DNA of 62,869 nucleotides from Candidatus Brockarchaeota archaeon. GTDB taxonomy: Archaea; Thermoproteota; EX4484-205; JAAOZO01. The notes beneath the pieces were generated by a model. That model was not told the origin of the DNA. It saw nothing but the letters and a program-made list of their open reading frames with translations, and did no database searches. The stretch is from positions 1 through 62,869 of the forward strand of contig JAFNIV010000007.1 of assembly GCA_017601145.1 (NCBI GenBank). Reading direction: 5' to 3'. Positions within the stretch are counted from its first letter, which is position 1; the number at the start of each line of letters is the position of its first letter. This document shows positions 1 through 62,869 of the stretch, one piece after another. The position numbers and the translations under genes are program-made.

Positions 1-121
1 TCCTTTTCCATTCAATGTTCTTCCATAAATCTTCCAAGATAGAGTTTAAGATTCTCATATAATCCTCTATAAGCTCATTCACCTCAAGATTATGAGGTAT
101 AGAGTATGCTTTAACTAACAA
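1..121 (-). CDS. tnpB: TnpB (IS607/IS605-type RNA-guided nuclease family), N-terminal fragment running off the left edge
   Basis: Reverse-strand translation from a TTG at 121 reads MLVKAYSIPHNLEVNELIEDYMRILNSILEDLWKNIEWKR, a typical archaeal TnpB N-terminus (Y.IPH.L.V..LI.DY...LN..L..IW..I.W). Confidence 0.7.
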   Translation of the reverse strand, partial: MLVKAYSIPHNLEVNELIEDYMRILNSILEDLWKNIEWKR

Positions 122-179
122 TCTTTTCGACTCCAAGAAGCTTCTTCGCCTCTTTGATTTTATAGAGTTTTTCTGACAT
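111..179 (-). pseudogene. tnpA: Remnant of IS607-type TnpA (MerR-like HTH serine recombinase N-terminus), 22 codons
   Basis: Reverse strand MSEKLYKIKEAKKLLGVEKIVS* resembles the MerR-like start of IS607 TnpA (Y.I.EAAKLLGV) and overlaps the tnpB start; the recombinase domain is missing. Confidence 0.6.
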
Positions 180-460
180 CAATATTCTTCTTCTACCAAT
201 TATTTAAGCATATCTATTTTGAAACTGCTGAAGGGGCAAAAAATACTCACTGTTTACTCTAATAACCTTAAATAACCTTAATCAGCTCAAGCTTCATAAA
301 AATTTAGCTTTTCAGCAATGTTTCTTAGTTTATTTTTTATACTTTAATTAACGAAAATATTATAAATATTAAGGCATAATTTCATTATTTAAGCATATTG
401 AAACATATTGAAAAAGTTTAAATATTCGTATATGAAATATTTCACGGTGAAAAGTTTGTT

Positions 461-2461
461 ATGTCTGTTAAAGAAGAAGTAAAATCCGGATTTACAAAAA
501 GAGCGATAATAGTCTCAGTAGTATTAACCATCCTAGGCTTCATAGTAAATACACTAACTTGGTGGGGAAATGGAATTTCTCTTGAACCTTTCTATGCCGG
601 TAGAGTTGGCTCAGGAATTTATCCCCCTTATGGGCTTGTGTTTTTACTAATGCTAGCTTCAGCTTGGTTAGGAGCACAAGGCTTCTCACTACAAGAAATA
701 GCTGTAATCACTACCGTAACTTTTGTAGCAGCTGATTCTCCATTTGTTGTAGGTGCCTTCTTGCAGTTCATCTTCGCGGGCACTTACTTAGCGCAGTCTA
801 ATCCAAATGTTGGAGCTTTGTTAAGCTTCTATCCTTCCTTCTGGACTCCTGGTCTAGATAAGTTGAACATTATTAATTCTGCATGGCAAGGAGGTGCAGT
901 AGTTCCATTAGAAACTATTCTTCCATATCTTACATTTTGGATCTTTATGGCATTCCTTTACATGGTTTTAATGCTCTTTCAGGCATCAATAATTCAGAAG
1001 CAGCTAGTAAAGAAAGAAAAGCTTCCGTTCCCAACAATAATTCCAATTAACGAACTATCTAATTCAATGAGAAAGGGAACGTTTACTACATTACTCAAGA
1101 ATTGGTGGTTCTTGGGCTCTCTCTTATTAGGTTCTTTCATTGGACTTATAGCATCTTTAAATTACATCTTAAAGTTTACTACAGTCTTCTTTGCTTATGG
1201 TCAATTTTACATGACACCACTTGCCAATTTCCTTACTTCAATATCTCAGAGTACAGTTGGAGGTTGGTGGATGTTGATTCCAGCCGATGTTGCAATTTTC
1301 TTCTTAGCTCCGTTAGACATATTGTATTCAATAGTAATATATGTTTTCTTATTACAAGTAGTATACCCTCTAGTTTTACTAAGTATTGGTGCGATAACTC
1401 CTGGTACTTATCCTGATTGGGGGGGACCTTTTCCATGGGTGCCTTTTAGCGTATATTGGGTACCTCTTGCACTTGGTATTTGGACAATTGTAATGGGTTA
1501 TAATACTTATAAAGAAAGCATATCTAAGGCCTTAAGTAAAACTTCAGAAACTGGAGAATATTCAGACTCCCTACTCTGGGGTGGTTTTGCGGTAACCATA
1601 CTTGTTTGGTTAGCAATTTGGGTAATATTCGGCGCTAATGTTATACTTTTGTTAATCTCTCTCATAGTTTGGCTAGTATATACACTTGGTATAACTGCAG
1701 TACATGGATACAGCGGAACCTGGGTTTCAGTTTATGGAGCTGGTACAACTGGAATGATTACTTGGGCTTCTGGCTCATACCTTGGAGTTTATCACATAGA
1801 CGGCACTGCTGCTAACACTAAGACTGCATGGGCAAACATGGCTGCTACAGCTATAACTGCAGATATGGGTGGCGTAATACAACAAAATACCCACCAAACT
1901 TGGGCTTACACTTCAACCTACGCTTTAGTAGATTCTACAAAGTGCAGAGACAAAGACATTTTTAACGCTCAATTGTTAGGCATTTTGCTAACTGCGCTTA
2001 TTGCAATGCCATTTGGGCTTTGGGTTGCGTTTGGAACTGGAGTAGGTAAACTTAAGGCTTGGGGCTTGGGCTCTGGTGCCAATATTACAGGTTGGCAAAT
2101 ACCTTTTGTTGTCTCAAACAGTACACCTCCTGCTGGCTATAACTTATATCAAGCAATCCTTGCTTTTATTCTGGTCGGAGTACTTATGTTTTTAAGAGCA
2201 AAATTTGCTTGGTTCTTCTTTAGTCCATACGCTATGTTCTTTTACTCTGGGATGTGGCTGTTGAATGCAGGAATAGCATTGGTAATAAAGTTAATATTTC
2301 TAAAGGTGCTAGGTGTAAAGTCATATGAAGAAATGGGTGTTCCTTTAGCAGTAGGCTTTTTAATAGGCCTTACTCTCTTTGCTACAATAGTAATGGGCCT
2401 AAATGCAATAATTTCATTGTTCGTAGCATCTCCAATCTCTGTTGGTCCAACAGGAGCATAA
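461..2461 (+). CDS. Multi-TM membrane protein, DUF6785/OPT-like transporter, subfamily A
   Basis: 666 aa, many TM segments; C-terminus (LRAKFAWFFFSPYAM...GVKSYEEMGVPLAVG) matches the paralogue at 31773-33869. Confidence 0.7.
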   Translation: MSVKEEVKSGFTKRAIIVSVVLTILGFIVNTLTWWGNGISLEPFYAGRVGSGIYPPYGLVFLLMLASAWLGAQGFSLQEIAVITTVTFVAADSPFVVGAFLQFIFAGTYLAQSNPNVGALLSFYPSFWTPGLDKLNIINSAWQGGAVVPLETILPYLTFWIFMAFLYMVLMLFQASIIQKQLVKKEKLPFPTIIPINELSNSMRKGTFTTLLKNWWFLGSLLLGSFIGLIASLNYILKFTTVFFAYGQFYMTPLANFLTSISQSTVGGWWMLIPADVAIFFLAPLDILYSIVIYVFLLQVVYPLVLLSIGAITPGTYPDWGGPFPWVPFSVYWVPLALGIWTIVMGYNTYKESISKALSKTSETGEYSDSLLWGGFAVTILVWLAIWVIFGANVILLLISLIVWLVYTLGITAVHGYSGTWVSVYGAGTTGMITWASGSYLGVYHIDGTAANTKTAWANMAATAITADMGGVIQQNTHQTWAYTSTYALVDSTKCRDKDIFNAQLLGILLTALIAMPFGLWVAFGTGVGKLKAWGLGSGANITGWQIPFVVSNSTPPAGYNLYQAILAFILVGVLMFLRAKFAWFFFSPYAMFFYSGMWLLNAGIALVIKLIFLKVLGVKSYEEMGVPLAVGFLIGLTLFATIVMGLNAIISLFVASPISVGPTGA

Positions 2462-2511
2462 AGGAAAGCTTTTTATTTTTTATTTTTTATTTTTACGGCG
2501 ATAGTGGAGAA

Positions 2512-5500
2512 ATGTTTTCTTCAAGTAGTACTAAAACAAAATCCTTCTTAGCATGTATTTTACTCGTTACTTTTCTTGTGTCTGTTACTAACTCTTTTGT
2601 AAAGGCTCAAGGTAACAAACCAAACGAAATAAAAATAGACTTAAACGAAATAAGAAAAACAGTTGATACTCTCATTAATTTTAAGTCAAGATTTTCGGGC
2701 TATGATGGATTTTATAAGACTACAGGATATATTCTAAACTTTACTAAATCTTTAGGGTTGCCATATGAGCTTGTAAACTTTACTCAAGTAGTGCCTCTTG
2801 ATACTGGTTCATATATATTAGTTGGAAATCAAAAGATAAGAGCATATTCTCTTTATCCAAACTTTGTAGCATTGGGACCTAATACAATTACTGGAAATCT
2901 AGTTTATGTAAAAGATGGGAGTTTCCAAGAAATCAATGGGTTAAACCTTAATGATAGTATTGCCTTAATCAACTTTAACTCGGGTAAAAATTGGATTAAT
3001 CTACTCCAACTAGGTGTTAAAGCTTTTATATTCATTGAACCTAACAACACTAACAAATACGAAGCATTATCGAAGATTTCTTCTTCTCCATTAAACATAA
3101 TCAGAGTTTATGTAACTCAAGAAGATGCAAAAATACTTCTAAACTACGTTGGGAAGGAAGTTCAAATATTTAATAACATTAAATGGGAAAACGTTATTAT
3201 ACCTGATATCCTTATAAAAGTTAAAGGCGAAGAAGAAAAAAATGTAATTCTTTTAGTCGTTCATTATGATTCTGCTTCTGTAGTGCCTTCTATCTCTCCA
3301 GGTGCTAACGATGCTGTTAACGTAGCATATGCGTTAGAGCTTCTAAAGAGCATAGTGGAAAACAACATAAAACCAAAAAATTCAATCTGGTTTTTGTTTG
3401 TAGGAGGCCATTATCAAGCTTTAAGTGGACCTAGAATGTTTGTAGAAAAATATTTGTTTAACAATCCTTCTATAGGAACTTCTATTTTTCCCTATTTGGC
3501 AATTGGCATAGACATTTCAGATGGTTCGCCAAAAGTTAATCCAGTTGTCTCAGGCTATTTTTATTCTCTTGCTTCATCTTACTTGCAAAATAAGATTTCG
3601 ACACTAAGTTTTACAGTAACTAGCTTAATAAATAGTTTAAAGCAAAATAACCCTGATCTCTATAACATAGTTAGAAGTTATGAGCTTGATAGCCTTACTG
3701 GATTTCAAGTTTCAGGCTCTTCTCCTTCGTATCCTTCTGGTTTTTCCTTTAGGTACATACTTGATACAGAACCATTTGAAGCTGCAGGTTTGTTGTCATT
3801 TTCTTTTGTAACTCTCTACGATCTTAGAAATAGTTTCTTTACACCTGGTGATATTAGTGTTAATTATGGCAATGTAATTCCTCAAATAGAGTTTATAAAC
3901 TACGTTTTAAGTGGTATAATATTAAGTCCAATAGAAAAGATCTACTCAGGTAGTTGGAGTGATTTAACCCCTACAAGGATAGGGTCTGCCTATACCAGCA
4001 TTGGTTTCTCAACGTTAAACGTTGTTTCTGTCGTTTACGATCCTACAAAACCTGGTTTGTACTCTGTAGTAAACGGGTCTATAGTAACTGTTTCAAATTC
4101 TTTGGATCCCTTTAGCCTAATGATAGCTAAATCAAATTCAACTGGAGTTGCAACTTTCTATGGTCTTAGACCCGCAACAGAGGCTGCGACTACTGTATAT
4201 TACTCGGTTAAGTCTTTTGTTTTATCTAAAAATAACGAAATAATCTTTGCTCCTGATTCCGGAATTCATGGATCTCAAGTTTATCCTAGATCTGTATCTC
4301 TCTTATATTATCCCACAACAGTAAGGACTGTTCTTTTTAAGTCTAGTTCCATAGTTATTCCAAAAATAATAATTCCTAATACTCTTCAGGCTCCATATTC
4401 TTCTAGCTCTCTTTTTGCTTCTTCTAACTCTTATTCTTCAGTTCTTATGTCGTATGCCGGTTATGAAACGCCAATTCCTGTACAACTTTCATCTTTTAGT
4501 CTACCAAATTATGCTCCCCTAGAATCATGGCATTTTGAGTTTGACCCATTTACTTCAAATCTAGTATTTTTTGCTCCAACAAATGTAACTTTTGGCCTCG
4601 TTGTTCGTGTATCTTCACTTGGTTATTTATATGGAATTTTCGTGAACTATTCAAAAGAAACAGATAGTGAAAATGGGTATTATTTTAGTAATGCTGGTTC
4701 TCTCATGATTGTAGACAATGGCTTACTTGGAGTGCTTCATGATTCTTGGTTAATTTCTGAAGAAAGATACAAGAAACAAATTTCTGCTGATGTAATTAAC
4801 CCTGTTACAATGTCAGAAATTACAACTGGTTTTGCACTCATTAATAGTTCAGTTCGCAGTCTCTTAAACAAAGATTTTTCTTCTAGCGTTTCTTTGGGGG
4901 TTGTTGCTTCTGGTTTTTCGTTGAAAGCTTATTCTTCCACCCTTTATGTCCTTAAAGATGCTGTAGGTAGCGTAATAATAACATTTGCACTAGCCATTCC
5001 ATTTATTTTGTTGTTTACTTCATTAGTTTATGGCTTAACAAGAGGATATAAAAGTATAATGTTTACTTTCTTATGTTCTGCTCTGGTTTCTTTAGCTTTA
5101 GCAGTTTCTCATCCTGGATTTAAGCTTGTAGCCAATGTTCCTGCTATATTTGTTGGCGTTCTGCTTGTTTCTCTTGTTATACCTGCTCTTGTTTTTCTAT
5201 TTTCTAATTTTTCTGAAGGTTTGAGCGAGCTTAGAAAAAAAGTATTCGGTGAACACTTTCTCGAGAGAAGTGGGTTTGATGTTTCTTTATCAGCAGTAAC
5301 AGTAAGTGTAGGAAACATGAGAAAACGTCCATTAAGAACTATTTTAACTTTAACTTCTATTGTTCTCATAAGTTTTGCATTAGCTTCATTAACTTCTTTT
5401 AGCGAAGTTAAAGTTTTTAACGTTATGGAAAGTAAAACAAGCTATCCATTAAATGGGATATTAATAAAAACTCCAAATTTTTATCCTCTTGATAAAGAAG

Positions 5501-7020
5501 CCATAAAACTTCTTCCACTGTTTCTAACTAATTCAAGCGTGTATTTTCCAAGATTTTGGGTGTACTTCCCTGCTAGCTTTCAACAATCTGGAGTACCTGG
5601 TACGATTAATGTATTGTTTAACAATAAATCTACTGGAATCTATGCTGCTGTTGGAATAAATACACAAGAAATCTTAGAATATTCTTATTTGTATAAGTCG
5701 CTGTTTAAAACAAATGGTTCTCTGTCTATTAACTACTCTTTAGCTTCATTACAAAATTCAGTTTTTATTCCATATACAATTGCTGGCTACTTAAACTCCT
5801 CAGGTGATTTAAGACTTGGCTCCTGCTTATCTATTGATGGAATTCAGTATATCCTAGCCGGTGTTTATAACGAAACAGAAGCACTAAGAAACCTAAAAGA
5901 TGCAGATGGCTTTTCAGATTTGCTTCCGATAGATTATTCGGTTTCAACGCAACAACAGTCTTTTTCGTTTAGTCAAATGTCCTGGAGCTCAATAGTAATT
6001 GTTAACTCAAAGTCTGTCGAGCATGTTCCTGAGGCTTGTTTAACAAGTGTTTTTATACCTGTAAAAGGTTCTTTTAATGAAAAAAGGCTAATTAATTCTG
6101 TTGAGTCATTATTCACAGCTTACGATAGTCTAAATATCTACTTGGTATCAAATGGTACAGTTTACACCTTCTCGAAAAGGAATGCTCAATCTATTTTTGG
6201 ATTTCAGTACATTATTATTCCTTTAATAATAGCAGGACTAATTACAATGTCAACTGTACTTGGAGGAATAATGGAGCGAGTAAAAGAGTCAATGATATAT
6301 AGTAGTGTTGGTCTTGCTCCATTACAAATAGGTTATATGTTCTTAACAGAAAACGTTGTTTATGCTATAGTTGGAGGCGTTCTCGGGTATCTCTTAGGAT
6401 TGTTGTCTTCTCATTACTTAAGACTTTTTGGAATACTTGAAAATGTAGGGATTAACTACTCATCTTCTTCTGTAATAATTTCAATTGGTATAGTTATAGC
6501 TCTAGTTCTTTTGGCTTCAATATATCCTATTCATCAAGTTGCTTTACTTATAACGCCTTCTCTAGAAAGAAAATGGCGAATAACGACAAAACCAAAGGGG
6601 GATGAATGGGAGGTCCCAATTCCCTTTAGAGTAAAAGAAGAAGAAAGCTTACTTGGTCTAATTTACTTCCTTAAAGAGTATCTCTGGAACAAACGTGCAG
6701 AAAGGACAGGAAGTTTCACAGTTGAAGAATTGGGATCTTCTAAAGAAGAGTCGGGATATTCTATTTCAGCAAAAGTTTGGTTAGCTCCATATGAACAAGA
6801 CATTCATCAAGAAGTATTTTTAAACTTCACAAAAAGTAAGACTGAACAACGCTATATTACTAGCCTTAAAATATTAAGGATTTCTGGACCTTATGAATCA
6901 TGGGTTAGGTTTAACTATTCTTTTGTGGATGAAATAAGGAAGCAACTGTTGGTCTGGAATTTGATGAATCCAGAGCAATCAAAAATTTATATTCAAAAAG
7001 CAAAAGGTGAACTAAAATGA
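2512..7020 (+). CDS. Secreted M28-peptidase-like domain fused to FtsX/MacB-type permease
   Basis: 1502 aa; signal peptide; M28-like HYDS...PGANDAVNVA...GGHYQALSGP; FtsX-like MRKRPLRTILT plus C-terminal TM cluster; paralogue at 24367-28965. Confidence 0.75.
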   Translation: MFSSSSTKTKSFLACILLVTFLVSVTNSFVKAQGNKPNEIKIDLNEIRKTVDTLINFKSRFSGYDGFYKTTGYILNFTKSLGLPYELVNFTQVVPLDTGSYILVGNQKIRAYSLYPNFVALGPNTITGNLVYVKDGSFQEINGLNLNDSIALINFNSGKNWINLLQLGVKAFIFIEPNNTNKYEALSKISSSPLNIIRVYVTQEDAKILLNYVGKEVQIFNNIKWENVIIPDILIKVKGEEEKNVILLVVHYDSASVVPSISPGANDAVNVAYALELLKSIVENNIKPKNSIWFLFVGGHYQALSGPRMFVEKYLFNNPSIGTSIFPYLAIGIDISDGSPKVNPVVSGYFYSLASSYLQNKISTLSFTVTSLINSLKQNNPDLYNIVRSYELDSLTGFQVSGSSPSYPSGFSFRYILDTEPFEAAGLLSFSFVTLYDLRNSFFTPGDISVNYGNVIPQIEFINYVLSGIILSPIEKIYSGSWSDLTPTRIGSAYTSIGFSTLNVVSVVYDPTKPGLYSVVNGSIVTVSNSLDPFSLMIAKSNSTGVATFYGLRPATEAATTVYYSVKSFVLSKNNEIIFAPDSGIHGSQVYPRSVSLLYYPTTVRTVLFKSSSIVIPKIIIPNTLQAPYSSSSLFASSNSYSSVLMSYAGYETPIPVQLSSFSLPNYAPLESWHFEFDPFTSNLVFFAPTNVTFGLVVRVSSLGYLYGIFVNYSKETDSENGYYFSNAGSLMIVDNGLLGVLHDSWLISEERYKKQISADVINPVTMSEITTGFALINSSVRSLLNKDFSSSVSLGVVASGFSLKAYSSTLYVLKDAVGSVIITFALAIPFILLFTSLVYGLTRGYKSIMFTFLCSALVSLALAVSHPGFKLVANVPAIFVGVLLVSLVIPALVFLFSNFSEGLSELRKKVFGEHFLERSGFDVSLSAVTVSVGNMRKRPLRTILTLTSIVLISFALASLTSFSEVKVFNVMESKTSYPLNGILIKTPNFYPLDKEAIKLLPLFLTNSSVYFPRFWVYFPASFQQSGVPGTINVLFNNKSTGIYAAVGINTQEILEYSYLYKSLFKTNGSLSINYSLASLQNSVFIPYTIAGYLNSSGDLRLGSCLSIDGIQYILAGVYNETEALRNLKDADGFSDLLPIDYSVSTQQQSFSFSQMSWSSIVIVNSKSVEHVPEACLTSVFIPVKGSFNEKRLINSVESLFTAYDSLNIYLVSNGTVYTFSKRNAQSIFGFQYIIIPLIIAGLITMSTVLGGIMERVKESMIYSSVGLAPLQIGYMFLTENVVYAIVGGVLGYLLGLLSSHYLRLFGILENVGINYSSSSVIISIGIVIALVLLASIYPIHQVALLITPSLERKWRITTKPKGDEWEVPIPFRVKEEESLLGLIYFLKEYLWNKRAERTGSFTVEELGSSKEESGYSISAKVWLAPYEQDIHQEVFLNFTKSKTEQRYITSLKILRISGPYESWVRFNYSFVDEIRKQLLVWNLMNPEQSKIYIQKAKGELK

Positions 7021-8942
7021 GTCTAGAAGATAAAAATTCAAAGTCGAAAGAAAAAGTTGGAATTCCTGGTTTAACTGTAGTTTCAGTGATGGCAGTTCTC
7101 TTTGGTTTAATTACACTTAGCCCTGCCATAATTTATCTGTACTTAGCCGTAGGATCTCTTGGAGGTACTGAACGGTTTATTCCAGTGTTTGTAACTCTTC
7201 TACTATTTACTGAAGTAGGAAGAATAGTTAGAAGATATGTGACTACTCAAGAAGCTTACGTAATTTATTTTATGCTCGAAATATTTGCACTTTGGCTTGC
7301 TTCAGGAGGTTTGTTTGGAGGTTTTATAATAAACTACTACTACCGTAATGCGCCGTATACTGTAATGTATGGTATAGCTAGTAAGCTTCCATACTGGTTT
7401 TCTCCCCCTTTAAACAGCCCAGGACCTCTAAACAGAACTTTCATTTCTCCAGACTGGTCGATTCCAATACTAGTTGCTTTAATTTCGATGTTTTCAGGTT
7501 TGTTGATAGATTTTGGACTTTCATTTATAACAACAATGGTTTACATTGATATCGAAAACCTGCCATTTCCAGTTGCACCAATCGATGTTCAGGCAATTTC
7601 TACACTAACTGAAAGAACTCCCGAGAAGATAATGTACTTTTCATTTGCAGCAATAATTAGCTTAATTTACGAATTTCTTATTTATGGCATTCCTAATTTA
7701 ACAGATGCCTTTCTAGGTACAAGAATTGTTTTTATTCCATACCCTTGGGTGGATTTAACCTCAATAGTAGAACGTTTCTTACCTGGTGCTATTTTTGGCC
7801 TAAGTACAGACATCGCTGCTTATGTAGTAGGGTGGCTTATTCCATTTAACGTTTGTGTTTGGTTATTCATTGGCTCTATATCTATTTGGGTTTTTGGGAA
7901 CTTCTTAGCGTTGAACGTTAAGTTACCATATTTCGAACTTTGGCAAAAAGAATGGATGCCTGGTGTTAGTATGCAATGGTGGTATCAAAGAGCAACTTAT
8001 GACCTTTGGGCAAGTCCACTTGTTGGACTTACAATCGGACTTAGTTTAGCAGTTTTCGTAAAATCTTCAAGAAGTATAGTGAATGCCTTTAAGTCACTTT
8101 CTAGACTATCAAAGGAGAAACTTAAGACTTCTTATCTTCCACTTCATTGGATAATTGCGATGATGGTAATTGGAAGTTTAACAGGCTTTGCCTTAGCTAC
8201 AACTTTAGTTCCAAACCTCTGGTTTGTTTGGCTTATATCTTGGATTGTCCTTCCTCCATTACAAGGTTTCTTAGGCGCTAGAGCTGTTGGTGAGACTGGA
8301 CTTACAGTACAAATACCATATGTTCAGCAAGCCCTTTTAATCCCATTCACACCTCCTGGTGATCCAGTACCATGGGTTGTTCCACTGAATGCTTCAAGTT
8401 CAGCTGGTATAATAACCCATAGAATTAAAGTTGCTAAACTTCTTAACGTAAACCCGCTAGACTATTATAAAGCCTATGTAATATTCTTTCCTTTAGCGAT
8501 TATTGTTAGTTTTATCTTTTGGTCAATCTTTTGGTCAATGGCTCCGATTCCTTCTTCTTTTTATCCATGGACTACAATACAATGGCCTGTTAGTTCGCTA
8601 TACTTTTCTCTCTGGGTTGTTAGAGCAGAGCAAATCTTTAAAGTAGACCTCATAGTCGTAACATCGATCATAGCATTTTTTGCTTCTTTCCTATCAAACT
8701 ACTTTACGTTCTTTTCTCCAATAGGTTTGCTTTCTGGCATGGGTACATTGCCGCCCTCAGCAACTTCTTTGTTTATAGGAGCTTTGCTAGGTAAGTATCT
8801 TGAAAAAAGAATAGGCAAAGAGAGATGGGACGTTCTAAGATCTGTCTTGATCGCAGGAATCTTTGCAGGGTTAGCTTTAGCTTTAGCGATTGCTATGGGT
8901 CTAACTATACTAGGGAAAATTATAACTTCAAAGCCTTTCTAG
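7017..8942 (+). CDS. Multi-TM membrane protein, DUF6784/DUF6785 OPT-like transporter, subfamily B
   Basis: 641 aa; shares LSPAIIYLYLAVG and other blocks with the 29080-31038 product; 4-nt overlap with the upstream gene. Confidence 0.7.
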   Translation: MSLEDKNSKSKEKVGIPGLTVVSVMAVLFGLITLSPAIIYLYLAVGSLGGTERFIPVFVTLLLFTEVGRIVRRYVTTQEAYVIYFMLEIFALWLASGGLFGGFIINYYYRNAPYTVMYGIASKLPYWFSPPLNSPGPLNRTFISPDWSIPILVALISMFSGLLIDFGLSFITTMVYIDIENLPFPVAPIDVQAISTLTERTPEKIMYFSFAAIISLIYEFLIYGIPNLTDAFLGTRIVFIPYPWVDLTSIVERFLPGAIFGLSTDIAAYVVGWLIPFNVCVWLFIGSISIWVFGNFLALNVKLPYFELWQKEWMPGVSMQWWYQRATYDLWASPLVGLTIGLSLAVFVKSSRSIVNAFKSLSRLSKEKLKTSYLPLHWIIAMMVIGSLTGFALATTLVPNLWFVWLISWIVLPPLQGFLGARAVGETGLTVQIPYVQQALLIPFTPPGDPVPWVVPLNASSSAGIITHRIKVAKLLNVNPLDYYKAYVIFFPLAIIVSFIFWSIFWSMAPIPSSFYPWTTIQWPVSSLYFSLWVVRAEQIFKVDLIVVTSIIAFFASFLSNYFTFFSPIGLLSGMGTLPPSATSLFIGALLGKYLEKRIGKERWDVLRSVLIAGIFAGLALALAIAMGLTILGKIITSKPF

Positions 8943-8989
8943 TAACGTAACATTTTTATTTATAACTTTTAGCTATCTCTCAAGAGAAA

Positions 8990-9853
8990 TTGTCTTTTTG
9001 TATTCTTACTCATAAACCAAAGAGTCATTTTGTTGTAAACGTTTCTAACTCGTTTAGAAAAAAGGGTTATGCCGTAAGCGTTGTAGACTTTAAAAATGTT
9101 GCAGTAAAAATAGAAAAAAATAACATAAGCGTTTTTGATAAAAAGAGTGGAAAAGATCTTCTTAAGTTTGATGCCGTACTTGCAAGACCAATGGAAGCTA
9201 TAGATCTGATGCTGTTTGCTTTCTCAATAAATGTTCTTTTTATTTTAAAAGAAAGTAAAGTGCCTGTTGTCAACGATCCAATTTCTTATGTTTATGGTTC
9301 AAACAAATTAACAGAATACATCTTATTGACTCGAATGAATCTGAGTATTCCAACTACTTTTTCAGCCATTAATGAGGTTAATCCATTTATTTACATTAAC
9401 CAAGATAGACTAATTTTAAAACCAATTTGTGGTTCAAGAGGATTTGGTGTAATGGAAATAAAAAGAAGAGAAAAGTTTCATCTAAGTAAAAATGAAGTCC
9501 CAATATTTCAAAACTTTGTTAGAGGCGGAAACTTTGATATAAGGCTACTAGTTGTAAACAAGAACGTAGTTAGTTCAATGATTAGGTTTTCCACTAGCTC
9601 AAGAACCAACATAAGTACTGGTGGAAAGCCTATGAAATACGAGGCTCCAGAAGAAATAAAGAAATTGGCAATAGATGCTTCTGTTGCAATTCATTCATCT
9701 ATTGCTGGAGTTGATGTTGCAATTGACAAAGATGGTACTCCTTATATTCTTGAAGTTAATACTCAGCCAGATTTTATTGGTTTGCAATCTGTTTCTGACA
9801 TTAATATAGCGGATGCTATAGTTGATGGTTTTTTGGAGGCTGTAAAGCTTTGA
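8990..9853 (+). CDS. RimK-like ATP-grasp ligase (CofF-like candidate)
   Basis: ATP-grasp features: LILKPICGSRGFGV, FVRGGNFDIRLLVV, GVDVAIDKDGTPYILEVNTQPDFIG. TTG start. Confidence 0.75.
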   Translation: MSFCILTHKPKSHFVVNVSNSFRKKGYAVSVVDFKNVAVKIEKNNISVFDKKSGKDLLKFDAVLARPMEAIDLMLFAFSINVLFILKESKVPVVNDPISYVYGSNKLTEYILLTRMNLSIPTTFSAINEVNPFIYINQDRLILKPICGSRGFGVMEIKRREKFHLSKNEVPIFQNFVRGGNFDIRLLVVNKNVVSSMIRFSTSSRTNISTGGKPMKYEAPEEIKKLAIDASVAIHSSIAGVDVAIDKDGTPYILEVNTQPDFIGLQSVSDINIADAIVDGFLEAVKL

Positions 9854-10491
9854 GTAGTGTTACAGTGGGAATATTTGGATATCCTTGGAAGCTTGGGAAT
9901 GAAAAATGGCCTGAAGAACTTGACTTAGGTGGAAAAAAAGTTCTCTCTTACTTACTTGAAAAAGTAAGTGACATAAGCGACGAAGTAATCGTTGTTGCTT
10001 CTTCTCAAAGTCAAGCTTCATTGATTCAAGAAATAATGGAGTCTGAAGGTTTCTTTGAAGCAAAAGATTTCATTTTAGATTCTTCCGGAAACGTTCTAGA
10101 GATGACTATAAAACTAATTCAATCTGCAAAAGGTGAAAAAATCCTTGTTGTACCTTCTTCTTCTCCATTTCTTCCTACTGAAGTTATAATGCTCCTTCTA
10201 GACCTGCTGGAAGGAAGAGATGGTGTTTTTCTTAGAGATAAACTTGGAAACCTATACAAGCGCCTATTTTCTTTAAGAAAAGAGACATCTCTAGAAGCTA
10301 TTACTTTTGAAAAGGAAGTTAATAGAGATCTAAAAGACATTCCTATAAAGCTAAAGAAGACAATGGCTATTTCATGGAACGCTGTCTCTTCTTTAGACCC
10401 ATTGCATCTTTCATATTTTTTAATTGCTACTGAGGAAGATTACTTTTCTGCAAAAAAGTTACTTTCAAAGGTGAAGAAAGGATTTGAGTGA
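9850..10491 (+). CDS. MobA/CofC-like nucleotidyltransferase-fold protein
   Basis: GIFGYPWKLGNEKWPEELDLGGKKVLSYLLEKV...VVPSSSPFLPTEVI resembles an NTP-transferase fold; overlaps both neighbours. Confidence 0.45.
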   Translation: MSSVTVGIFGYPWKLGNEKWPEELDLGGKKVLSYLLEKVSDISDEVIVVASSQSQASLIQEIMESEGFFEAKDFILDSSGNVLEMTIKLIQSAKGEKILVVPSSSPFLPTEVIMLLLDLLEGRDGVFLRDKLGNLYKRLFSLRKETSLEAITFEKEVNRDLKDIPIKLKKTMAISWNAVSSLDPLHLSYFLIATEEDYFSAKKLLSKVKKGFE

Positions 10492-11248
10492 AATTGTTGG
10501 TCCTATAAGTATATTTGGTATAAAGTATGATGGTCCAATAGAAAAAGGTATCAACTTACCTAAGTTAGTTGTAGACGTAGCACGAAAATCAAATTTCAAA
10601 ATTGTTGATGGTGACATAGTTATCCTTACTCATACTGTTGTGGCTAAGGCAGAAGGCTTAATTTTTAACTTAAATAATGTTAAGCCATCTCCATTTGCAG
10701 AAGCTATAGCAAGAAAACTTGATAAGGATCCTAGAGTACTGCAACTAATACTTAACGAAACAAAAAATATAGTTAGACTTGAAAGAAAGAACTTAATTAC
10801 AGAAAGCAAAGCTGGAATTATTTCTGCTAATGCAGGAGTTGACTTATCTAACGTTGATGGTGGAAATTCTGCAGTTATAGTTCCAAGAAATCCAGATAAA
10901 GTTGCGAAAAAGTACGTCGAAGAGTTTAAAAAGTTTGGGTTAAACGTAGCAGTAATAATCACAGATACTTTAGGAAGACCATTTAGATTAGGCGATGTTA
11001 ATTTTGCCATAGGGAGCTATGGAATAACACCACTAAGAGACTTAAGAGGGAAAAAGGACCTCTTTGGAAGAGTTTTGAGAATTAAAAGGATCGCTATAAT
11101 CGACGAACTTGCAGCTTCTGCAGAATTAATAACTGGAAGTTCTAATGAAGGTATAATAGGTGCAATAGTCAGAGGCTATAAATATGAAAAGAGTAAAAAG
11201 GGCGCAAAGTCAATCCAACGTCCACCAGAAAGAGATTTCTTCAAATAA
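10484..11248 (+). CDS. cofE: Coenzyme F420-0:L-glutamate ligase
   Basis: CofE signatures: GDIVILTHTVVAKAEG, SANAGVDLSNV, VIITDTLGRPFRLGDVNFAIGSYGITPLRDLRGKKDLFGRVL. Confidence 0.9.
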   Translation: MSEIVGPISIFGIKYDGPIEKGINLPKLVVDVARKSNFKIVDGDIVILTHTVVAKAEGLIFNLNNVKPSPFAEAIARKLDKDPRVLQLILNETKNIVRLERKNLITESKAGIISANAGVDLSNVDGGNSAVIVPRNPDKVAKKYVEEFKKFGLNVAVIITDTLGRPFRLGDVNFAIGSYGITPLRDLRGKKDLFGRVLRIKRIAIIDELAASAELITGSSNEGIIGAIVRGYKYEKSKKGAKSIQRPPERDFFK

Positions 11249-11440
11249 TTAATTAAGTTACTGCACTTCTTGTTAGGTTAGCTGAAGTTTAGTTACTTAG
11301 AAATACAAAACATTTAGAACAAACAACAACTAATTTCTAATCTACATAAGTTGCTTAGGTGAAATTCTTCTAAGTTTAGTAAAAAGAACTCGAAATTTAT
11401 TTCTTACAAATCTTTACAAGCCAGAGTGGTTCTTTTTAGA

Positions 11441-11986
11441 CTAAACTTGACTCTTCTTGTTCTTTATAGCAAGAACGTTCGCTATTATTTCTGCAGCTTC
11501 ATCATGGCTTAATTTCGATGTGTTTATCGTTATGTCATACATTTTTGAGTTTGTCCAATCGACATTAAAGAGGACTTTAGCTCTTTCTGACCTTTCCTTA
11601 TCGGAAAAATCAACTTCTTTCGCTGCTTCTTCAAGGGAGATTTTCCTTCTTTCTGCAACTAATTTTACTCTGTCCTCTTTGTTCTTATGTAAAAACACCT
11701 TTAAGTTTGCTGGTTTATCAAGACCTAAAAGTGCAGACCTGCCTTCGATTATTGCGTTTCCTTCGTTTAACTTATCTACAACCATGTTTCTTATTACTCC
11801 TTCTAAATCAATTTCTCCCGACCTCTCCATTTCTGCCAATTGCTCAAAAGATACCTTCATCTCGTTTACTATTGTTCTAAAGAAGTATTCTGTATTGTAA
11901 ACTGGTAGACCAGTTATCTTTGACAGTTTGTTACCAACATCTGTTGTTCCAGAACCTAATTCCCCACAAATAAGCACCGTGGCCAA
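11441..11986 (-). CDS. Cytidylate kinase-like P-loop kinase
   Basis: CGELGSGTTDVGNKLSKITGLPVYNTEYFFR: archaeal Cmk-type P-loop (GSGTT), EGRSALL. Confidence 0.7.
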   Translation of the reverse strand: MATVLICGELGSGTTDVGNKLSKITGLPVYNTEYFFRTIVNEMKVSFEQLAEMERSGEIDLEGVIRNMVVDKLNEGNAIIEGRSALLGLDKPANLKVFLHKNKEDRVKLVAERRKISLEEAAKEVDFSDKERSERAKVLFNVDWTNSKMYDITINTSKLSHDEAAEIIANVLAIKNKKSQV

Positions 11987-12037
11987 CTTTCCTCGTTTAT
12001 ACTAAGAACTACTAGGATTTTAATTTTTTTATTTCTC

Positions 12038-12673
12038 ATGGAGCAAAAGTACTTCATTTTTAAGTTTAAAAAGAAAAACCTTTATAAGGAAATTTTAAGC
12101 AAAAAAGAGCAAATGATTTCAGTTGCAAACCCTCTTTTAAAGATGTTTAATGGAAACAGAGGTACAATATTTTTGATCGTTTTTGTTATACTAGTAACTA
12201 CAACATTTTTTGGTACTTTTTATCCACCGGATAGAAAATTAGAAAATGAACTGAGGCAAATGGTTGATGAATTTAAAGGAAGCAACGTATACTCCGTAGC
12301 TTTAAAGATCTTTTCTAATAATGCTCTTATTGCATCTGGAATGATAATTCCTCTATTTGGCATTGGTTTAAGCATTTATTCTACCTTTAGTACTGGTGTT
12401 GCAATAAGTTCGATAAGTTCAATAAGCAATAACCTTGTTAATCCACAAGTAGCTTTTTTTGGAGTCCTTATAATGCCGCATGGATTATTAGAGTACATAT
12501 CTTACTCTTTAATAGTCACTGAGAATGTAATTCTTACATATAAGATCATCGGTAGACAAAAGGATCTAAAGAATGAGTTAGGAGTAGCTTTAATTGCAAT
12601 GCTTCTATCCTATATCTTACTTCTTTTTGCTGGGCTAATAGAAGCTTTTTTCATAAGTCCTGAACTAACTTAA
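12038..12673 (+). CDS. SpoIIM/DUF95-family membrane protein
   Basis: FGTFYPP..., IPLFGIGLSIYSTFSTGVAIS, MPHGLLEYISYSLI typical of the SpoIIM family. Confidence 0.65.
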   Translation: MEQKYFIFKFKKKNLYKEILSKKEQMISVANPLLKMFNGNRGTIFLIVFVILVTTTFFGTFYPPDRKLENELRQMVDEFKGSNVYSVALKIFSNNALIASGMIIPLFGIGLSIYSTFSTGVAISSISSISNNLVNPQVAFFGVLIMPHGLLEYISYSLIVTENVILTYKIIGRQKDLKNELGVALIAMLLSYILLLFAGLIEAFFISPELT

Positions 12674-12749
12674 AACTCTTTAAAAAACTTCAAATCTTAG
12701 GTTCCTTCTAATTATAGTGGGCCCTATCTTACAAGAAGGAAAATCTTAA

Positions 12750-13541
12750 ATGCTTATTTTCTTCCTTTGCCTTATGGAAAACATAAAGCTGAGCTCTGGG
12801 ATAGTCCTAAATTCTTCTTCATCAAGCGGCATATTTATAGCAAAAAAAGTATACGAAAACTTCTTGAATGGTTCGGCCGTAGTAGACTTAGTTTACTTCC
12901 CAGAAAACGTTGAAGAGTATGTAGACTTCGATTCTTTACTTAATTTAGTTGCTAAAAAGATGGAATTAAGTGAAATTAAGTCTCTTCCTTCTGCTCTAAG
13001 TGAATATGCATCTAGTTTTGGTATTTCGCCTTCATCTACGTTAGTTTCTGCTCTGTCTTACTCTTTTAAGTTTGGTGTAGAAATACCTTACAAAAGGCCT
13101 GTTAGGAAGTTCCTCATTAAAAGCGAAGACTTTGAGCTTAGCGATAAAAATATGCTTTCAGGAGTTTTAAAAGCACCTATTTTTGTAGATTTTGATGTTT
13201 TTAGTCCATTTGAGTTAGCACTAAAAAGTAACTTACTTGGGGAATGGTATGTAACTAGAGTGGAGGGCTACGTTTATCATAAGCTAGTTAGCCCTATAAC
13301 TGATACTTCACCACGTACAGGTCTTTCAATGCAAGTTGGCAATAATTCTCTTGTCTGGAGTACCGACTTTTATTCAACACTTGGCACAGTAACTTTACTG
13401 ATTCGATTTTTTGCGAACGTTCCTAACTTGTCTGATGGAGACCTTCTTTTCTTAAGGGGGGACTTGGACAAGCAACTTGGTGGTCTTATGGTTAAAACCC
13501 TAATAAATGCTACAAAGAAAGAAGTTTGGTTTATGATTTAA
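12750..13541 (+). CDS. Uncharacterised protein, possible degenerate DHH/RecJ-Cdc45-like (RecJdbh-type)
   Basis: Begins GIVLNSSSSSGIFIAKKVYENFLNG, reminiscent of DHH motif I with acidic residues lost; no clear catalytic motifs. Confidence 0.35.
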   Translation: MLIFFLCLMENIKLSSGIVLNSSSSSGIFIAKKVYENFLNGSAVVDLVYFPENVEEYVDFDSLLNLVAKKMELSEIKSLPSALSEYASSFGISPSSTLVSALSYSFKFGVEIPYKRPVRKFLIKSEDFELSDKNMLSGVLKAPIFVDFDVFSPFELALKSNLLGEWYVTRVEGYVYHKLVSPITDTSPRTGLSMQVGNNSLVWSTDFYSTLGTVTLLIRFFANVPNLSDGDLLFLRGDLDKQLGGLMVKTLINATKKEVWFMI

Positions 13542-13622
13542 TTTTGTTAAATCTAAAGCAGCACTACCTTTTATAACTCACTTTAAAAAGTTAAAATTTA
13601 AAAAATAAATTAAAAACAAGTT

Positions 13623-13811
13623 CTATTTTTTCTTTTTTCTTGTTGTTTTCTTTTTAGAAGCCTTCTTAGTTTTAGCTTTTTTCGCAGCTTTCTTTTTTCG
13701 TACTTTAGGAGGTGAGATAGAAGGAGCTTCAGTAGAAGGCGGAGCTACTTGACTAGGTTTTTCAGTAGAGGGTTTCTCCTCTTCTGGCTTCTTACTTTCT
13801 TCCATCTTCAA
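13623..13811 (-). CDS. Small Lys-rich basic-tail protein (H1-tail-like composition)
   Basis: 62 aa: acidic/Pro-rich N-half, then KVRKKKAAKKAKTKKASKKKTTRKKKK. Confidence 0.55.
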   Translation of the reverse strand: MKMEESKKPEEEKPSTEKPSQVAPPSTEAPSISPPKVRKKKAAKKAKTKKASKKKTTRKKKK

Positions 13812-14157
13812 TACACAGATAGATATACATATGTAGTAAGTATAAAAATGTTTCTCTTACTTGCTTCCAAACTTAAAGTTTCTTCACATACGGTATTCGT
13901 TTACAATACTCTTTCAATACTAACTAGAACTTCACTGAAAATTATTTATAAGTTAGTAGCATTCGAAAGGTTTTGCAGATTAAAAAAGATTAGTTTAAGA
14001 ATTCATAAGTAACCTTATTGTAAAGTAAACTTCTTTCTCGATAATAAAATGTTATTCTTATTTGAGGCTTTGTCTCTATGCTTCATGAAGTTGCAACGAT
14101 TCTTAGTTTAAAAATAAAATTAAATGTTTATAACCTTGTTATAACTAATTCTGTCTC

Positions 14158-14895
14158 ATGGTTCTGGAAATAAAAAACTTAACAGTTTATGCTAAAGAAA
14201 GGCAAATACTTTATGATGTTTCACTCAGTTTGGAAAGGTCTCAGCTTATTGTACTAATGGGCCCAAATGGATCTGGAAAGTCGACGTTGGCACAAACACT
14301 GTTAGGCTCTCCGTTTTATAAGATAATCAGAGGAGAAGTGTTACTTGATGGTGAGTCTATAGTAAACTTGAAGACGCATGAAAGAGTAAGGAAAGGATTA
14401 TTTTTAGTTTTTCAAAACCCTGTTGAAATTCAAGGAGTTTCTGTTTTAAACTTAGTAAAGGCTGCTCACAGTTCAATAACAAGCGAACAAACTTCTATCT
14501 TTGAGTTTAAAAATAAGTTGTCTTCTTTGCTAAGCTTTCTTGATCTAGAAGAGTCATTTCTATATAAAAATGTGAACGTAGAAATGTCTGGGGGTGAAAA
14601 GAAGAAATCGGAAATGCTTCAACTTCTTGCCATAAAACCAAAGTATGCAATATTGGATGAGCCAGATTCTGGGCTAGATGTAGATTCGTTAAAGCTTGTG
14701 GCTAAAGCTATAACTAACTTACTCAATAGCAATGTTGGAGTTCTACTAATAACTCATTACACAAGAATCATTAACGAGTTGCCTTCACCTAGCAAAGTTT
14801 ACGTTATGTTAAATGGGAAAATAGTTACCTCCGGTGGGGTAGAAGTTGCAAAAGAGGTAGACCGAGGTGGTTATGAGTGGATAGGGAAAAACTAA
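14158..14895 (+). CDS. sufC: Fe-S assembly ATPase SufC
   Basis: Walker A GPNGSGKSTL, signature MSGGEKKKSE, followed by sufB. Confidence 0.93.
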   Translation: MVLEIKNLTVYAKERQILYDVSLSLERSQLIVLMGPNGSGKSTLAQTLLGSPFYKIIRGEVLLDGESIVNLKTHERVRKGLFLVFQNPVEIQGVSVLNLVKAAHSSITSEQTSIFEFKNKLSSLLSFLDLEESFLYKNVNVEMSGGEKKKSEMLQLLAIKPKYAILDEPDSGLDVDSLKLVAKAITNLLNSNVGVLLITHYTRIINELPSPSKVYVMLNGKIVTSGGVEVAKEVDRGGYEWIGKN

Positions 14896-16292
14896 ACAAA
14901 GTTAAGTCGGAAGTTACTGGGATAGAACCACTAAGCCTAAGTTACGAGAAAAAGATAGAATCATCTATAGGAGAAGATACTGTAAGGAAGATCTCTAGAG
15001 AAAAAGGAGAACCAGAATGGATGCTTAAAAAAAGACTATATTCTTTGAAAGTATTTAATTCTCGTCCAATGCCAAACTGGAGTTTCGACCTTAGCTCAAT
15101 CATAAACTTTAATGAACTCATACCTTATGCAAAACCCTTTTCAGAAAAACTTGAAGAAAGTTCAAAGATTCCACAAGAAGTTATGAAAGTTCTGGAAAAA
15201 TTAAACATACCTGAAGCAGAAAGAAGGTATTTGTCTGGTTCTGGCACTATGATAGATTCTGAAGTTTTGTATCGAAGAATAAAAGACGAACTTAGAAAAA
15301 AAGGAGTAATTTTTACTGATATGGATACGGCAGTTAGAGAATATCCAGAGCTCGTTAAGAAGTACTTTATGACATTCATAGTTTCTCCTCATGATAACAA
15401 ATTTGCTGCACTTCATGGTGCGCTTTGGAGTGGTGGAAGCTTTGTTTATGTTCCGAAAGGTGTAAAAGTTGACTTACCTCTACAAGTTTTCTTTTTGATA
15501 AATTACCCTAAGCTTGGACAATTTGAACATACTATAATCATAGCAGATGAAGGTTCAGAAGTTGAGTACATCGAAGGTTGTTCAGCTCCCGTTTATAGCG
15601 CTTATAATTTGCATAGTGCAGTAGTTGAAGTTCACGTTAAGAAAAATGCTTTTGTTAAATACACAACAATTCAAACTTGGACAAAAAATGTTCTTAACTT
15701 AAACACAAAGAGAGCAGTAGTTGAAGAAGGTGGAACACTAAGGTGGGTCTCTGGAAACATTGGCTCCGGATTAACCATGTACTATCCTTCAGCAGTATTA
15801 AGAGGAAAAGGTGCGAGAGCTGAATTTCTTTCAGTTACTTTTGCTGGGAATGGTCAAAAGAAGGAAACAGGGTCAAAGGTTTTTCATCTTGCTCCAGAAA
15901 CAAGGTCAAGGATAGTCTCTAAGAGTATTGTAAAAGCTGGAGGTTACGCTGCATATAGAGGGTTAGTTCACATTGCTAAAGGAGCGAAGGATAGTATTTC
16001 TTCGGTTAAGTGTGATGCTTTATTACTAGATGATTCTTCTAACTCTGCAACATATCCTTATATTGAATCTTATGAGAGTAATTCTGAAGTTACGCATGAG
16101 GCAACAGTTAGTAGGATAGAAGAAGAAAAGCTATTCTACTTAATGAGTCGTGGCTTAAGCGAGACTGAGGCTAAAGCCATGATTACAAGAGGCTTTATGG
16201 AGCCAATCATGGTGAACCTCCCTCTAGAATATGCTCTTGAACTAAATAGACTAATAGAACTTGAACTTGAAGGAGAAGGTGCTGTTGGGTGA
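14877..16292 (+). CDS. sufB: Fe-S assembly protein SufB
   Basis: GGSFVYVPKGVKVDLPLQVFFLIN, EGCSAPVYSAYNLHSAVVE, MSRGLSETEAKAMI. Confidence 0.95.
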   Translation: MDREKLNKVKSEVTGIEPLSLSYEKKIESSIGEDTVRKISREKGEPEWMLKKRLYSLKVFNSRPMPNWSFDLSSIINFNELIPYAKPFSEKLEESSKIPQEVMKVLEKLNIPEAERRYLSGSGTMIDSEVLYRRIKDELRKKGVIFTDMDTAVREYPELVKKYFMTFIVSPHDNKFAALHGALWSGGSFVYVPKGVKVDLPLQVFFLINYPKLGQFEHTIIIADEGSEVEYIEGCSAPVYSAYNLHSAVVEVHVKKNAFVKYTTIQTWTKNVLNLNTKRAVVEEGGTLRWVSGNIGSGLTMYYPSAVLRGKGARAEFLSVTFAGNGQKKETGSKVFHLAPETRSRIVSKSIVKAGGYAAYRGLVHIAKGAKDSISSVKCDALLLDDSSNSATYPYIESYESNSEVTHEATVSRIEEEKLFYLMSRGLSETEAKAMITRGFMEPIMVNLPLEYALELNRLIELELEGEGAVG

Positions 16293-17509
16293 TGAACAAA
16301 AATAGTCTTAAAGATGAAATAGAGCAATTGAAGGAAATTAAGCACGAGGAATCGAAGCACTTACACCCTCCAAGCTGGAAACAATTTGATGAAAGCATTT
16401 CTCTTTTTAAATACAATGAAAGATGGAAATACTTAGATACAGAAAAAATTTTTTTAGAAAGCAAGAGAATAAGAAAAGTTGAATTTAAAGAAGTCGTAAG
16501 GCAATCGCAGTATAAAGATTACGACGGAGCGATATTATTAGAGAATAATTTGGCTAAAGTTTATATCTGTGATTCTAGTGGTTGCTCTCTCTCTTCTACT
16601 ATTAGCCCAGACGAAATCTTTCCTAACAAAATCATAAAAGCGTTACAAAGTGAAAGTTCAAAAGATCAAATGGAAGCAAATAGTCTAGCATCTTCAAGCT
16701 GGGGCTCTCTTATAAGTAGTAAAAGCAATAAAAAGAGCAGATTTTTTTATTCTGGTATAACAACGATCCCAATTTCTCTTTTTAACGTAATACATGTGGA
16801 CAAAAATTCATTTTTAGACGTTAACATGAAGCATTATTCAAAAGATGTTTTCCACGAGTTTACGTACATTCAATTAGAGAAAAATTCAAGTCTTACTCTT
16901 AATGTATTCCTCTCCTCATCTAACTATAGTTCAATAATTAACTTTAAGATAAAGATGGAGGAAAGTTCTTTGCTGAACTTAAACTTAGTTCAAAGCAGCA
17001 GTTCTACATGTTCTTCAAACATAGAAGTTCAAATGACTGGAAAGCACTCTGAGTTTAACTTTAAATCTTTATTTCAAAGCCGAGCAAATGGTATTGTCGA
17101 TAATAACTTGTCAATTTATCATTTAGAGGAAGACACTAAAAGTAATATAGAATCTTACGGAATAACTAAAAGTGGAACAATAATTATAAAAGATTGGAGT
17201 AATATTGTATTCAATTCCTCTTCCACATTCATAAAGGGAAAAGTAATCTTGCTAGGTGAAGAGTCCAAAGCTTATGTTATTCCAAACTTAAAGACAAAAG
17301 GAAACAAGATTTCAGCTTCTCATGGAATCTCTTTAGGTAGAATCACTCAAAACGAACTATTTTACCTTATGAGTAGAGGTTTAAGTGAAGATGAAGCCAA
17401 TATTTTAGTTTCAACTGGATTCATAGAGCATGCATTAGATAGTATGAGCTCTGAAATGCTTAAAAACAAAGAAATAAAAAGTTATCTTATAAGCTCTCTT
17501 AAAGGGTGA
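16289..17509 (+). CDS. sufD: SufD-like Fe-S assembly protein
   Basis: SufB/D C-terminal motif LFYLMSRGLSEDEAN; operon position. Confidence 0.85.
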   Translation: MMNKNSLKDEIEQLKEIKHEESKHLHPPSWKQFDESISLFKYNERWKYLDTEKIFLESKRIRKVEFKEVVRQSQYKDYDGAILLENNLAKVYICDSSGCSLSSTISPDEIFPNKIIKALQSESSKDQMEANSLASSSWGSLISSKSNKKSRFFYSGITTIPISLFNVIHVDKNSFLDVNMKHYSKDVFHEFTYIQLEKNSSLTLNVFLSSSNYSSIINFKIKMEESSLLNLNLVQSSSSTCSSNIEVQMTGKHSEFNFKSLFQSRANGIVDNNLSIYHLEEDTKSNIESYGITKSGTIIIKDWSNIVFNSSSTFIKGKVILLGEESKAYVIPNLKTKGNKISASHGISLGRITQNELFYLMSRGLSEDEANILVSTGFIEHALDSMSSEMLKNKEIKSYLISSLKG

Positions 17510-17513
17510 GAAA

Positions 17514-18761
17514 ATGTTTGACCCAAATGACATAAGGCATGATTTTCCTATACTTAACGTAAAGGTAAATGGAAAGCCTCTGATTTATTTTGATAATGCT
17601 GCTACTTCTCAAAAACCAAAACAAGTAATTGAAGCTATTGAAAACTTCTATTTTTTAAAGAACGCGAATGTTGGAAGGTCTATACATACTCTTGCAGAAG
17701 AAGCAACTGAACTTTATTTTCAGTCAAGAAAGAAAGTTGCAGACTTTATAAATGCAACTCCAGAAGAAGTTGTATTTTCAAGTGGAACCACAGAATCTTT
17801 AAATGCAATTGCAAACGTAGTTGCTGAAAAATTTCTAAACCCTAAGGATATAGTAGTTACTAGTATACTTGAGCACCACAGTAACTTGCTTCCATGGGTA
17901 AAAGTTTGTAAGGAAAAAAGCTGCGCACTTAAAGTAGTCAACGCAAACAAAAATTGGACCATAAATATTGAAAAGTTAGAAGCCTTACTGAAAGAAGGAG
18001 CTAAAGTTGTTTCTTTAACTCATGTATCTAATGTTCTTGGAACAATAAATCCAATAAAAGAAGTTTCAAAGCTTGTTCATTCTTATGATGCAATTTTAGT
18101 TGTTGATGCTGCGCAATCTGTTCCTCATATGCCTGTAGACGTAAAAGACTTAGACTGTGATTTTATGGCATTTGGAGCTCACAAGATGCTTGGTCCTATG
18201 GGCACAGGAGTACTATACTTGAAAAAAAGGTATGCTGATCTCATAGAACCTTGGAATCTCGGAGGAGGGATGATAAAGTCTGTTAAATTACTTAATGAAG
18301 TCCCTGAACTTTCTTGCTGTAAGGTAACTTATGAAGATACTCCAATCAGGTTTGAAGCAGGCACTCCAAATGTTGAGGGAGCTGTTGGCCTAAGCGCAGC
18401 TATAGATTATTTGAGCAAACTTGGTATGAATTCTGTTCTGTTTCATGAGAGACAGTTAGTTAAGTATTTGCTTGAAAACTTAAAGGGAAATTCATTTGAA
18501 GTTTATGGGCCTAAAGATGAAAATAGCATTACAGGAATTGTTTCTTTCAATTTAAAGGGTATACACGCCCATGATGTAGCTTACTTGCTTGATAAGCTTG
18601 CTGGTATTGCAGTTAGATCTGGGCATCATTGCGCTCAACCATTAGTAAATATACTAGGAACAGTTGCTACAGTAAGAGCAAGTTTTTATATTTATAATAC
18701 TATAGAAGAAATAAACGCTTTTATAGAAGCCTTAAAAGAAGTGGAAAAGATGCTAAAATGA
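17514..18761 (+). CDS. sufS: Cysteine desulfurase SufS
   Basis: YFDNAATSQKP, VDAAQSVPHMPVDVKDLDCDFMAFGAHKMLGPMGTGVLY, VRSGHHCAQP. Confidence 0.95.
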   Translation: MFDPNDIRHDFPILNVKVNGKPLIYFDNAATSQKPKQVIEAIENFYFLKNANVGRSIHTLAEEATELYFQSRKKVADFINATPEEVVFSSGTTESLNAIANVVAEKFLNPKDIVVTSILEHHSNLLPWVKVCKEKSCALKVVNANKNWTINIEKLEALLKEGAKVVSLTHVSNVLGTINPIKEVSKLVHSYDAILVVDAAQSVPHMPVDVKDLDCDFMAFGAHKMLGPMGTGVLYLKKRYADLIEPWNLGGGMIKSVKLLNEVPELSCCKVTYEDTPIRFEAGTPNVEGAVGLSAAIDYLSKLGMNSVLFHERQLVKYLLENLKGNSFEVYGPKDENSITGIVSFNLKGIHAHDVAYLLDKLAGIAVRSGHHCAQPLVNILGTVATVRASFYIYNTIEEINAFIEALKEVEKMLK

Positions 18762-19171
18762 GCTCTGATCATATTTACTTAGATAACTTGTTAGATCATT
18801 ATCGAAATCCAAGAAACTATGGTGAAATAAAAAATCCTGACTTTGTGATTGAAGACGCAAACTTATCATGTGGAGATGAAGTAAAATTTTTCGTTAAGTT
18901 TGACAAAAACAAAAATGTAATTGAAGACATTAAGTTTGTTTCAAGAAGTTGTGCTGTTTGTAAAGCTTCTGCTTCGATACTCACAGAGTTGGTAAAAGGA
19001 AAACCAATTAGTTTTGTTAACTCCTTAACAAAAAAAGACGTTCTAAACTTTTTTGGTGGTCGCATCGACCCTTCTCGTGAAAAATGTGCGTTACTGCCTC
19101 TAAGGGCTTTGCAAAGCAAAACAAAAGCAATTGAAGAAGATAGTCATAAGAACCAAAAAGATTTGTTTTAG
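18758..19171 (+). CDS. sufU: SufU/IscU-like Fe-S scaffold or sulfur-transfer protein
   Basis: LDHYRNPRNYGEI, SCGDEV, SCAVCKASASIL, EKCALLPLRAL. Confidence 0.9.
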   Translation: MSSDHIYLDNLLDHYRNPRNYGEIKNPDFVIEDANLSCGDEVKFFVKFDKNKNVIEDIKFVSRSCAVCKASASILTELVKGKPISFVNSLTKKDVLNFFGGRIDPSREKCALLPLRALQSKTKAIEEDSHKNQKDLF

Positions 19172-19185
19172 TAAAGCTAGCTACA

Positions 19186-21447
19186 ATGGCTAAGTCTTCT
19201 GTTGACATTCTTGTAAGGGGTATAGTTCAGGGTGTTGGTTTTAGGCCATTTGTTTTTCGTTTAGCTAAAGAACTAAACTTAAATGGATATGTAACCAACT
19301 CAGGAGAGGGCGTTGAGATTCACTTAGAAGGCGAAGAAAGTTCTATTAATGAATTCATATTAAGGCTAAAAAGAGATAAGCCTTCGATAGCAAGAATTGA
19401 TGAAATAGTAGAAAAAGACTCTACGCCTATGAACCTTTCTTCATTTCAAGTTATAGCAAGTAAAGAAACTAAAGTTTTTACTATTCCTCCTCCCGATATT
19501 GCTATATGTAATGACTGTAAAAATGAACTGTTGAATAAATACAACAGAAGATATCTTTATCCTTTAATAAGTTGCATGAACTGCGGACCAAGATTCACTA
19601 TAATTAAATCTTTACCATACGATAGATCAAGAACGACGCTATCCAAGTTTAAGTTGTGTAAAGATTGTGAGGCCGAGTACTTTGATCCTATAAATAGGAG
19701 GTTTAGAGCAGAACCAATTTCTTGTTGGGTATGTGGACCAAAAGTTTTCTTTGTTGAAGATGGAAAAATAGTTAAGAGCGATGATCCAATTATGATCGCT
19801 GCTGAGTTAATCAACAAGGGAGAAATAGTTGCAATAAAAGGTATTGGAGGCTTTCATCTTGCTGCAGATGCTACAAACGACGCTACTCTTAAGAAACTAA
19901 GAGCTTTAAAGAATCGCCACTTTAAACCATTTGCAGTAATGGTTAAGAATATTGATTTTGCTCGTAAGGTAGCATACTTATCAGAGGAGGAAGAGCGCAT
20001 ACTTCTTGGTCAGGAGGCTCCAATAGTTCTTGCAAAGAAGAAAGAAGATTCTCCAATTTCGGAACTTGTTTCTCCAAAGATAAACACCATTGGTATATTC
20101 TTACCTTATACTGGAATACATGTTTTGCTTCTAGAAAAGACCTCTTCACCATATCTTGTGATGACGAGTGCAAATCCAAAAGACGAAGTTATTTCTTATA
20201 AGAATAGTGATGCTATGAAGAAACTTTCCAGCTTTACTTCTCATTTTTTAATTCACAATAGAGATATTTACAATTTTGCAGACGACTCAGTTGTAAGAGT
20301 AATTGATGGGCTAAGTATATTGGTTAGAAGGTCGAGAGGTTATGTACCAATACCAATCCCAACTCCAGTAAATGTTGACAAAGTTTTTGGAATAGGTGGA
20401 GACCTAAAAAATACATTTGCTATAGGTAAGGAGAAAGAAGTCTTCATAAGCCAACATATAGGTGACCTTTCATCTTATTCTACTCAAAGGGAACTAAAAA
20501 ATTCAATAAGAAAATTTCTTAGACTAATTGCACAAGACATTAAAGTTATAGCCTTAGATATGCATCCTAACTATTACTCTAGAAAAGTAGCAGAAAGTAT
20601 GAAAACTGATATGAAAGTTGAAGTCCAACATCATCACGCTCATATCGCTGCTACTCTAGCTTCCAATAACTTAAATGGAGATGTGATTGGAGTTGCGTGT
20701 GATGGAACAGGCTATGGTGCTGATGGCAATATATGGGGATTCGAGTTTCTTTTAAGTAATTTAAAGAGTTTTAATAGGCTTGCTCATATGAAATATTTCA
20801 GGCTGCCTGGTGGAGACAAAGCTATAATTGAACCAAGACGTTTCGCTTTCTCCTTACTTTATGACATCTTAGATAAGGAAAGTTTGTTTAAGTTCGATTT
20901 AGGTTTCTCAGAAAAAGAAAAAGAATTTCTTTATGCCATGATAAAGTCTGGAACAAATTCTCCTTTAGTATCAAGTTGTGGTAGATTGTTTGATGGAATT
21001 TCAGCTTTACTTGGTGTATGTTTATTTTCTACATACGATGGAGAAGCCGCAATGGAGCTTGAGTCGATAGCAGATGAGAACGAGGAAGGCTCATATTCCT
21101 ACGACATTTCTTTTAATGGTTCAGAAATAGTTCTTGATCCTTCCAATCTAGTTGTTGGTGTAATTAATGATTTAAAAAGTAATGCTCCAAAAAGTAAAAT
21201 ATCAGCAAGGTTTCATAACACTGTAGTAAAAGCTATAAGTGAGCTTTCTATTTACCTTGCGGATGAGTACAAGTTGAAGAGAGTCGTACTAAGTGGTGGT
21301 TCGTTCTTGAACGAGATCCTAGTAAAAGGAGTGAGAAAAAATCTTATGTCAAAAGGAATAAACGTAATTTTACCTAGAGGTGTTTCAGTAAACGATTCAT
21401 GCTTGTCACTTGGCCAAGTTGTTGTTGCTTCTTCGGAGGTTGACTAG
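19186..21447 (+). CDS. hypF: Carbamoyltransferase HypF
   Basis: Acylphosphatase domain RGIVQGVGFRPFVFRLA; zinc fingers; YrdC-like and Kae1-like domains. Confidence 0.95.
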   Translation: MAKSSVDILVRGIVQGVGFRPFVFRLAKELNLNGYVTNSGEGVEIHLEGEESSINEFILRLKRDKPSIARIDEIVEKDSTPMNLSSFQVIASKETKVFTIPPPDIAICNDCKNELLNKYNRRYLYPLISCMNCGPRFTIIKSLPYDRSRTTLSKFKLCKDCEAEYFDPINRRFRAEPISCWVCGPKVFFVEDGKIVKSDDPIMIAAELINKGEIVAIKGIGGFHLAADATNDATLKKLRALKNRHFKPFAVMVKNIDFARKVAYLSEEEERILLGQEAPIVLAKKKEDSPISELVSPKINTIGIFLPYTGIHVLLLEKTSSPYLVMTSANPKDEVISYKNSDAMKKLSSFTSHFLIHNRDIYNFADDSVVRVIDGLSILVRRSRGYVPIPIPTPVNVDKVFGIGGDLKNTFAIGKEKEVFISQHIGDLSSYSTQRELKNSIRKFLRLIAQDIKVIALDMHPNYYSRKVAESMKTDMKVEVQHHHAHIAATLASNNLNGDVIGVACDGTGYGADGNIWGFEFLLSNLKSFNRLAHMKYFRLPGGDKAIIEPRRFAFSLLYDILDKESLFKFDLGFSEKEKEFLYAMIKSGTNSPLVSSCGRLFDGISALLGVCLFSTYDGEAAMELESIADENEEGSYSYDISFNGSEIVLDPSNLVVGVINDLKSNAPKSKISARFHNTVVKAISELSIYLADEYKLKRVVLSGGSFLNEILVKGVRKNLMSKGINVILPRGVSVNDSCLSLGQVVVASSEVD

Positions 21448-21448
21448 T

Positions 21449-21673
21449 ATGTGCCTAGGCATTCCTGGAAAAGTTGAAGTTATAAAAGGAAAAGAAGCAG
21501 TTGTTGATTTAGGTGGAGTTAAACGAAAAGTTAGACTTGACCTTGTTGAAGACTTAAGTCAAGGCGATTATGTTATTGTTCATGCAGGTTTTGTCATTCA
21601 AAAGTTAACTAAAGAAGAAGCCAAAGATTTACTTAATGCAATAGAAGAACTCGGTGAAGCCATGAATTGGTGA
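21449..21673 (+). CDS. hypC: Hydrogenase maturation chaperone HypC
   Basis: MCLGIPGKVEVI start; the upstream-extended ORF start at 21410 is unlikely. Confidence 0.93.
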   Translation: MCLGIPGKVEVIKGKEAVVDLGGVKRKVRLDLVEDLSQGDYVIVHAGFVIQKLTKEEAKDLLNAIEELGEAMNW

Positions 21674-22737
21674 CAGAAAGCTTTAGAGATCCAAGCCTTT
21701 CACAGCTATTCTTAAAGAAAATTTCAGAACTAAAACCAGAAGGAATAAACCTAATGGAAGTTTGTGGAACTCATACAGTAAACATATCAAGATTCGGCAT
21801 AAGGAGAGTACTACCTAAAGGATTAAGAATTGTGAGTGGGCCCGGTTGTCCTGTTTGTGTGACTTCAGACTCAGACTTATTCAAATCTTTTCAAGTTCTA
21901 GAAAAAGATGTAATTCTCTCTACGTTTGGAGATATGATAAAAGTACCACTTAAGCGGAAAACTCTTTTAAATTTAAAGGCAGAAGGAAAAGATATAAGAG
22001 TTGTTTATTCTCCTTTTGATACTATAAATTTCTTAAACAACAACAAAGAAGTTGTCTTTTTTGGAGTAGGGTTTGAAACTACATCACCAACAGTTGCAGC
22101 CTTATTAGATTACGTTGTTGAACATAATGTAAGAAATTTTTCAATTATTTCTTCTTTTAAGCTAATTCCTCCTGCACTTAAAGCGTTACTAAGCTCAAAA
22201 GACTCTAAAATAGATGGATTAATTTTACCAGGGCATGTCAGTACAATAATCGGTACCAAACCTTATGAATTCATCGTGAAAGATTATGGAATACCCTCTG
22301 TAATTACTGGTTTTGAGCCTGTAGACATACTAGTATCTATCTATTTGTTGATTAGGATGATTAAGAGTAAGAAACCGTTGCTAGTTAATGCGTACCCAAG
22401 AAGTGTAAGACCTGAAGGAAATAAAAAAGCGCAGAAACTCTTGTATAAATACTTTGAAGTTTCAGATGCTAGTTGGAGAGGGTTTGGATATTTAAGAGAA
22501 AGTGGTTTAAAATTAAAGGATTCCTTTTCAAATTATGATGCAGAACTAAAGCTTGGTATTAAGCCTGAAAACATAGATGAACCTCCTGGTTGTAGGTGTG
22601 CTGATGTTGTAAGAGGTATAATAACTCCTCCAGAGTGTCCTCTATATGGAAAAGTTTGTACTCCAGGAAATCCAATTGGTCCTTGTATGGTTTCTTCAGA
22701 AGGTGCTTGTGCTGCTTACTACAACTATGGTGGTTAA
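21667..22737 (+). CDS. hypD: Hydrogenase maturation factor HypD
   Basis: EVCGTHT, GPGCPVCVT, FFGVGFETTSPT, PPGCRCADVVRG. Confidence 0.95.
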   Translation: MVTESFRDPSLSQLFLKKISELKPEGINLMEVCGTHTVNISRFGIRRVLPKGLRIVSGPGCPVCVTSDSDLFKSFQVLEKDVILSTFGDMIKVPLKRKTLLNLKAEGKDIRVVYSPFDTINFLNNNKEVVFFGVGFETTSPTVAALLDYVVEHNVRNFSIISSFKLIPPALKALLSSKDSKIDGLILPGHVSTIIGTKPYEFIVKDYGIPSVITGFEPVDILVSIYLLIRMIKSKKPLLVNAYPRSVRPEGNKKAQKLLYKYFEVSDASWRGFGYLRESGLKLKDSFSNYDAELKLGIKPENIDEPPGCRCADVVRGIITPPECPLYGKVCTPGNPIGPCMVSSEGACAAYYNYGG

Positions 22738-22739
22738 TT

Positions 22740-23744
22740 ATGGAAATTAACTTAGAACATGGAGCTGGCGGAAAACTTACGCATGAGCTTTTTAATTCTA
22801 TTTTTTATAAGGCATTTAAAAACAAAATTCTTGAAAAGGCTGGCGATAAGGCAATTTTGAGGTTTGGCTCTACTAGAATAGCTTTCACAACAGATGCATT
22901 TGTTATGGCTCCAAAAAAAGTAAGTGGATGCACCATTGGAAAACTTAGTGTAACTGGAACTGTTAACGATTTACTTACATGTGGTGCAATACCTATGTAT
23001 CTCTCAGCTTCATTCATAATTGAAGAAGGTTATCCTATAGCAAACCTAAGCGAAATTGTAAGAGATATGTCTGAAACAGCAAAAATTTCAGGAGTTTCAA
23101 TAGTAACTGGAGATACAAAAGTTGTTGAGAGAGGTAAAGCAGATGGAGTTTATGTTATAACTTCTGGAATAGGAAAGGTTATAAAAAATTCTAATGTTTC
23201 TGGGTCTAATGCTGAGCCTGGAGATGTCATCGTGGTCTCTGGTCCTGTGGGTACTCATGGAACAGTAGTTATGTTAGCTAGAGGAGAGTTTGGGTTGTAT
23301 TCAAGTGTTTCGAGTGATTGTTGCCCACTCAATGATCTAGTTATTCCTTTAATTAAGAAGTATGGGAAAAAAATAAAGGTAATAAGAGACCCAACTAGAG
23401 GTGGCCTTGCTACAACGTTAAATGAAATTGCTAAAGAGTCGAAAGTTGGAATGGTTGTTGAAGAATCAAAAATTCCTGTCTTGGAAGAAGTTAAGTCTGC
23501 ATGCGAAGTTTTAGGAATAGACTTTTTGTCAATGGCCAACGAAGGTATAATGGTATTCATAGTGGATGCAAAGATTAAGGAAAAATTCTTAAAAGATTTA
23601 AGAAATAATCCAAAGGGGAGGCTAGCTTCAGTAATAGGCAAGGTTGTAAGTGATAAAGAGAAAAAGGTAGTACTTTCTACTTCTGTAGGAGGGGAAAGAA
23701 TTTTAGATATGGCTAAGGGACTTCCCTTACCCAGAATATGTTAA
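22740..23744 (+). CDS. hypE: Hydrogenase maturation factor HypE
   Basis: HGAGGKLTHEL, AIR-synthase fold, C-terminal ...PLPRIC; ATG at 22740 preferred over the listed 22635. Confidence 0.94.
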   Translation: MEINLEHGAGGKLTHELFNSIFYKAFKNKILEKAGDKAILRFGSTRIAFTTDAFVMAPKKVSGCTIGKLSVTGTVNDLLTCGAIPMYLSASFIIEEGYPIANLSEIVRDMSETAKISGVSIVTGDTKVVERGKADGVYVITSGIGKVIKNSNVSGSNAEPGDVIVVSGPVGTHGTVVMLARGEFGLYSSVSSDCCPLNDLVIPLIKKYGKKIKVIRDPTRGGLATTLNEIAKESKVGMVVEESKIPVLEEVKSACEVLGIDFLSMANEGIMVFIVDAKIKEKFLKDLRNNPKGRLASVIGKVVSDKEKKVVLSTSVGGERILDMAKGLPLPRIC

Positions 23745-23860
23745 ACTATTATAAAGTTAGTTGAAAGAGTATTGTTTCGATTTTAGTTAGATCTAAGTAA
23801 TGCTAAGTAGCCACCAAAAAGTTTTTAACTATCTCTAGTAGTACTAGCTAAACTCAACTC

Positions 23861-24358
23861 ATGAACCTTAAACTTAGAGATCTTGCTTTAGTTGCGCTGA
23901 TTTCAAGCATCTACGCAATAGGCACAGTTTTAATAGCCCCAATTTCTTATGGTATAGTTCAAGCAAGATTAACAGATTCTTTAATCCTCTTAAGCTACTT
24001 ACCAGAGTTTGGGTGGAGTGCAGTTTTTGGAGTTACTTTAGGGAACATAATCGCAAACTTTTTTTCCCCATATGGATTACCTGACATTGTTCTTGGTACT
24101 TTAGCAAATCTTGTTGCTTCTTTATCAGTAATGTACATATCAAAATTAAAAGTTAAACAAAAAATTGTAATTGCAGCCTTAGTTGCTTCTGTAGAAATCG
24201 CATTAATAGTTGGCATTGGGCTATTGTATATCATTTACTCTGTTGCGTCTATCGAACTAGCTTTCTTCTCAGTGTTTGTAGGAGAACTAATTTCAGTTGT
24301 ATTAGTTGGCATCATTTTAATTAAAGCTATCTCTAACATATTTAGAATGAGCAAATAA
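23861..24358 (+). CDS. QueT-family transporter
   Basis: YGIVQARLTDSLILL, FGVTLGNIIANFFSPYGLPDIVLGTLANLVAS. Confidence 0.75.
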   Translation: MNLKLRDLALVALISSIYAIGTVLIAPISYGIVQARLTDSLILLSYLPEFGWSAVFGVTLGNIIANFFSPYGLPDIVLGTLANLVASLSVMYISKLKVKQKIVIAALVASVEIALIVGIGLLYIIYSVASIELAFFSVFVGELISVVLVGIILIKAISNIFRMSK

Positions 24359-24366
24359 AACTAATT

Positions 24367-27300
24367 CTAACTTATATTCTTTTTTGCTTTGTTTATTAAT
24401 CTTTGTCTTTCTTCAGGAGGTAAAGACCTCCAGAGAAGCAATTGTTTCCGCACATCATCTATGAACCAGTAGTTTGAATTAATCCAAACATCTTGTGGTC
24501 CAGTAAGTTTATTTATGAACAAAGTAAGGCTATACTTCTTTTCCTCTTTACTTTCAAGTTCAGTTACTTTAAAAGTAACATCCTGAGTAACGTTTGCTTC
24601 ATATGGTGCGATGCTGAATGTTATTTTTATTTGATTATTCCTGTAATCTAAGGGTTGCATTGCTCTAACAATAGATATTGGTCTAACAGCTCCCGCCCCT
24701 TCATAAAATTCTCTTAGGTATTCCAATATACCAAGAGCTTCTTCATAAGTTATAAAGCTAACTGGCATTGGAACCTCCCAATTATCTTTTGAAGGTTTTG
24801 TTGGTGGTTTCCATTTTCTTTCTAGAGATGGGGTTATTACTCTGGAAGCTATATACGATGGGTATGCTGAAGCTAATAAAGAAGTTAAAATTATTACAAC
24901 TAAAGCTACCATAGTAAATATAGATGCAAAATTAACATAACCAAGCTCTTTTGGAAAGACATTTAAATAAACCATTAAAGTATTTGCTGCAAAACCAGCT
25001 AAGTATCCTATTAAACCTCCAACGATTGCATAAACCACTGTTTCAACAACAAATAGTACACTTGTAGCAAGTGGTGAAAGCCCAACAGCACTAAGTACGT
25101 AAATTTCTTTACTTCTTTCCTTTAAGTTACCAAGTAAAGTAATCATTACATTTAATGCTCCAAGTAAAGCTAAAATTTGTACGGTTTCCATTCCAACGAA
25201 TGAATAAGCTACTACTTGTGACATTTGGTATGGTTTTCCATTTTGAGAAACATAAACAATGCTATTTGTGGTATAAGCGATAGGTGTAAACATAGATGCT
25301 ATATCTTCTGATTTTTGTTTTGGTATAATACTTACTTCAGCAATATATCCGCCAAGCTCCATAGCTTTACTAAATGGAATAACCAATACTTGTGCCATTG
25401 ATAAATGTGGAACCGATCCTTGAGCTGCTTGAGAAGATACAGGGAAAACTGCAAGTTGCCCATAATAAATTCCATTTACTGGAGCTATCGGATATCCATC
25501 AATGTCTTTCAGGTTATCAAGTCTTGATGCATTATAAATTCCAGCAACTTTAAGTTTTAGTCCAAATACATTTATGTTATCTCCAACTTTTACACTTAAG
25601 TTATTTGCAAGACCATTAGATATCAAAGCCCAATTTTCTGTATTGTTTAGTAGAGAGCTATCAAAATTATTCACATATGGTAATATATTGATGTATACAT
25701 CATCTTTTGTCAGTCCTAGTGCTGCTGAAATTGAAGCGTTATTTGTTGACGAGTAAATAGGAGTTTGAAATCCTATTGTGAGTTTTGATTGTGGGTAGTA
25801 CCAAGCTCTAGGTAAAACTGTGGCATTTTTTCCAGCATAATATTTAATAGCATCAAGTAAGTAATCTGAAACAATCGCAGGTGGGATACCAATTCCATTC
25901 TTTACTAAAACTCCATCATAACTAGTTGTATAGCCATATTTTGGAACTAATCTTACAGATGTATAAGCTGAAACTGAAGTTAACGAAGTAAGAGAAAAGG
26001 CCATAACCGCAATTGTAACTACCGTAAGAATAGTTCTAAATGGTCTTTTTCTCATTTCTTCTACTGAGAAAGAAGAAGCCGTTGTAACTGTATCAAACAC
26101 TACAGATTCTGTTGTATGGTACCCTAAATATCTGTGTTCTATACTTTTTCTTACTTTTTCTGCTTCTCCTCCTATTACCCAAATAGTCAATAACAAGAGA
26201 AAAGTCATTGCTGTTCCAAGTAATCCAAGGTAGACGTTACTCATTATTGAAAAAGCTGGATGAAGAAAAGACAAAAATGCAATAAGTATCGCGGCAAATA
26301 GTCCAATTGAAATTACCCTTTTTCTTCCTTCTTGATGCAAAGTGAGTTTTTCTAAGAAGAAAGCCCCCAATATCAATAATGGAAACATTATCATTATTGA
26401 TTTTGCTGCATCGTTTATTAATGGCATAACTTCTCTGCTATAAGCTGTGTAAGCGAATGTAAAGAATGGAATTGTTGCAGAATATCCTGAGTAAAGTTTG
26501 TTTTCGCTAAATAACTTTGTCGTCTTGTTGTAAAGTATTTCTGCCTCTTTTATCGTTATATCTGCGCTAATAGTTCCTGTTTCTTTTTCCTTGAATTTTT
26601 CATACCTATCTTTAGAAATGTAAAATAAGTCTTGTGCAGATTTATATAATGTAAAGTAAATGTAGTTATTTTTATCAGAAGAAAATCCAATTCCTTCAGG
26701 ATTTGCTGAGCTAGAGTTTGTTAAAATCAACCCATTCGTTCCTTGAGTTACAACGACTACTACAAATTTAATTCCAGGCGAAGTCCATACTAAGCCAACT
26801 GGTTCATAGCCGTTGTAGTAAGATCCATAGTTTGGAGGTAAGCTTTTTGTTTGAGCGTCAAACGGTAGTATAGCTGCCATTGAAAATCCCCACCAATTGT
26901 ATCCACCAAGCCTTGGATCTTGTATTGAAGGTGTGGCTAAAGTTCTTGGATCTACTATATCGTACAATGTAGTTGTGTTTGCTTTCATAACTACTATTGT
27001 AAAGTTTTCCACTGGATGAATTGGCATAAGTGTGCTTGAAAAGTATTGCATTGCTAGCATTCCATTATTTGGTGCTATTACTATTTGTCCTGTTTCTGGA
27101 TCAGTTTTCCACCCTTGTAATATCCAAGGATAAGTTATAGTTGCAGTATTAGCTCCATAAGGTCTTGCTGCTTGGGCTATTCCGTGTATTACAAATGTAC
27201 CATTTTCTCCAGACTTCACTATAATTGTTCCTAATTTATAAGTCGAAGGAGCTACTCTTGCCGTAACCAATACATCTTTTATAGGTGAGAACCAACCACC

Positions 27301-28965
27301 ATTGGTTTCATTGTAAATTACTACTTTACCATTTATCGTAATAAATCCTGGATACCCTCTGATACTTTCAGTACTAAACCAAGTAGGTCGTAGTGTTGAT
27401 CGATCTGTTACGGTGTTCCTAAGTTGATCATCATTAGCTAATTGACTTATTATAAAAAATAAAGTTGTTAGTTCTGGTGATATTTTTTTTAAATTTGCAT
27501 ACTCCGAATCATCTATAGGTGCTCCTACGTAATTTCTACTTGACCATGCTGAAGTTATACTGAAAGCTATAATGCCACTCATAGAAACTACTTCAGAATC
27601 AAGCATATATGGATAGGGTTCAGTACCCCAAAATTGTTGATAAGAAGTATAAAACAAGAAAAAGTTATTTGCTATGGTTGAACCTTGTCCTATTCTCTTT
27701 TCATTTATTAAAAATTGTCTAAGTTCACTTGAGTTTAAATATACTAAAAGTCTATTGTAAACAGGAGTGAGTCTAGTTGGAAATCCTCCAGAATGTATCG
27801 ACGCTCCTCCATAAAAATTAAAGAAACTAGATTGTAGCATTTGAAGACCATAGCTATCGCTCGAAAACATATCAAGTCCTACAAACGACCATATCGTTTT
27901 TTTACCGTTCATAATATCATTTGAATATATATACCTATATGTGAACTCTCTGGCTCCTGCTAAAGCTTCCCAATGTCCTGAAGTAGCAACTAACCAAATA
28001 CTGTACTTTGGTGGATTGTTTTTAAAATACTTCGCTAGTTCTAGTAGTAAAGCAATGCCTATTGCATCGGCCTTACTATTTGCTAGGGCTGGAGCTATTG
28101 CCCAAGCATCGTAATGTGCTGAAATTATTATTATATCGTTAGGGTAAGTGGTTCCATTTATCTTTAAGATTATATTTTGTGCGGTAACCTCTTTATAGCT
28201 CATTCTAGACTTAACAACTATCTCATTTGCTTCTTTTAGAATTTCTCCATCTTTTGCTTGTACGATCAACCTTGGAAAATACAATGGCGTACTGAGATAC
28301 TTGCTATCGGTTTCTAGATATGTTGTCTCATTTGGTTGTATAAATATTACTCCCTTTGCTCCAAATTTTGCAGCATTTATCCAGTTGTACATTGAATTAT
28401 AGTCCATAAGAACAAAAGCTCCACTTATGTTCTTTCCTTCAAAATTTTCTATTTTTCCATCACCTACATACACTATCTTTCCTAAAGTTCCATTTTCTGG
28501 TAAGTTACACGTTTGTATACCATTTGGCCAAAGAGTGTATGCTTTAATCGTTTTGTTGAATGGAGAAATAACATTGATCGTAGCTTCTTCTTGGATTGGT
28601 ACTAGTAAACTGTAGTTTTGAATTTCAGTACTGTTATAGCCATAAATACCATTAAGATAGCTAACTATAAAATCTCTCGTTTTATAGTAGCCTTCATATC
28701 CTGTTACTCGCGAACCAAACGAAGAAATATCATTCACGATTTTTTCAACTTCAGAAACATTAAATTGTGCTGTTACATTCGAAAATTGGCTTCCTATTGG
28801 TGCATCATTTGTAAATAATTCGTTACTATTATTCTGGGAAGCGTATGCTTTGTTTGAGATCGATGGTAGTGCAGTTGCTAGAAAGAGTGCCGCAAAAAGA
28901 AAAAACAATCCTCTTCTTCTAATTCTTCTAATATTAATATTTTTAGTTAACTGCACTATTTTCAT
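24367..28965 (-). CDS. Secreted M28-peptidase-like domain fused to FtsX/MacB-type permease
   Basis: 1532 aa; signal peptide; SAHYDAW, SKADAIGIALLLELA, SGHWEALAGAREF; MRKRPFRTILT; same C-terminal domain as the 2512-7020 product. Confidence 0.75.
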   Translation of the reverse strand: MKIVQLTKNINIRRIRRRGLFFLFAALFLATALPSISNKAYASQNNSNELFTNDAPIGSQFSNVTAQFNVSEVEKIVNDISSFGSRVTGYEGYYKTRDFIVSYLNGIYGYNSTEIQNYSLLVPIQEEATINVISPFNKTIKAYTLWPNGIQTCNLPENGTLGKIVYVGDGKIENFEGKNISGAFVLMDYNSMYNWINAAKFGAKGVIFIQPNETTYLETDSKYLSTPLYFPRLIVQAKDGEILKEANEIVVKSRMSYKEVTAQNIILKINGTTYPNDIIIISAHYDAWAIAPALANSKADAIGIALLLELAKYFKNNPPKYSIWLVATSGHWEALAGAREFTYRYIYSNDIMNGKKTIWSFVGLDMFSSDSYGLQMLQSSFFNFYGGASIHSGGFPTRLTPVYNRLLVYLNSSELRQFLINEKRIGQGSTIANNFFLFYTSYQQFWGTEPYPYMLDSEVVSMSGIIAFSITSAWSSRNYVGAPIDDSEYANLKKISPELTTLFFIISQLANDDQLRNTVTDRSTLRPTWFSTESIRGYPGFITINGKVVIYNETNGGWFSPIKDVLVTARVAPSTYKLGTIIVKSGENGTFVIHGIAQAARPYGANTATITYPWILQGWKTDPETGQIVIAPNNGMLAMQYFSSTLMPIHPVENFTIVVMKANTTTLYDIVDPRTLATPSIQDPRLGGYNWWGFSMAAILPFDAQTKSLPPNYGSYYNGYEPVGLVWTSPGIKFVVVVVTQGTNGLILTNSSSANPEGIGFSSDKNNYIYFTLYKSAQDLFYISKDRYEKFKEKETGTISADITIKEAEILYNKTTKLFSENKLYSGYSATIPFFTFAYTAYSREVMPLINDAAKSIMIMFPLLILGAFFLEKLTLHQEGRKRVISIGLFAAILIAFLSFLHPAFSIMSNVYLGLLGTAMTFLLLLTIWVIGGEAEKVRKSIEHRYLGYHTTESVVFDTVTTASSFSVEEMRKRPFRTILTVVTIAVMAFSLTSLTSVSAYTSVRLVPKYGYTTSYDGVLVKNGIGIPPAIVSDYLLDAIKYYAGKNATVLPRAWYYPQSKLTIGFQTPIYSSTNNASISAALGLTKDDVYINILPYVNNFDSSLLNNTENWALISNGLANNLSVKVGDNINVFGLKLKVAGIYNASRLDNLKDIDGYPIAPVNGIYYGQLAVFPVSSQAAQGSVPHLSMAQVLVIPFSKAMELGGYIAEVSIIPKQKSEDIASMFTPIAYTTNSIVYVSQNGKPYQMSQVVAYSFVGMETVQILALLGALNVMITLLGNLKERSKEIYVLSAVGLSPLATSVLFVVETVVYAIVGGLIGYLAGFAANTLMVYLNVFPKELGYVNFASIFTMVALVVIILTSLLASAYPSYIASRVITPSLERKWKPPTKPSKDNWEVPMPVSFITYEEALGILEYLREFYEGAGAVRPISIVRAMQPLDYRNNQIKITFSIAPYEANVTQDVTFKVTELESKEEKKYSLTLFINKLTGPQDVWINSNYWFIDDVRKQLLLWRSLPPEERQRLINKAKKNIS

Positions 28966-29079
28966 TCCTAATGCTCTTCATATTTTTTGTTTCTCTTGAA
29001 TATAAAAATCTTGCTCTTGATTTGTTTGTTTAAAAAGCAAAGTTTTTAAGTACATCGAATGGAATATTAACCAACGGAA

Positions 29080-31038
29080 TTGTGTGCTTCTAATAGCATA
29101 GACTCTGGAAACGATATTCGAAATGTTAAATTTGAAGAACTTCAGTCTGGATTAACTTGGAGAACAATTCTTGCCATGATTTTTGCAGGGCTTATCTTTA
29201 TGCCTGCAACAATTTATCTCTATCTTGCTGTTGGAGGAACTGCTGCAACAGCAGCTACCTATGTTACAGTTATACTTTTCGAAGCTCTCTCAAGGTTTTA
29301 TGGAGCTAGGTTATCAAGGCAAGAACTTTTCATACTTTATACTGTCATTGGAGGTATTGGAGGAGCAGTTCCCATGTTTTACTGGTTGGTGTATAGGGCT
29401 TACTACGTTCAAAGCTCAATAAGCGTTGCATTTTCTTTGAATGGTGTTCCAATAAGAAGTCTTGTTCCTATATGGATGGCTCCTAAGTATGCTTCTCTTC
29501 TTGTTCAAGGTCGAACTTTACTTACTCTTGAATGGTTACCTGCAATACTCACCACTGTCACGATGGCTATACTTGGTACAATTAGCGAATTGTCTTTAGG
29601 CATGATGATTTCGTATTTCTATGTTGAGGTTGAGCCATTAACGTTTCCTTTTGCTATAGTTGATGCGTCGATAATAAACACGCTTTATGACAGGAAAGAG
29701 TCTGATATGTCGTATTTCTTAATAACTTTAATAACTGGAGCGATATATGGCTCATTTTACTATTTGTTTCCTTTAGTACTTGGTCCACAGGCACAAATAA
29801 TTCCATTACTTTGGATTGACTTTACTCCTTATACTCAATATTATTTGCCTGGAGCTATACTTGGCGTTGCTACAGATCCTGCTTCTTTTCTTTATGGAAT
29901 GGTTTTGCAACCTTCACTCACAGTAATAATGTTTCTAGGTTCGTTAGTTACATGGGTTTTTGGAAACACTTTAACTATAACAACTTTTAGGCAATTTTCT
30001 CCAGAGTGGACAAGAGAATACTTTCAAGGAATGAGTATATCTTCGATTGTTCAACGGGCAGGATTAAGACTTTGGTTATCTCCATTTATTGGACTTGGTT
30101 TTGGAATTGCTTTATTCTTAATGATTACACTTCATAGAAAAATTATAGATGGATTTAAAGTTTTCTATAAGGCTTCTTCCTCCTCCTCTTCAAGGTTAGG
30201 GTACCCTTCTTTACCTGTTTTGGTAGCGCTTTTTTTATTAGGAACGGGTGGTAGTGTACTTCTTTATAGCTTTGTACTAGTTCCGCAAGTACCAGTTTAC
30301 CTTCCAATTCTTGTCTCTATGGTTCTAAGTTTTTTGTTGGCTATAGCGAACGCAAGACTTTACGGTGAACTCGGAATAACAATCAGTACAGATCAGCTTT
30401 ACAACGTTTGGAAAGCTACCCTCTATGCAACAAGTTATACTGGCTATCCTGGTTGGATCTACACTCCTGTTGTTCCTGGAAGTGGAGCTCCATGGTATGC
30501 GCAAGAAACAAAGGTTGCTCTGATGACAAAGACGAAACCTATAGATCTTTATAAAGCAGCTCTTGCTTCTTTAGTTATTACGGCAGTTTTCGGGCTATTG
30601 TTCATGGAAGCTTTTTGGAGAATGTCTCCTATTCCCTCAACAGCATTCCCATATACGATGCTTCAATGGCCAATTTATGCCGTTAGTGACTCTTTGTTTG
30701 CAACCCGACAAATTGCAATTAGGTACAACCAAATTGGTTTAGGTATAATAGTAGCACTTGTTGCTGGCTTTTTAGAACTTGTTCTTAGAAGAATAGGTAT
30801 TCCGTTTAGCAGTGTTGGTTTCATAGGTGGTATGATGTCTCTTCCTCCATATACTTTCATGGTAATGATAATGTCATTCATTGGAAACTATGTTTTTGCA
30901 AACGTTCTTGGAAAAGAGAAATGGAATTCAACTAAAGGTATAATTATCGCTGGATTTGTTGTCGGGGAAGGCATAATCGTTTCAGTTAGTGTAGCAATAA
31001 CTTTGCTTTCAAAAGCAACATGGCTTTGGCCTTGGTAA
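29080..31038 (+). CDS. Multi-TM membrane protein, DUF6784/DUF6785 OPT-like transporter, subfamily B
   Basis: 652 aa; FMPATIYLYLAVGG, PSTAFPYTMLQWPIYAVSDSLF parallels the 7017-8942 product. Confidence 0.7.
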   Translation: MCASNSIDSGNDIRNVKFEELQSGLTWRTILAMIFAGLIFMPATIYLYLAVGGTAATAATYVTVILFEALSRFYGARLSRQELFILYTVIGGIGGAVPMFYWLVYRAYYVQSSISVAFSLNGVPIRSLVPIWMAPKYASLLVQGRTLLTLEWLPAILTTVTMAILGTISELSLGMMISYFYVEVEPLTFPFAIVDASIINTLYDRKESDMSYFLITLITGAIYGSFYYLFPLVLGPQAQIIPLLWIDFTPYTQYYLPGAILGVATDPASFLYGMVLQPSLTVIMFLGSLVTWVFGNTLTITTFRQFSPEWTREYFQGMSISSIVQRAGLRLWLSPFIGLGFGIALFLMITLHRKIIDGFKVFYKASSSSSSRLGYPSLPVLVALFLLGTGGSVLLYSFVLVPQVPVYLPILVSMVLSFLLAIANARLYGELGITISTDQLYNVWKATLYATSYTGYPGWIYTPVVPGSGAPWYAQETKVALMTKTKPIDLYKAALASLVITAVFGLLFMEAFWRMSPIPSTAFPYTMLQWPIYAVSDSLFATRQIAIRYNQIGLGIIVALVAGFLELVLRRIGIPFSSVGFIGGMMSLPPYTFMVMIMSFIGNYVFANVLGKEKWNSTKGIIIAGFVVGEGIIVSVSVAITLLSKATWLWPW

Positions 31039-31059
31039 AACTTTTTTAAATATCCCTAG

Positions 31060-31755
31060 TTACATTGAGCCAAGACTTACTATGTAGTTTCTTAGTTCAT
31101 AGCTGATCTTATTCATTGTGTCAAATAGTTTTCTTAAATAAGCTGGGAATCTCCATTCGTCTCCAGGTCCTTTTTTCGCGGTTATTAGCCAGCAAATTGT
31201 AAGAGGATCAAGCTTAATATAAGCTGTACTATTGCTAAGGTCATAAAACTTAAATTCAAACTCGTTTGTCATGCTATCTTTCATTAGTTTCATTACATTT
31301 TCTTTCTTCAAAAACGAAAGAAGCTTGTCATTTCCTTCCTGATTTTTTCCGTTTATGCTGAATTTTACTCTCTTGAATGGAAATGAAAATAACTCTAAAG
31401 TAATGCTTGTTTCTTTAAATATTTCGAAGAGTTTTTTTGAAACGTCTCCTTTATTGTCATCAAATGTTTGAATCAAAAAAACAAAATTCCATACATAATC
31501 AACACTAATTCCAATTCGTTCTCTGAAGAAATACATTTCTTTAAAGTTAGCACTTGTTGGCTTTACTATTATAAGCCCTCCAGCATCTTTCCACTCTTTT
31601 ATTTTATCTCTTAATGCACTTATTACCATTCTCTCTTTTTCTGACCAAATTTTCTCGTTTTTCATAATTTTATTATGAAATAGAAAACTTAATATAAAAG
31701 TTTTTTCTTTTAAATATTTAAGTATTTTCGAAAAATTTATATTATACCGCCACAT
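31060..31755 (-). CDS. Uncharacterised protein (true start probably M at ~31665)
   Basis: ORF sits antiparallel between two transporter genes; no recognised family. Confidence 0.6.
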   Translation of the reverse strand: MWRYNINFSKILKYLKEKTFILSFLFHNKIMKNEKIWSEKERMVISALRDKIKEWKDAGGLIIVKPTSANFKEMYFFRERIGISVDYVWNFVFLIQTFDDNKGDVSKKLFEIFKETSITLELFSFPFKRVKFSINGKNQEGNDKLLSFLKKENVMKLMKDSMTNEFEFKFYDLSNSTAYIKLDPLTICWLITAKKGPGDEWRFPAYLRKLFDTMNKISYELRNYIVSLGSM

Positions 31756-31772
31756 ATATTATATGACTAAAA

Positions 31773-33869
31773 ATGAGCGCGGAAAAAACTCAAGAAATTA
31801 AGTTAAATCATGCAATAACTACAAAATCTTTAATAATTTCAATACTCCTTTACTTGCCTCTACTATACCTAACTTCGCTAATGATGCTGTACACTGATAA
31901 GTCTGGAACCTTTGGAACATTTATAATTCCAATGATTTATATTATTGTAGTACTTGGTATGCTTTCTAAATTGAACAAATGGTTTCAACTTACGGTAAGT
32001 GAATACCTCCTAGTTTTCATCGTAATAAGCTTCTTAGGTATGCACTCGTATTTCGTGATGAATGCTGCCGGCCACCCGTTAGGTTACTTCAGTTGGGCTT
32101 GGTTAATGGATCCGTACGCCTTGTTGCAGAGTGGTGTGGCGCAAGATTGGGACAAAGTAACGCCTTCTTTTCTCTTTCCTGCTGGAGCTGATAGATTTAC
32201 CATTGCAAAGCAACTTGCAAACGGTCTAACGCCCGGTGAGGTCTTTAATTTTAGTGCATTAATGGTGCCAATAATATATTGGACAGTGGTAACTGCGTTT
32301 TACTTACTAGTTGGTGTTTTCATAACGTTTGCAATAATTGGAAAGCTATGGGTTGAAAAAGAAAGGCTAGTGTTTCCGATGTCTGTTCCGGTAACATACA
32401 TAATTAAAGAAGGAAGTAACTTTCAAACAAAAAGTGGTTTGCCAAATATCTTAAATTTCTCTGATTCTAAAGTAAAAGTTTTCTGGGCAGTTTTCGTAAT
32501 AGGTGTCTTAAGTGGAATCAATCCTTTAATAACAGAGCTCTTTCCACAGTTTCCAATGTCTCAATGGTGGGGCGAAACATTAGTACCTTTAACGTTCTTA
32601 GGAAGTCTTTGGCCTGGTATTTATGCTTCAGGAATCTTCTTCATTCCTCAAATTGCAGTTGGTTTACTTGTACCAAATGATATACTTTATACTAGTATAT
32701 TAACATGGTTTATCTTTGGTATACTTTATCAAGGTTTAGCAGTCACATTCGGAATAATTCCATATCAATCAGGAATGGAGTATCGTTGGCCGTGGGAAGA
32801 TGTTCCTGGATGGTGGCTTCCATTCCCTTATTCTAGGTGGGGTGGCCTAGGAGTTGGCTTAGGAATCGCAACTTGGTTAATATGGCAATCTAGAGACAGA
32901 GTAAAACAAGTACTCTCGACACTAACAGGAAAAGATGAAATTGAAAATGGTTTGTCATTAAGAGAAGTTACTATGATAGGTGTCGGTGCTACTATACTAT
33001 GGTGGTTGTTCATTATAGTTAGTGGTGGAGACGTAGTAACTGGATTACTGTCTATAATACTTGTTTACCTCTGGAGTTTCTTGTATGCTAGAGTTTGGGC
33101 AGAAGTTTTCTGGCATGTTGGGCAATCTTTCTGGTCGAGCCCAAACGCTTGGCTACTGATTTACAATATAGGAACTTATACTAGCGGCTTTCCAGCAAAT
33201 CCAACTTGGGACCAACCAAACTTATCTATAGGCTGGAATATAGTAAACAGACAAATGGACTTTCTTGGTAATTGGGACATAAGCTACTCTCCATACGCAA
33301 CTGGTTGGTTGGTAAACATATACAAAATGGCTTATGAGACAAAGTCAAACTTAAAAGATATCTTTTATGCAATAATCGTAGCTGGCATTCTAAACTTCTT
33401 CCTTGGAGGTATTTTACTAACGTGGATGACTGTTCATACTTCCGGTGGAATTTCAAGTACTAACTTATGGGCAACTTGGACTTTCTGGGATCCTGCTGGA
33501 AAAGGGTTTAAAGGAATATGGGGTATTGCTAGTGGCGAAACACCGCTATACTATTGGATCTATGCAATAAGTGGAATAATAGTTACTTGGGCTATATACT
33601 TACTAAGATTAAAATTTGCATGGTTCTGGATTCATCCGGTAGCGATGTGGGTTTCTCTAGTAATTCCAAACTACATGTGGTTAACTTCATTGATTGCACT
33701 AATAATAAAAGAAGTTTCTGTGAGAACTGTAGGAGTAAAGAAGTATGAAGAATATGTAGTTCCAGCAGCTTCAGGATGGACTATTGGCTTTGGTGCAGTT
33801 TGGCTATTAGCAGCAATCTTAAACTTGTTTGGCGTTGTACTGCCAAAAGCAGCAAAACTTTGGATCTAA
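31773..33869 (+). CDS. Multi-TM membrane protein, DUF6785/OPT-like transporter, subfamily A
   Basis: 698 aa; LRLKFAWFWIHPVAMW...VGVKKYEEYVVPAASGWTIG matches the 461-2461 product. Confidence 0.7.
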   Translation: MSAEKTQEIKLNHAITTKSLIISILLYLPLLYLTSLMMLYTDKSGTFGTFIIPMIYIIVVLGMLSKLNKWFQLTVSEYLLVFIVISFLGMHSYFVMNAAGHPLGYFSWAWLMDPYALLQSGVAQDWDKVTPSFLFPAGADRFTIAKQLANGLTPGEVFNFSALMVPIIYWTVVTAFYLLVGVFITFAIIGKLWVEKERLVFPMSVPVTYIIKEGSNFQTKSGLPNILNFSDSKVKVFWAVFVIGVLSGINPLITELFPQFPMSQWWGETLVPLTFLGSLWPGIYASGIFFIPQIAVGLLVPNDILYTSILTWFIFGILYQGLAVTFGIIPYQSGMEYRWPWEDVPGWWLPFPYSRWGGLGVGLGIATWLIWQSRDRVKQVLSTLTGKDEIENGLSLREVTMIGVGATILWWLFIIVSGGDVVTGLLSIILVYLWSFLYARVWAEVFWHVGQSFWSSPNAWLLIYNIGTYTSGFPANPTWDQPNLSIGWNIVNRQMDFLGNWDISYSPYATGWLVNIYKMAYETKSNLKDIFYAIIVAGILNFFLGGILLTWMTVHTSGGISSTNLWATWTFWDPAGKGFKGIWGIASGETPLYYWIYAISGIIVTWAIYLLRLKFAWFWIHPVAMWVSLVIPNYMWLTSLIALIIKEVSVRTVGVKKYEEYVVPAASGWTIGFGAVWLLAAILNLFGVVLPKAAKLWI

Positions 33870-33994
33870 GTTACTAAAATCTAATAATTTTTTATTTTTC
33901 TTTTTTTTGATTTTAACTAATGTCTTCTATAAAGTTTTTGTTGTAAAAGGAAAAAATAAAGCTTATATTTTGTTTTTATCCTTTAATTTGTCTT

Positions 33995-35122
33995 ATGGCT
34001 ATAGTTAGAGCAGAAGTTTTCAAAGGAACTACTTACTACAAGTCTCCGTTTACAATATCTTTAGGTACCTCTTACAAAAGTGAAGAAGTTGTGATAAAAA
34101 TTGTTGACGATAGTGGCTTAGAAGGTTTTGGTGAGGCCTCTCCTTCCAGAATGATCTTAGGTGAAACTCAAGATACGGTTATTTCTGCGTTAGACATAAT
34201 CTTACCAAGCCTTATTGGGTTAGAACCAGAAATGCTTGAGTATGTAAGTTATGTTATAGAGAACAGTATTTATAGAAATTCTTCAGCAAAGGCTTCTGTT
34301 GATATCGCTCTTCATGACTTAATTTCAAAAAAATATAAAATGCCTCTCTTTAAATATTTAGGTGGATATTCAAATAAAGTTTTAACTGATATTACAATAG
34401 GAATAAAGTCTATAGAGGAAACTGTTAAGGAAGCAAAAGAACTACTAGAACAAAAAGTTAGGATTATAAAGGTAAAAGTTGGATCTGAGAGCTTAGACGA
34501 AGATATTTCTAGATTAAAAGCTATAAGAGAGGTAGTTGGTAATAATGTAAAGCTTTTTATTGATGCAAATCAAGCATGGAGTGTGAAAAGAGCAATATAT
34601 GCGATAAACAAAATGCAAAGGTATGAAATTGAACTTGTAGAACAACCAGTAAAAGCACACGACGTCGATGGTCTTAGCTTTGTTAAACGTAATTCTTCTG
34701 TTCCAATAATGGCTGATGAATCTGTTCATTCTCCAGAAGATGCTGTAGAGATTGTAAAAAAAGGTGCTGCTGATTTCATAAACATAAAGTTGATGAAATC
34801 TGGCGGTATAAGAAACGCAAGAAAAATTGCTGCAATAAGCGAATCAGCTGGAATAAAAAATATTGTAGGTTGCATGATGGAAGGTACAATTTCAATAGCA
34901 GCTGCAACACATTTTGCATGTTCAACGAAGAACGTTATTTTTGTAGACTTAGATTCTGACCTAGGCTTAAAGAATACTCTTACTAAAAAAAGTGTAGTTG
35001 AGTATAGGGACAGCTACAGAGTGCTCTCAGAAGACTACGGGTTAGGCAACATAGAGCTTGCATATGATGAATTAAAACTAGTAAAAGTTTATGAAGAAAA
35101 GAAATCAAACTCTGTATTCTAG
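33995..35122 (+). CDS. Enolase-superfamily (muconate lactonizing/dipeptide epimerase-like) enzyme
   Basis: KVKVGSESLDEDI, LFIDANQAW, ELVEQPV, PIMADESVHSPED, INIKLMKSGGI. Confidence 0.85.
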   Translation: MAIVRAEVFKGTTYYKSPFTISLGTSYKSEEVVIKIVDDSGLEGFGEASPSRMILGETQDTVISALDIILPSLIGLEPEMLEYVSYVIENSIYRNSSAKASVDIALHDLISKKYKMPLFKYLGGYSNKVLTDITIGIKSIEETVKEAKELLEQKVRIIKVKVGSESLDEDISRLKAIREVVGNNVKLFIDANQAWSVKRAIYAINKMQRYEIELVEQPVKAHDVDGLSFVKRNSSVPIMADESVHSPEDAVEIVKKGAADFINIKLMKSGGIRNARKIAAISESAGIKNIVGCMMEGTISIAAATHFACSTKNVIFVDLDSDLGLKNTLTKKSVVEYRDSYRVLSEDYGLGNIELAYDELKLVKVYEEKKSNSVF

Positions 35123-35134
35123 GTGAGAATTAAG

Positions 35135-36367
35135 ATGGAAACAACTATTAGCAAAAAACTGTTGGGAGAAATAGAAAGTTATAGAAGTGATGCAGCAAAA
35201 TTTTTGTCTAATTTAATTAGCTATGAAGCAATTGCTCCAGAGAATGGAGGCAAAGGTGAATGGGAAAAAGCTAACTTTATTCAGGCATTCCTTGAAAAGA
35301 TGGACTTTGATGAGATAGAAAGATACGATGCTCAGGATGATAGAGTTCCATCTAAAAGGAGGCCTAACATAGTAGCAAAGTATTTTGGGGAAAACAAAGA
35401 AAAGACTCTTTGGTTTGTTAGCCATATGGATGTTGTTCCTCCTGGAGCCTTAAGTTTGTGGAAAACAAATCCTTTTCAAGCATTTATAGAAGACGAAAAA
35501 ATTTATGGTAGAGGAACTGAAGATAACGGACAAGCCATAGTTTCCTCGATATTTGCTTTAAAAGCATTAGTTGACCTAAAGATAAAACCTAAGTTCAACG
35601 TTGCCCTAGCAGTTGTTTCTGATGAAGAAACGGGAAGTAAGTATGGCATAGAGCACCTTATTAAAAGTGGTTTGTTCAAAAAAGAAGACTTAGTTGTTGT
35701 CCCGGATGCTGGAAATGAAGAAGGAAGCGCAATTGAAGTTGCTGAGAAGAGCATACTTTGGCTAAAGTTCAGTGTAACTGGTAAGCAAACTCATGCAAGT
35801 ACCCCAAATAAAGGGATAAACGCTTCTCTCCTTGGTATGAAACTTGGAATAGAAGTTTACGAAATGCTAAAGTTAAAGTACAATTACTATGACAATCTCT
35901 TTGATCCACCGTTATCTACATTTGAGCCAACAAAAAAAGAAACTAACGTGGAAAACATAAACACAATTCCAGGAAGAGATGTTTTTTACTTTGATTGTAG
36001 AATATTGCCCAGCTACAATGTAGATGAAGTTTTATCTAGCATTAGGAAGTTTTGTTCTTTTTACGAGCAAATTTATCCTGTTGAAGTAAGGGTTGAAGAA
36101 GTAGCTAGAAGTGAAGCTCCTCCTCCAACAAGTGCAACTTCAGAAGTTGTTCAAAGACTAAAACAGAGTATAAAGCTGGTTAAGGGTATCGAAGCAAGAG
36201 TAGTTGGAATCGGAGGTGGAACATGTGCAGCTCATTTTAGAAAATCTGGAATTCAGGCTGCAGTATGGATGACCTCAGATTCAACTGCTCACCAGCCTAA
36301 TGAATATTGCAAATTGAGTAATTTAGTAAATGATGCAAAAGTTTTTTCATTAATGCCGATCATTTAA
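35135..36367 (+). CDS. M20-family metallopeptidase (ArgE/DapE-like)
   Basis: WFVSHMDVVPPG, GRGTEDNGQAI, SDEETGSKYGIEHL, VPDAGNEEG. ATG at 35135 (METTISKKL). Confidence 0.85.
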   Translation: METTISKKLLGEIESYRSDAAKFLSNLISYEAIAPENGGKGEWEKANFIQAFLEKMDFDEIERYDAQDDRVPSKRRPNIVAKYFGENKEKTLWFVSHMDVVPPGALSLWKTNPFQAFIEDEKIYGRGTEDNGQAIVSSIFALKALVDLKIKPKFNVALAVVSDEETGSKYGIEHLIKSGLFKKEDLVVVPDAGNEEGSAIEVAEKSILWLKFSVTGKQTHASTPNKGINASLLGMKLGIEVYEMLKLKYNYYDNLFDPPLSTFEPTKKETNVENINTIPGRDVFYFDCRILPSYNVDEVLSSIRKFCSFYEQIYPVEVRVEEVARSEAPPPTSATSEVVQRLKQSIKLVKGIEARVVGIGGGTCAAHFRKSGIQAAVWMTSDSTAHQPNEYCKLSNLVNDAKVFSLMPII

Positions 36368-36371
36368 AAAA

Positions 36372-37922
36372 TTAGAAATAGGTTGTTTTTTGCTCTACAA
36401 TATTTCTGAGAGTCATTGCACTTTTCCTCATCTTCCTTTCCTTAGTTTTAAGGTCTACTTCAAATAAACCAAATTTCATTGAAAACCCCTTTGCCCATTC
36501 GTAATTGTCAATTAGAGACCAATGAAAGTAACCCTTTAGATTAAACTTTCTTGTGTTTAGTATGTCTTCAACAATTCTAAGATGTTCAAAAATGTACTTT
36601 GATCTAAGTTTATCTTCAGAGTCAGCTACTCCATTTTCGGTTATATACACAGGTAATTTAAATTTTGAAGTCTTCTCAATAACTTCTTGAAGTCCTTCAG
36701 GATAAAACTCCCAACCAAAGTCCGAAGTTTCTCGCTTATCTATTGAAAGAGAGTTTGGTTTGCAGTATAGTCCATAACCTTCAACTAGCTCTGGTAAATA
36801 ATCAATTCCAATGAATGACTTAGCTAACAAGGAAAATTTTCCTCTCACAACAGCTCTACTGTAGTAGTTTATCCCTATCCAATCTAATCTATTAGCTAAG
36901 TGTCTCCTCTCTTTTTTGTTATTTTTTCTTTCTTGAAGTCTTTCGATTAGCTGACCAGAAGTTATAGCTTCAATAATGAATCTATTATGAAGAAAGTCCA
37001 TAAAATTAGCAGCGCTAACATCTGCTTTTGATTTTTTGTTCATAGGCTCAAATGGAATCATGTTGCTTACAATTCCCACTGTTGCAGAAGATGGACTTTT
37101 GTTGTCCGCTTTATAAGTATCAAATTTCTTTATTAAATCATAACTTCTAGCATGAGCTATAGCTAAGTTTATTGCTGCTTTGTTCATTGCATTAAGATTT
37201 TCCACTCCTGGTGGAAAGCCAGAAGCTTTTTGCGCATACCCCATTTCTACAACAACCATGGGTTCATTAAATGTTATCCAAAAATCAACAAGATTTCCAA
37301 GTTTCCATGCAATAAAAGCTGCATACTTACAAAATTCAATAACAGTTTTTTCGTCAATCCATCCTAACGCTCCTTTTTTTATTTTTGTTTTTCTGGCAAC
37401 TATTGGATCATGAATCCATAGAGGGAGAGTAAAATGATTTAAGCATACTAGAACTTTCATTTCTTTGTCTGTAATATCTTTAATTATTTGTTCATAATGT
37501 TTTAAAGCTTCCAAGTTTGCATTATTTTCTAACTCTTCTAAGTCTTTTTGTGCAATATCTATTTTAGAAATATATCCATTATCCTCTCTTTCTACTCCTG
37601 CATCGATTTTAAATGTAGGCTCTGGAAATATTCTACTCCATTCTATGTTTAATCTAAAAGCGTTTAATCCAAGATTCCTTGCTAGTTGATGGTCCTTTTC
37701 ATAGAGTTCCCAGTAGTTTATACCATCTTCTGGAAAGTCGCCGCTTACTAGTTTAGTTCTTATGTTTTCTTGGTCATGTACCCAGACAAACCAGTCTGAT
37801 TTATCGTCTATGTATTTTCTTTCTTTGTTTCCCATCTCAAACTGAAATCCAGATATGGAAACGCCCCACAAGAAATCCTCAGGAAACATGAAAGTTAACC
37901 CTAAAAAAGAGTTTATAAACAC
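36372..37922 (-). CDS. Family 1 beta-glycosidase (LacS-like)
   Basis: MFPEDFLWGVSISGFQFEMG, NAFRLNIEWSRIFPEP, WITFNEPMVV, PVYITENGVAD, GYFHWSLIDNYEWAKGFSMKFGL. Confidence 0.93.
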   Translation of the reverse strand: MFINSFLGLTFMFPEDFLWGVSISGFQFEMGNKERKYIDDKSDWFVWVHDQENIRTKLVSGDFPEDGINYWELYEKDHQLARNLGLNAFRLNIEWSRIFPEPTFKIDAGVEREDNGYISKIDIAQKDLEELENNANLEALKHYEQIIKDITDKEMKVLVCLNHFTLPLWIHDPIVARKTKIKKGALGWIDEKTVIEFCKYAAFIAWKLGNLVDFWITFNEPMVVVEMGYAQKASGFPPGVENLNAMNKAAINLAIAHARSYDLIKKFDTYKADNKSPSSATVGIVSNMIPFEPMNKKSKADVSAANFMDFLHNRFIIEAITSGQLIERLQERKNNKKERRHLANRLDWIGINYYSRAVVRGKFSLLAKSFIGIDYLPELVEGYGLYCKPNSLSIDKRETSDFGWEFYPEGLQEVIEKTSKFKLPVYITENGVADSEDKLRSKYIFEHLRIVEDILNTRKFNLKGYFHWSLIDNYEWAKGFSMKFGLFEVDLKTKERKMRKSAMTLRNIVEQKTTYF

Positions 37923-37943
37923 TCCTTAAATTCTCTTTTTCAT

Positions 37944-38954
37944 ATGAAAAGCTATTCGATTGTTACAAATGGAATAAGAAAAATTTACAAAAAGGAAGAG
38001 GGAAGCTTCCTTCCATTTAGAAAGAAAAGTTCTGAAGTTATTGTCGCTCTAAATAATGTTAATCTAAGTGTAGAAGAAGGCGAACTTTTTGGTTTGCTTG
38101 GACCAAATGGTGCTGGTAAAACAACTCTTGTGAAAATATTAAGCACTTTAATCATTCCAGATGAAGGTACAGCGCTAGTTAGTGGATATGACATTCTAAA
38201 GAATCCTGATAAGGTTAGAGCCTCAATTGGAGTAGTTTCTAGTGGTGAAAGATCCCTTTATTGGAAACTAACAGCTAAAGAAAACTTAGAGTACTTCGCT
38301 AGGTTGTACAAAGTCCCAGAAGAGGTCTCAAGAAAAAGAATTAAGGAATTACTTGCCATGATGGAGCTCGAAGATAGAGCTAATGAATTAGTTGAAAAGT
38401 ACTCTAGTGGGATGAAACAAAAGCTTGCAATTGCTAGAGCTATTCTTCATGATCCTAAGGTTTTACTCTTAGACGAGCCTACTATAGGCTTAGATCCAAG
38501 TTTTTCAAGAAGCATAAGAAATTTTATTAAGGAAGACCTCAATAGGAAGCAAGGTAAAACTATCCTCCTTACAACACACTACATGGATGAAGCAGAACAG
38601 TTGTGTGATAAGGTTGCATTTATAAATAAGGGGGAAATAGTTGCTCTAGATTCACCTGAAAAACTAAAAACTATGATTGGTAAAAATGAGGTTTTGAAAG
38701 TAACTGTAACAAACATAAGCGAAGAAACAATAAGTTCTTTAAAAAATTTATCCTTTGTAGAAAATTATAACTTCACATACGATAGTTCTACGGTTGAAAA
38801 AGCAACTATTAGACTCTATATGAAAGATGTTGAATCTAATCTTCAGGAATTGGTGGGCGTGTTTTCTAGAGCTGGATGTAAGATACTTTCAGTAAGCATA
38901 GAAAAGCCTACTCTTGAAGATGTTTTTGTAAAGCTTACAGGTGAAGCATTATGA
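37944..38954 (+). CDS. ABC transporter ATP-binding protein (drug/ABC-2 export type)
   Basis: Walker A GPNGAGKTT, YSSGMKQKLAIARAIL, LLLDEPTIGLDP. Confidence 0.92.
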   Translation: MKSYSIVTNGIRKIYKKEEGSFLPFRKKSSEVIVALNNVNLSVEEGELFGLLGPNGAGKTTLVKILSTLIIPDEGTALVSGYDILKNPDKVRASIGVVSSGERSLYWKLTAKENLEYFARLYKVPEEVSRKRIKELLAMMELEDRANELVEKYSSGMKQKLAIARAILHDPKVLLLDEPTIGLDPSFSRSIRNFIKEDLNRKQGKTILLTTHYMDEAEQLCDKVAFINKGEIVALDSPEKLKTMIGKNEVLKVTVTNISEETISSLKNLSFVENYNFTYDSSTVEKATIRLYMKDVESNLQELVGVFSRAGCKILSVSIEKPTLEDVFVKLTGEAL

Positions 38955-39829
38955 AATTGAGCAAAGATTTCATAAGAAGTTTAATCTTAGATTTAAAAGT
39001 TTCTACTTCAACAGCTAAGAAAGAGCTATTGATAAACTTCAGGTATTCTCTCTGGGTAATATTTTGGGCTGTAATGCCAGTTTTCTGGTTAACCCCCATG
39101 ATTTTTCAAGGTGAAGCTCTTATTGGAGGAAGATCTTCAAGCTCATTTGCTACATTGGCTGGAAATGCTGATTTCATAACATTTAACATAATTGGAAGCT
39201 CGTTATACGCGTATGTGATGTCAGCCCTCTGGGGAATGGGTCTCTCATTAAGAAGAGAGCAATGGAGTGGTACCTTGGAAACAGTAATGGTTTCTCCATG
39301 TAATAAATTCTTCATATTGCTTGGAAAGGCAATATCAGATAGTGTGCTTACTACTTTTTATGCCATAGTTCAGTTTATCTTGGCAAGTCTTTTATTTGGA
39401 GCAAGAATAAAACTAGAAAATCTTACTTATGCAATTTTAGTACTACTGCTTATGGTTTTTGCACTATATGGAGTTGGCTTTTTACTTTCAGGAATAATTC
39501 TGATGTACAAGGAACCAGGAGCTCTATTAAATTTCGTTAATACTTTTATCTCTATTATTTGTCCAGTTAACTATCCGTTAAAGGCATTAGTTTTTGTTTT
39601 TGAAAGTTTAGGCTATTACCTCTTACTAATAGGTTTACTTTTTCCACTTACTCCTGCATTAGAAGCGATAAGGACTTTTCTTTTACCTTCTTTTGACCCT
39701 TTAATAAGTACTACTCTAGCTCTGTTTTACTTAATAGTCGTTTCAATTATACTTTTAATTGCAGGGACATTTTTGTTTAATTACGTCGAAAAAAGGGTTA
39801 GAAGATCTGGTGTGCTTGGAACTTATTAG
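38951..39829 (+). CDS. ABC-2 type permease
   Basis: WGMGLSLRREQWSGTLETVMVSPC; paralogue directly downstream. Confidence 0.88.
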   Translation: MKLSKDFIRSLILDLKVSTSTAKKELLINFRYSLWVIFWAVMPVFWLTPMIFQGEALIGGRSSSSFATLAGNADFITFNIIGSSLYAYVMSALWGMGLSLRREQWSGTLETVMVSPCNKFFILLGKAISDSVLTTFYAIVQFILASLLFGARIKLENLTYAILVLLLMVFALYGVGFLLSGIILMYKEPGALLNFVNTFISIICPVNYPLKALVFVFESLGYYLLLIGLLFPLTPALEAIRTFLLPSFDPLISTTLALFYLIVVSIILLIAGTFLFNYVEKRVRRSGVLGTY

Positions 39830-39838
39830 GTGGTAGAA

Positions 39839-40669
39839 ATGAACGTATTAAACGAACTAAAAGTTATTTTAGCAGTGACAAAAAAAGAGTTGAAGCTATA
39901 TCTAAGATATCCGGTATGGGTTCTGTTCGATGCATTAATGCCATTGTTATGGGTTTTATCATCGATAATATATAGTAAAGCCTTAGTAGGATCTTCTTAT
40001 TCTATTCATCTAGCTACTTTAGCAACTACTGGAGACTATGTTTCTTTCATAGTAGTTGGAATGATAGTTTCTAGTTTTGCTTTTTCAACTTTGTGGGGGA
40101 TGAGTTATGCGCTGAGAGGAGAGCAATGGAGTGGTACCTTGGAAACAACATTTCTAGCGCCATGTAGTAGGTTTTCAATTCTTCTCGGGAAAGCGCTTAG
40201 CTCAATGTTAACAACTTCACTATGGGTTGTCTTACAACTTATTGTATCAACTTTAATTTTTAACCTAAACGTAAGGCTCATAAACTTACCAATTGCTCTA
40301 TTCTTACTGCTTATAGCTCTTCCAAGCTTTCTTGGAATAGGTTTTTCTTTGGCTGGAATAGTTTTAGAGTTTAAAGAACATAGTGCTTTCGTAAACTTCT
40401 TGACTGCTCTTTTCTCTTTACTTCTTCCAATTTCTTATCCATTAGTCGTTTTACCACCATTTTTAAGGTATTTTTCCTATTTGTTACCCCCAACTTATGC
40501 TATAGAAGGAATGAGAAACGTGCTAATACTTGATTCTAGCTTAAGTGAACTGATAAACCTTATTTTGCCTCTAATTTTCTTTGACATTTTTTGGTTATTG
40601 CTTGGATCTTTAGTATTTTTGGCAGAAGAAAAGCGAGTCATGAAGAAAGGCACACTAGGCTATTACTAG
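39839..40669 (+). CDS. ABC-2 type permease
   Basis: WGMSYALRGEQWSGTLETTFLAPC; ATG at 39839 (MNVLNEL). Confidence 0.88.
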   Translation: MNVLNELKVILAVTKKELKLYLRYPVWVLFDALMPLLWVLSSIIYSKALVGSSYSIHLATLATTGDYVSFIVVGMIVSSFAFSTLWGMSYALRGEQWSGTLETTFLAPCSRFSILLGKALSSMLTTSLWVVLQLIVSTLIFNLNVRLINLPIALFLLLIALPSFLGIGFSLAGIVLEFKEHSAFVNFLTALFSLLLPISYPLVVLPPFLRYFSYLLPPTYAIEGMRNVLILDSSLSELINLILPLIFFDIFWLLLGSLVFLAEEKRVMKKGTLGYY

Positions 40670-40797
40670 TTGACAAAAATAAGATCTTTTGTCAAAATGA
40701 CGCTTTTTGTAATGGTTTTGTGTAATTTTTGACTATATGCCGGTTAATTTCTAGCAAAATTTATCTAGGACTCCTAAGCCTAAGTGGGCGATAAAAA

Positions 40798-41754
40798 ATG
40801 AAGCAGGTAATGTACCAAAAAATAGAAGATGCTGTAAGCTACCTGCAAAGAAGTGAACGTCTTCCAATCTTAAAAGTACAAACTACTGCTTTACATACAA
40901 TTGAAGAGTTCATGGTTTCTAGGGGTTTTATTCAGCTAATGCCCGTCATAACAGCTAAAGTTACAGATCCTCTAGGACCCGATCCAGGAAGCTCAGTAGT
41001 TCTAGTTCCTAGGATAAAGTACTACGATGAAGATTTAGTTCTAACACAGAGCATGATACTCCATAAACAACTTGCTTTGTTAAGCGGTGCTGATAAAATT
41101 TTTATAATGTCCCCAAACATAAGGTTAGAAAACAAAGCAAGAGGTAAAAGCGGAAAACATCTCTTTGAGTTTACTCAAATGGATTTTGAAATAAAAAATG
41201 GAACAATGGAAAATGTAATGGCATTGCTTGAGGATCTAGTTGTTGAAGTTATTTCATCAACTATTTCAGAAAGAGAGGATGACTTAAAAGAACTAAACAG
41301 AGAATTAGAAGTTCCGCCAAAACCATTCGAAGTTTATACTTCTCATGAATTAGAAGAAAAATATGGTAAAGATTGGGAATACTTAGCATCTCTTGAGCAT
41401 AAGTATCCGTTTTGGGTCACTTGTTTTAAAAGAGAATTTTATGATAGAGAAGATCCAAATAACCCTGGTCATTACAGAAACTATGATCTAATATATCCCG
41501 AAGGCTATGGGGAAGCTGCTTCAGGTGCCGAAAGAGAATGGCAATACAGTAAAATAATAGAGAGAATAACGAAAGATAATTTGAATCCAGAAGACTTTAA
41601 AGAGTACCTAGAAGTTGCTAAAAGAGGATTACTTTCTCAAAGTGCTGGTGCTGGAATCGGTATAGAACGCCTAGTAAGGTTTTTGACAGGTGCTAAGCAT
41701 GTAGGTGACGTTCAGCCGTTCAGGAGAGTTCCTGGAGAAGAAGTTATACTTTAA
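40798..41754 (+). CDS. Archaeal asparagine synthetase A / AsnRS-like paralogue
   Basis: Class II core without an anticodon-binding domain: LTQSMILHKQ, FIMSPNIRLE, HLFEFTQMDFEI, GAGIGIERLVRFLTG. Confidence 0.8.
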   Translation: MKQVMYQKIEDAVSYLQRSERLPILKVQTTALHTIEEFMVSRGFIQLMPVITAKVTDPLGPDPGSSVVLVPRIKYYDEDLVLTQSMILHKQLALLSGADKIFIMSPNIRLENKARGKSGKHLFEFTQMDFEIKNGTMENVMALLEDLVVEVISSTISEREDDLKELNRELEVPPKPFEVYTSHELEEKYGKDWEYLASLEHKYPFWVTCFKREFYDREDPNNPGHYRNYDLIYPEGYGEAASGAEREWQYSKIIERITKDNLNPEDFKEYLEVAKRGLLSQSAGAGIGIERLVRFLTGAKHVGDVQPFRRVPGEEVIL

Positions 41755-41923
41755 CGTTTTTACTGTCATGGTTTCTTAGTTTGTTTAATCTTCGTAAGTT
41801 CATTCTTAAAGTTGAGCGAGTTGTTAATTTTTGCTGCTCGCTTATAGTTACCTTAAATTCTTAATTCATTTAACATTCTTCACAACTTTAGTGGAGCTTC
41901 TCATATCAATTCTAAGTTACATA

Positions 41924-42036
41924 AAAAAAGCAATCCTATACTAAGCATAGCTCACTTGCTAAAACTTCTACTCTTCTTAGCAAGTCTTATTTCAATTTTT
42001 GGTACCTCGTTTAAAAAGAGATAGTCAAAAACTAAA
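41924..42036 (-). repeat. ~113-bp intergenic repeat, copy 1 (candidate small RNA)
   Basis: Reverse complement nearly identical to 52276-52388, with about 3 substitutions. Confidence 0.9.
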
Positions 42037-42239
42037 TTTCTAGGCTTTTTCGTCTACTTTTTGTAAGAGTTCTTAAACTTTTAAAAATCTTAAACTTTTA
42101 TCGCTAAATTTGTTAACTTAAGGTTGTTTTTATAAAGTATTATACTTTATAAAACCTAATGAGAAAGGTTTAAATTCAGTAAAGCGTAAGCAGGGGTACT
42201 AAGCATCTAAACTGGGGGAAAACTTAATGGTGGCAAAAA

Positions 42240-44222
42240 ATGGCAGAAATAGAATATGTTACATTACTCTCATGGCTTTTTTCGCTTCTCGCAATAGTTC
42301 TGTTAGTGAAGTATATTAGTTCAAAAAAGGTTCTCGATAAGAAAGTAAAAGAAGTTGGTGGCTTTATAAAAACTGCTGGTCTAGCTTACATTAAAAGGCA
42401 ATCTTTGTATGTTTTGATAGTTTCTTTAATCTTTTCTGTAGCTCTTTATTTTCTAAGTGGAATCCAAACTTCTGTTACTTTCATCGCAGGAAGTTTTCTT
42501 TCAACGTTGGCAGCTATGCTGAGCCTTAGAGTTGCCGTAGAAACAAACTTTAAAGTAACGGAAGAAAGTAAAAAGTCTGTAAAAGGTGCATTTAATCTAG
42601 CACTTTTGGGTGGAAGTATAACAGGACTTTCTGTTCTGAGTTTAAGTTTGATGGGACTACAGCTATTTTATGCAATCTTTAAAGATCCAAATTCTTTAGT
42701 TGGTTTTGGCTTCGGGGCAAGCTTAGCAGCGATTACTTCTCAAATTGGTGGTGGAATCTTTACTAAAGGTGCAGACATAGGAGCAGACTTAGTAGGGAAA
42801 ACTGAACTCAGGTTACCAGAGGATGACCCAAGAAATCCTGCAGTGATTGCTGATCTCGTTGGCGACAATGTTGGTGATTGCGCAGGAAGAGGGGCTGACT
42901 TATTTCAGTCAATAAGCTCTGACATAATAACTGGAATGTTAGTTGGACTAGCATTTACAGTAAAATATGGAAAGGACGCTCTGCTTATTCCTTTTCTTTT
43001 ACAAGCAATTGGTCTTATTGGGTCAGTATTTGGAATAATAACGATAGTAGCACTAAAAAGAAGTAGCCCGATGACAACATTTAATTTAGCAATTGCTGTA
43101 GCTTCTTTTTTTGATTCTTTAGCCATGTTAGTGATTTTTAATAGTGTAATAAACGATATAACATTATTTTACTCTGGGGTAAGTGGAATACTGATAACAG
43201 CTTTAGTGGGTTATGTGCTTCAATACTATACAAGAACTGAAGGGAAACCAATAGAGGATGTTTCTTCTAGCGCTGAAAGAGGTGCCGCCATAACAATACT
43301 ATCTGCATTTTCTTATGGTTTAGAAAGTCCAATTATGCCTGTAATTATGGTAGCCATCGCTGTTGTTTTTTCTTTTTATGTAAGTGGTTCTATTTATGGG
43401 ATAATGATTGCAAACATAGGTACGGATATGCTTTCTGCGCTTTTACTATCTATGGATAGTTTTGGACCAATAATAGATAATGCAAGTGGGATTGCTGAGA
43501 TGTCGAGTACAGGATATGAAGTAAGAAAAACATTAGAAAAGTTTGATACAGTAGGAAACACAATGAAGGCATATACAAAAGCCTTTGCCATAACTTCTGC
43601 AACAGTCTCTGGAGTTCTTTTATTCATTACCTACTACGAGCTAGCAGAAATAGCTAAGGTTAGGGTTCTTACTCCTTTAATGTTTGTTAGTTCTCTTTTA
43701 GGAGTTTCTTTACCATTTTTGTTTGCTTCAATTACGCTTAAGTCAGCAAAGAAGACAGCTTATGTTATGGTGGATGAAGTAAGGAAGCAAATAATAAATA
43801 ATCCAAAGATCTTGACTGGAGAAAGTACTCCTGATTATGCAAAATGTGTAGATATTTCAACTAAGTACGCTTTAAATGAAATGCTTCTTCCAACTTTACT
43901 TTCAATACTGTTAACTTTTCTCATAGGGATTATTTTTGGTAAAGAGTATCTGGGGACTTTTGTACTTGGAGCAATAACTTCTGCAGCAATTTTAGCTACA
44001 TCTTTAGTGATTATTGGCACTGCGTTGGATAATGCTAAAAAGAGATTTGAGATTACTTATGGAAAAAATTTAGAAGATGATGCAAGTAAAGAACATCATA
44101 AGGCAGTCGTTACTGGTGATACCTTTGGTGATGCTCTAAAGGATGTGGCTGGACCTGGAGTTGAGATACTTATGAAGCTAGTTGGGATTGCCGCGCTTTT
44201 AGTTCTTTCAATTGTAGCTTAA
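42240..44222 (+). CDS. hppA: Membrane-bound proton-translocating pyrophosphatase
   Basis: GADIGADLVGKTE, DNVGDCAGRGADLFQS, GNTMKAYTKAFAITSA, DTFGDALKDVAGP. Confidence 0.96.
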   Translation: MAEIEYVTLLSWLFSLLAIVLLVKYISSKKVLDKKVKEVGGFIKTAGLAYIKRQSLYVLIVSLIFSVALYFLSGIQTSVTFIAGSFLSTLAAMLSLRVAVETNFKVTEESKKSVKGAFNLALLGGSITGLSVLSLSLMGLQLFYAIFKDPNSLVGFGFGASLAAITSQIGGGIFTKGADIGADLVGKTELRLPEDDPRNPAVIADLVGDNVGDCAGRGADLFQSISSDIITGMLVGLAFTVKYGKDALLIPFLLQAIGLIGSVFGIITIVALKRSSPMTTFNLAIAVASFFDSLAMLVIFNSVINDITLFYSGVSGILITALVGYVLQYYTRTEGKPIEDVSSSAERGAAITILSAFSYGLESPIMPVIMVAIAVVFSFYVSGSIYGIMIANIGTDMLSALLLSMDSFGPIIDNASGIAEMSSTGYEVRKTLEKFDTVGNTMKAYTKAFAITSATVSGVLLFITYYELAEIAKVRVLTPLMFVSSLLGVSLPFLFASITLKSAKKTAYVMVDEVRKQIINNPKILTGESTPDYAKCVDISTKYALNEMLLPTLLSILLTFLIGIIFGKEYLGTFVLGAITSAAILATSLVIIGTALDNAKKRFEITYGKNLEDDASKEHHKAVVTGDTFGDALKDVAGPGVEILMKLVGIAALLVLSIVA

Positions 44223-44224
44223 AG

Positions 44225-45007
44225 TTACTTTTCTTTTCCTCTGCTGGAAAGTATTTCAACCCAAGGATTGTTTTCGAAGAAGGAAGGTAATGAACCTGAG
44301 TCCCTCTTGTTTTGTTTGGAACTTGAAACAACTTCTACCTTTTCTTCTTCCTTAACTTTACTAAGTTCTTGTGAAACAGAAACTACTTTTGGTACATTAT
44401 AATTAAGCTGTTCTAACCTACTTATTATATAGTCATATTTTTCCTCTAAATTTCTTATTCTCAAACTTAGTTCTGTTATTGCAACTTTAAGTTCGTCTTC
44501 TTTCTTTTTCTCATAAATTTTAGGAGCAACTTCTACTTTTTCTTTTATTTTTGTTTCAACTTCTTGTTTTTTTAATTCCTTTTTTGTTCTCCACTCTCTA
44601 ACTCTGTCCTTAAATAGAGACAATGCTACTTCGACTTCAATGTTTACTTCAGGGTTTCTATCATAAGATATTATGTAAAGTTTCTTGCTAAATTTTTTGA
44701 TCGAATCTACTCTTAGCTCAATTTGTTCCCCTAAAGAACTTGGACATACCAAAATTATTCCATCGTAACTTTCATCAATTAGTAATGAAAAAAATTCAAA
44801 CATAAAATCAATTAGGAGATCCTCTTTTGGTCTAAAATAACTTGATGTATCTGTAAACGATACCACTTTTACTACTACTTTTATTTTTCCATCTGAAAAC
44901 ACATTGTATCCATAGGTTGGCTCTTGTTTTTCTTTAAAGTTGTTGCTTATAAGTGAGTTTCTTATCTTTTTGTAAATTGTTTCTTCCTTTATCTCAACTC
45001 CAACCAT
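44225..45007 (-). CDS. Uncharacterised protein with coiled-coil C-half, in the actin operon
   Basis: Start at MVGVEIKEE (~45007) preferred; ELSLRIRNLEEKYDYIISRLEQLN is coiled-coil-like. Confidence 0.65.
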   Translation of the reverse strand: MVGVEIKEETIYKKIRNSLISNNFKEKQEPTYGYNVFSDGKIKVVVKVVSFTDTSSYFRPKEDLLIDFMFEFFSLLIDESYDGIILVCPSSLGEQIELRVDSIKKFSKKLYIISYDRNPEVNIEVEVALSLFKDRVREWRTKKELKKQEVETKIKEKVEVAPKIYEKKKEDELKVAITELSLRIRNLEEKYDYIISRLEQLNYNVPKVVSVSQELSKVKEEEKVEVVSSSKQNKRDSGSLPSFFENNPWVEILSSRGKEK

Positions 45008-46272
45008 CCCTCCATCCTCTCCCAATTCCAAGAATAACTTTCCGGAACAGCATAGCCATAGATTATACTTCCTCTCCAAACTGAAAACTTTGGGGATTCA
45101 GAAGTTTCTACATTTACATTTTCTATTCCATGCTTATTAAGTAAGTTTTTTAGTTTAATTTTTGAATCAACAGCTACTCCAAAAAGTTGTTGAGGTACGT
45201 TCCATTCAAAGTTTCCTCCCGACAATAAAATCTGTTTGTACAAGTGTGGTTGGAGTTCGATTGGGCATCTTTCAACAGCTTGAAGTATTGCTTCTCCAAA
45301 ATCTATCATTCCATAAAAGTATATATCCCCAACTTTTACATCTTTTGGCCTTGGCATTCCTCTACTAAAGTAACTCATAAAAACTTCATTGTTTGGATCA
45401 AAAACATATTCTCCAAGAAGAAATCTTACCCAAGAATCTTTACCAAAATCTACAACCAATCTTGTTCCTGGAAGCTTAAAGTTTACTCTCACCATTTCTG
45501 GGTTCTCTTTGCTAAATTTTATTGCTTGATCTAGGTCCCTTGGTATTAGGCCAATCTTTTCCTTAATCATCCTAACTACTGCTTCTTCTGAAGCAAGATC
45601 AGAGTATCCAAGGTCCTTTAAAATTTCAGCTGTCAAAGCATTAGCGTCCCCTCCACCTCGATTAAGTGCTACAATTGCGTTTTTGATAGGATACCTTGAA
45701 ATTGGGCAGATTTGAGTATTCCCATGCCCTGATTCAACAACTACACATGTTGGTACCTTATGAGCTATTGCAACAGCTAAAGGCTGAGGAATAATAGTTG
45801 TCATCTTAATTAATTTTTCTTCATTATTAATTTCCTCAAAAGTTTTAAATAAATTTTCATACATATATTTAGGTGCGATAGAAGATAGTGAAGCAACTAG
45901 ATAAAAACCTTGAAAGCTCGGATCAGCTGGCTTAAATTCGTTAAGTGCTAGTCTTGTTATTTCTTTCACAACTTTCCATGATCTTTCGTCGTTCTTCTCT
46001 ATTATTCCATTTTTCATAGGATAAATCAGTCTTTGGGCAAGGTCTTCTTTACTTTCTAAGTATAATGGAACTTCTTCTCCAACGACGACCTCTTTTGATG
46101 TGCTTGTCATTAGTTGGGCAATTACTGAGTTTTTATCTGGAAAGTATCCACGATTTTGCATTACCTGTGGGGTTTCTCCTAAAGAAATTGGACCATACTT
46201 AAAGTCGCTAGTACCATAGTCTGCTGCAAACACGTACTTTCTTTTGTAGTCTTCACCCATTCCTTCATTCAC
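44989..46272 (-). CDS. Archaeal actin-family ATPase (crenactin-like)
   Basis: AADYGTSDFKYGP (phosphate-1), CVVVESGHGNTQICPI (phosphate-2), ALNRGGGDANALTAEILKDLGY, LLSGGNFEWNVP (adenosine motif-like). Confidence 0.8.
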   Translation of the reverse strand: MNEGMGEDYKRKYVFAADYGTSDFKYGPISLGETPQVMQNRGYFPDKNSVIAQLMTSTSKEVVVGEEVPLYLESKEDLAQRLIYPMKNGIIEKNDERSWKVVKEITRLALNEFKPADPSFQGFYLVASLSSIAPKYMYENLFKTFEEINNEEKLIKMTTIIPQPLAVAIAHKVPTCVVVESGHGNTQICPISRYPIKNAIVALNRGGGDANALTAEILKDLGYSDLASEEAVVRMIKEKIGLIPRDLDQAIKFSKENPEMVRVNFKLPGTRLVVDFGKDSWVRFLLGEYVFDPNNEVFMSYFSRGMPRPKDVKVGDIYFYGMIDFGEAILQAVERCPIELQPHLYKQILLSGGNFEWNVPQQLFGVAVDSKIKLKNLLNKHGIENVNVETSESPKFSVWRGSIIYGYAVPESYSWNWERMEGWLELR

Positions 46273-46871
46273 CCTTTAATTAGTTTAGCAATCTTGCCCA
46301 ATATCCCATACTTATTCTGTTGCTTCTCCTTAATAAGCCCTAGGTCTTGAAGGAAAGAAGTAAATAAGTTCTCTTTATATGTTTCAGAGTCAACTTTGAA
46401 AGAAACATAAAAAGTTAATTTTTCTGTGTAAACAGAAACTTCAAACTGTATGCCTCTGTAATGGGTCTGAAACCAGTATGTTTTTGTCTGTGTCTTCGAG
46501 AACTTTTCTGCGTTAACATAAAGTTTCGAGAGTGCAAAATTTAAGTTGTCCTGCACTTTTATGGTGCAGTTTACAGTTACGCTTGAACAATGGTAAAGAA
46601 TTCCTTCTAAAATGCTGTCTACCATACTTGAGGAAACTACATCTCTAAATGCCAAGGAAAACTCATGTCCTTCTCCAATAGACGCCATCTGAAGTACTGA
46701 AATAAAGCCATCTGAAAAGATAATCGAGTTATGTTCTGTTCTTAAGAGCTTGAACTTACGACTTAATTTATAAAATATTTCTTCAACAATCCAACCATAA
46801 TCCTCATATCCTCGTATAACTTTTCCAAAGTCTGCAGTAACAACTCCACTTAGTATAATTCCTTTTTGCAT
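46269..46871 (-). CDS. Uncharacterised protein in the actin operon
   Basis: 200-aa ORF; 4-nt overlap with the actin-like gene. Confidence 0.65.
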   Translation of the reverse strand: MQKGIILSGVVTADFGKVIRGYEDYGWIVEEIFYKLSRKFKLLRTEHNSIIFSDGFISVLQMASIGEGHEFSLAFRDVVSSSMVDSILEGILYHCSSVTVNCTIKVQDNLNFALSKLYVNAEKFSKTQTKTYWFQTHYRGIQFEVSVYTEKLTFYVSFKVDSETYKENLFTSFLQDLGLIKEKQQNKYGILGKIAKLIKG

Positions 46872-46987
46872 TTGTTTAAATGAACTTAAGTGGAAAGGTA
46901 TTAATTTATCTTTCTCTTTTAAGCAAAGAAAAAGAATCTTCAGCAGTACCTTTATAAAGGAATTTAATTTTTAGAATTGTAAGGACA

Positions 46988-47500
46988 ATGGCTGAAACTG
47001 CAAAAACTTGGCTCAGGTTTTCTTTTAACTTTGTCTTACTCTTAATTCTCCTAATGGTTACAAACGTTAGTCTAACTTCTGCAATAAGTATGGTTAGCTT
47101 AGGGTTCAAAGAGGGTTTAAGTTTAATTCAAGTGATAAATTTAGTTTTATTTTTAATAACTTTCCTCATTGGAATAAGGGTATTGTTAGACGGAATGAAG
47201 CTTTTTGACAGTGTAGCTTCTACAGTAATAAGGAAGTTTTTAAAGACTCAATCAGGTATGGCAAAAAAGCTTGTGTTCGAGTTTCTCTTACTTTTAGTTC
47301 TTTCTCTATTTTCAAACGCACTTATTTCTGCAGTTCAGTCTTGGAAGGAAGGACTTGGCTTTTTAGTTTCTTCTATCTCATTGATCTTAATTCTAATTAT
47401 ATCCTATGACATCAGTAAAACCATTTATTTAATACTTGAAATCCCAATTCACGAAATAGCCGATAAAATCTCAGAGTTTAAGAAGGAAAAGAAGCCTTAA
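46988..47500 (+). CDS. Membrane protein of unknown function
   Basis: 170 aa, several hydrophobic helices; divergent from the actin operon. Confidence 0.6.
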   Translation: MAETAKTWLRFSFNFVLLLILLMVTNVSLTSAISMVSLGFKEGLSLIQVINLVLFLITFLIGIRVLLDGMKLFDSVASTVIRKFLKTQSGMAKKLVFEFLLLLVLSLFSNALISAVQSWKEGLGFLVSSISLILILIISYDISKTIYLILEIPIHEIADKISEFKKEKKP

Positions 47501-47812
47501 AGTTATCTTTTTATTAGGATTTACTAAAAATACAAAAAATGCATCAGAAGAGGTGCATTATCTTCATTCCACAAGGTCAGTGCAGGTCAGTCACTTCCTT
47601 GCATTTTTCTATTCTTTTGTAGCTTTATTTAAATTTTTTTAACTTTATCAACAGAAGGCTTCATGCTTTTTGTGAAGATAAAACAAAAATGTTCAATTAC
47701 TATTGGAACCTAAAGGGGCAGTGAGCATCTTAAAACAAAAATCTCCTGGCTTTAGCCATGAAGAACGCAATAAAAAGTTAAATACCTAAACTCACTTGCA
47801 TGAGCATTAGAG

Positions 47813-48136
47813 ATGGCTCAAATCTCACTTGAGGAGTTTCAAAAGTTAGATATAAGAGTTGGGAAAGTAATTAGTGCAGAAAAAATAGAAGGAGCAAAAA
47901 AGCTCCTTAAACTAACTGTTGACATAGGGGAGAAAAGAACCTTAGTTGCTGGGATCGCAGAATACTATGAACCCTCTTCTTTAATAGGGAAGAATATTGT
48001 CGTGCTGACAAACTTACAATACAAAAAGATAATGGGAATTGAATCACAAGGTATGATTTTAGCAGCCGTTCAAGATGGTGTCCCATTTATACTAACTGTA
48101 GAGGGCGACGTCAAACCAGGTGCTAGAGTTTCTTAA
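47813..48136 (+). CDS. EMAP-II/CsaA-type tRNA-binding OB-fold protein (MetRS beta-like)
   Basis: LDIRVGKVISAEKIEGAKKLLKLTVDIG, GIESQGMILAA. Confidence 0.9.
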   Translation: MAQISLEEFQKLDIRVGKVISAEKIEGAKKLLKLTVDIGEKRTLVAGIAEYYEPSSLIGKNIVVLTNLQYKKIMGIESQGMILAAVQDGVPFILTVEGDVKPGARVS

Positions 48137-48261
48137 ATTAGGTCTTTGTATTGCTAGCAGTTTTTAGTGTCTTTTATTTTTTTAAGTTCAAAGGATAGCG
48201 GTTCAACTTTTGGAAAAAGTAGTAGTTAATGTTTTAGCTAACAAAAATTCCACTACTGTAT

Positions 48262-48546
48262 TAGTGAACTACTCCTCGCTATTGCAAGGAGCTTCCTGCT
48301 TCCACGGACAGACTCGCTCTCCACTCACCCACAGCGGAGGCCTCGGCAAGTGAGGCCGTTTCGAGGAACCCGTGTGGAAGGTGGGTTACGGAGGTCTTGC
48401 CCTCAGCAGGCGTCTCTTTCGGCCTGTCCCATGCCTACTAGGTCTGCCAGCCAAGCAGACGATGATAGATATAATGAGAAAAATATAAGCTTTTCGGCTT
48501 TCATCCCCCAGCTTTCGCAAGAAGACTTCCCGCCATCAAAGTTAAA
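48262..48546 (-). mobile_element. Non-autonomous IS605/IS607-like element: left hairpin, promoter-like motif, tnpB tail/omegaRNA-like region, right hairpin
   Basis: Reverse strand: tttaactttgatggcgggaagt..gcgaaagc..ggggg; AT-rich TATA-like motif; then an ORF tail SVEAGSSLQ* in ggaagcaggaagctccttgcaatagcgaggagtagttcac, the typical tnpB 3' end. Second copy at 62675. Confidence 0.75.
48481..48496 (-). promoter_or_regulatory. Archaeal TATA/BRE-like promoter inside the repeat element
   Basis: Reverse strand gaaaagcttatatttt upstream of the structured region; conserved in copy 2. Confidence 0.5.
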
Positions 48547-48694
48547 CGTTCATTACTATCGTTTTCACATCTAAAAACAATGATTTCTAATCCCTAAAGC
48601 TTTTCTTTCTAAAGAAGAATTATGAATAGCTACTGTTGTTTTAGCATTTATTAAATCTCTAAGTTAGTTTAAGTTTTTAATAAAGTTTAAAAAG

Positions 48695-49435
48695 ATGCGT
48701 GTACGTAGCTTAACTCGAATGAAACTATCCAAATTTCTAGTGTTCTACATAGCTTTTATTCTTGTTCTTACTGTTTATTTCTATACTTTTTCTGAAAGGA
48801 TGCAAGTCTATCAGGTTACATTACAGCCTCAAAATCCATTTCTTATATTAATTAGTCCTCCTGTTTTTGGTCTAAATGTTAACGTTACAGTGTTAAGTGG
48901 GAAATCTCACATTCTCTACATAAGTACAAACCAAACTCAAGTTATAACTTCATTTATTTTACCTCCCTTCTCTATAATAGAGCTTGTTCCAAATGGTGTT
49001 GCTTATAACTTAACTTTAAGCTTTAGGTCGAATAAAGAAGCTACAGTTTACTATGGCGCCTTTACTTATTCTCCTGCCTCCGATTACCCCAACTACAAGT
49101 ATTACAGAACTGGGGATGGGTATTTTGTTCCATTTTCTGGAATTACTGTACCCCCTGGGAATTTTTCAATTTCTTTTCTGTTAAACTTTCTTCAGACTAA
49201 TTCTACTTCACAGCAAAGTATATTTGGCAACCTTCTACCAATAATTCCAGGGACTATAATTTTCGCGCTAATTTCAATCCTAAGCACTTACGTTGAAGCC
49301 TTCATCTTAGTTAATGCTTATTTTAAAAACAAAGAGAATGAACTTTCATTTCAGTCAAAACTCTTAATTTTTGCAACAATAGTGGGTTATCTATTTTTGC
49401 TTTACTGGAGTTACTCAAAGTTTTTATCTTCCTAG
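48695..49435 (+). CDS. Membrane protein of unknown function with extracytoplasmic domain
   Basis: 246 aa; N-terminal TM, two C-terminal TM segments. Confidence 0.6.
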   Translation: MRVRSLTRMKLSKFLVFYIAFILVLTVYFYTFSERMQVYQVTLQPQNPFLILISPPVFGLNVNVTVLSGKSHILYISTNQTQVITSFILPPFSIIELVPNGVAYNLTLSFRSNKEATVYYGAFTYSPASDYPNYKYYRTGDGYFVPFSGITVPPGNFSISFLLNFLQTNSTSQQSIFGNLLPIIPGTIIFALISILSTYVEAFILVNAYFKNKENELSFQSKLLIFATIVGYLFLLYWSYSKFLSS

Positions 49436-49542
49436 TTCTTAGAACTGTTTTGCTAAGGTAAAGCCTTATAGCTTTTTTCAGAGTATAAAATTGTAATAAC
49501 TTTTTATAGTCCTCTTGTTAAACTATCTTTGTTAGATTTACA

Positions 49543-52272
49543 TTGGTCGAAAGCGACTTTGAAGATCTTCAAGAAGAATTTGAGCAAAAATGGTGGTACT
49601 CCAGGTCTTTTTTAAGGACAGTTTTCTTTCCACTGCTTTACTTAACTTCATGGGAATTTCGACTATGGAACTTCCTAAGGCAGCCTCCAGAGGTAAGAAA
49701 AAAGAAAGTTGAAAGCGAAGCAAAAAAGATAAGAAGAAGGTTTGACTTTCCAACAGTTAAGGTTGATGACATTCTAGGCAGAGAAAAGGAGCTTAAGCAC
49801 GTTATGCTTAGCATAAGGTATCATGTTTTCAAGGATAAAGATATAAGAAAAGCTGCAACAGCAATACCTCCTAAACTTTTCCTGATAAAGGGAAGCAGTG
49901 GAACTGGGAAAACTTACCTTGCAGAAGCTATAATGAGATGGGCATTTGAAGAAGGTTTATCTTATGGTTTGTTAGTTAATTTCAGTTCATTAAAGCCAGA
50001 GGACGTTTATACAATGTGGTATGGACAAAGTGCCCAAAGGTTAAGCGACTTCTTTAATTCTGCATTCATTAGACCAAGCGTAATTTTTGTTGATGAGTTT
50101 CAGGCTTTTGGAAAAAAGTTTAGTGCTGCTTCAGAGGCTGGAATGGAAGAAACAAGAGTTCAGACAGTATTTTTAGAAAAAATAGATGAGCTAATGAAAA
50201 AAAACTATAGGGTTGTTTTACTCATTGCAACTACTGAATATGAAACTTTACTTGATACTATAAGGAGACGTGGGGTTGTTGGAACAATAGATCTTGATGC
50301 AGGAGTATCTTCAGGTACACTACTCAAGATAGTTGAAAAGGAATGCGAAAAACACAAAATTAATCTTAATCCAAGAGATGTCCTATCTACTTTAGAAGAA
50401 TCGGTAAGGGTAGTTGGAAATACAACACTAACTCCAGCTGATATAGTTAATGCCTTCAATATGATAGTGAACAAAAAAATGCAAGAGTTGTCAGAAAGTT
50501 ATAGTTCTTCATTCAATTCAAACTACGTTGGAAATTCTATAACGTTAGAAGACTTTAGATGGGCTGCAAGGTTTCTTAAATCATATAGTCAAGAAGTTAG
50601 AACTGAAGCTGCAAAAAGGTCAGTTGTTAAAATAAAACCAAGAGAAACTTACAAGGACGTTGGTGGTCTAAAGGGCATAAAGGAAGAAATAATAAAAGAA
50701 CTTTCTTTAGCTCTAAATCCAGATCTGTCGATAAAGGCTAAGTATGTTCCTCCCAAAGGCTTCATATTTTATGGGCCTCCAGGAACTGGAAAAACTTTGC
50801 TTGCAAAAGCCATAGCTCATGAAAACGATGTTTGGTTCTACAGTATTAACGGTCCTTCAATAATACAGGGCGTTTATGGAGACCCGGAGAAGACAATAAG
50901 AAATATCTTTGAAGACGCAAGAAAAAATGCACCAGCAATAGTCTTCTTTGATGAAATAGACTCGATCGTGCCTAGAAGAGGGACAACAGATCCAGTTCTT
51001 GATAGGGTAACAAGCCAACTTTTAACGGAACTAGATGGTTTTGTTCCTTTGTCTGGAGTAGTTGTAATTGGAGCAACGAATAGAATTGAGGTTTTAGATC
51101 CAGCATTACTTGAAAGATTTTCTCACCGTTTTGAGTTTACGTATCCAAAGACAAGAGAAGAAAAACTTGAAGTAATATCTATTCATTTAAGCAAATATCT
51201 AGATATTTGCGACAAAGAGGTAAGCGCAGATAAGGTGTACGAAATCTTCGAGGGAAAAGTTTTAAGTCCAAGAAGAATTGCTGAGGTTATAAACGAAGCA
51301 AACAGATTAAGGGCAAAAGAGCTAGATGCTGTTAGAGCAATAAAAAAAGCAACGGAAAACAACAATAACGCAGCAGTAGAAGAACTATTAAAAGTTTACA
51401 ATCAAGAAATTGAAAGGATAAGTGAGCTTTTTGATAAAAAGGCTTCATTGAATGATTTAATATCTTTGTTAAAAGATATTGAACCTTCAAATTATCTTTT
51501 GAAGCTGTTTCACTTCAAGAAAGCTGTTGAGCTATCTTCTGAAGAGTCTGTTGAAGAAATGAGAAAGATGATTGAAAAAACTGTGCGAACGGAAACTCCT
51601 GAAGTTGGTAAGGCTTATGGATTAGTAGCTGTAGGAGAGGAAGGAACAGGTGGTTTTGTGGCTGCAATAGAAACTGTTGTCTCAAGTAACGGAAGCGGAA
51701 AAGTAAAAGTCATAGGGAGCGAAATTGGTGAGAGTGTTCAAGCAAGTGCAGAAGATGCTTTTATTTATTTGAACTCTATTTCTGATTGGAAGTATAGAAA
51801 CTACGATGTCTTTGTCGAACTTGTTACACCAGCAAAAGGATTAGAAAAAATAAACACTAGATTCGGAACTGCGGCTCCAGTCTCAGGTCCTTCAGCTGGC
51901 TTAGCAATAGCAGTTGCTCTTATATCTTCAATAACCAAATTAAAAGTTGATCCATCTGTCGTTATGACAGGTGCTATTACTGCAAGAGGTGAAGTTTGGC
52001 CGGTTGGCGGATTAGACTATAGGGGGATGGGAAAAATAGAAGCTGCTCTTGCAGACAAGTACGTTAAAAAACTTATAATTCCAAAATACAACTTGGAGCA
52101 ACTAGTGGAAACTAAAAGTTTGGAACCTCTTAATAAGGCTGGCATTATAGTAGAAGGTGTTTCCGATGTCCTTGAAGCAGCAGCAGAAAGTATAATTGGA
52201 TTAAAAGATAGGGCTTCTTTGATTGACATCATAAGAAAAGGAGACTTACAAAAAGTAGACGAAAAAGCCTAG
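49543..52272 (+). CDS. Tandem AAA+ ATPase fused to C-terminal Lon (S16) protease domain
   Basis: AAA1 IKGSSGTGKTYL/VIFVDEFQAF; AAA2 YGPPGTGKTLL/IVFFDEIDSIVPRRG; Lon domain APVSGPSAGLAIA (Ser) and PVGGLDYRGMGKIEAAL (candidate Lys). Confidence 0.85.
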   Translation: MVESDFEDLQEEFEQKWWYSRSFLRTVFFPLLYLTSWEFRLWNFLRQPPEVRKKKVESEAKKIRRRFDFPTVKVDDILGREKELKHVMLSIRYHVFKDKDIRKAATAIPPKLFLIKGSSGTGKTYLAEAIMRWAFEEGLSYGLLVNFSSLKPEDVYTMWYGQSAQRLSDFFNSAFIRPSVIFVDEFQAFGKKFSAASEAGMEETRVQTVFLEKIDELMKKNYRVVLLIATTEYETLLDTIRRRGVVGTIDLDAGVSSGTLLKIVEKECEKHKINLNPRDVLSTLEESVRVVGNTTLTPADIVNAFNMIVNKKMQELSESYSSSFNSNYVGNSITLEDFRWAARFLKSYSQEVRTEAAKRSVVKIKPRETYKDVGGLKGIKEEIIKELSLALNPDLSIKAKYVPPKGFIFYGPPGTGKTLLAKAIAHENDVWFYSINGPSIIQGVYGDPEKTIRNIFEDARKNAPAIVFFDEIDSIVPRRGTTDPVLDRVTSQLLTELDGFVPLSGVVVIGATNRIEVLDPALLERFSHRFEFTYPKTREEKLEVISIHLSKYLDICDKEVSADKVYEIFEGKVLSPRRIAEVINEANRLRAKELDAVRAIKKATENNNNAAVEELLKVYNQEIERISELFDKKASLNDLISLLKDIEPSNYLLKLFHFKKAVELSSEESVEEMRKMIEKTVRTETPEVGKAYGLVAVGEEGTGGFVAAIETVVSSNGSGKVKVIGSEIGESVQASAEDAFIYLNSISDWKYRNYDVFVELVTPAKGLEKINTRFGTAAPVSGPSAGLAIAVALISSITKLKVDPSVVMTGAITARGEVWPVGGLDYRGMGKIEAALADKYVKKLIIPKYNLEQLVETKSLEPLNKAGIIVEGVSDVLEAAAESIIGLKDRASLIDIIRKGDLQKVDEKA

Positions 52273-52275
52273 AAC

Positions 52276-52388
52276 TTTAGTTTTTGACTATCTCTTTTTA
52301 AACGAGGTACCAAGAATTGAAATAAGGCTTGCTAAGAAGAGCAGAAGTTTTAGCAAGTGAGCTATGCTTAGTATAGGATTGCTTTTAT
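52276..52388 (+). repeat. ~113-bp intergenic repeat, copy 2 (candidate small RNA)
   Basis: Inverted near-identical copy of 41924-42036; stem cttgctaa...ttagcaag, stem ctat..atag, ends in ttgctttt. Confidence 0.9.
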
Positions 52389-52594
52389 ATGGCTTAAAAC
52401 TTGTATGAAAGGCTAAGCTCAAGAACCTAGAAGCTCAGACTAAACCGTGAAAAAGGCCTCTTCGGTGAACGGCAAAGGAAGAATAGAGTGAAGTCAAAAA
52501 ATTCGTAAGAGTGCTATTTCGTTAGGTCTGTTTTTCTAAATTTATTTAGAAAATAAAAATAGTTTTATACCCTTCAAACTAGTTCTTTGGTTTT

Positions 52595-53560
52595 ATGAGC
52601 ACAGAACAGCTAGAACTTCATGATGTAATAGTGGTTGGTGCATCTTTGGCAGGACTAAGCGCGGCTCTTTACATAGCGAGACAAGGATTTGATGTTTTAG
52701 TTATTGGAATGGATTTAGGAGGCCAAGCTACTTTAGCAACAGAAGTAGAAAATTACCCTGGCATACAAAGAATCTCGGGCCTTTCATTGGTGGATCGAAT
52801 AAGATCTCAAGTTGAGAAGTTTGGTGGCCAGATAACTTATGAAGAAGTAACTACAATAGAAAAAAAGGAATCTAGCTTTAAAGTAAAAACTAATATGTTT
52901 TCTTATTATGCAAAAGCCATAGTGCTTGCAGTTGGAAAATCACCAAGAAAACTTAAGGTGAGAGGAGAAGAAGAATTCAAAGGAAGAGGGGTTTCGTATT
53001 GCACAGTATGTGATGCCGCCTTCTTTAAGGATAAAGTTGTTGCATTAGTTGGAGTTGGAGATGAAGCTAATGAATCAGCAATATACTTGTCAAAGTTAGT
53101 TAAGAAAACATACTATATACTACCAACAGAAAAAGTTATAGGACGTAGTGACGTTGTTTCCCAGGTGGAGAACAATGAAAAAATCGTGCTTTTACTAGAC
53201 TCAGAAGTTAAAGAAATAAAGGGAAAAGATAAAGTTAGTAGCATAGTAGTGTATAACAGAAACAAAAAAGAATTAAAAGAACTTGAGGTAGAAGCAATAT
53301 TTGTTGAAATGGGCTATGAGCTTAGAACTTCATTCTTATCAAACTTAGTTAAGCTAAACGAAAAAGGTGAGATTGTAATAGACAAACTTGCAAAAACAAG
53401 TTGTGAAGGAATTTTTGCTGCTGGAGACGTGACTGATGTACCCTATAAACAGATGATCATCGCAGCAGGTTTTGGAGCGATAGCTGGTCTTTCGGCTTGC
53501 AATTACTTACTCTCTCTTAAAGGTAAGGGTGTTATTGTTTCTGATTGGAAGAAGTTATAG
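52595..53560 (+). CDS. trxB: Thioredoxin reductase-like flavoprotein
   Basis: FAD motif VVGASLAGLSAALYIARQG, redox CTVC in SYCTVCDAAFF, GIFAAGDVTD. Confidence 0.9.
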   Translation: MSTEQLELHDVIVVGASLAGLSAALYIARQGFDVLVIGMDLGGQATLATEVENYPGIQRISGLSLVDRIRSQVEKFGGQITYEEVTTIEKKESSFKVKTNMFSYYAKAIVLAVGKSPRKLKVRGEEEFKGRGVSYCTVCDAAFFKDKVVALVGVGDEANESAIYLSKLVKKTYYILPTEKVIGRSDVVSQVENNEKIVLLLDSEVKEIKGKDKVSSIVVYNRNKKELKELEVEAIFVEMGYELRTSFLSNLVKLNEKGEIVIDKLAKTSCEGIFAAGDVTDVPYKQMIIAAGFGAIAGLSACNYLLSLKGKGVIVSDWKKL

Positions 53561-53601
53561 AGAACAACCTTTTTATACTTCGTAGTTTATGCTAGAAGTG
53601 A

Positions 53602-54009
53602 ATGAATGCAAAGGTCTTACTAAGCTATATAAGCGGAGAAAGGTTTTGGGAACACGAAAAGCCACTTCCTCAACAACTACAAATATCAATTAACGTTAAC
53701 TTAGTAGACTTTGAAATACTAAACAAAGAAGAAGCTTCCTCTAGGTTTATAGTCTCGGTTCAGTATGTTCCCTCAGTTGGTCAAGTGGTTGCAAAGGGAA
53801 AGCTTATTATAACTGGAGAAGAAAACGAAATAAAGCAAATAAGAGAAGCAAACGAGAAAAAACAGGTTCCATTAGCTTTAGTTCAAGTTATAAGTAATTT
53901 TACAATCGGAGAGATGATAATCATAAGTAAAGCTCTTGGAATACCCCCACCACTACCATTGCTTATGCCTTCAGCTCAAGAAAAGCCACAAAGCTCTTCT
54001 TTAGTGTAG
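53602..54009 (+). CDS. Uncharacterised conserved protein, possibly SecB-like fold
   Basis: 135 aa; ISNFTIGEMIIISKALGIPPPLPLLMP C-terminus. Confidence 0.6.
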   Translation: MNAKVLLSYISGERFWEHEKPLPQQLQISINVNLVDFEILNKEEASSRFIVSVQYVPSVGQVVAKGKLIITGEENEIKQIREANEKKQVPLALVQVISNFTIGEMIIISKALGIPPPLPLLMPSAQEKPQSSSLV

Positions 54010-54088
54010 TTTCATTCCTAAACCAAGTTTTTGTGGTAGACTCGTTTCCATAAAAGTTTTAAGCATTTATTTTTGTTGTTAGCAGCGT

Positions 54089-55540
54089 ATGCAAGGAAGT
54101 AAAATTACATTCAATATAGACAAAAAGCAGAATTTCAGAGAATGGTACAACGAAATAATAAGAAAAGCTGAACTAATTGACGATAGGTACAACATTAAAG
54201 GACTTATAGTTTATCGTCCAAGAGCAATGAAAGTGGTAAAAGAGATCTATAAATTGCTAGAGTATGAACTTGAAAAGAAAGATCATGAACCGGTTCTTTT
54301 CCCTTTGTTGATACCAGAAGAAAATTTTCAAAAAGAAGCTGAACACGTAGAAGGTTTCAAGGCAGAGACTTTCTGGGTAACCATGGGTGGTGATGAATTT
54401 CTTAATGAAAAAATGGCGCTAAGGCCAACTTCAGAAACTGCCTTTTACTTTATGTACTCACTTTGGATTAGAGGTTTTTCTGACCTTCCCCTTAAGCTTT
54501 ACCAAAGTGTTAGTGTCTATAGGCACGAAACGAAAGCAACTCGCCCACTAATAAGAGGAAGAGAGTTCTTATGGATAGAAGCTCATGATGCATTCGCATC
54601 AAAAGAAGAAGCTCTAAACCAAGTTAAAAATGATGAAGAAGTAACTAAAAAAGTTCTCGAAGATTCTCTAGGGCTTCCAGTATTTTTCTTTAGAAGGCCT
54701 CAATGGGACAAGTTCAAAGGAGCTGTAGACACTTATGCCGCTGACGTTATAATGCCTGATGGTGCTTGTCTTCAAGTAGCGTCAACTCATTATCTTGGAG
54801 AAAACTTCAGTCGAGCCTTTAACGTTATGTTTACAGATAAAGATGGAAAAAGAAAGTTTGTTCATCAAACTTGCTATGGTCCAGGGGTTAGTAGGATACT
54901 TGCTGCTTTAATTTCTGTGCACGGTGACAACAGCGGTTTAATCTTCCCATTTAATGTAGCTCCAATCCAAATTGTCATCATTCCTATTCCAGGAGAAGGT
55001 GTAGCCGAATACTCAAGAAGAATTCTTGAAAAACTTAAGCAATTTAACTTCAAAGCCTTTCTTGATGATAGTGAAGACACTCCTGGCGAAAAATTCTACA
55101 AATGGGAATTTTTTGGAGCACCTTTAAGAATTGAAGTTGGACCAAAAGAAGTTAAAGAAAGTAAGGTAACGCTAGTTGATAGGCTTACTAAGAAAAAAGA
55201 AACTATAGAGCTAGATAAACTTATCGAATACATCAACAATTTTTCTCTTAATCAAATAAAAAGATTAAGGGATCGAGCTAAAGAAGCTGCTGAACATTTT
55301 ATAGATCATGCAGGTAGTATTCAAGAAGTTAAAGAAAAAATAGAAAAAGGTAAAAAGGTGATTAAAGTTCCATTTTGCTCGCTTGAGATCGATGGTGCCA
55401 ATTGCGCTGAAGTAATAGAGAATGAAACTAACTTAAAAGTTAGAGGTGAACTTTTAGGAGAGAAACAACCAACTGATGAGAAATGTATAGTCTGTGGAAA
55501 GTCGGCTAACCATTATGTTTACCTTGCTGAAGCTTATTAA
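54089..55540 (+). CDS. proS: Prolyl-tRNA synthetase (archaeal/eukaryal type)
   Basis: Class II motifs RPTSETAFYFMYSLWIRGFSDLPLKLYQ, RPLIRGREFLWIEAHDAFA, HQTCYGPGVSRILAAL; Cys-containing C-terminal domain ending in AEAY. Confidence 0.95.
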   Translation: MQGSKITFNIDKKQNFREWYNEIIRKAELIDDRYNIKGLIVYRPRAMKVVKEIYKLLEYELEKKDHEPVLFPLLIPEENFQKEAEHVEGFKAETFWVTMGGDEFLNEKMALRPTSETAFYFMYSLWIRGFSDLPLKLYQSVSVYRHETKATRPLIRGREFLWIEAHDAFASKEEALNQVKNDEEVTKKVLEDSLGLPVFFFRRPQWDKFKGAVDTYAADVIMPDGACLQVASTHYLGENFSRAFNVMFTDKDGKRKFVHQTCYGPGVSRILAALISVHGDNSGLIFPFNVAPIQIVIIPIPGEGVAEYSRRILEKLKQFNFKAFLDDSEDTPGEKFYKWEFFGAPLRIEVGPKEVKESKVTLVDRLTKKKETIELDKLIEYINNFSLNQIKRLRDRAKEAAEHFIDHAGSIQEVKEKIEKGKKVIKVPFCSLEIDGANCAEVIENETNLKVRGELLGEKQPTDEKCIVCGKSANHYVYLAEAY

Positions 55541-55949
55541 GCCTAATTTAAGTTATATACCCTGTGGAAATATCAAATTTTTACTCAGTAATCAGACAAT
55601 AGCAAAAATATATGAAGTTGTTACTTAAGAAGCACATTCTGTTTTTAAGTTCAATGTCGTAAAAAGCAAAATACCTTTAGTAGCCCGAGATATGCAGCTC
55701 ATCTCGTTTAATTTTCTCAACAAGAAACTATGGAATTGATGCAAAATATCGGTTTAAATATCAGAGCTAAGACTCAATTCTTCACTATTTCGAAAAACAC
55801 CTCAAAACAAAACTTACTGCGATTTTTAAGTGATATCATGGCTAACTAATCATGGCAAATTTTTCTGTGCGTGCATTCGCAGTGTTCTTTAGACATGCTT
55901 TGCTCATGCCAAATACCATGAAAGACTAGTAAGAAAGTAGCAAAATTAA

Positions 55950-56215
55950 TGTAAGTGAAAAGAAGAGACTATTATACTGCGACTTATTGCAAGCATCAGA
56001 CCACTAATTATGGATCCTATTAACTGCCCAACATCCATCGTTGTGTCTAAAAGCTCACAGGTATGTTAACAGTATCTTTCGGTACTAGCTCGCTTATTAA
56101 TATGAGTGTTGAAGCAATAACAGCTGCAAAGCCAAGTACCTTAGGAATTGGATCGTCCTTTGATATGATGCAAAGTCTGCTATGACCGCTTCCAATCAGG
56201 CTGCTTCAGAGCCAG
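55950..56215 (-). pseudogene. Decayed membrane-protein gene remnant
   Basis: Frame-shifted reverse-strand segments KDDPIPKVLGFAAVIASTLILISELVPKDTVNIPVSF* and DTTMDVGQLIGSIISGLMLAISRSIIVSSFHLH* read like adjoining TM regions; no intact ORF. Confidence 0.4.
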
Positions 56216-56329
56216 TTCAGTTTTTGTATTTTTTCTTTATCCTGCACTTGAAAAAATATAATGAAGATTAAACAAGACTGTTCCACCAAAATAACCCAAA
56301 AAAATGAACCCATAGCCAAAATTTAATTG

Positions 56330-56434
56330 TAGCCCGGGAGAGATTCGAACTCTCGTCAGGAGGTTTCCCCTTTAGGAGAGATCCAGAGCCTCCCATGCTT
56401 GACCGCTACACTCGGCCTTTTCGTCCACCGGGCT
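56330..56434 (-). tRNA. tRNA-Gln(CTG) with two predicted introns (near position 9/10 and at 37/38)
   Basis: Acceptor AGCCCGG/CCGGGCT, D-arm GTGTAGCGGTCAAGCAT, anticodon loop CTCTGG/A, anticodon stem ggagg/cctcc interrupted by 18 nt, T-arm gagag-ttcgaat-ctctc. Confidence 0.9.
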
Positions 56435-56510
56435 ATCCGGGCTACCTCTTTATGTTTTCTTGTTCTTTTATTTAAGTTTTTATTTCTCAACATTTCCGTT
56501 TGTCCAGAGA

Positions 56511-57260
56511 ATGCTTACCGTAACAAGGATAAAGATTTTAACTTCATTACTTCTTCTTTCCTATGCTTCCTTAAAAGACCTAAAGTATAGAGAAGTAAGT
56601 GATACTGTATGGCTATTCTTCAGCATCTTTGCACTCTTTATTAACATAGTTTCTTTTTTTATTCTTCGCTACTTTTATATTGATGTTGTCTCAGTAGCTT
56701 ATGTTTTAGTACTTTTGGTAATTTTCTTTACTCTTTATTACGCTGGCGCTTATGGTGGAGCTGATGCAAAAGCGCTTACTTGTATAACCTTAATGTTTCC
56801 TTTTCTAAGCGAAGAAGTATCCCTTTCAGGGTTTACCTTGCTTCCAGTTCCAGTAGCTACATTCTTTTATGCCTCGGTGTTAAGTCTAGTTCAAGTAGTG
56901 CTTAACTTAATTCATAATCTCTTACTAGTTTTTAAAAGAGAGAAAGTTTTCGAAGGTATAAATGAACCTATCTCAAAGAAAATTTTAGCCCTTCTTTTGC
57001 TTAGAAAAGAGTACGTTAGGAAATCTGATTTAAATTTATTCTTTACTCCTGCCGAAGTAACACTTAAGGATGGGTCAAGAAAGCTTATTTTTTTCTCAAA
57101 CTCTAATAGTAACTTTACTGTAAGCGATGGTGAACTAATCTTTGTCTCCCCTTTAATTCCTTTTGTACCTTTCTTAGTTTTTGGTTTCTTACTGTTCATT
57201 GTTTTCGGAGATTCCATGGTAGTTAAAGTTATTGAAGTAGTTGTATCAATCTTACATTGA
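56511..57260 (+). CDS. A24-family prepilin/archaellin-type peptidase
   Basis: SYASLKDLKYREVSD (Asp 1) and YGGADAKALTCITLMFP (GxxD-type motif). ORF open from 56460; start at 56511 (MLTVTRIK) plausible. Confidence 0.85.
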   Translation: MLTVTRIKILTSLLLLSYASLKDLKYREVSDTVWLFFSIFALFINIVSFFILRYFYIDVVSVAYVLVLLVIFFTLYYAGAYGGADAKALTCITLMFPFLSEEVSLSGFTLLPVPVATFFYASVLSLVQVVLNLIHNLLLVFKREKVFEGINEPISKKILALLLLRKEYVRKSDLNLFFTPAEVTLKDGSRKLIFFSNSNSNFTVSDGELIFVSPLIPFVPFLVFGFLLFIVFGDSMVVKVIEVVVSILH

Positions 57261-57437
57261 ATTTTTCTTCTAATGTAAAATTTAAAATTCTAAAAATGGA
57301 AGGGCAAACTATGTCCTATTTTATTTTTCATATTAGTATTTTTTTACTTTTTCACAAATATCGCAAATAAAAGTTGTGAGAAAGTAAAATAAATAAATCT
57401 ATAGATACAAAAATTTAAATATTCTATTTTAATTATT

Positions 57438-58445
57438 TTGTCGGTAGTAAAAAGAAAAATGCGCCTTTCTGAAGGTGAAGAAAGACTAATTGCGAAAATC
57501 TTGGAAGAAGATATAAAGTCCATAAAACCAAAGTATTCTTTTGCTAAGGGATTCGTTTATGACATTAGTAGCGTTCTCGATTTAGAACTTTCTGAGTTTC
57601 TAAATGTAGCAAATAGCTTAGTTGAAAAAGGTTTTTTGTTAAGAAAGTTTTATAGGAAGGTACCACTATGTCCTAATTGTGGCTCTCAAAAACTCCTATT
57701 CGTTTTTATTTGTCCGTCCTGCAAATCCACTAATTGGTTGAAGGGAAAGGCACTTCAGCACTTAACTTCTACTTGTGAGTATATAGGATTTGAGAGTGAA
57801 TTCATTAATAACACCTGTCCTAATTGTGGTCAAGAGCTAAAGTCTGCACAAATAAATGAAAGTGGAGAAACTTTTAGCTTACCAGTTGATTATAAAGTAT
57901 ATGATGTTTATTACAAGTGCAATAGTTGTGGAATCTTTTTTGAACACCCAGCAGTTTCCGCTTTTTGTTTAGATTGTTCTACTCAATCTGATTTCAACAA
58001 ATTAAATTGGATTGATCTATACACATACGAGCCTTCTCCTACTTTGGTGAAGTTTGAACCTGGTTTATTCCTTGCTTCTAAGATTGTATCAGAACTTACG
58101 AATCGGGGATACTCTGTAAAAGAAAAAAGTCTATTGCTTGGAAAGTCAGGATTACCGCATGAGTTTGATATAATAGCTGTTAAAGGCGATAATCAAGTAA
58201 CAATAGATATTTCGGCAGAGTCAGGTAAAACGCAAAAAGATTCTTTGTTGAGTGGCTATGTTAAATCTCAGGACCTTGAAAACACAAACTACTACTTTGT
58301 TTCCGTTAATGAACTAACACCTGATGAAAAGAAAATTGCAGAAACCTTTAACATAAAATATATTGAAAGCAAAGATGCAAAAGAAATAGTTGACAAGATG
58401 GAAGCTGACAATTTCCAAAAAGTTGAGAACATAAAAAAAAGTTAA
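57438..58445 (+). CDS. Zinc-ribbon (TackOD1-like) protein with C-terminal restriction-endonuclease-like domain
   Basis: CPNCGSQKL, CPSCKSTNW, CPNCGQEL, CNSCGIFFEHP; C-terminal HEFDIIAVKGDNQVTIDISAE. Confidence 0.65.
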   Translation: MSVVKRKMRLSEGEERLIAKILEEDIKSIKPKYSFAKGFVYDISSVLDLELSEFLNVANSLVEKGFLLRKFYRKVPLCPNCGSQKLLFVFICPSCKSTNWLKGKALQHLTSTCEYIGFESEFINNTCPNCGQELKSAQINESGETFSLPVDYKVYDVYYKCNSCGIFFEHPAVSAFCLDCSTQSDFNKLNWIDLYTYEPSPTLVKFEPGLFLASKIVSELTNRGYSVKEKSLLLGKSGLPHEFDIIAVKGDNQVTIDISAESGKTQKDSLLSGYVKSQDLENTNYYFVSVNELTPDEKKIAETFNIKYIESKDAKEIVDKMEADNFQKVENIKKS

Positions 58446-58591
58446 AGGTTACAATAGCAACGTAATGCTTTCTAGCTAAATGTACTGTTTAAACTTTTAA
58501 AATTTCTTGTGTAACGCTGAGAAGAAGACAGATACCTTAATAAAAAAAGTTTTATTGTTTATATTAAAAATTTAAAGGGAAGCTATGCCAC

Positions 58592-59575
58592 TTGCTACTC
58601 GACAGGAGCCTCATGAACATAAGCATTGGAAGAGTTTCTTCCCAGGACCTTAAAGAAGTAATTGGTAGAACTATACCAATAGAAAAAAAGTTTAGAATTG
58701 CCCAGTCAACTCCTCTTGAAATCCAAAATTTCACTCATCCAATAATGACAGAGCCTCCAGAGCTCCTTGGATTTCTTTCTGTGAACTTTCCGCACTCTTA
58801 TTCTCTAAGCAAAAGTGTTATTCCACTGATGCATATGTTTAATGTAATATGCCCACTTGACATGGAAACTCAAACTCTAAAGAAGCTTCTCTTAACTATG
58901 GGAAGAGAAATGAGAAGACTTGGTGTTTGTGCTTCTGATCTTTCTTTATCATTCTTACCAGGGGTTTCTGCACCTTTAATTTCTGTAACTACTTCTGGCT
59001 ACGTTAAGCAAAACAAGAATAAACAAGCAGTTAAGCCAGATGACCCTGTTTTAATAGTAGGAAAACCCCTTCTTGAGTTGTCTATCCGAATCTCTTTTGA
59101 AAAACCAGAATTAACAGAACAAAAAGGAGGAAATCCAAGACACTTAAAGAATTCTTACAACAAACTCTCAACAGTCGAGGCTATAAAGCTATTAATAGAA
59201 TTTGAAGCAAAGTCAATTTCTTTAGTTGGAGATGAAGGAATCGTTAAAGCTGCAAAAAAGATATCAAGTGAGCATAAAGTTGGATTGATGATAAACGTAG
59301 ACGAAATACCATGGGATGAAGTAGGATTAGAACTTGTTAAATCTGTTAATGGCGATCCAACTTCAACAACTTCCTACGGTAGCTTATTAGCTATAGTTAG
59401 CAAAGAGATAAAAGATAAGGTGATTGCATCTCTCTCTTCGAAGAAAATTATAGTTTCTGAAATTGGAAAAGTTGTAGAAGGTGTTGGTGTTTGGAAGAAG
59501 AACAATGGCCCTCTAACGCAGCATAAGGATGCTTATTCTCTCTTAAGCCAAAACAGAACCTTTATAATTCCTTAA
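58592..59575 (+). CDS. PurM/HypE/ThiL (AIR synthase) superfamily-like protein
   Basis: VKPDDPVLIVGKPLLELSI, LSTVEAIKLLIEFEAKSISLVGDEG, TSYGSLLAIV pattern. Confidence 0.5.
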   Translation: MLLDRSLMNISIGRVSSQDLKEVIGRTIPIEKKFRIAQSTPLEIQNFTHPIMTEPPELLGFLSVNFPHSYSLSKSVIPLMHMFNVICPLDMETQTLKKLLLTMGREMRRLGVCASDLSLSFLPGVSAPLISVTTSGYVKQNKNKQAVKPDDPVLIVGKPLLELSIRISFEKPELTEQKGGNPRHLKNSYNKLSTVEAIKLLIEFEAKSISLVGDEGIVKAAKKISSEHKVGLMINVDEIPWDEVGLELVKSVNGDPTSTTSYGSLLAIVSKEIKDKVIASLSSKKIIVSEIGKVVEGVGVWKKNNGPLTQHKDAYSLLSQNRTFIIP

Positions 59576-59586
59576 AGGTTTATTTT

Positions 59587-60147
59587 TTATGAGCTTGATG
59601 CTATATTCTTAAGCATATTTTCAATGGTCCATCCTAACCCATTAAGTATTTCTCTTATTCTTTGTCTTTCTCTAAAGTTTTTAACGATGATCTTTCTAAT
59701 GTAAGGGCCATCCTGGATTACTTCATAAGATAATATTTGGTCTGGTCTTATAGCCCCTTTGGATGCATTTTGAGTGTCTGCCTCTCTCATGCCTTCCAGA
59801 AGTCTGTTTATAAAGAACGCTTCAAAGGGTCTAATGGAAGAACTTAGATTTAAGGATTGGTCTAATTCTATTGTTAGTTCATCAGTACTTACAAAAGCAA
59901 CTCCATAGCTTTTTCCCCTATAAGAAAATTGTATTTTTTCAGCTTCTTTTTCTTTTTGTTCCAGCTTCTTGCTTTGAAGGATCTCTGTTCCACTACTAAA
60001 GCTTAGTTTAGCTAGCTCGTTGTCTACTATTGAAATAGCCTCCTTAAGCAAGTTAGCTTCGTTTTGAAGTTCACTTACTTTTTCTTCAAGTCTCTTCTTT
60101 AAGTCTGCAAGAGCTTTTTTCCTTTCTTCTTCTGCTGACGTTGTCAA
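59587..60147 (-). CDS. Uncharacterised protein with N-terminal coiled coil
   Basis: 186 aa; heptad-rich KKRLEEKVSELQNEANLLKEAISIVDNELAKL. Confidence 0.6.
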   Translation of the reverse strand: MTTSAEEERKKALADLKKRLEEKVSELQNEANLLKEAISIVDNELAKLSFSSGTEILQSKKLEQKEKEAEKIQFSYRGKSYGVAFVSTDELTIELDQSLNLSSSIRPFEAFFINRLLEGMREADTQNASKGAIRPDQILSYEVIQDGPYIRKIIVKNFRERQRIREILNGLGWTIENMLKNIASSS

Positions 60148-60270
60148 CTAGCAACAATAAGTAAGGGCTAAGGGGTATTTAATTGTTTTATTTCAACAGT
60201 TATAAGTTTTTATGATGTAATAAAATTGGAAGAAGCCTTTAAAAAAGCTATTCTTTGTTCTTGAGGTGAA

Positions 60271-61341
60271 TTGGTTGAAAAGAAATCAGTAAAACTCTAC
60301 ATAAATCCTGGAAACAGTTTATTATTAAGTGGAAGGGGGCGGACTGAAGTTAGACAGGGTCAAGTCGAGATACTTGGTGCAATTTTATCAAAAGGAGCCT
60401 CTTTTAAAGTAAGGCTTGGAAGACAGATTCCTATCTTTTCTCCGGAATTTAAATCAATAATAATAGGAGAAGGATTTTTTAAGTGGGTCTTTGTTAGAGA
60501 AGATCCTATTCCAAGTTCTTGGAGAGCTGTAATAGACGAACTTTTAGTTAAGCCAAACTCAACTATAGTTATAATAGGGCAAACCGATTCAGGAAAAAGC
60601 ACGCTCTCTCAATTTCTTTCAAATTCAGTTCTTAACTTCTCTAAAGTAGTTGGACTAGTCGATGCAGACGTTGGTCAATCAGACTTAGGTCCACCAGGGT
60701 TCATTTCAGCCTCTTTAGTTAGAAGAAAAGTTATTGACTTAAGAAACATTAAACCAATTACGATGGAGTTTGTTGGTGCCCTTTCGCCTTCAAGAGCTTT
60801 TGAAGAAAGCATTGATAAAGTTAAAAGAGTTAAGGAAAGTTTACTGCTTTATAACCCTGATTACATAATTATAAACACAGATGGATGGCTTGACAATGAA
60901 GGAGTTGCTCATAAGAAAAAGCTAATAGAAAAAATAAAGCCAGACATAGTAATAGAGCTGTGTCAAGGAGAAAGTCTAATCAAAGAAGGAAGTTACAAGC
61001 TAATAACACTTAATCCTCCTTCTCATGTTATGAAGAGAACTCAAGTTATGAGAAGGCTTTCTAGGTTAGCAAACATAGTTAGGTTCCTAAAGGGTGCAGA
61101 AGCAAAAGTAGTTAAAAGAGATGAAATTTTATTTCTAGAAGATCATGAACCTAGAGTAGGGGATGTTGCTGCAGTCTATGAAAACGATATAGTTAGAGGA
61201 ATTGCATTGTATGGCGGCGAATTAGAGGAAAGAAAAGAAATTTTTTATACTCGAGTAAACTCTTTTACAAAAATTGTTATGAGCGATATAAATGCAAGGG
61301 AAATCCTTGATCTTATAAAGGGCAAAACTGGTAGTGCTTGA
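60271..61341 (+). CDS. Polynucleotide 5'-hydroxyl kinase, Clp1/Grc3 family
   Basis: IIGQTDSGKSTLSQFL Walker A, VGLVDADVGQSDLGPPGFISASL. Confidence 0.9.
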   Translation: MVEKKSVKLYINPGNSLLLSGRGRTEVRQGQVEILGAILSKGASFKVRLGRQIPIFSPEFKSIIIGEGFFKWVFVREDPIPSSWRAVIDELLVKPNSTIVIIGQTDSGKSTLSQFLSNSVLNFSKVVGLVDADVGQSDLGPPGFISASLVRRKVIDLRNIKPITMEFVGALSPSRAFEESIDKVKRVKESLLLYNPDYIIINTDGWLDNEGVAHKKKLIEKIKPDIVIELCQGESLIKEGSYKLITLNPPSHVMKRTQVMRRLSRLANIVRFLKGAEAKVVKRDEILFLEDHEPRVGDVAAVYENDIVRGIALYGGELEERKEIFYTRVNSFTKIVMSDINAREILDLIKGKTGSA

Positions 61342-61627
61342 CTTCAATAAAAAGTATCTTAAAGAAAAAATGAGAGAAACAAGTCAAGAGTTTTAGCTGT
61401 TGAGTAGAAAGTTTTTCATACAAAGCATGAACACGAAAAAACAAAGAAATATTATCTACATCTAGAGTAAAAATAATGGAGTAGCATAGCCATTCGCCTT
61501 CTAAGATAAGCTTCTTGTAAAAGTATCATACGCTTGTCATGAAGCAAGAAGCTCTCTAGATAAGAAAAGGTAGCTCACTAAGAAAGAAACTTTTTTATCC
61601 TTGTTATAGAATAAAAGAGGGATCAAA

Positions 61628-62659
61628 ATGAGGATAGGCGTTCTTACTGGAGGAGGAGATGCTCCTGGCTTAAATGCTGTAATTAGAGCAGTTGTAAAGA
61701 GAGCGGAAGAGTATGGCTTTGAAGTTGTAGGAATAAAGAGAGGCTGGGCTGGACTCCTTGAAAAAGTTGAAATAGTACCATTAAAGTACTCTGAAGTTGA
61801 AAATATAATAAAAGATGCTGGAACTATAATCCTTACTTCGAGAACTAACCCTCTAAAAGACCCAGAAGGAATAAAAAAAGTTAGAGAAAACATAAAAAAA
61901 CTAAAGCTAGATGCTCTGATTGCAATAGGAGGCGACGATACTTTAAGTGTTGCTAAGAAGTTAGCAGAAGAAGGAGAGAAAGTAATTGGTGTTCCAAAAA
62001 CAATAGATAACGATGTTCCAGGTACTGATTTTACCTTTGGTTTCCTGACTGCTGTTGAAGCAGCAATGGATGCTCTTGATAACCTTAAAGTTACTGGAGC
62101 TTCCCACGAAAGAATAATGGTAGCAGAAGTTATGGGGCGCCATGCAGGTTGGATAGCAGCTTATTCCGGTGTTGCTTCTGGTGCTGACCTTATACTATTG
62201 CCAGAGCGACCATTTAAGATTTCAGATGTTGTAGAATTTGTAAAAAAGAAAAAAGCAGAAGGTAAAAACTCGCTGTTGATAGTCGTTGCAGAGGGTGCTT
62301 TAATCGCTGACTACTCCGGCCCCATAACAAAAGATGTGAAAAAGGACCAATTTGGGCATGTCCTACTTGGAGGAATAGGTGACTTTTTAGCTAAAGAAAT
62401 AGAAAAAACAACTGGCCTTGAAACAAGATCTGTAATACTTGGACATGTCATTAGAGGAAAGAGTCCGATTGCTTTTGATAGGGTCTTGTCAACACGATTT
62501 GGAATTAAGGCAGTAGACTTAGTGAAAGAGGGAAAATTTGGAAGGATGGTTTCATTAAGCGGGACTAAAATTATAGATATAGACTTAATCGAAGGTATGA
62601 AAGGAACAAGGCTTGTAGATGAAGAACTACTTAAAGTAATTGATGCTTTCTGTAGCTAA
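61628..62659 (+). CDS. pfp: 6-phosphofructokinase, PFKA family, predicted PPi-dependent
   Basis: GVLTGGGDAPGLNAVIR, AIGGDDTLSVA, GVPKTIDNDVPGTDFTFGF, VMGRHAGWIAAYSG. Confidence 0.9.
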   Translation: MRIGVLTGGGDAPGLNAVIRAVVKRAEEYGFEVVGIKRGWAGLLEKVEIVPLKYSEVENIIKDAGTIILTSRTNPLKDPEGIKKVRENIKKLKLDALIAIGGDDTLSVAKKLAEEGEKVIGVPKTIDNDVPGTDFTFGFLTAVEAAMDALDNLKVTGASHERIMVAEVMGRHAGWIAAYSGVASGADLILLPERPFKISDVVEFVKKKKAEGKNSLLIVVAEGALIADYSGPITKDVKKDQFGHVLLGGIGDFLAKEIEKTTGLETRSVILGHVIRGKSPIAFDRVLSTRFGIKAVDLVKEGKFGRMVSLSGTKIIDIDLIEGMKGTRLVDEELLKVIDAFCS

Positions 62660-62674
62660 CTTATTTTATTTTAT

Positions 62675-62869
62675 TTTAACTTTGACGGCGTGAAGTCCCC
62701 CTGCGAAAGCTGGGGGATGAAAGCCGAAAAGCTTATATTTTTCTCGTTATATCTATCATCGTCTGCTTGGTGGCAGACCTAGTAGGCATGGGACAGGCCG
62801 AAAGAGACGCCTGCTGAGGGCAAGACCTCCGTAACCCACCTTCCACACGGGTTCCTCGAAACGGCCTCA
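62675..62869 (+). mobile_element. Second copy of the non-autonomous IS605/IS607-like element, truncated by window edge
   Basis: Near-identical to the reverse complement of 48352-48546; tccccctgcgaaagctggggga hairpin with GAAA loop. Confidence 0.8.
62727..62742 (+). promoter_or_regulatory. Archaeal TATA/BRE-like promoter inside the repeat element
   Basis: aaaagcttatattttt, same position as in copy 1. Confidence 0.5.

Follow-up and report, generated by a model that had tools for sequence, protein, structure and literature searches.

A predicted pseudo-peptidase fused to an FtsX-type permease accompanies paired OPT-like transporters in archaea, with a candidate ATPase core encoded elsewhere in the genome

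Type VII ABC systems, such as MacAB-TolC, LolCDE, FtsEX-EnvC, BceAB, and YbbAP-TesA, generally do not carry substrates through the membrane. They are built on an FtsX-type transmembrane (TM) unit with a porter-like domain and a coupling helix, together with an ATPase of the LolD-type clade, and YbbAP-TesA is a precedent for a type VII ABC system joined to a hydrolase fold (PMC12646458). A precedent for a shared energizing module is provided by ECF transporters (PMC7755397); the group II systems (EcfAA'T with many S-components) have one or two ATPases and one small membrane subunit per genome and scattered receptors without an ATPase. Among M28 proteins, the transferrin receptor, nicalin, and nicastrin are non-enzymatic members that combine the M28 fold and a PA-type domain with a lost active site. 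Dead enzyme domains are, more generally, common as sensors. For the OPT family (PF03169), we know of no protein that needs a type VII ABC system. Finally, the description of the Brockarchaeota found their extracellular peptidases too unusual for substrate assignment (PMC8065059).

We analyzed a window from a Candidatus Brockarchaeota genome, i.e. the whole stretch of 62,869 nucleotides, in which three plus-strand ORFs form locus 1:

461..2461, + strand: OPT-A, OPT-like membrane protein of the DUF6785 family, 666 aa (ORF, Pfam, hhalign)
2512..7020, + strand: M28-FtsX, type VII (MacB/FtsX-type) permease carrying a predicted pseudo-peptidase ectodomain, 1502 aa
2545..2601, + strand: M28-FtsX N-terminal hydrophobic segment, signal anchor/TM1, aa 12-30 (hydropathy)
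2605..4941, + strand: M28-FtsX extracellular region, aa 32-810, an M28 aminopeptidase fold with a PA-type insert followed by a beta-rich and helical region
3409..3414, + strand: M28-FtsX His300-Tyr301, at the positions of the catalytic Glu and the metal-ligand Glu of active M28 enzymes
4942..5202, + strand: three additional TM segments of M28-FtsX, aa 811-897 (hydropathy, modelled helices)
5338..6522, + strand: FtsX/MacB-type unit of M28-FtsX, with TM 943-961, a porter-like extracellular domain, and TMs 1234-1337
6559..7017, + strand: conserved C-terminal cytosolic domain of M28-FtsX, aa 1350-1502 (marginal START/Bet v1-like similarity)
7017..8942, + strand: OPT-B, OPT-family transporter, 641 aa (ORF, Pfam)

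An earlier note on this DNA had described a co-directional block with an M28-FtsX fusion between two OPT-like transporters, and this layout is borne out by the ORFs and by Pfam, which matches gene 1 to DUF6785 (7e-10), gene 2 to both Peptidase_M28 (7e-9) and FtsX (3e-12), and gene 3 to OPT (1.5e-8). The M28-FtsX and OPT-B genes overlap by 4 nt (ATGA, 7017-7020). The fusion is real, and the structure models match an M28 fold at 5e-22 and a MacB fold at 1e-13. In-frame TAG was considered as a possible recoding signal and rejected, TAG being a plain terminal stop in the loci inspected.

The ectodomain of M28-FtsX was modelled by AlphaFold with a mean pLDDT of 88 (aa 32-850). Among PDB entries, Foldseek matched it best to PA-domain-containing M28 aminopeptidases (2ek8, E 5e-22) and next to the transferrin receptor and glutamate carboxypeptidase; the transferrin receptor and nicalin are direct profile matches as well. 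The fold of an active M28 metallopeptidase is thus present, but the catalytic residues are not: the Glu pair (catalytic and metal-ligand) reads GHW/GHY in the alignment to 2ek8, and none of 54 dereplicated full-length homologues has a Glu at either of these two positions. Of the 54, 37 retain the first metal His, most have Glu in place of the bridging Asp, and none has the late His, whose column is alignment-dependent. Because neither catalytic Glu remains in any homologue, the M28 domain is, judged by its residues, a non-catalytic pseudo-enzyme, which probably serves as a receptor; the earlier idea of a secreted peptidase that processes peptides does not survive this result. The transferrin receptor, nicalin, and nicastrin are similar in fold and in the loss of the active site, but in M28-FtsX the M28 domain is fused to an ABC permease.

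The remainder of the protein (residues 845-1502, pLDDT 86.5) matches the structures of MacB, LolE, HrtB, and FtsX, with E values from 1e-13 to 1e-3. By hydropathy, TM1 is followed by the ectodomain, the three extra TMs, a four-TM FtsX unit with the porter-like domain, and the cytosolic C-terminal domain, for which only marginal structural matches to START/Bet v1-like folds were obtained. This topology, in which four TMs flank an extracellular porter-type domain, is that of type VII ABC permeases (MacB-type features were assigned after PMC5985334 and PMC12646458). Between TM2 and TM3 of this unit, the coupling helix retains the motif ERxREIxIYSxVGLSP, whose Arg and Gly are invariant in 52 sequences, an argument for continued docking of an ATPase. 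With type VII ABC systems, M28-FtsX shares the TM unit, the porter-like domain, and the coupling helix, as well as, through its candidate partners, the LolD-type ATPase clade, and with YbbAP-TesA it shares the combination of a permease with a hydrolase fold, but it differs from them in its dead M28 ectodomain, its three extra TMs, its cytosolic C-terminal domain, and a locus that lacks an ATPase and is nearly always tied to OPT transporters.

The two flanking proteins are distant homologues of each other (hhalign 99.8%), in agreement with the earlier assignment of two OPT-like transporters. OPT-B belongs to the OPT family by direct profile match (1.5e-8) and OPT-A through its DUF6785 match and its alignment to OPT-B, and a sequence search of the PDB found no OPT structure. 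We came across no report of OPTs with a type VII ABC partner; in these loci, two subfamilies (OPT and DUF6785/DUF6784) are paired.

The window holds a second trio, at 24367-33869:

24367..28965, - strand: second M28-FtsX paralogue, 1532 aa (Pfam, paralogue search)
29080..31038, + strand: second OPT-B paralogue, oriented divergently to the second M28-FtsX
31060..31755, - strand: accessory cytosolic protein, 231 aa, no Pfam family (homologues at ~20 M28-FtsX/OPT loci)
31773..33869, + strand: second OPT-A paralogue, with a DUF6784 C-terminus (Pfam)

The 231-aa accessory protein was considered as a relative of the C-terminal cytosolic domain of M28-FtsX and discarded, as there is no HMM similarity.

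The archaeal genome from which the window derives (1.62 Mb, 86.5% complete) encodes seven M28-FtsX paralogues of ~1480-1540 aa, with 27-32% identity to the copy of locus 1. Its seven OPT-B paralogues all adjoin M28-FtsX genes (7/7 loci), and OPT-A is clear at 6 of the 7, the seventh being a contig-edge fragment with weak similarity. Since gene order varies between these loci (A-M-B, A-B-M, M-B-A, and divergent), their proximity is not merely that of one inherited operon. A scan of GTDB genomes retrieved 79 loci, all archaeal, from Brockarchaeota, Bathyarchaeota, Thermofilaceae, Calditenuaceae, Guaymas 'Thermoprotei', and a few other lineages. The neighbourhood proposed in the earlier note therefore recurs, both within the genome and across many archaeal lineages, and the arrangement is not due to chance. 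When the M28-FtsX gene was flanked by at least 4 kb on both sides (n=45), OPT-B was found within 600 bp at 38 loci and both OPT types at 36. Five of these 45 loci lack any OPT; they are of the Calditenuaceae type, in which M28-FtsX does not adjoin OPT, or resemble it. Mis-binning may account for two loci, L172 and L182, whose MAGs are labelled Alkanophagales and Njordarchaeum.

No LolD/MacB-type ATPase is encoded beside M28-FtsX at locus 1 or at almost any other locus, the nearest one lying 4.5 kb away, at 1 of ~87 loci; an ATPase within 10 kb as a rule was rejected by this survey. The earlier remark that no ATPase is found nearby thus stands as a description of the locus but not as a functional claim, given that the search for a cognate ATPase pointed to a candidate ATPase pair and a small permease in trans, by co-occurrence and by linkage. 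The genome encodes three LolD-type ATPases: one alongside a normal FtsX of 386 aa, one (A') adjoining a mini-FtsX of 204 aa with a match to the M28-FtsX profile, and one (A) that is an orphan beside ABCE1. The relatives of A and of A' belong to one clade (support 100/99), whose two branches separated long ago, as expected for a heterodimeric pair. This amounts to 2 ATPases and 1 mini-FtsX for 9 large FtsX proteins.

Among 250 Thermoproteota genomes, which are related, so that Fisher p-values overstate independence and their nominal values are too small, OPT-B (E<=1e-40) is found in 33 of the 35 genomes with M28-FtsX versus 0/215 others, and the ATPase clade in 33/35 versus 12/215. One of the two M28-FtsX genomes without OPT-B is 70% complete. 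When genomes are sorted instead by any match to the M28-FtsX model, the ATPase clade is present in 42/45 versus 3/205, 9 of the 12 genomes that have the clade without M28-FtsX having model matches from other large FtsX proteins. The 41 genomes that have mini-FtsX all belong to the ATPase-positive set (41/45 versus 0/205). Contrasts within families are safer evidence than the p-values, and in each of two families (f6 and f30) some members have every part and others lack them all. Genome G227 (7% contaminated) has M28-FtsX and OPT-B and lacks the ATPase clade, which was not found either in the MAGs holding L172 and L182. The parts are occasionally linked: the closed genomes G050 and G154 have M28-FtsX, OPT-A, OPT-B, a GH57 protein, both ATPases, and mini-FtsX in one stretch of ~16 kb, the ATPases and mini-FtsX being ~7 kb from the trio, and in G115 and G216 an ATPase lies ~5 kb from OPT-B, OPT-A, and a large FtsX. 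Without a functional link, this pattern would be difficult to account for.

The genes near the loci include those for GFO/IDH/MocA oxidoreductases, URO-D-like proteins, GH130, TrmB sugar regulators, and CBM proteins. In a random-neighbour control of the same size, whose figures are upper bounds, the best 25 families (those considered) contain none of these. Glycan genes next to the loci also encode GH2, GH3, and GH57, and order-level orthologues of locus 1 adjoin GH2 and BNR-repeat genes, with GH4 further out. The two other large FtsX proteins of the genome carry GH2 sugar-binding domains. Peptidases are not a recurrent neighbour at the loci surveyed. Based on these neighbours, the substrates are most likely glycan breakdown products, different ones for each paralogue, rather than the peptides or glycopeptides suggested previously. 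Neighbours unrelated to glycans also occur, namely what we take, by eye, to be an M20-like peptidase near the second trio and F420 biosynthesis genes near locus 1.

The reading that we prefer, with slightly less than even confidence, is that each locus encodes a substrate-specific uptake unit, composed of an M28-FtsX receptor and an OPT pair, whose ATPase/mini-FtsX core is shared in trans. M28-FtsX would be the membrane receptor, exposing its dead M28 domain at the cell exterior and contributing a type VII ABC permease half within the membrane, and OPT-A with OPT-B would be the actual route across. The shared core would consist of the two paralogous LolD-type ATPases, A and A', and of mini-FtsX, which is devoid of an ectodomain, all encoded outside the locus, and it would couple in trans to all large FtsX receptors. 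We infer that M28-FtsX and mini-FtsX could form a heterodimer on A/A', in a physical complex where ATP-powered movement of the receptor would capture an incoming substrate, presumably a glycan, or release it to the OPT pair. Such an arrangement is similar to that of group II ECF systems in its few ATPases, single small membrane subunit, and scattered receptors, but here the membrane parts match FtsX and OPT, the OPT transporters are separate, and the sharing is something we infer. By analogy, uptake units of the Sus/PUL systems of Bacteroidota also exist as many paralogues, each located next to glycan enzymes of its own, but no homologous parts were seen and a bacterial outer membrane is not expected in these archaea.

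Several other explanations were considered. M28-FtsX and its ATPase could sense an extracellular ligand and gate or activate the OPT pair, in a BceAB-like or FtsEX-like manner and without handing over a substrate. The retained FtsX fold and coupling helix, and the frequent use of dead enzyme domains as sensors, would fit such a regulator, as would the typical behaviour of type VII ABC systems, which is to act outside the membrane and to regulate their partners (PMC5985334, PMC12646458). Nevertheless, the loci show no recurrent histidine kinase or other signalling partner, and the presence of one M28-FtsX per OPT pair suggests direct joint work, so we consider this explanation unlikely. Somewhat less probable still is a lipid, glycolipid, or envelope system that extracts membrane-embedded molecules in the style of LolCDE or YbbAP-TesA and passes them to or from OPT: the similarity to LolE, MacB, and YbbP, the weak resemblance of the C-terminal domain to lipid-binding START folds, and the pairing of YbbAP with a hydrolase (PMC12646458) are in its favor, but the neighbours are glycan catabolism genes, not lipid genes, and the existence of seven divergent copies in one genome points to a range of nutrients.

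It is likewise improbable, and to a similar degree, that M28-FtsX is a passive, ATPase-independent receptor for OPT-A/B and that the ATPase pair and mini-FtsX serve only other large FtsX proteins, such as GH2-FtsX. The 12 genomes with the ATPase clade but no M28-FtsX, and the GH2-FtsX proteins of the genome studied here, are consistent with this, whereas the conserved coupling-helix motif, the linkage in G050/G154, and the 33/35 co-occurrence argue against it. The initial proposal, in which a secreted peptidase processes peptides or glycopeptides and OPT imports the products without any ATPase, is now very unlikely; members of the OPT family do import oligopeptides, the M28 fold is genuine, and a putative M20-like peptidase lies near the second trio, but both Glu residues are lost in 54/54 homologues, the ATPase pair co-occurs, and the neighbours are glycosidases.

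To our knowledge, no named system has the M28-FtsX/OPT-A/OPT-B composition. The failure of the earlier note to match a named system was repeated in our literature searches of open-licence full texts, where nothing relevant was found on DUF6785 or on M28 with FtsX, which is weak evidence of absence. Every part comes from a known superfamily, and what appears to be new is the composition itself. Going beyond the uptake unit, the trio and its core might represent a new class of transport machine, in which a type VII (mechanotransmission) ABC core is common, in trans, to many pseudo-enzyme FtsX receptors, each of which drives or gates a heteromeric OPT secondary transporter; we regard this as possible but doubtful. 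It would be an ATP-assisted, receptor-coupled nutrient importer, the archaeal counterpart of bacterial Sus or ECF systems, and the claim of a categorically new system requires that ATP hydrolysis in the FtsX core drive OPT transport. If the proposed uptake function is correct, the Brockarchaeota 'peptidases' would be uptake receptors, the role of type VII ABC systems would widen from envelope maintenance to nutrient import, the DUF6784/DUF6785 proteins would gain a role, and archaeal glycan uptake would become directly testable. Among uncultured polysaccharide-fermenting archaea, many (Brockarchaeota, Bathyarchaeota, Thermofilaceae, and Calditenuaceae MAGs) have the complete trio or parts of it, frequently as several copies. 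In hot-spring archaea, the trio is present in many copies, near sugar-degrading genes.

In M28-FtsX, the giant membrane protein in which a catalytically dead M28 ectodomain is fused to a type VII ABC permease, the M28 domain matched nicalin in a profile comparison at E about 1e-9. This match hints at a possible relevance of inactive, membrane-anchored archaeal M28 domains to how eukaryotic proteins of the nicastrin/nicalin/GPAA1 type arose. The conserved cytosolic domain at residues 1350-1502 (window 6559-7017) resembles the ligand-binding START/Bet v1 proteins in fold, though only marginally.

A conserved soluble protein of ~225 aa, with no Pfam family, is encoded at window 31060-31755 (-) and at about 19 further loci, its gene lying between or next to those for M28-FtsX and the OPT-type transporter OPT-A. 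In the Calditenuaceae-type loci (L113, L116, and L123), M28-FtsX is followed not by OPT genes but by two conserved ORFs of 339 and 296 aa, neither with a Pfam match; the OPT-A/OPT-B pair is located elsewhere, adjoining a 1072-aa FtsX protein (L228). Two further M28-FtsX loci (L172 and L182) came from MAGs that bear the labels Alkanophagales and Njordarchaeum. The partner LolD-type ATPase clade is absent from these genomes, and the loci represent either transfer or mis-binning.

Two other giant FtsX proteins are encoded in the genome that the window comes from, both with GH2 sugar-binding and GH2 Ig-like domains:
L055:6663-11744 (C14), 1694 aa
L056:6624-11999 (C22), 1791 aa
The domain search found no GH2 catalytic TIM-barrel in either. 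An OPT-A gene lies two genes from the C14 protein.

Other genes in the window include:
21667-22737, HypD-like ORF
22635-23744, HypE-like ORF
42240-44219, membrane pyrophosphatase
As called, the HypE-like ORF overlaps the HypD-like ORF by 103 bp, and its true start is probably downstream of the called one. The best NCBIfam match of the pyrophosphatase was the sodium-translocating model NF001960.
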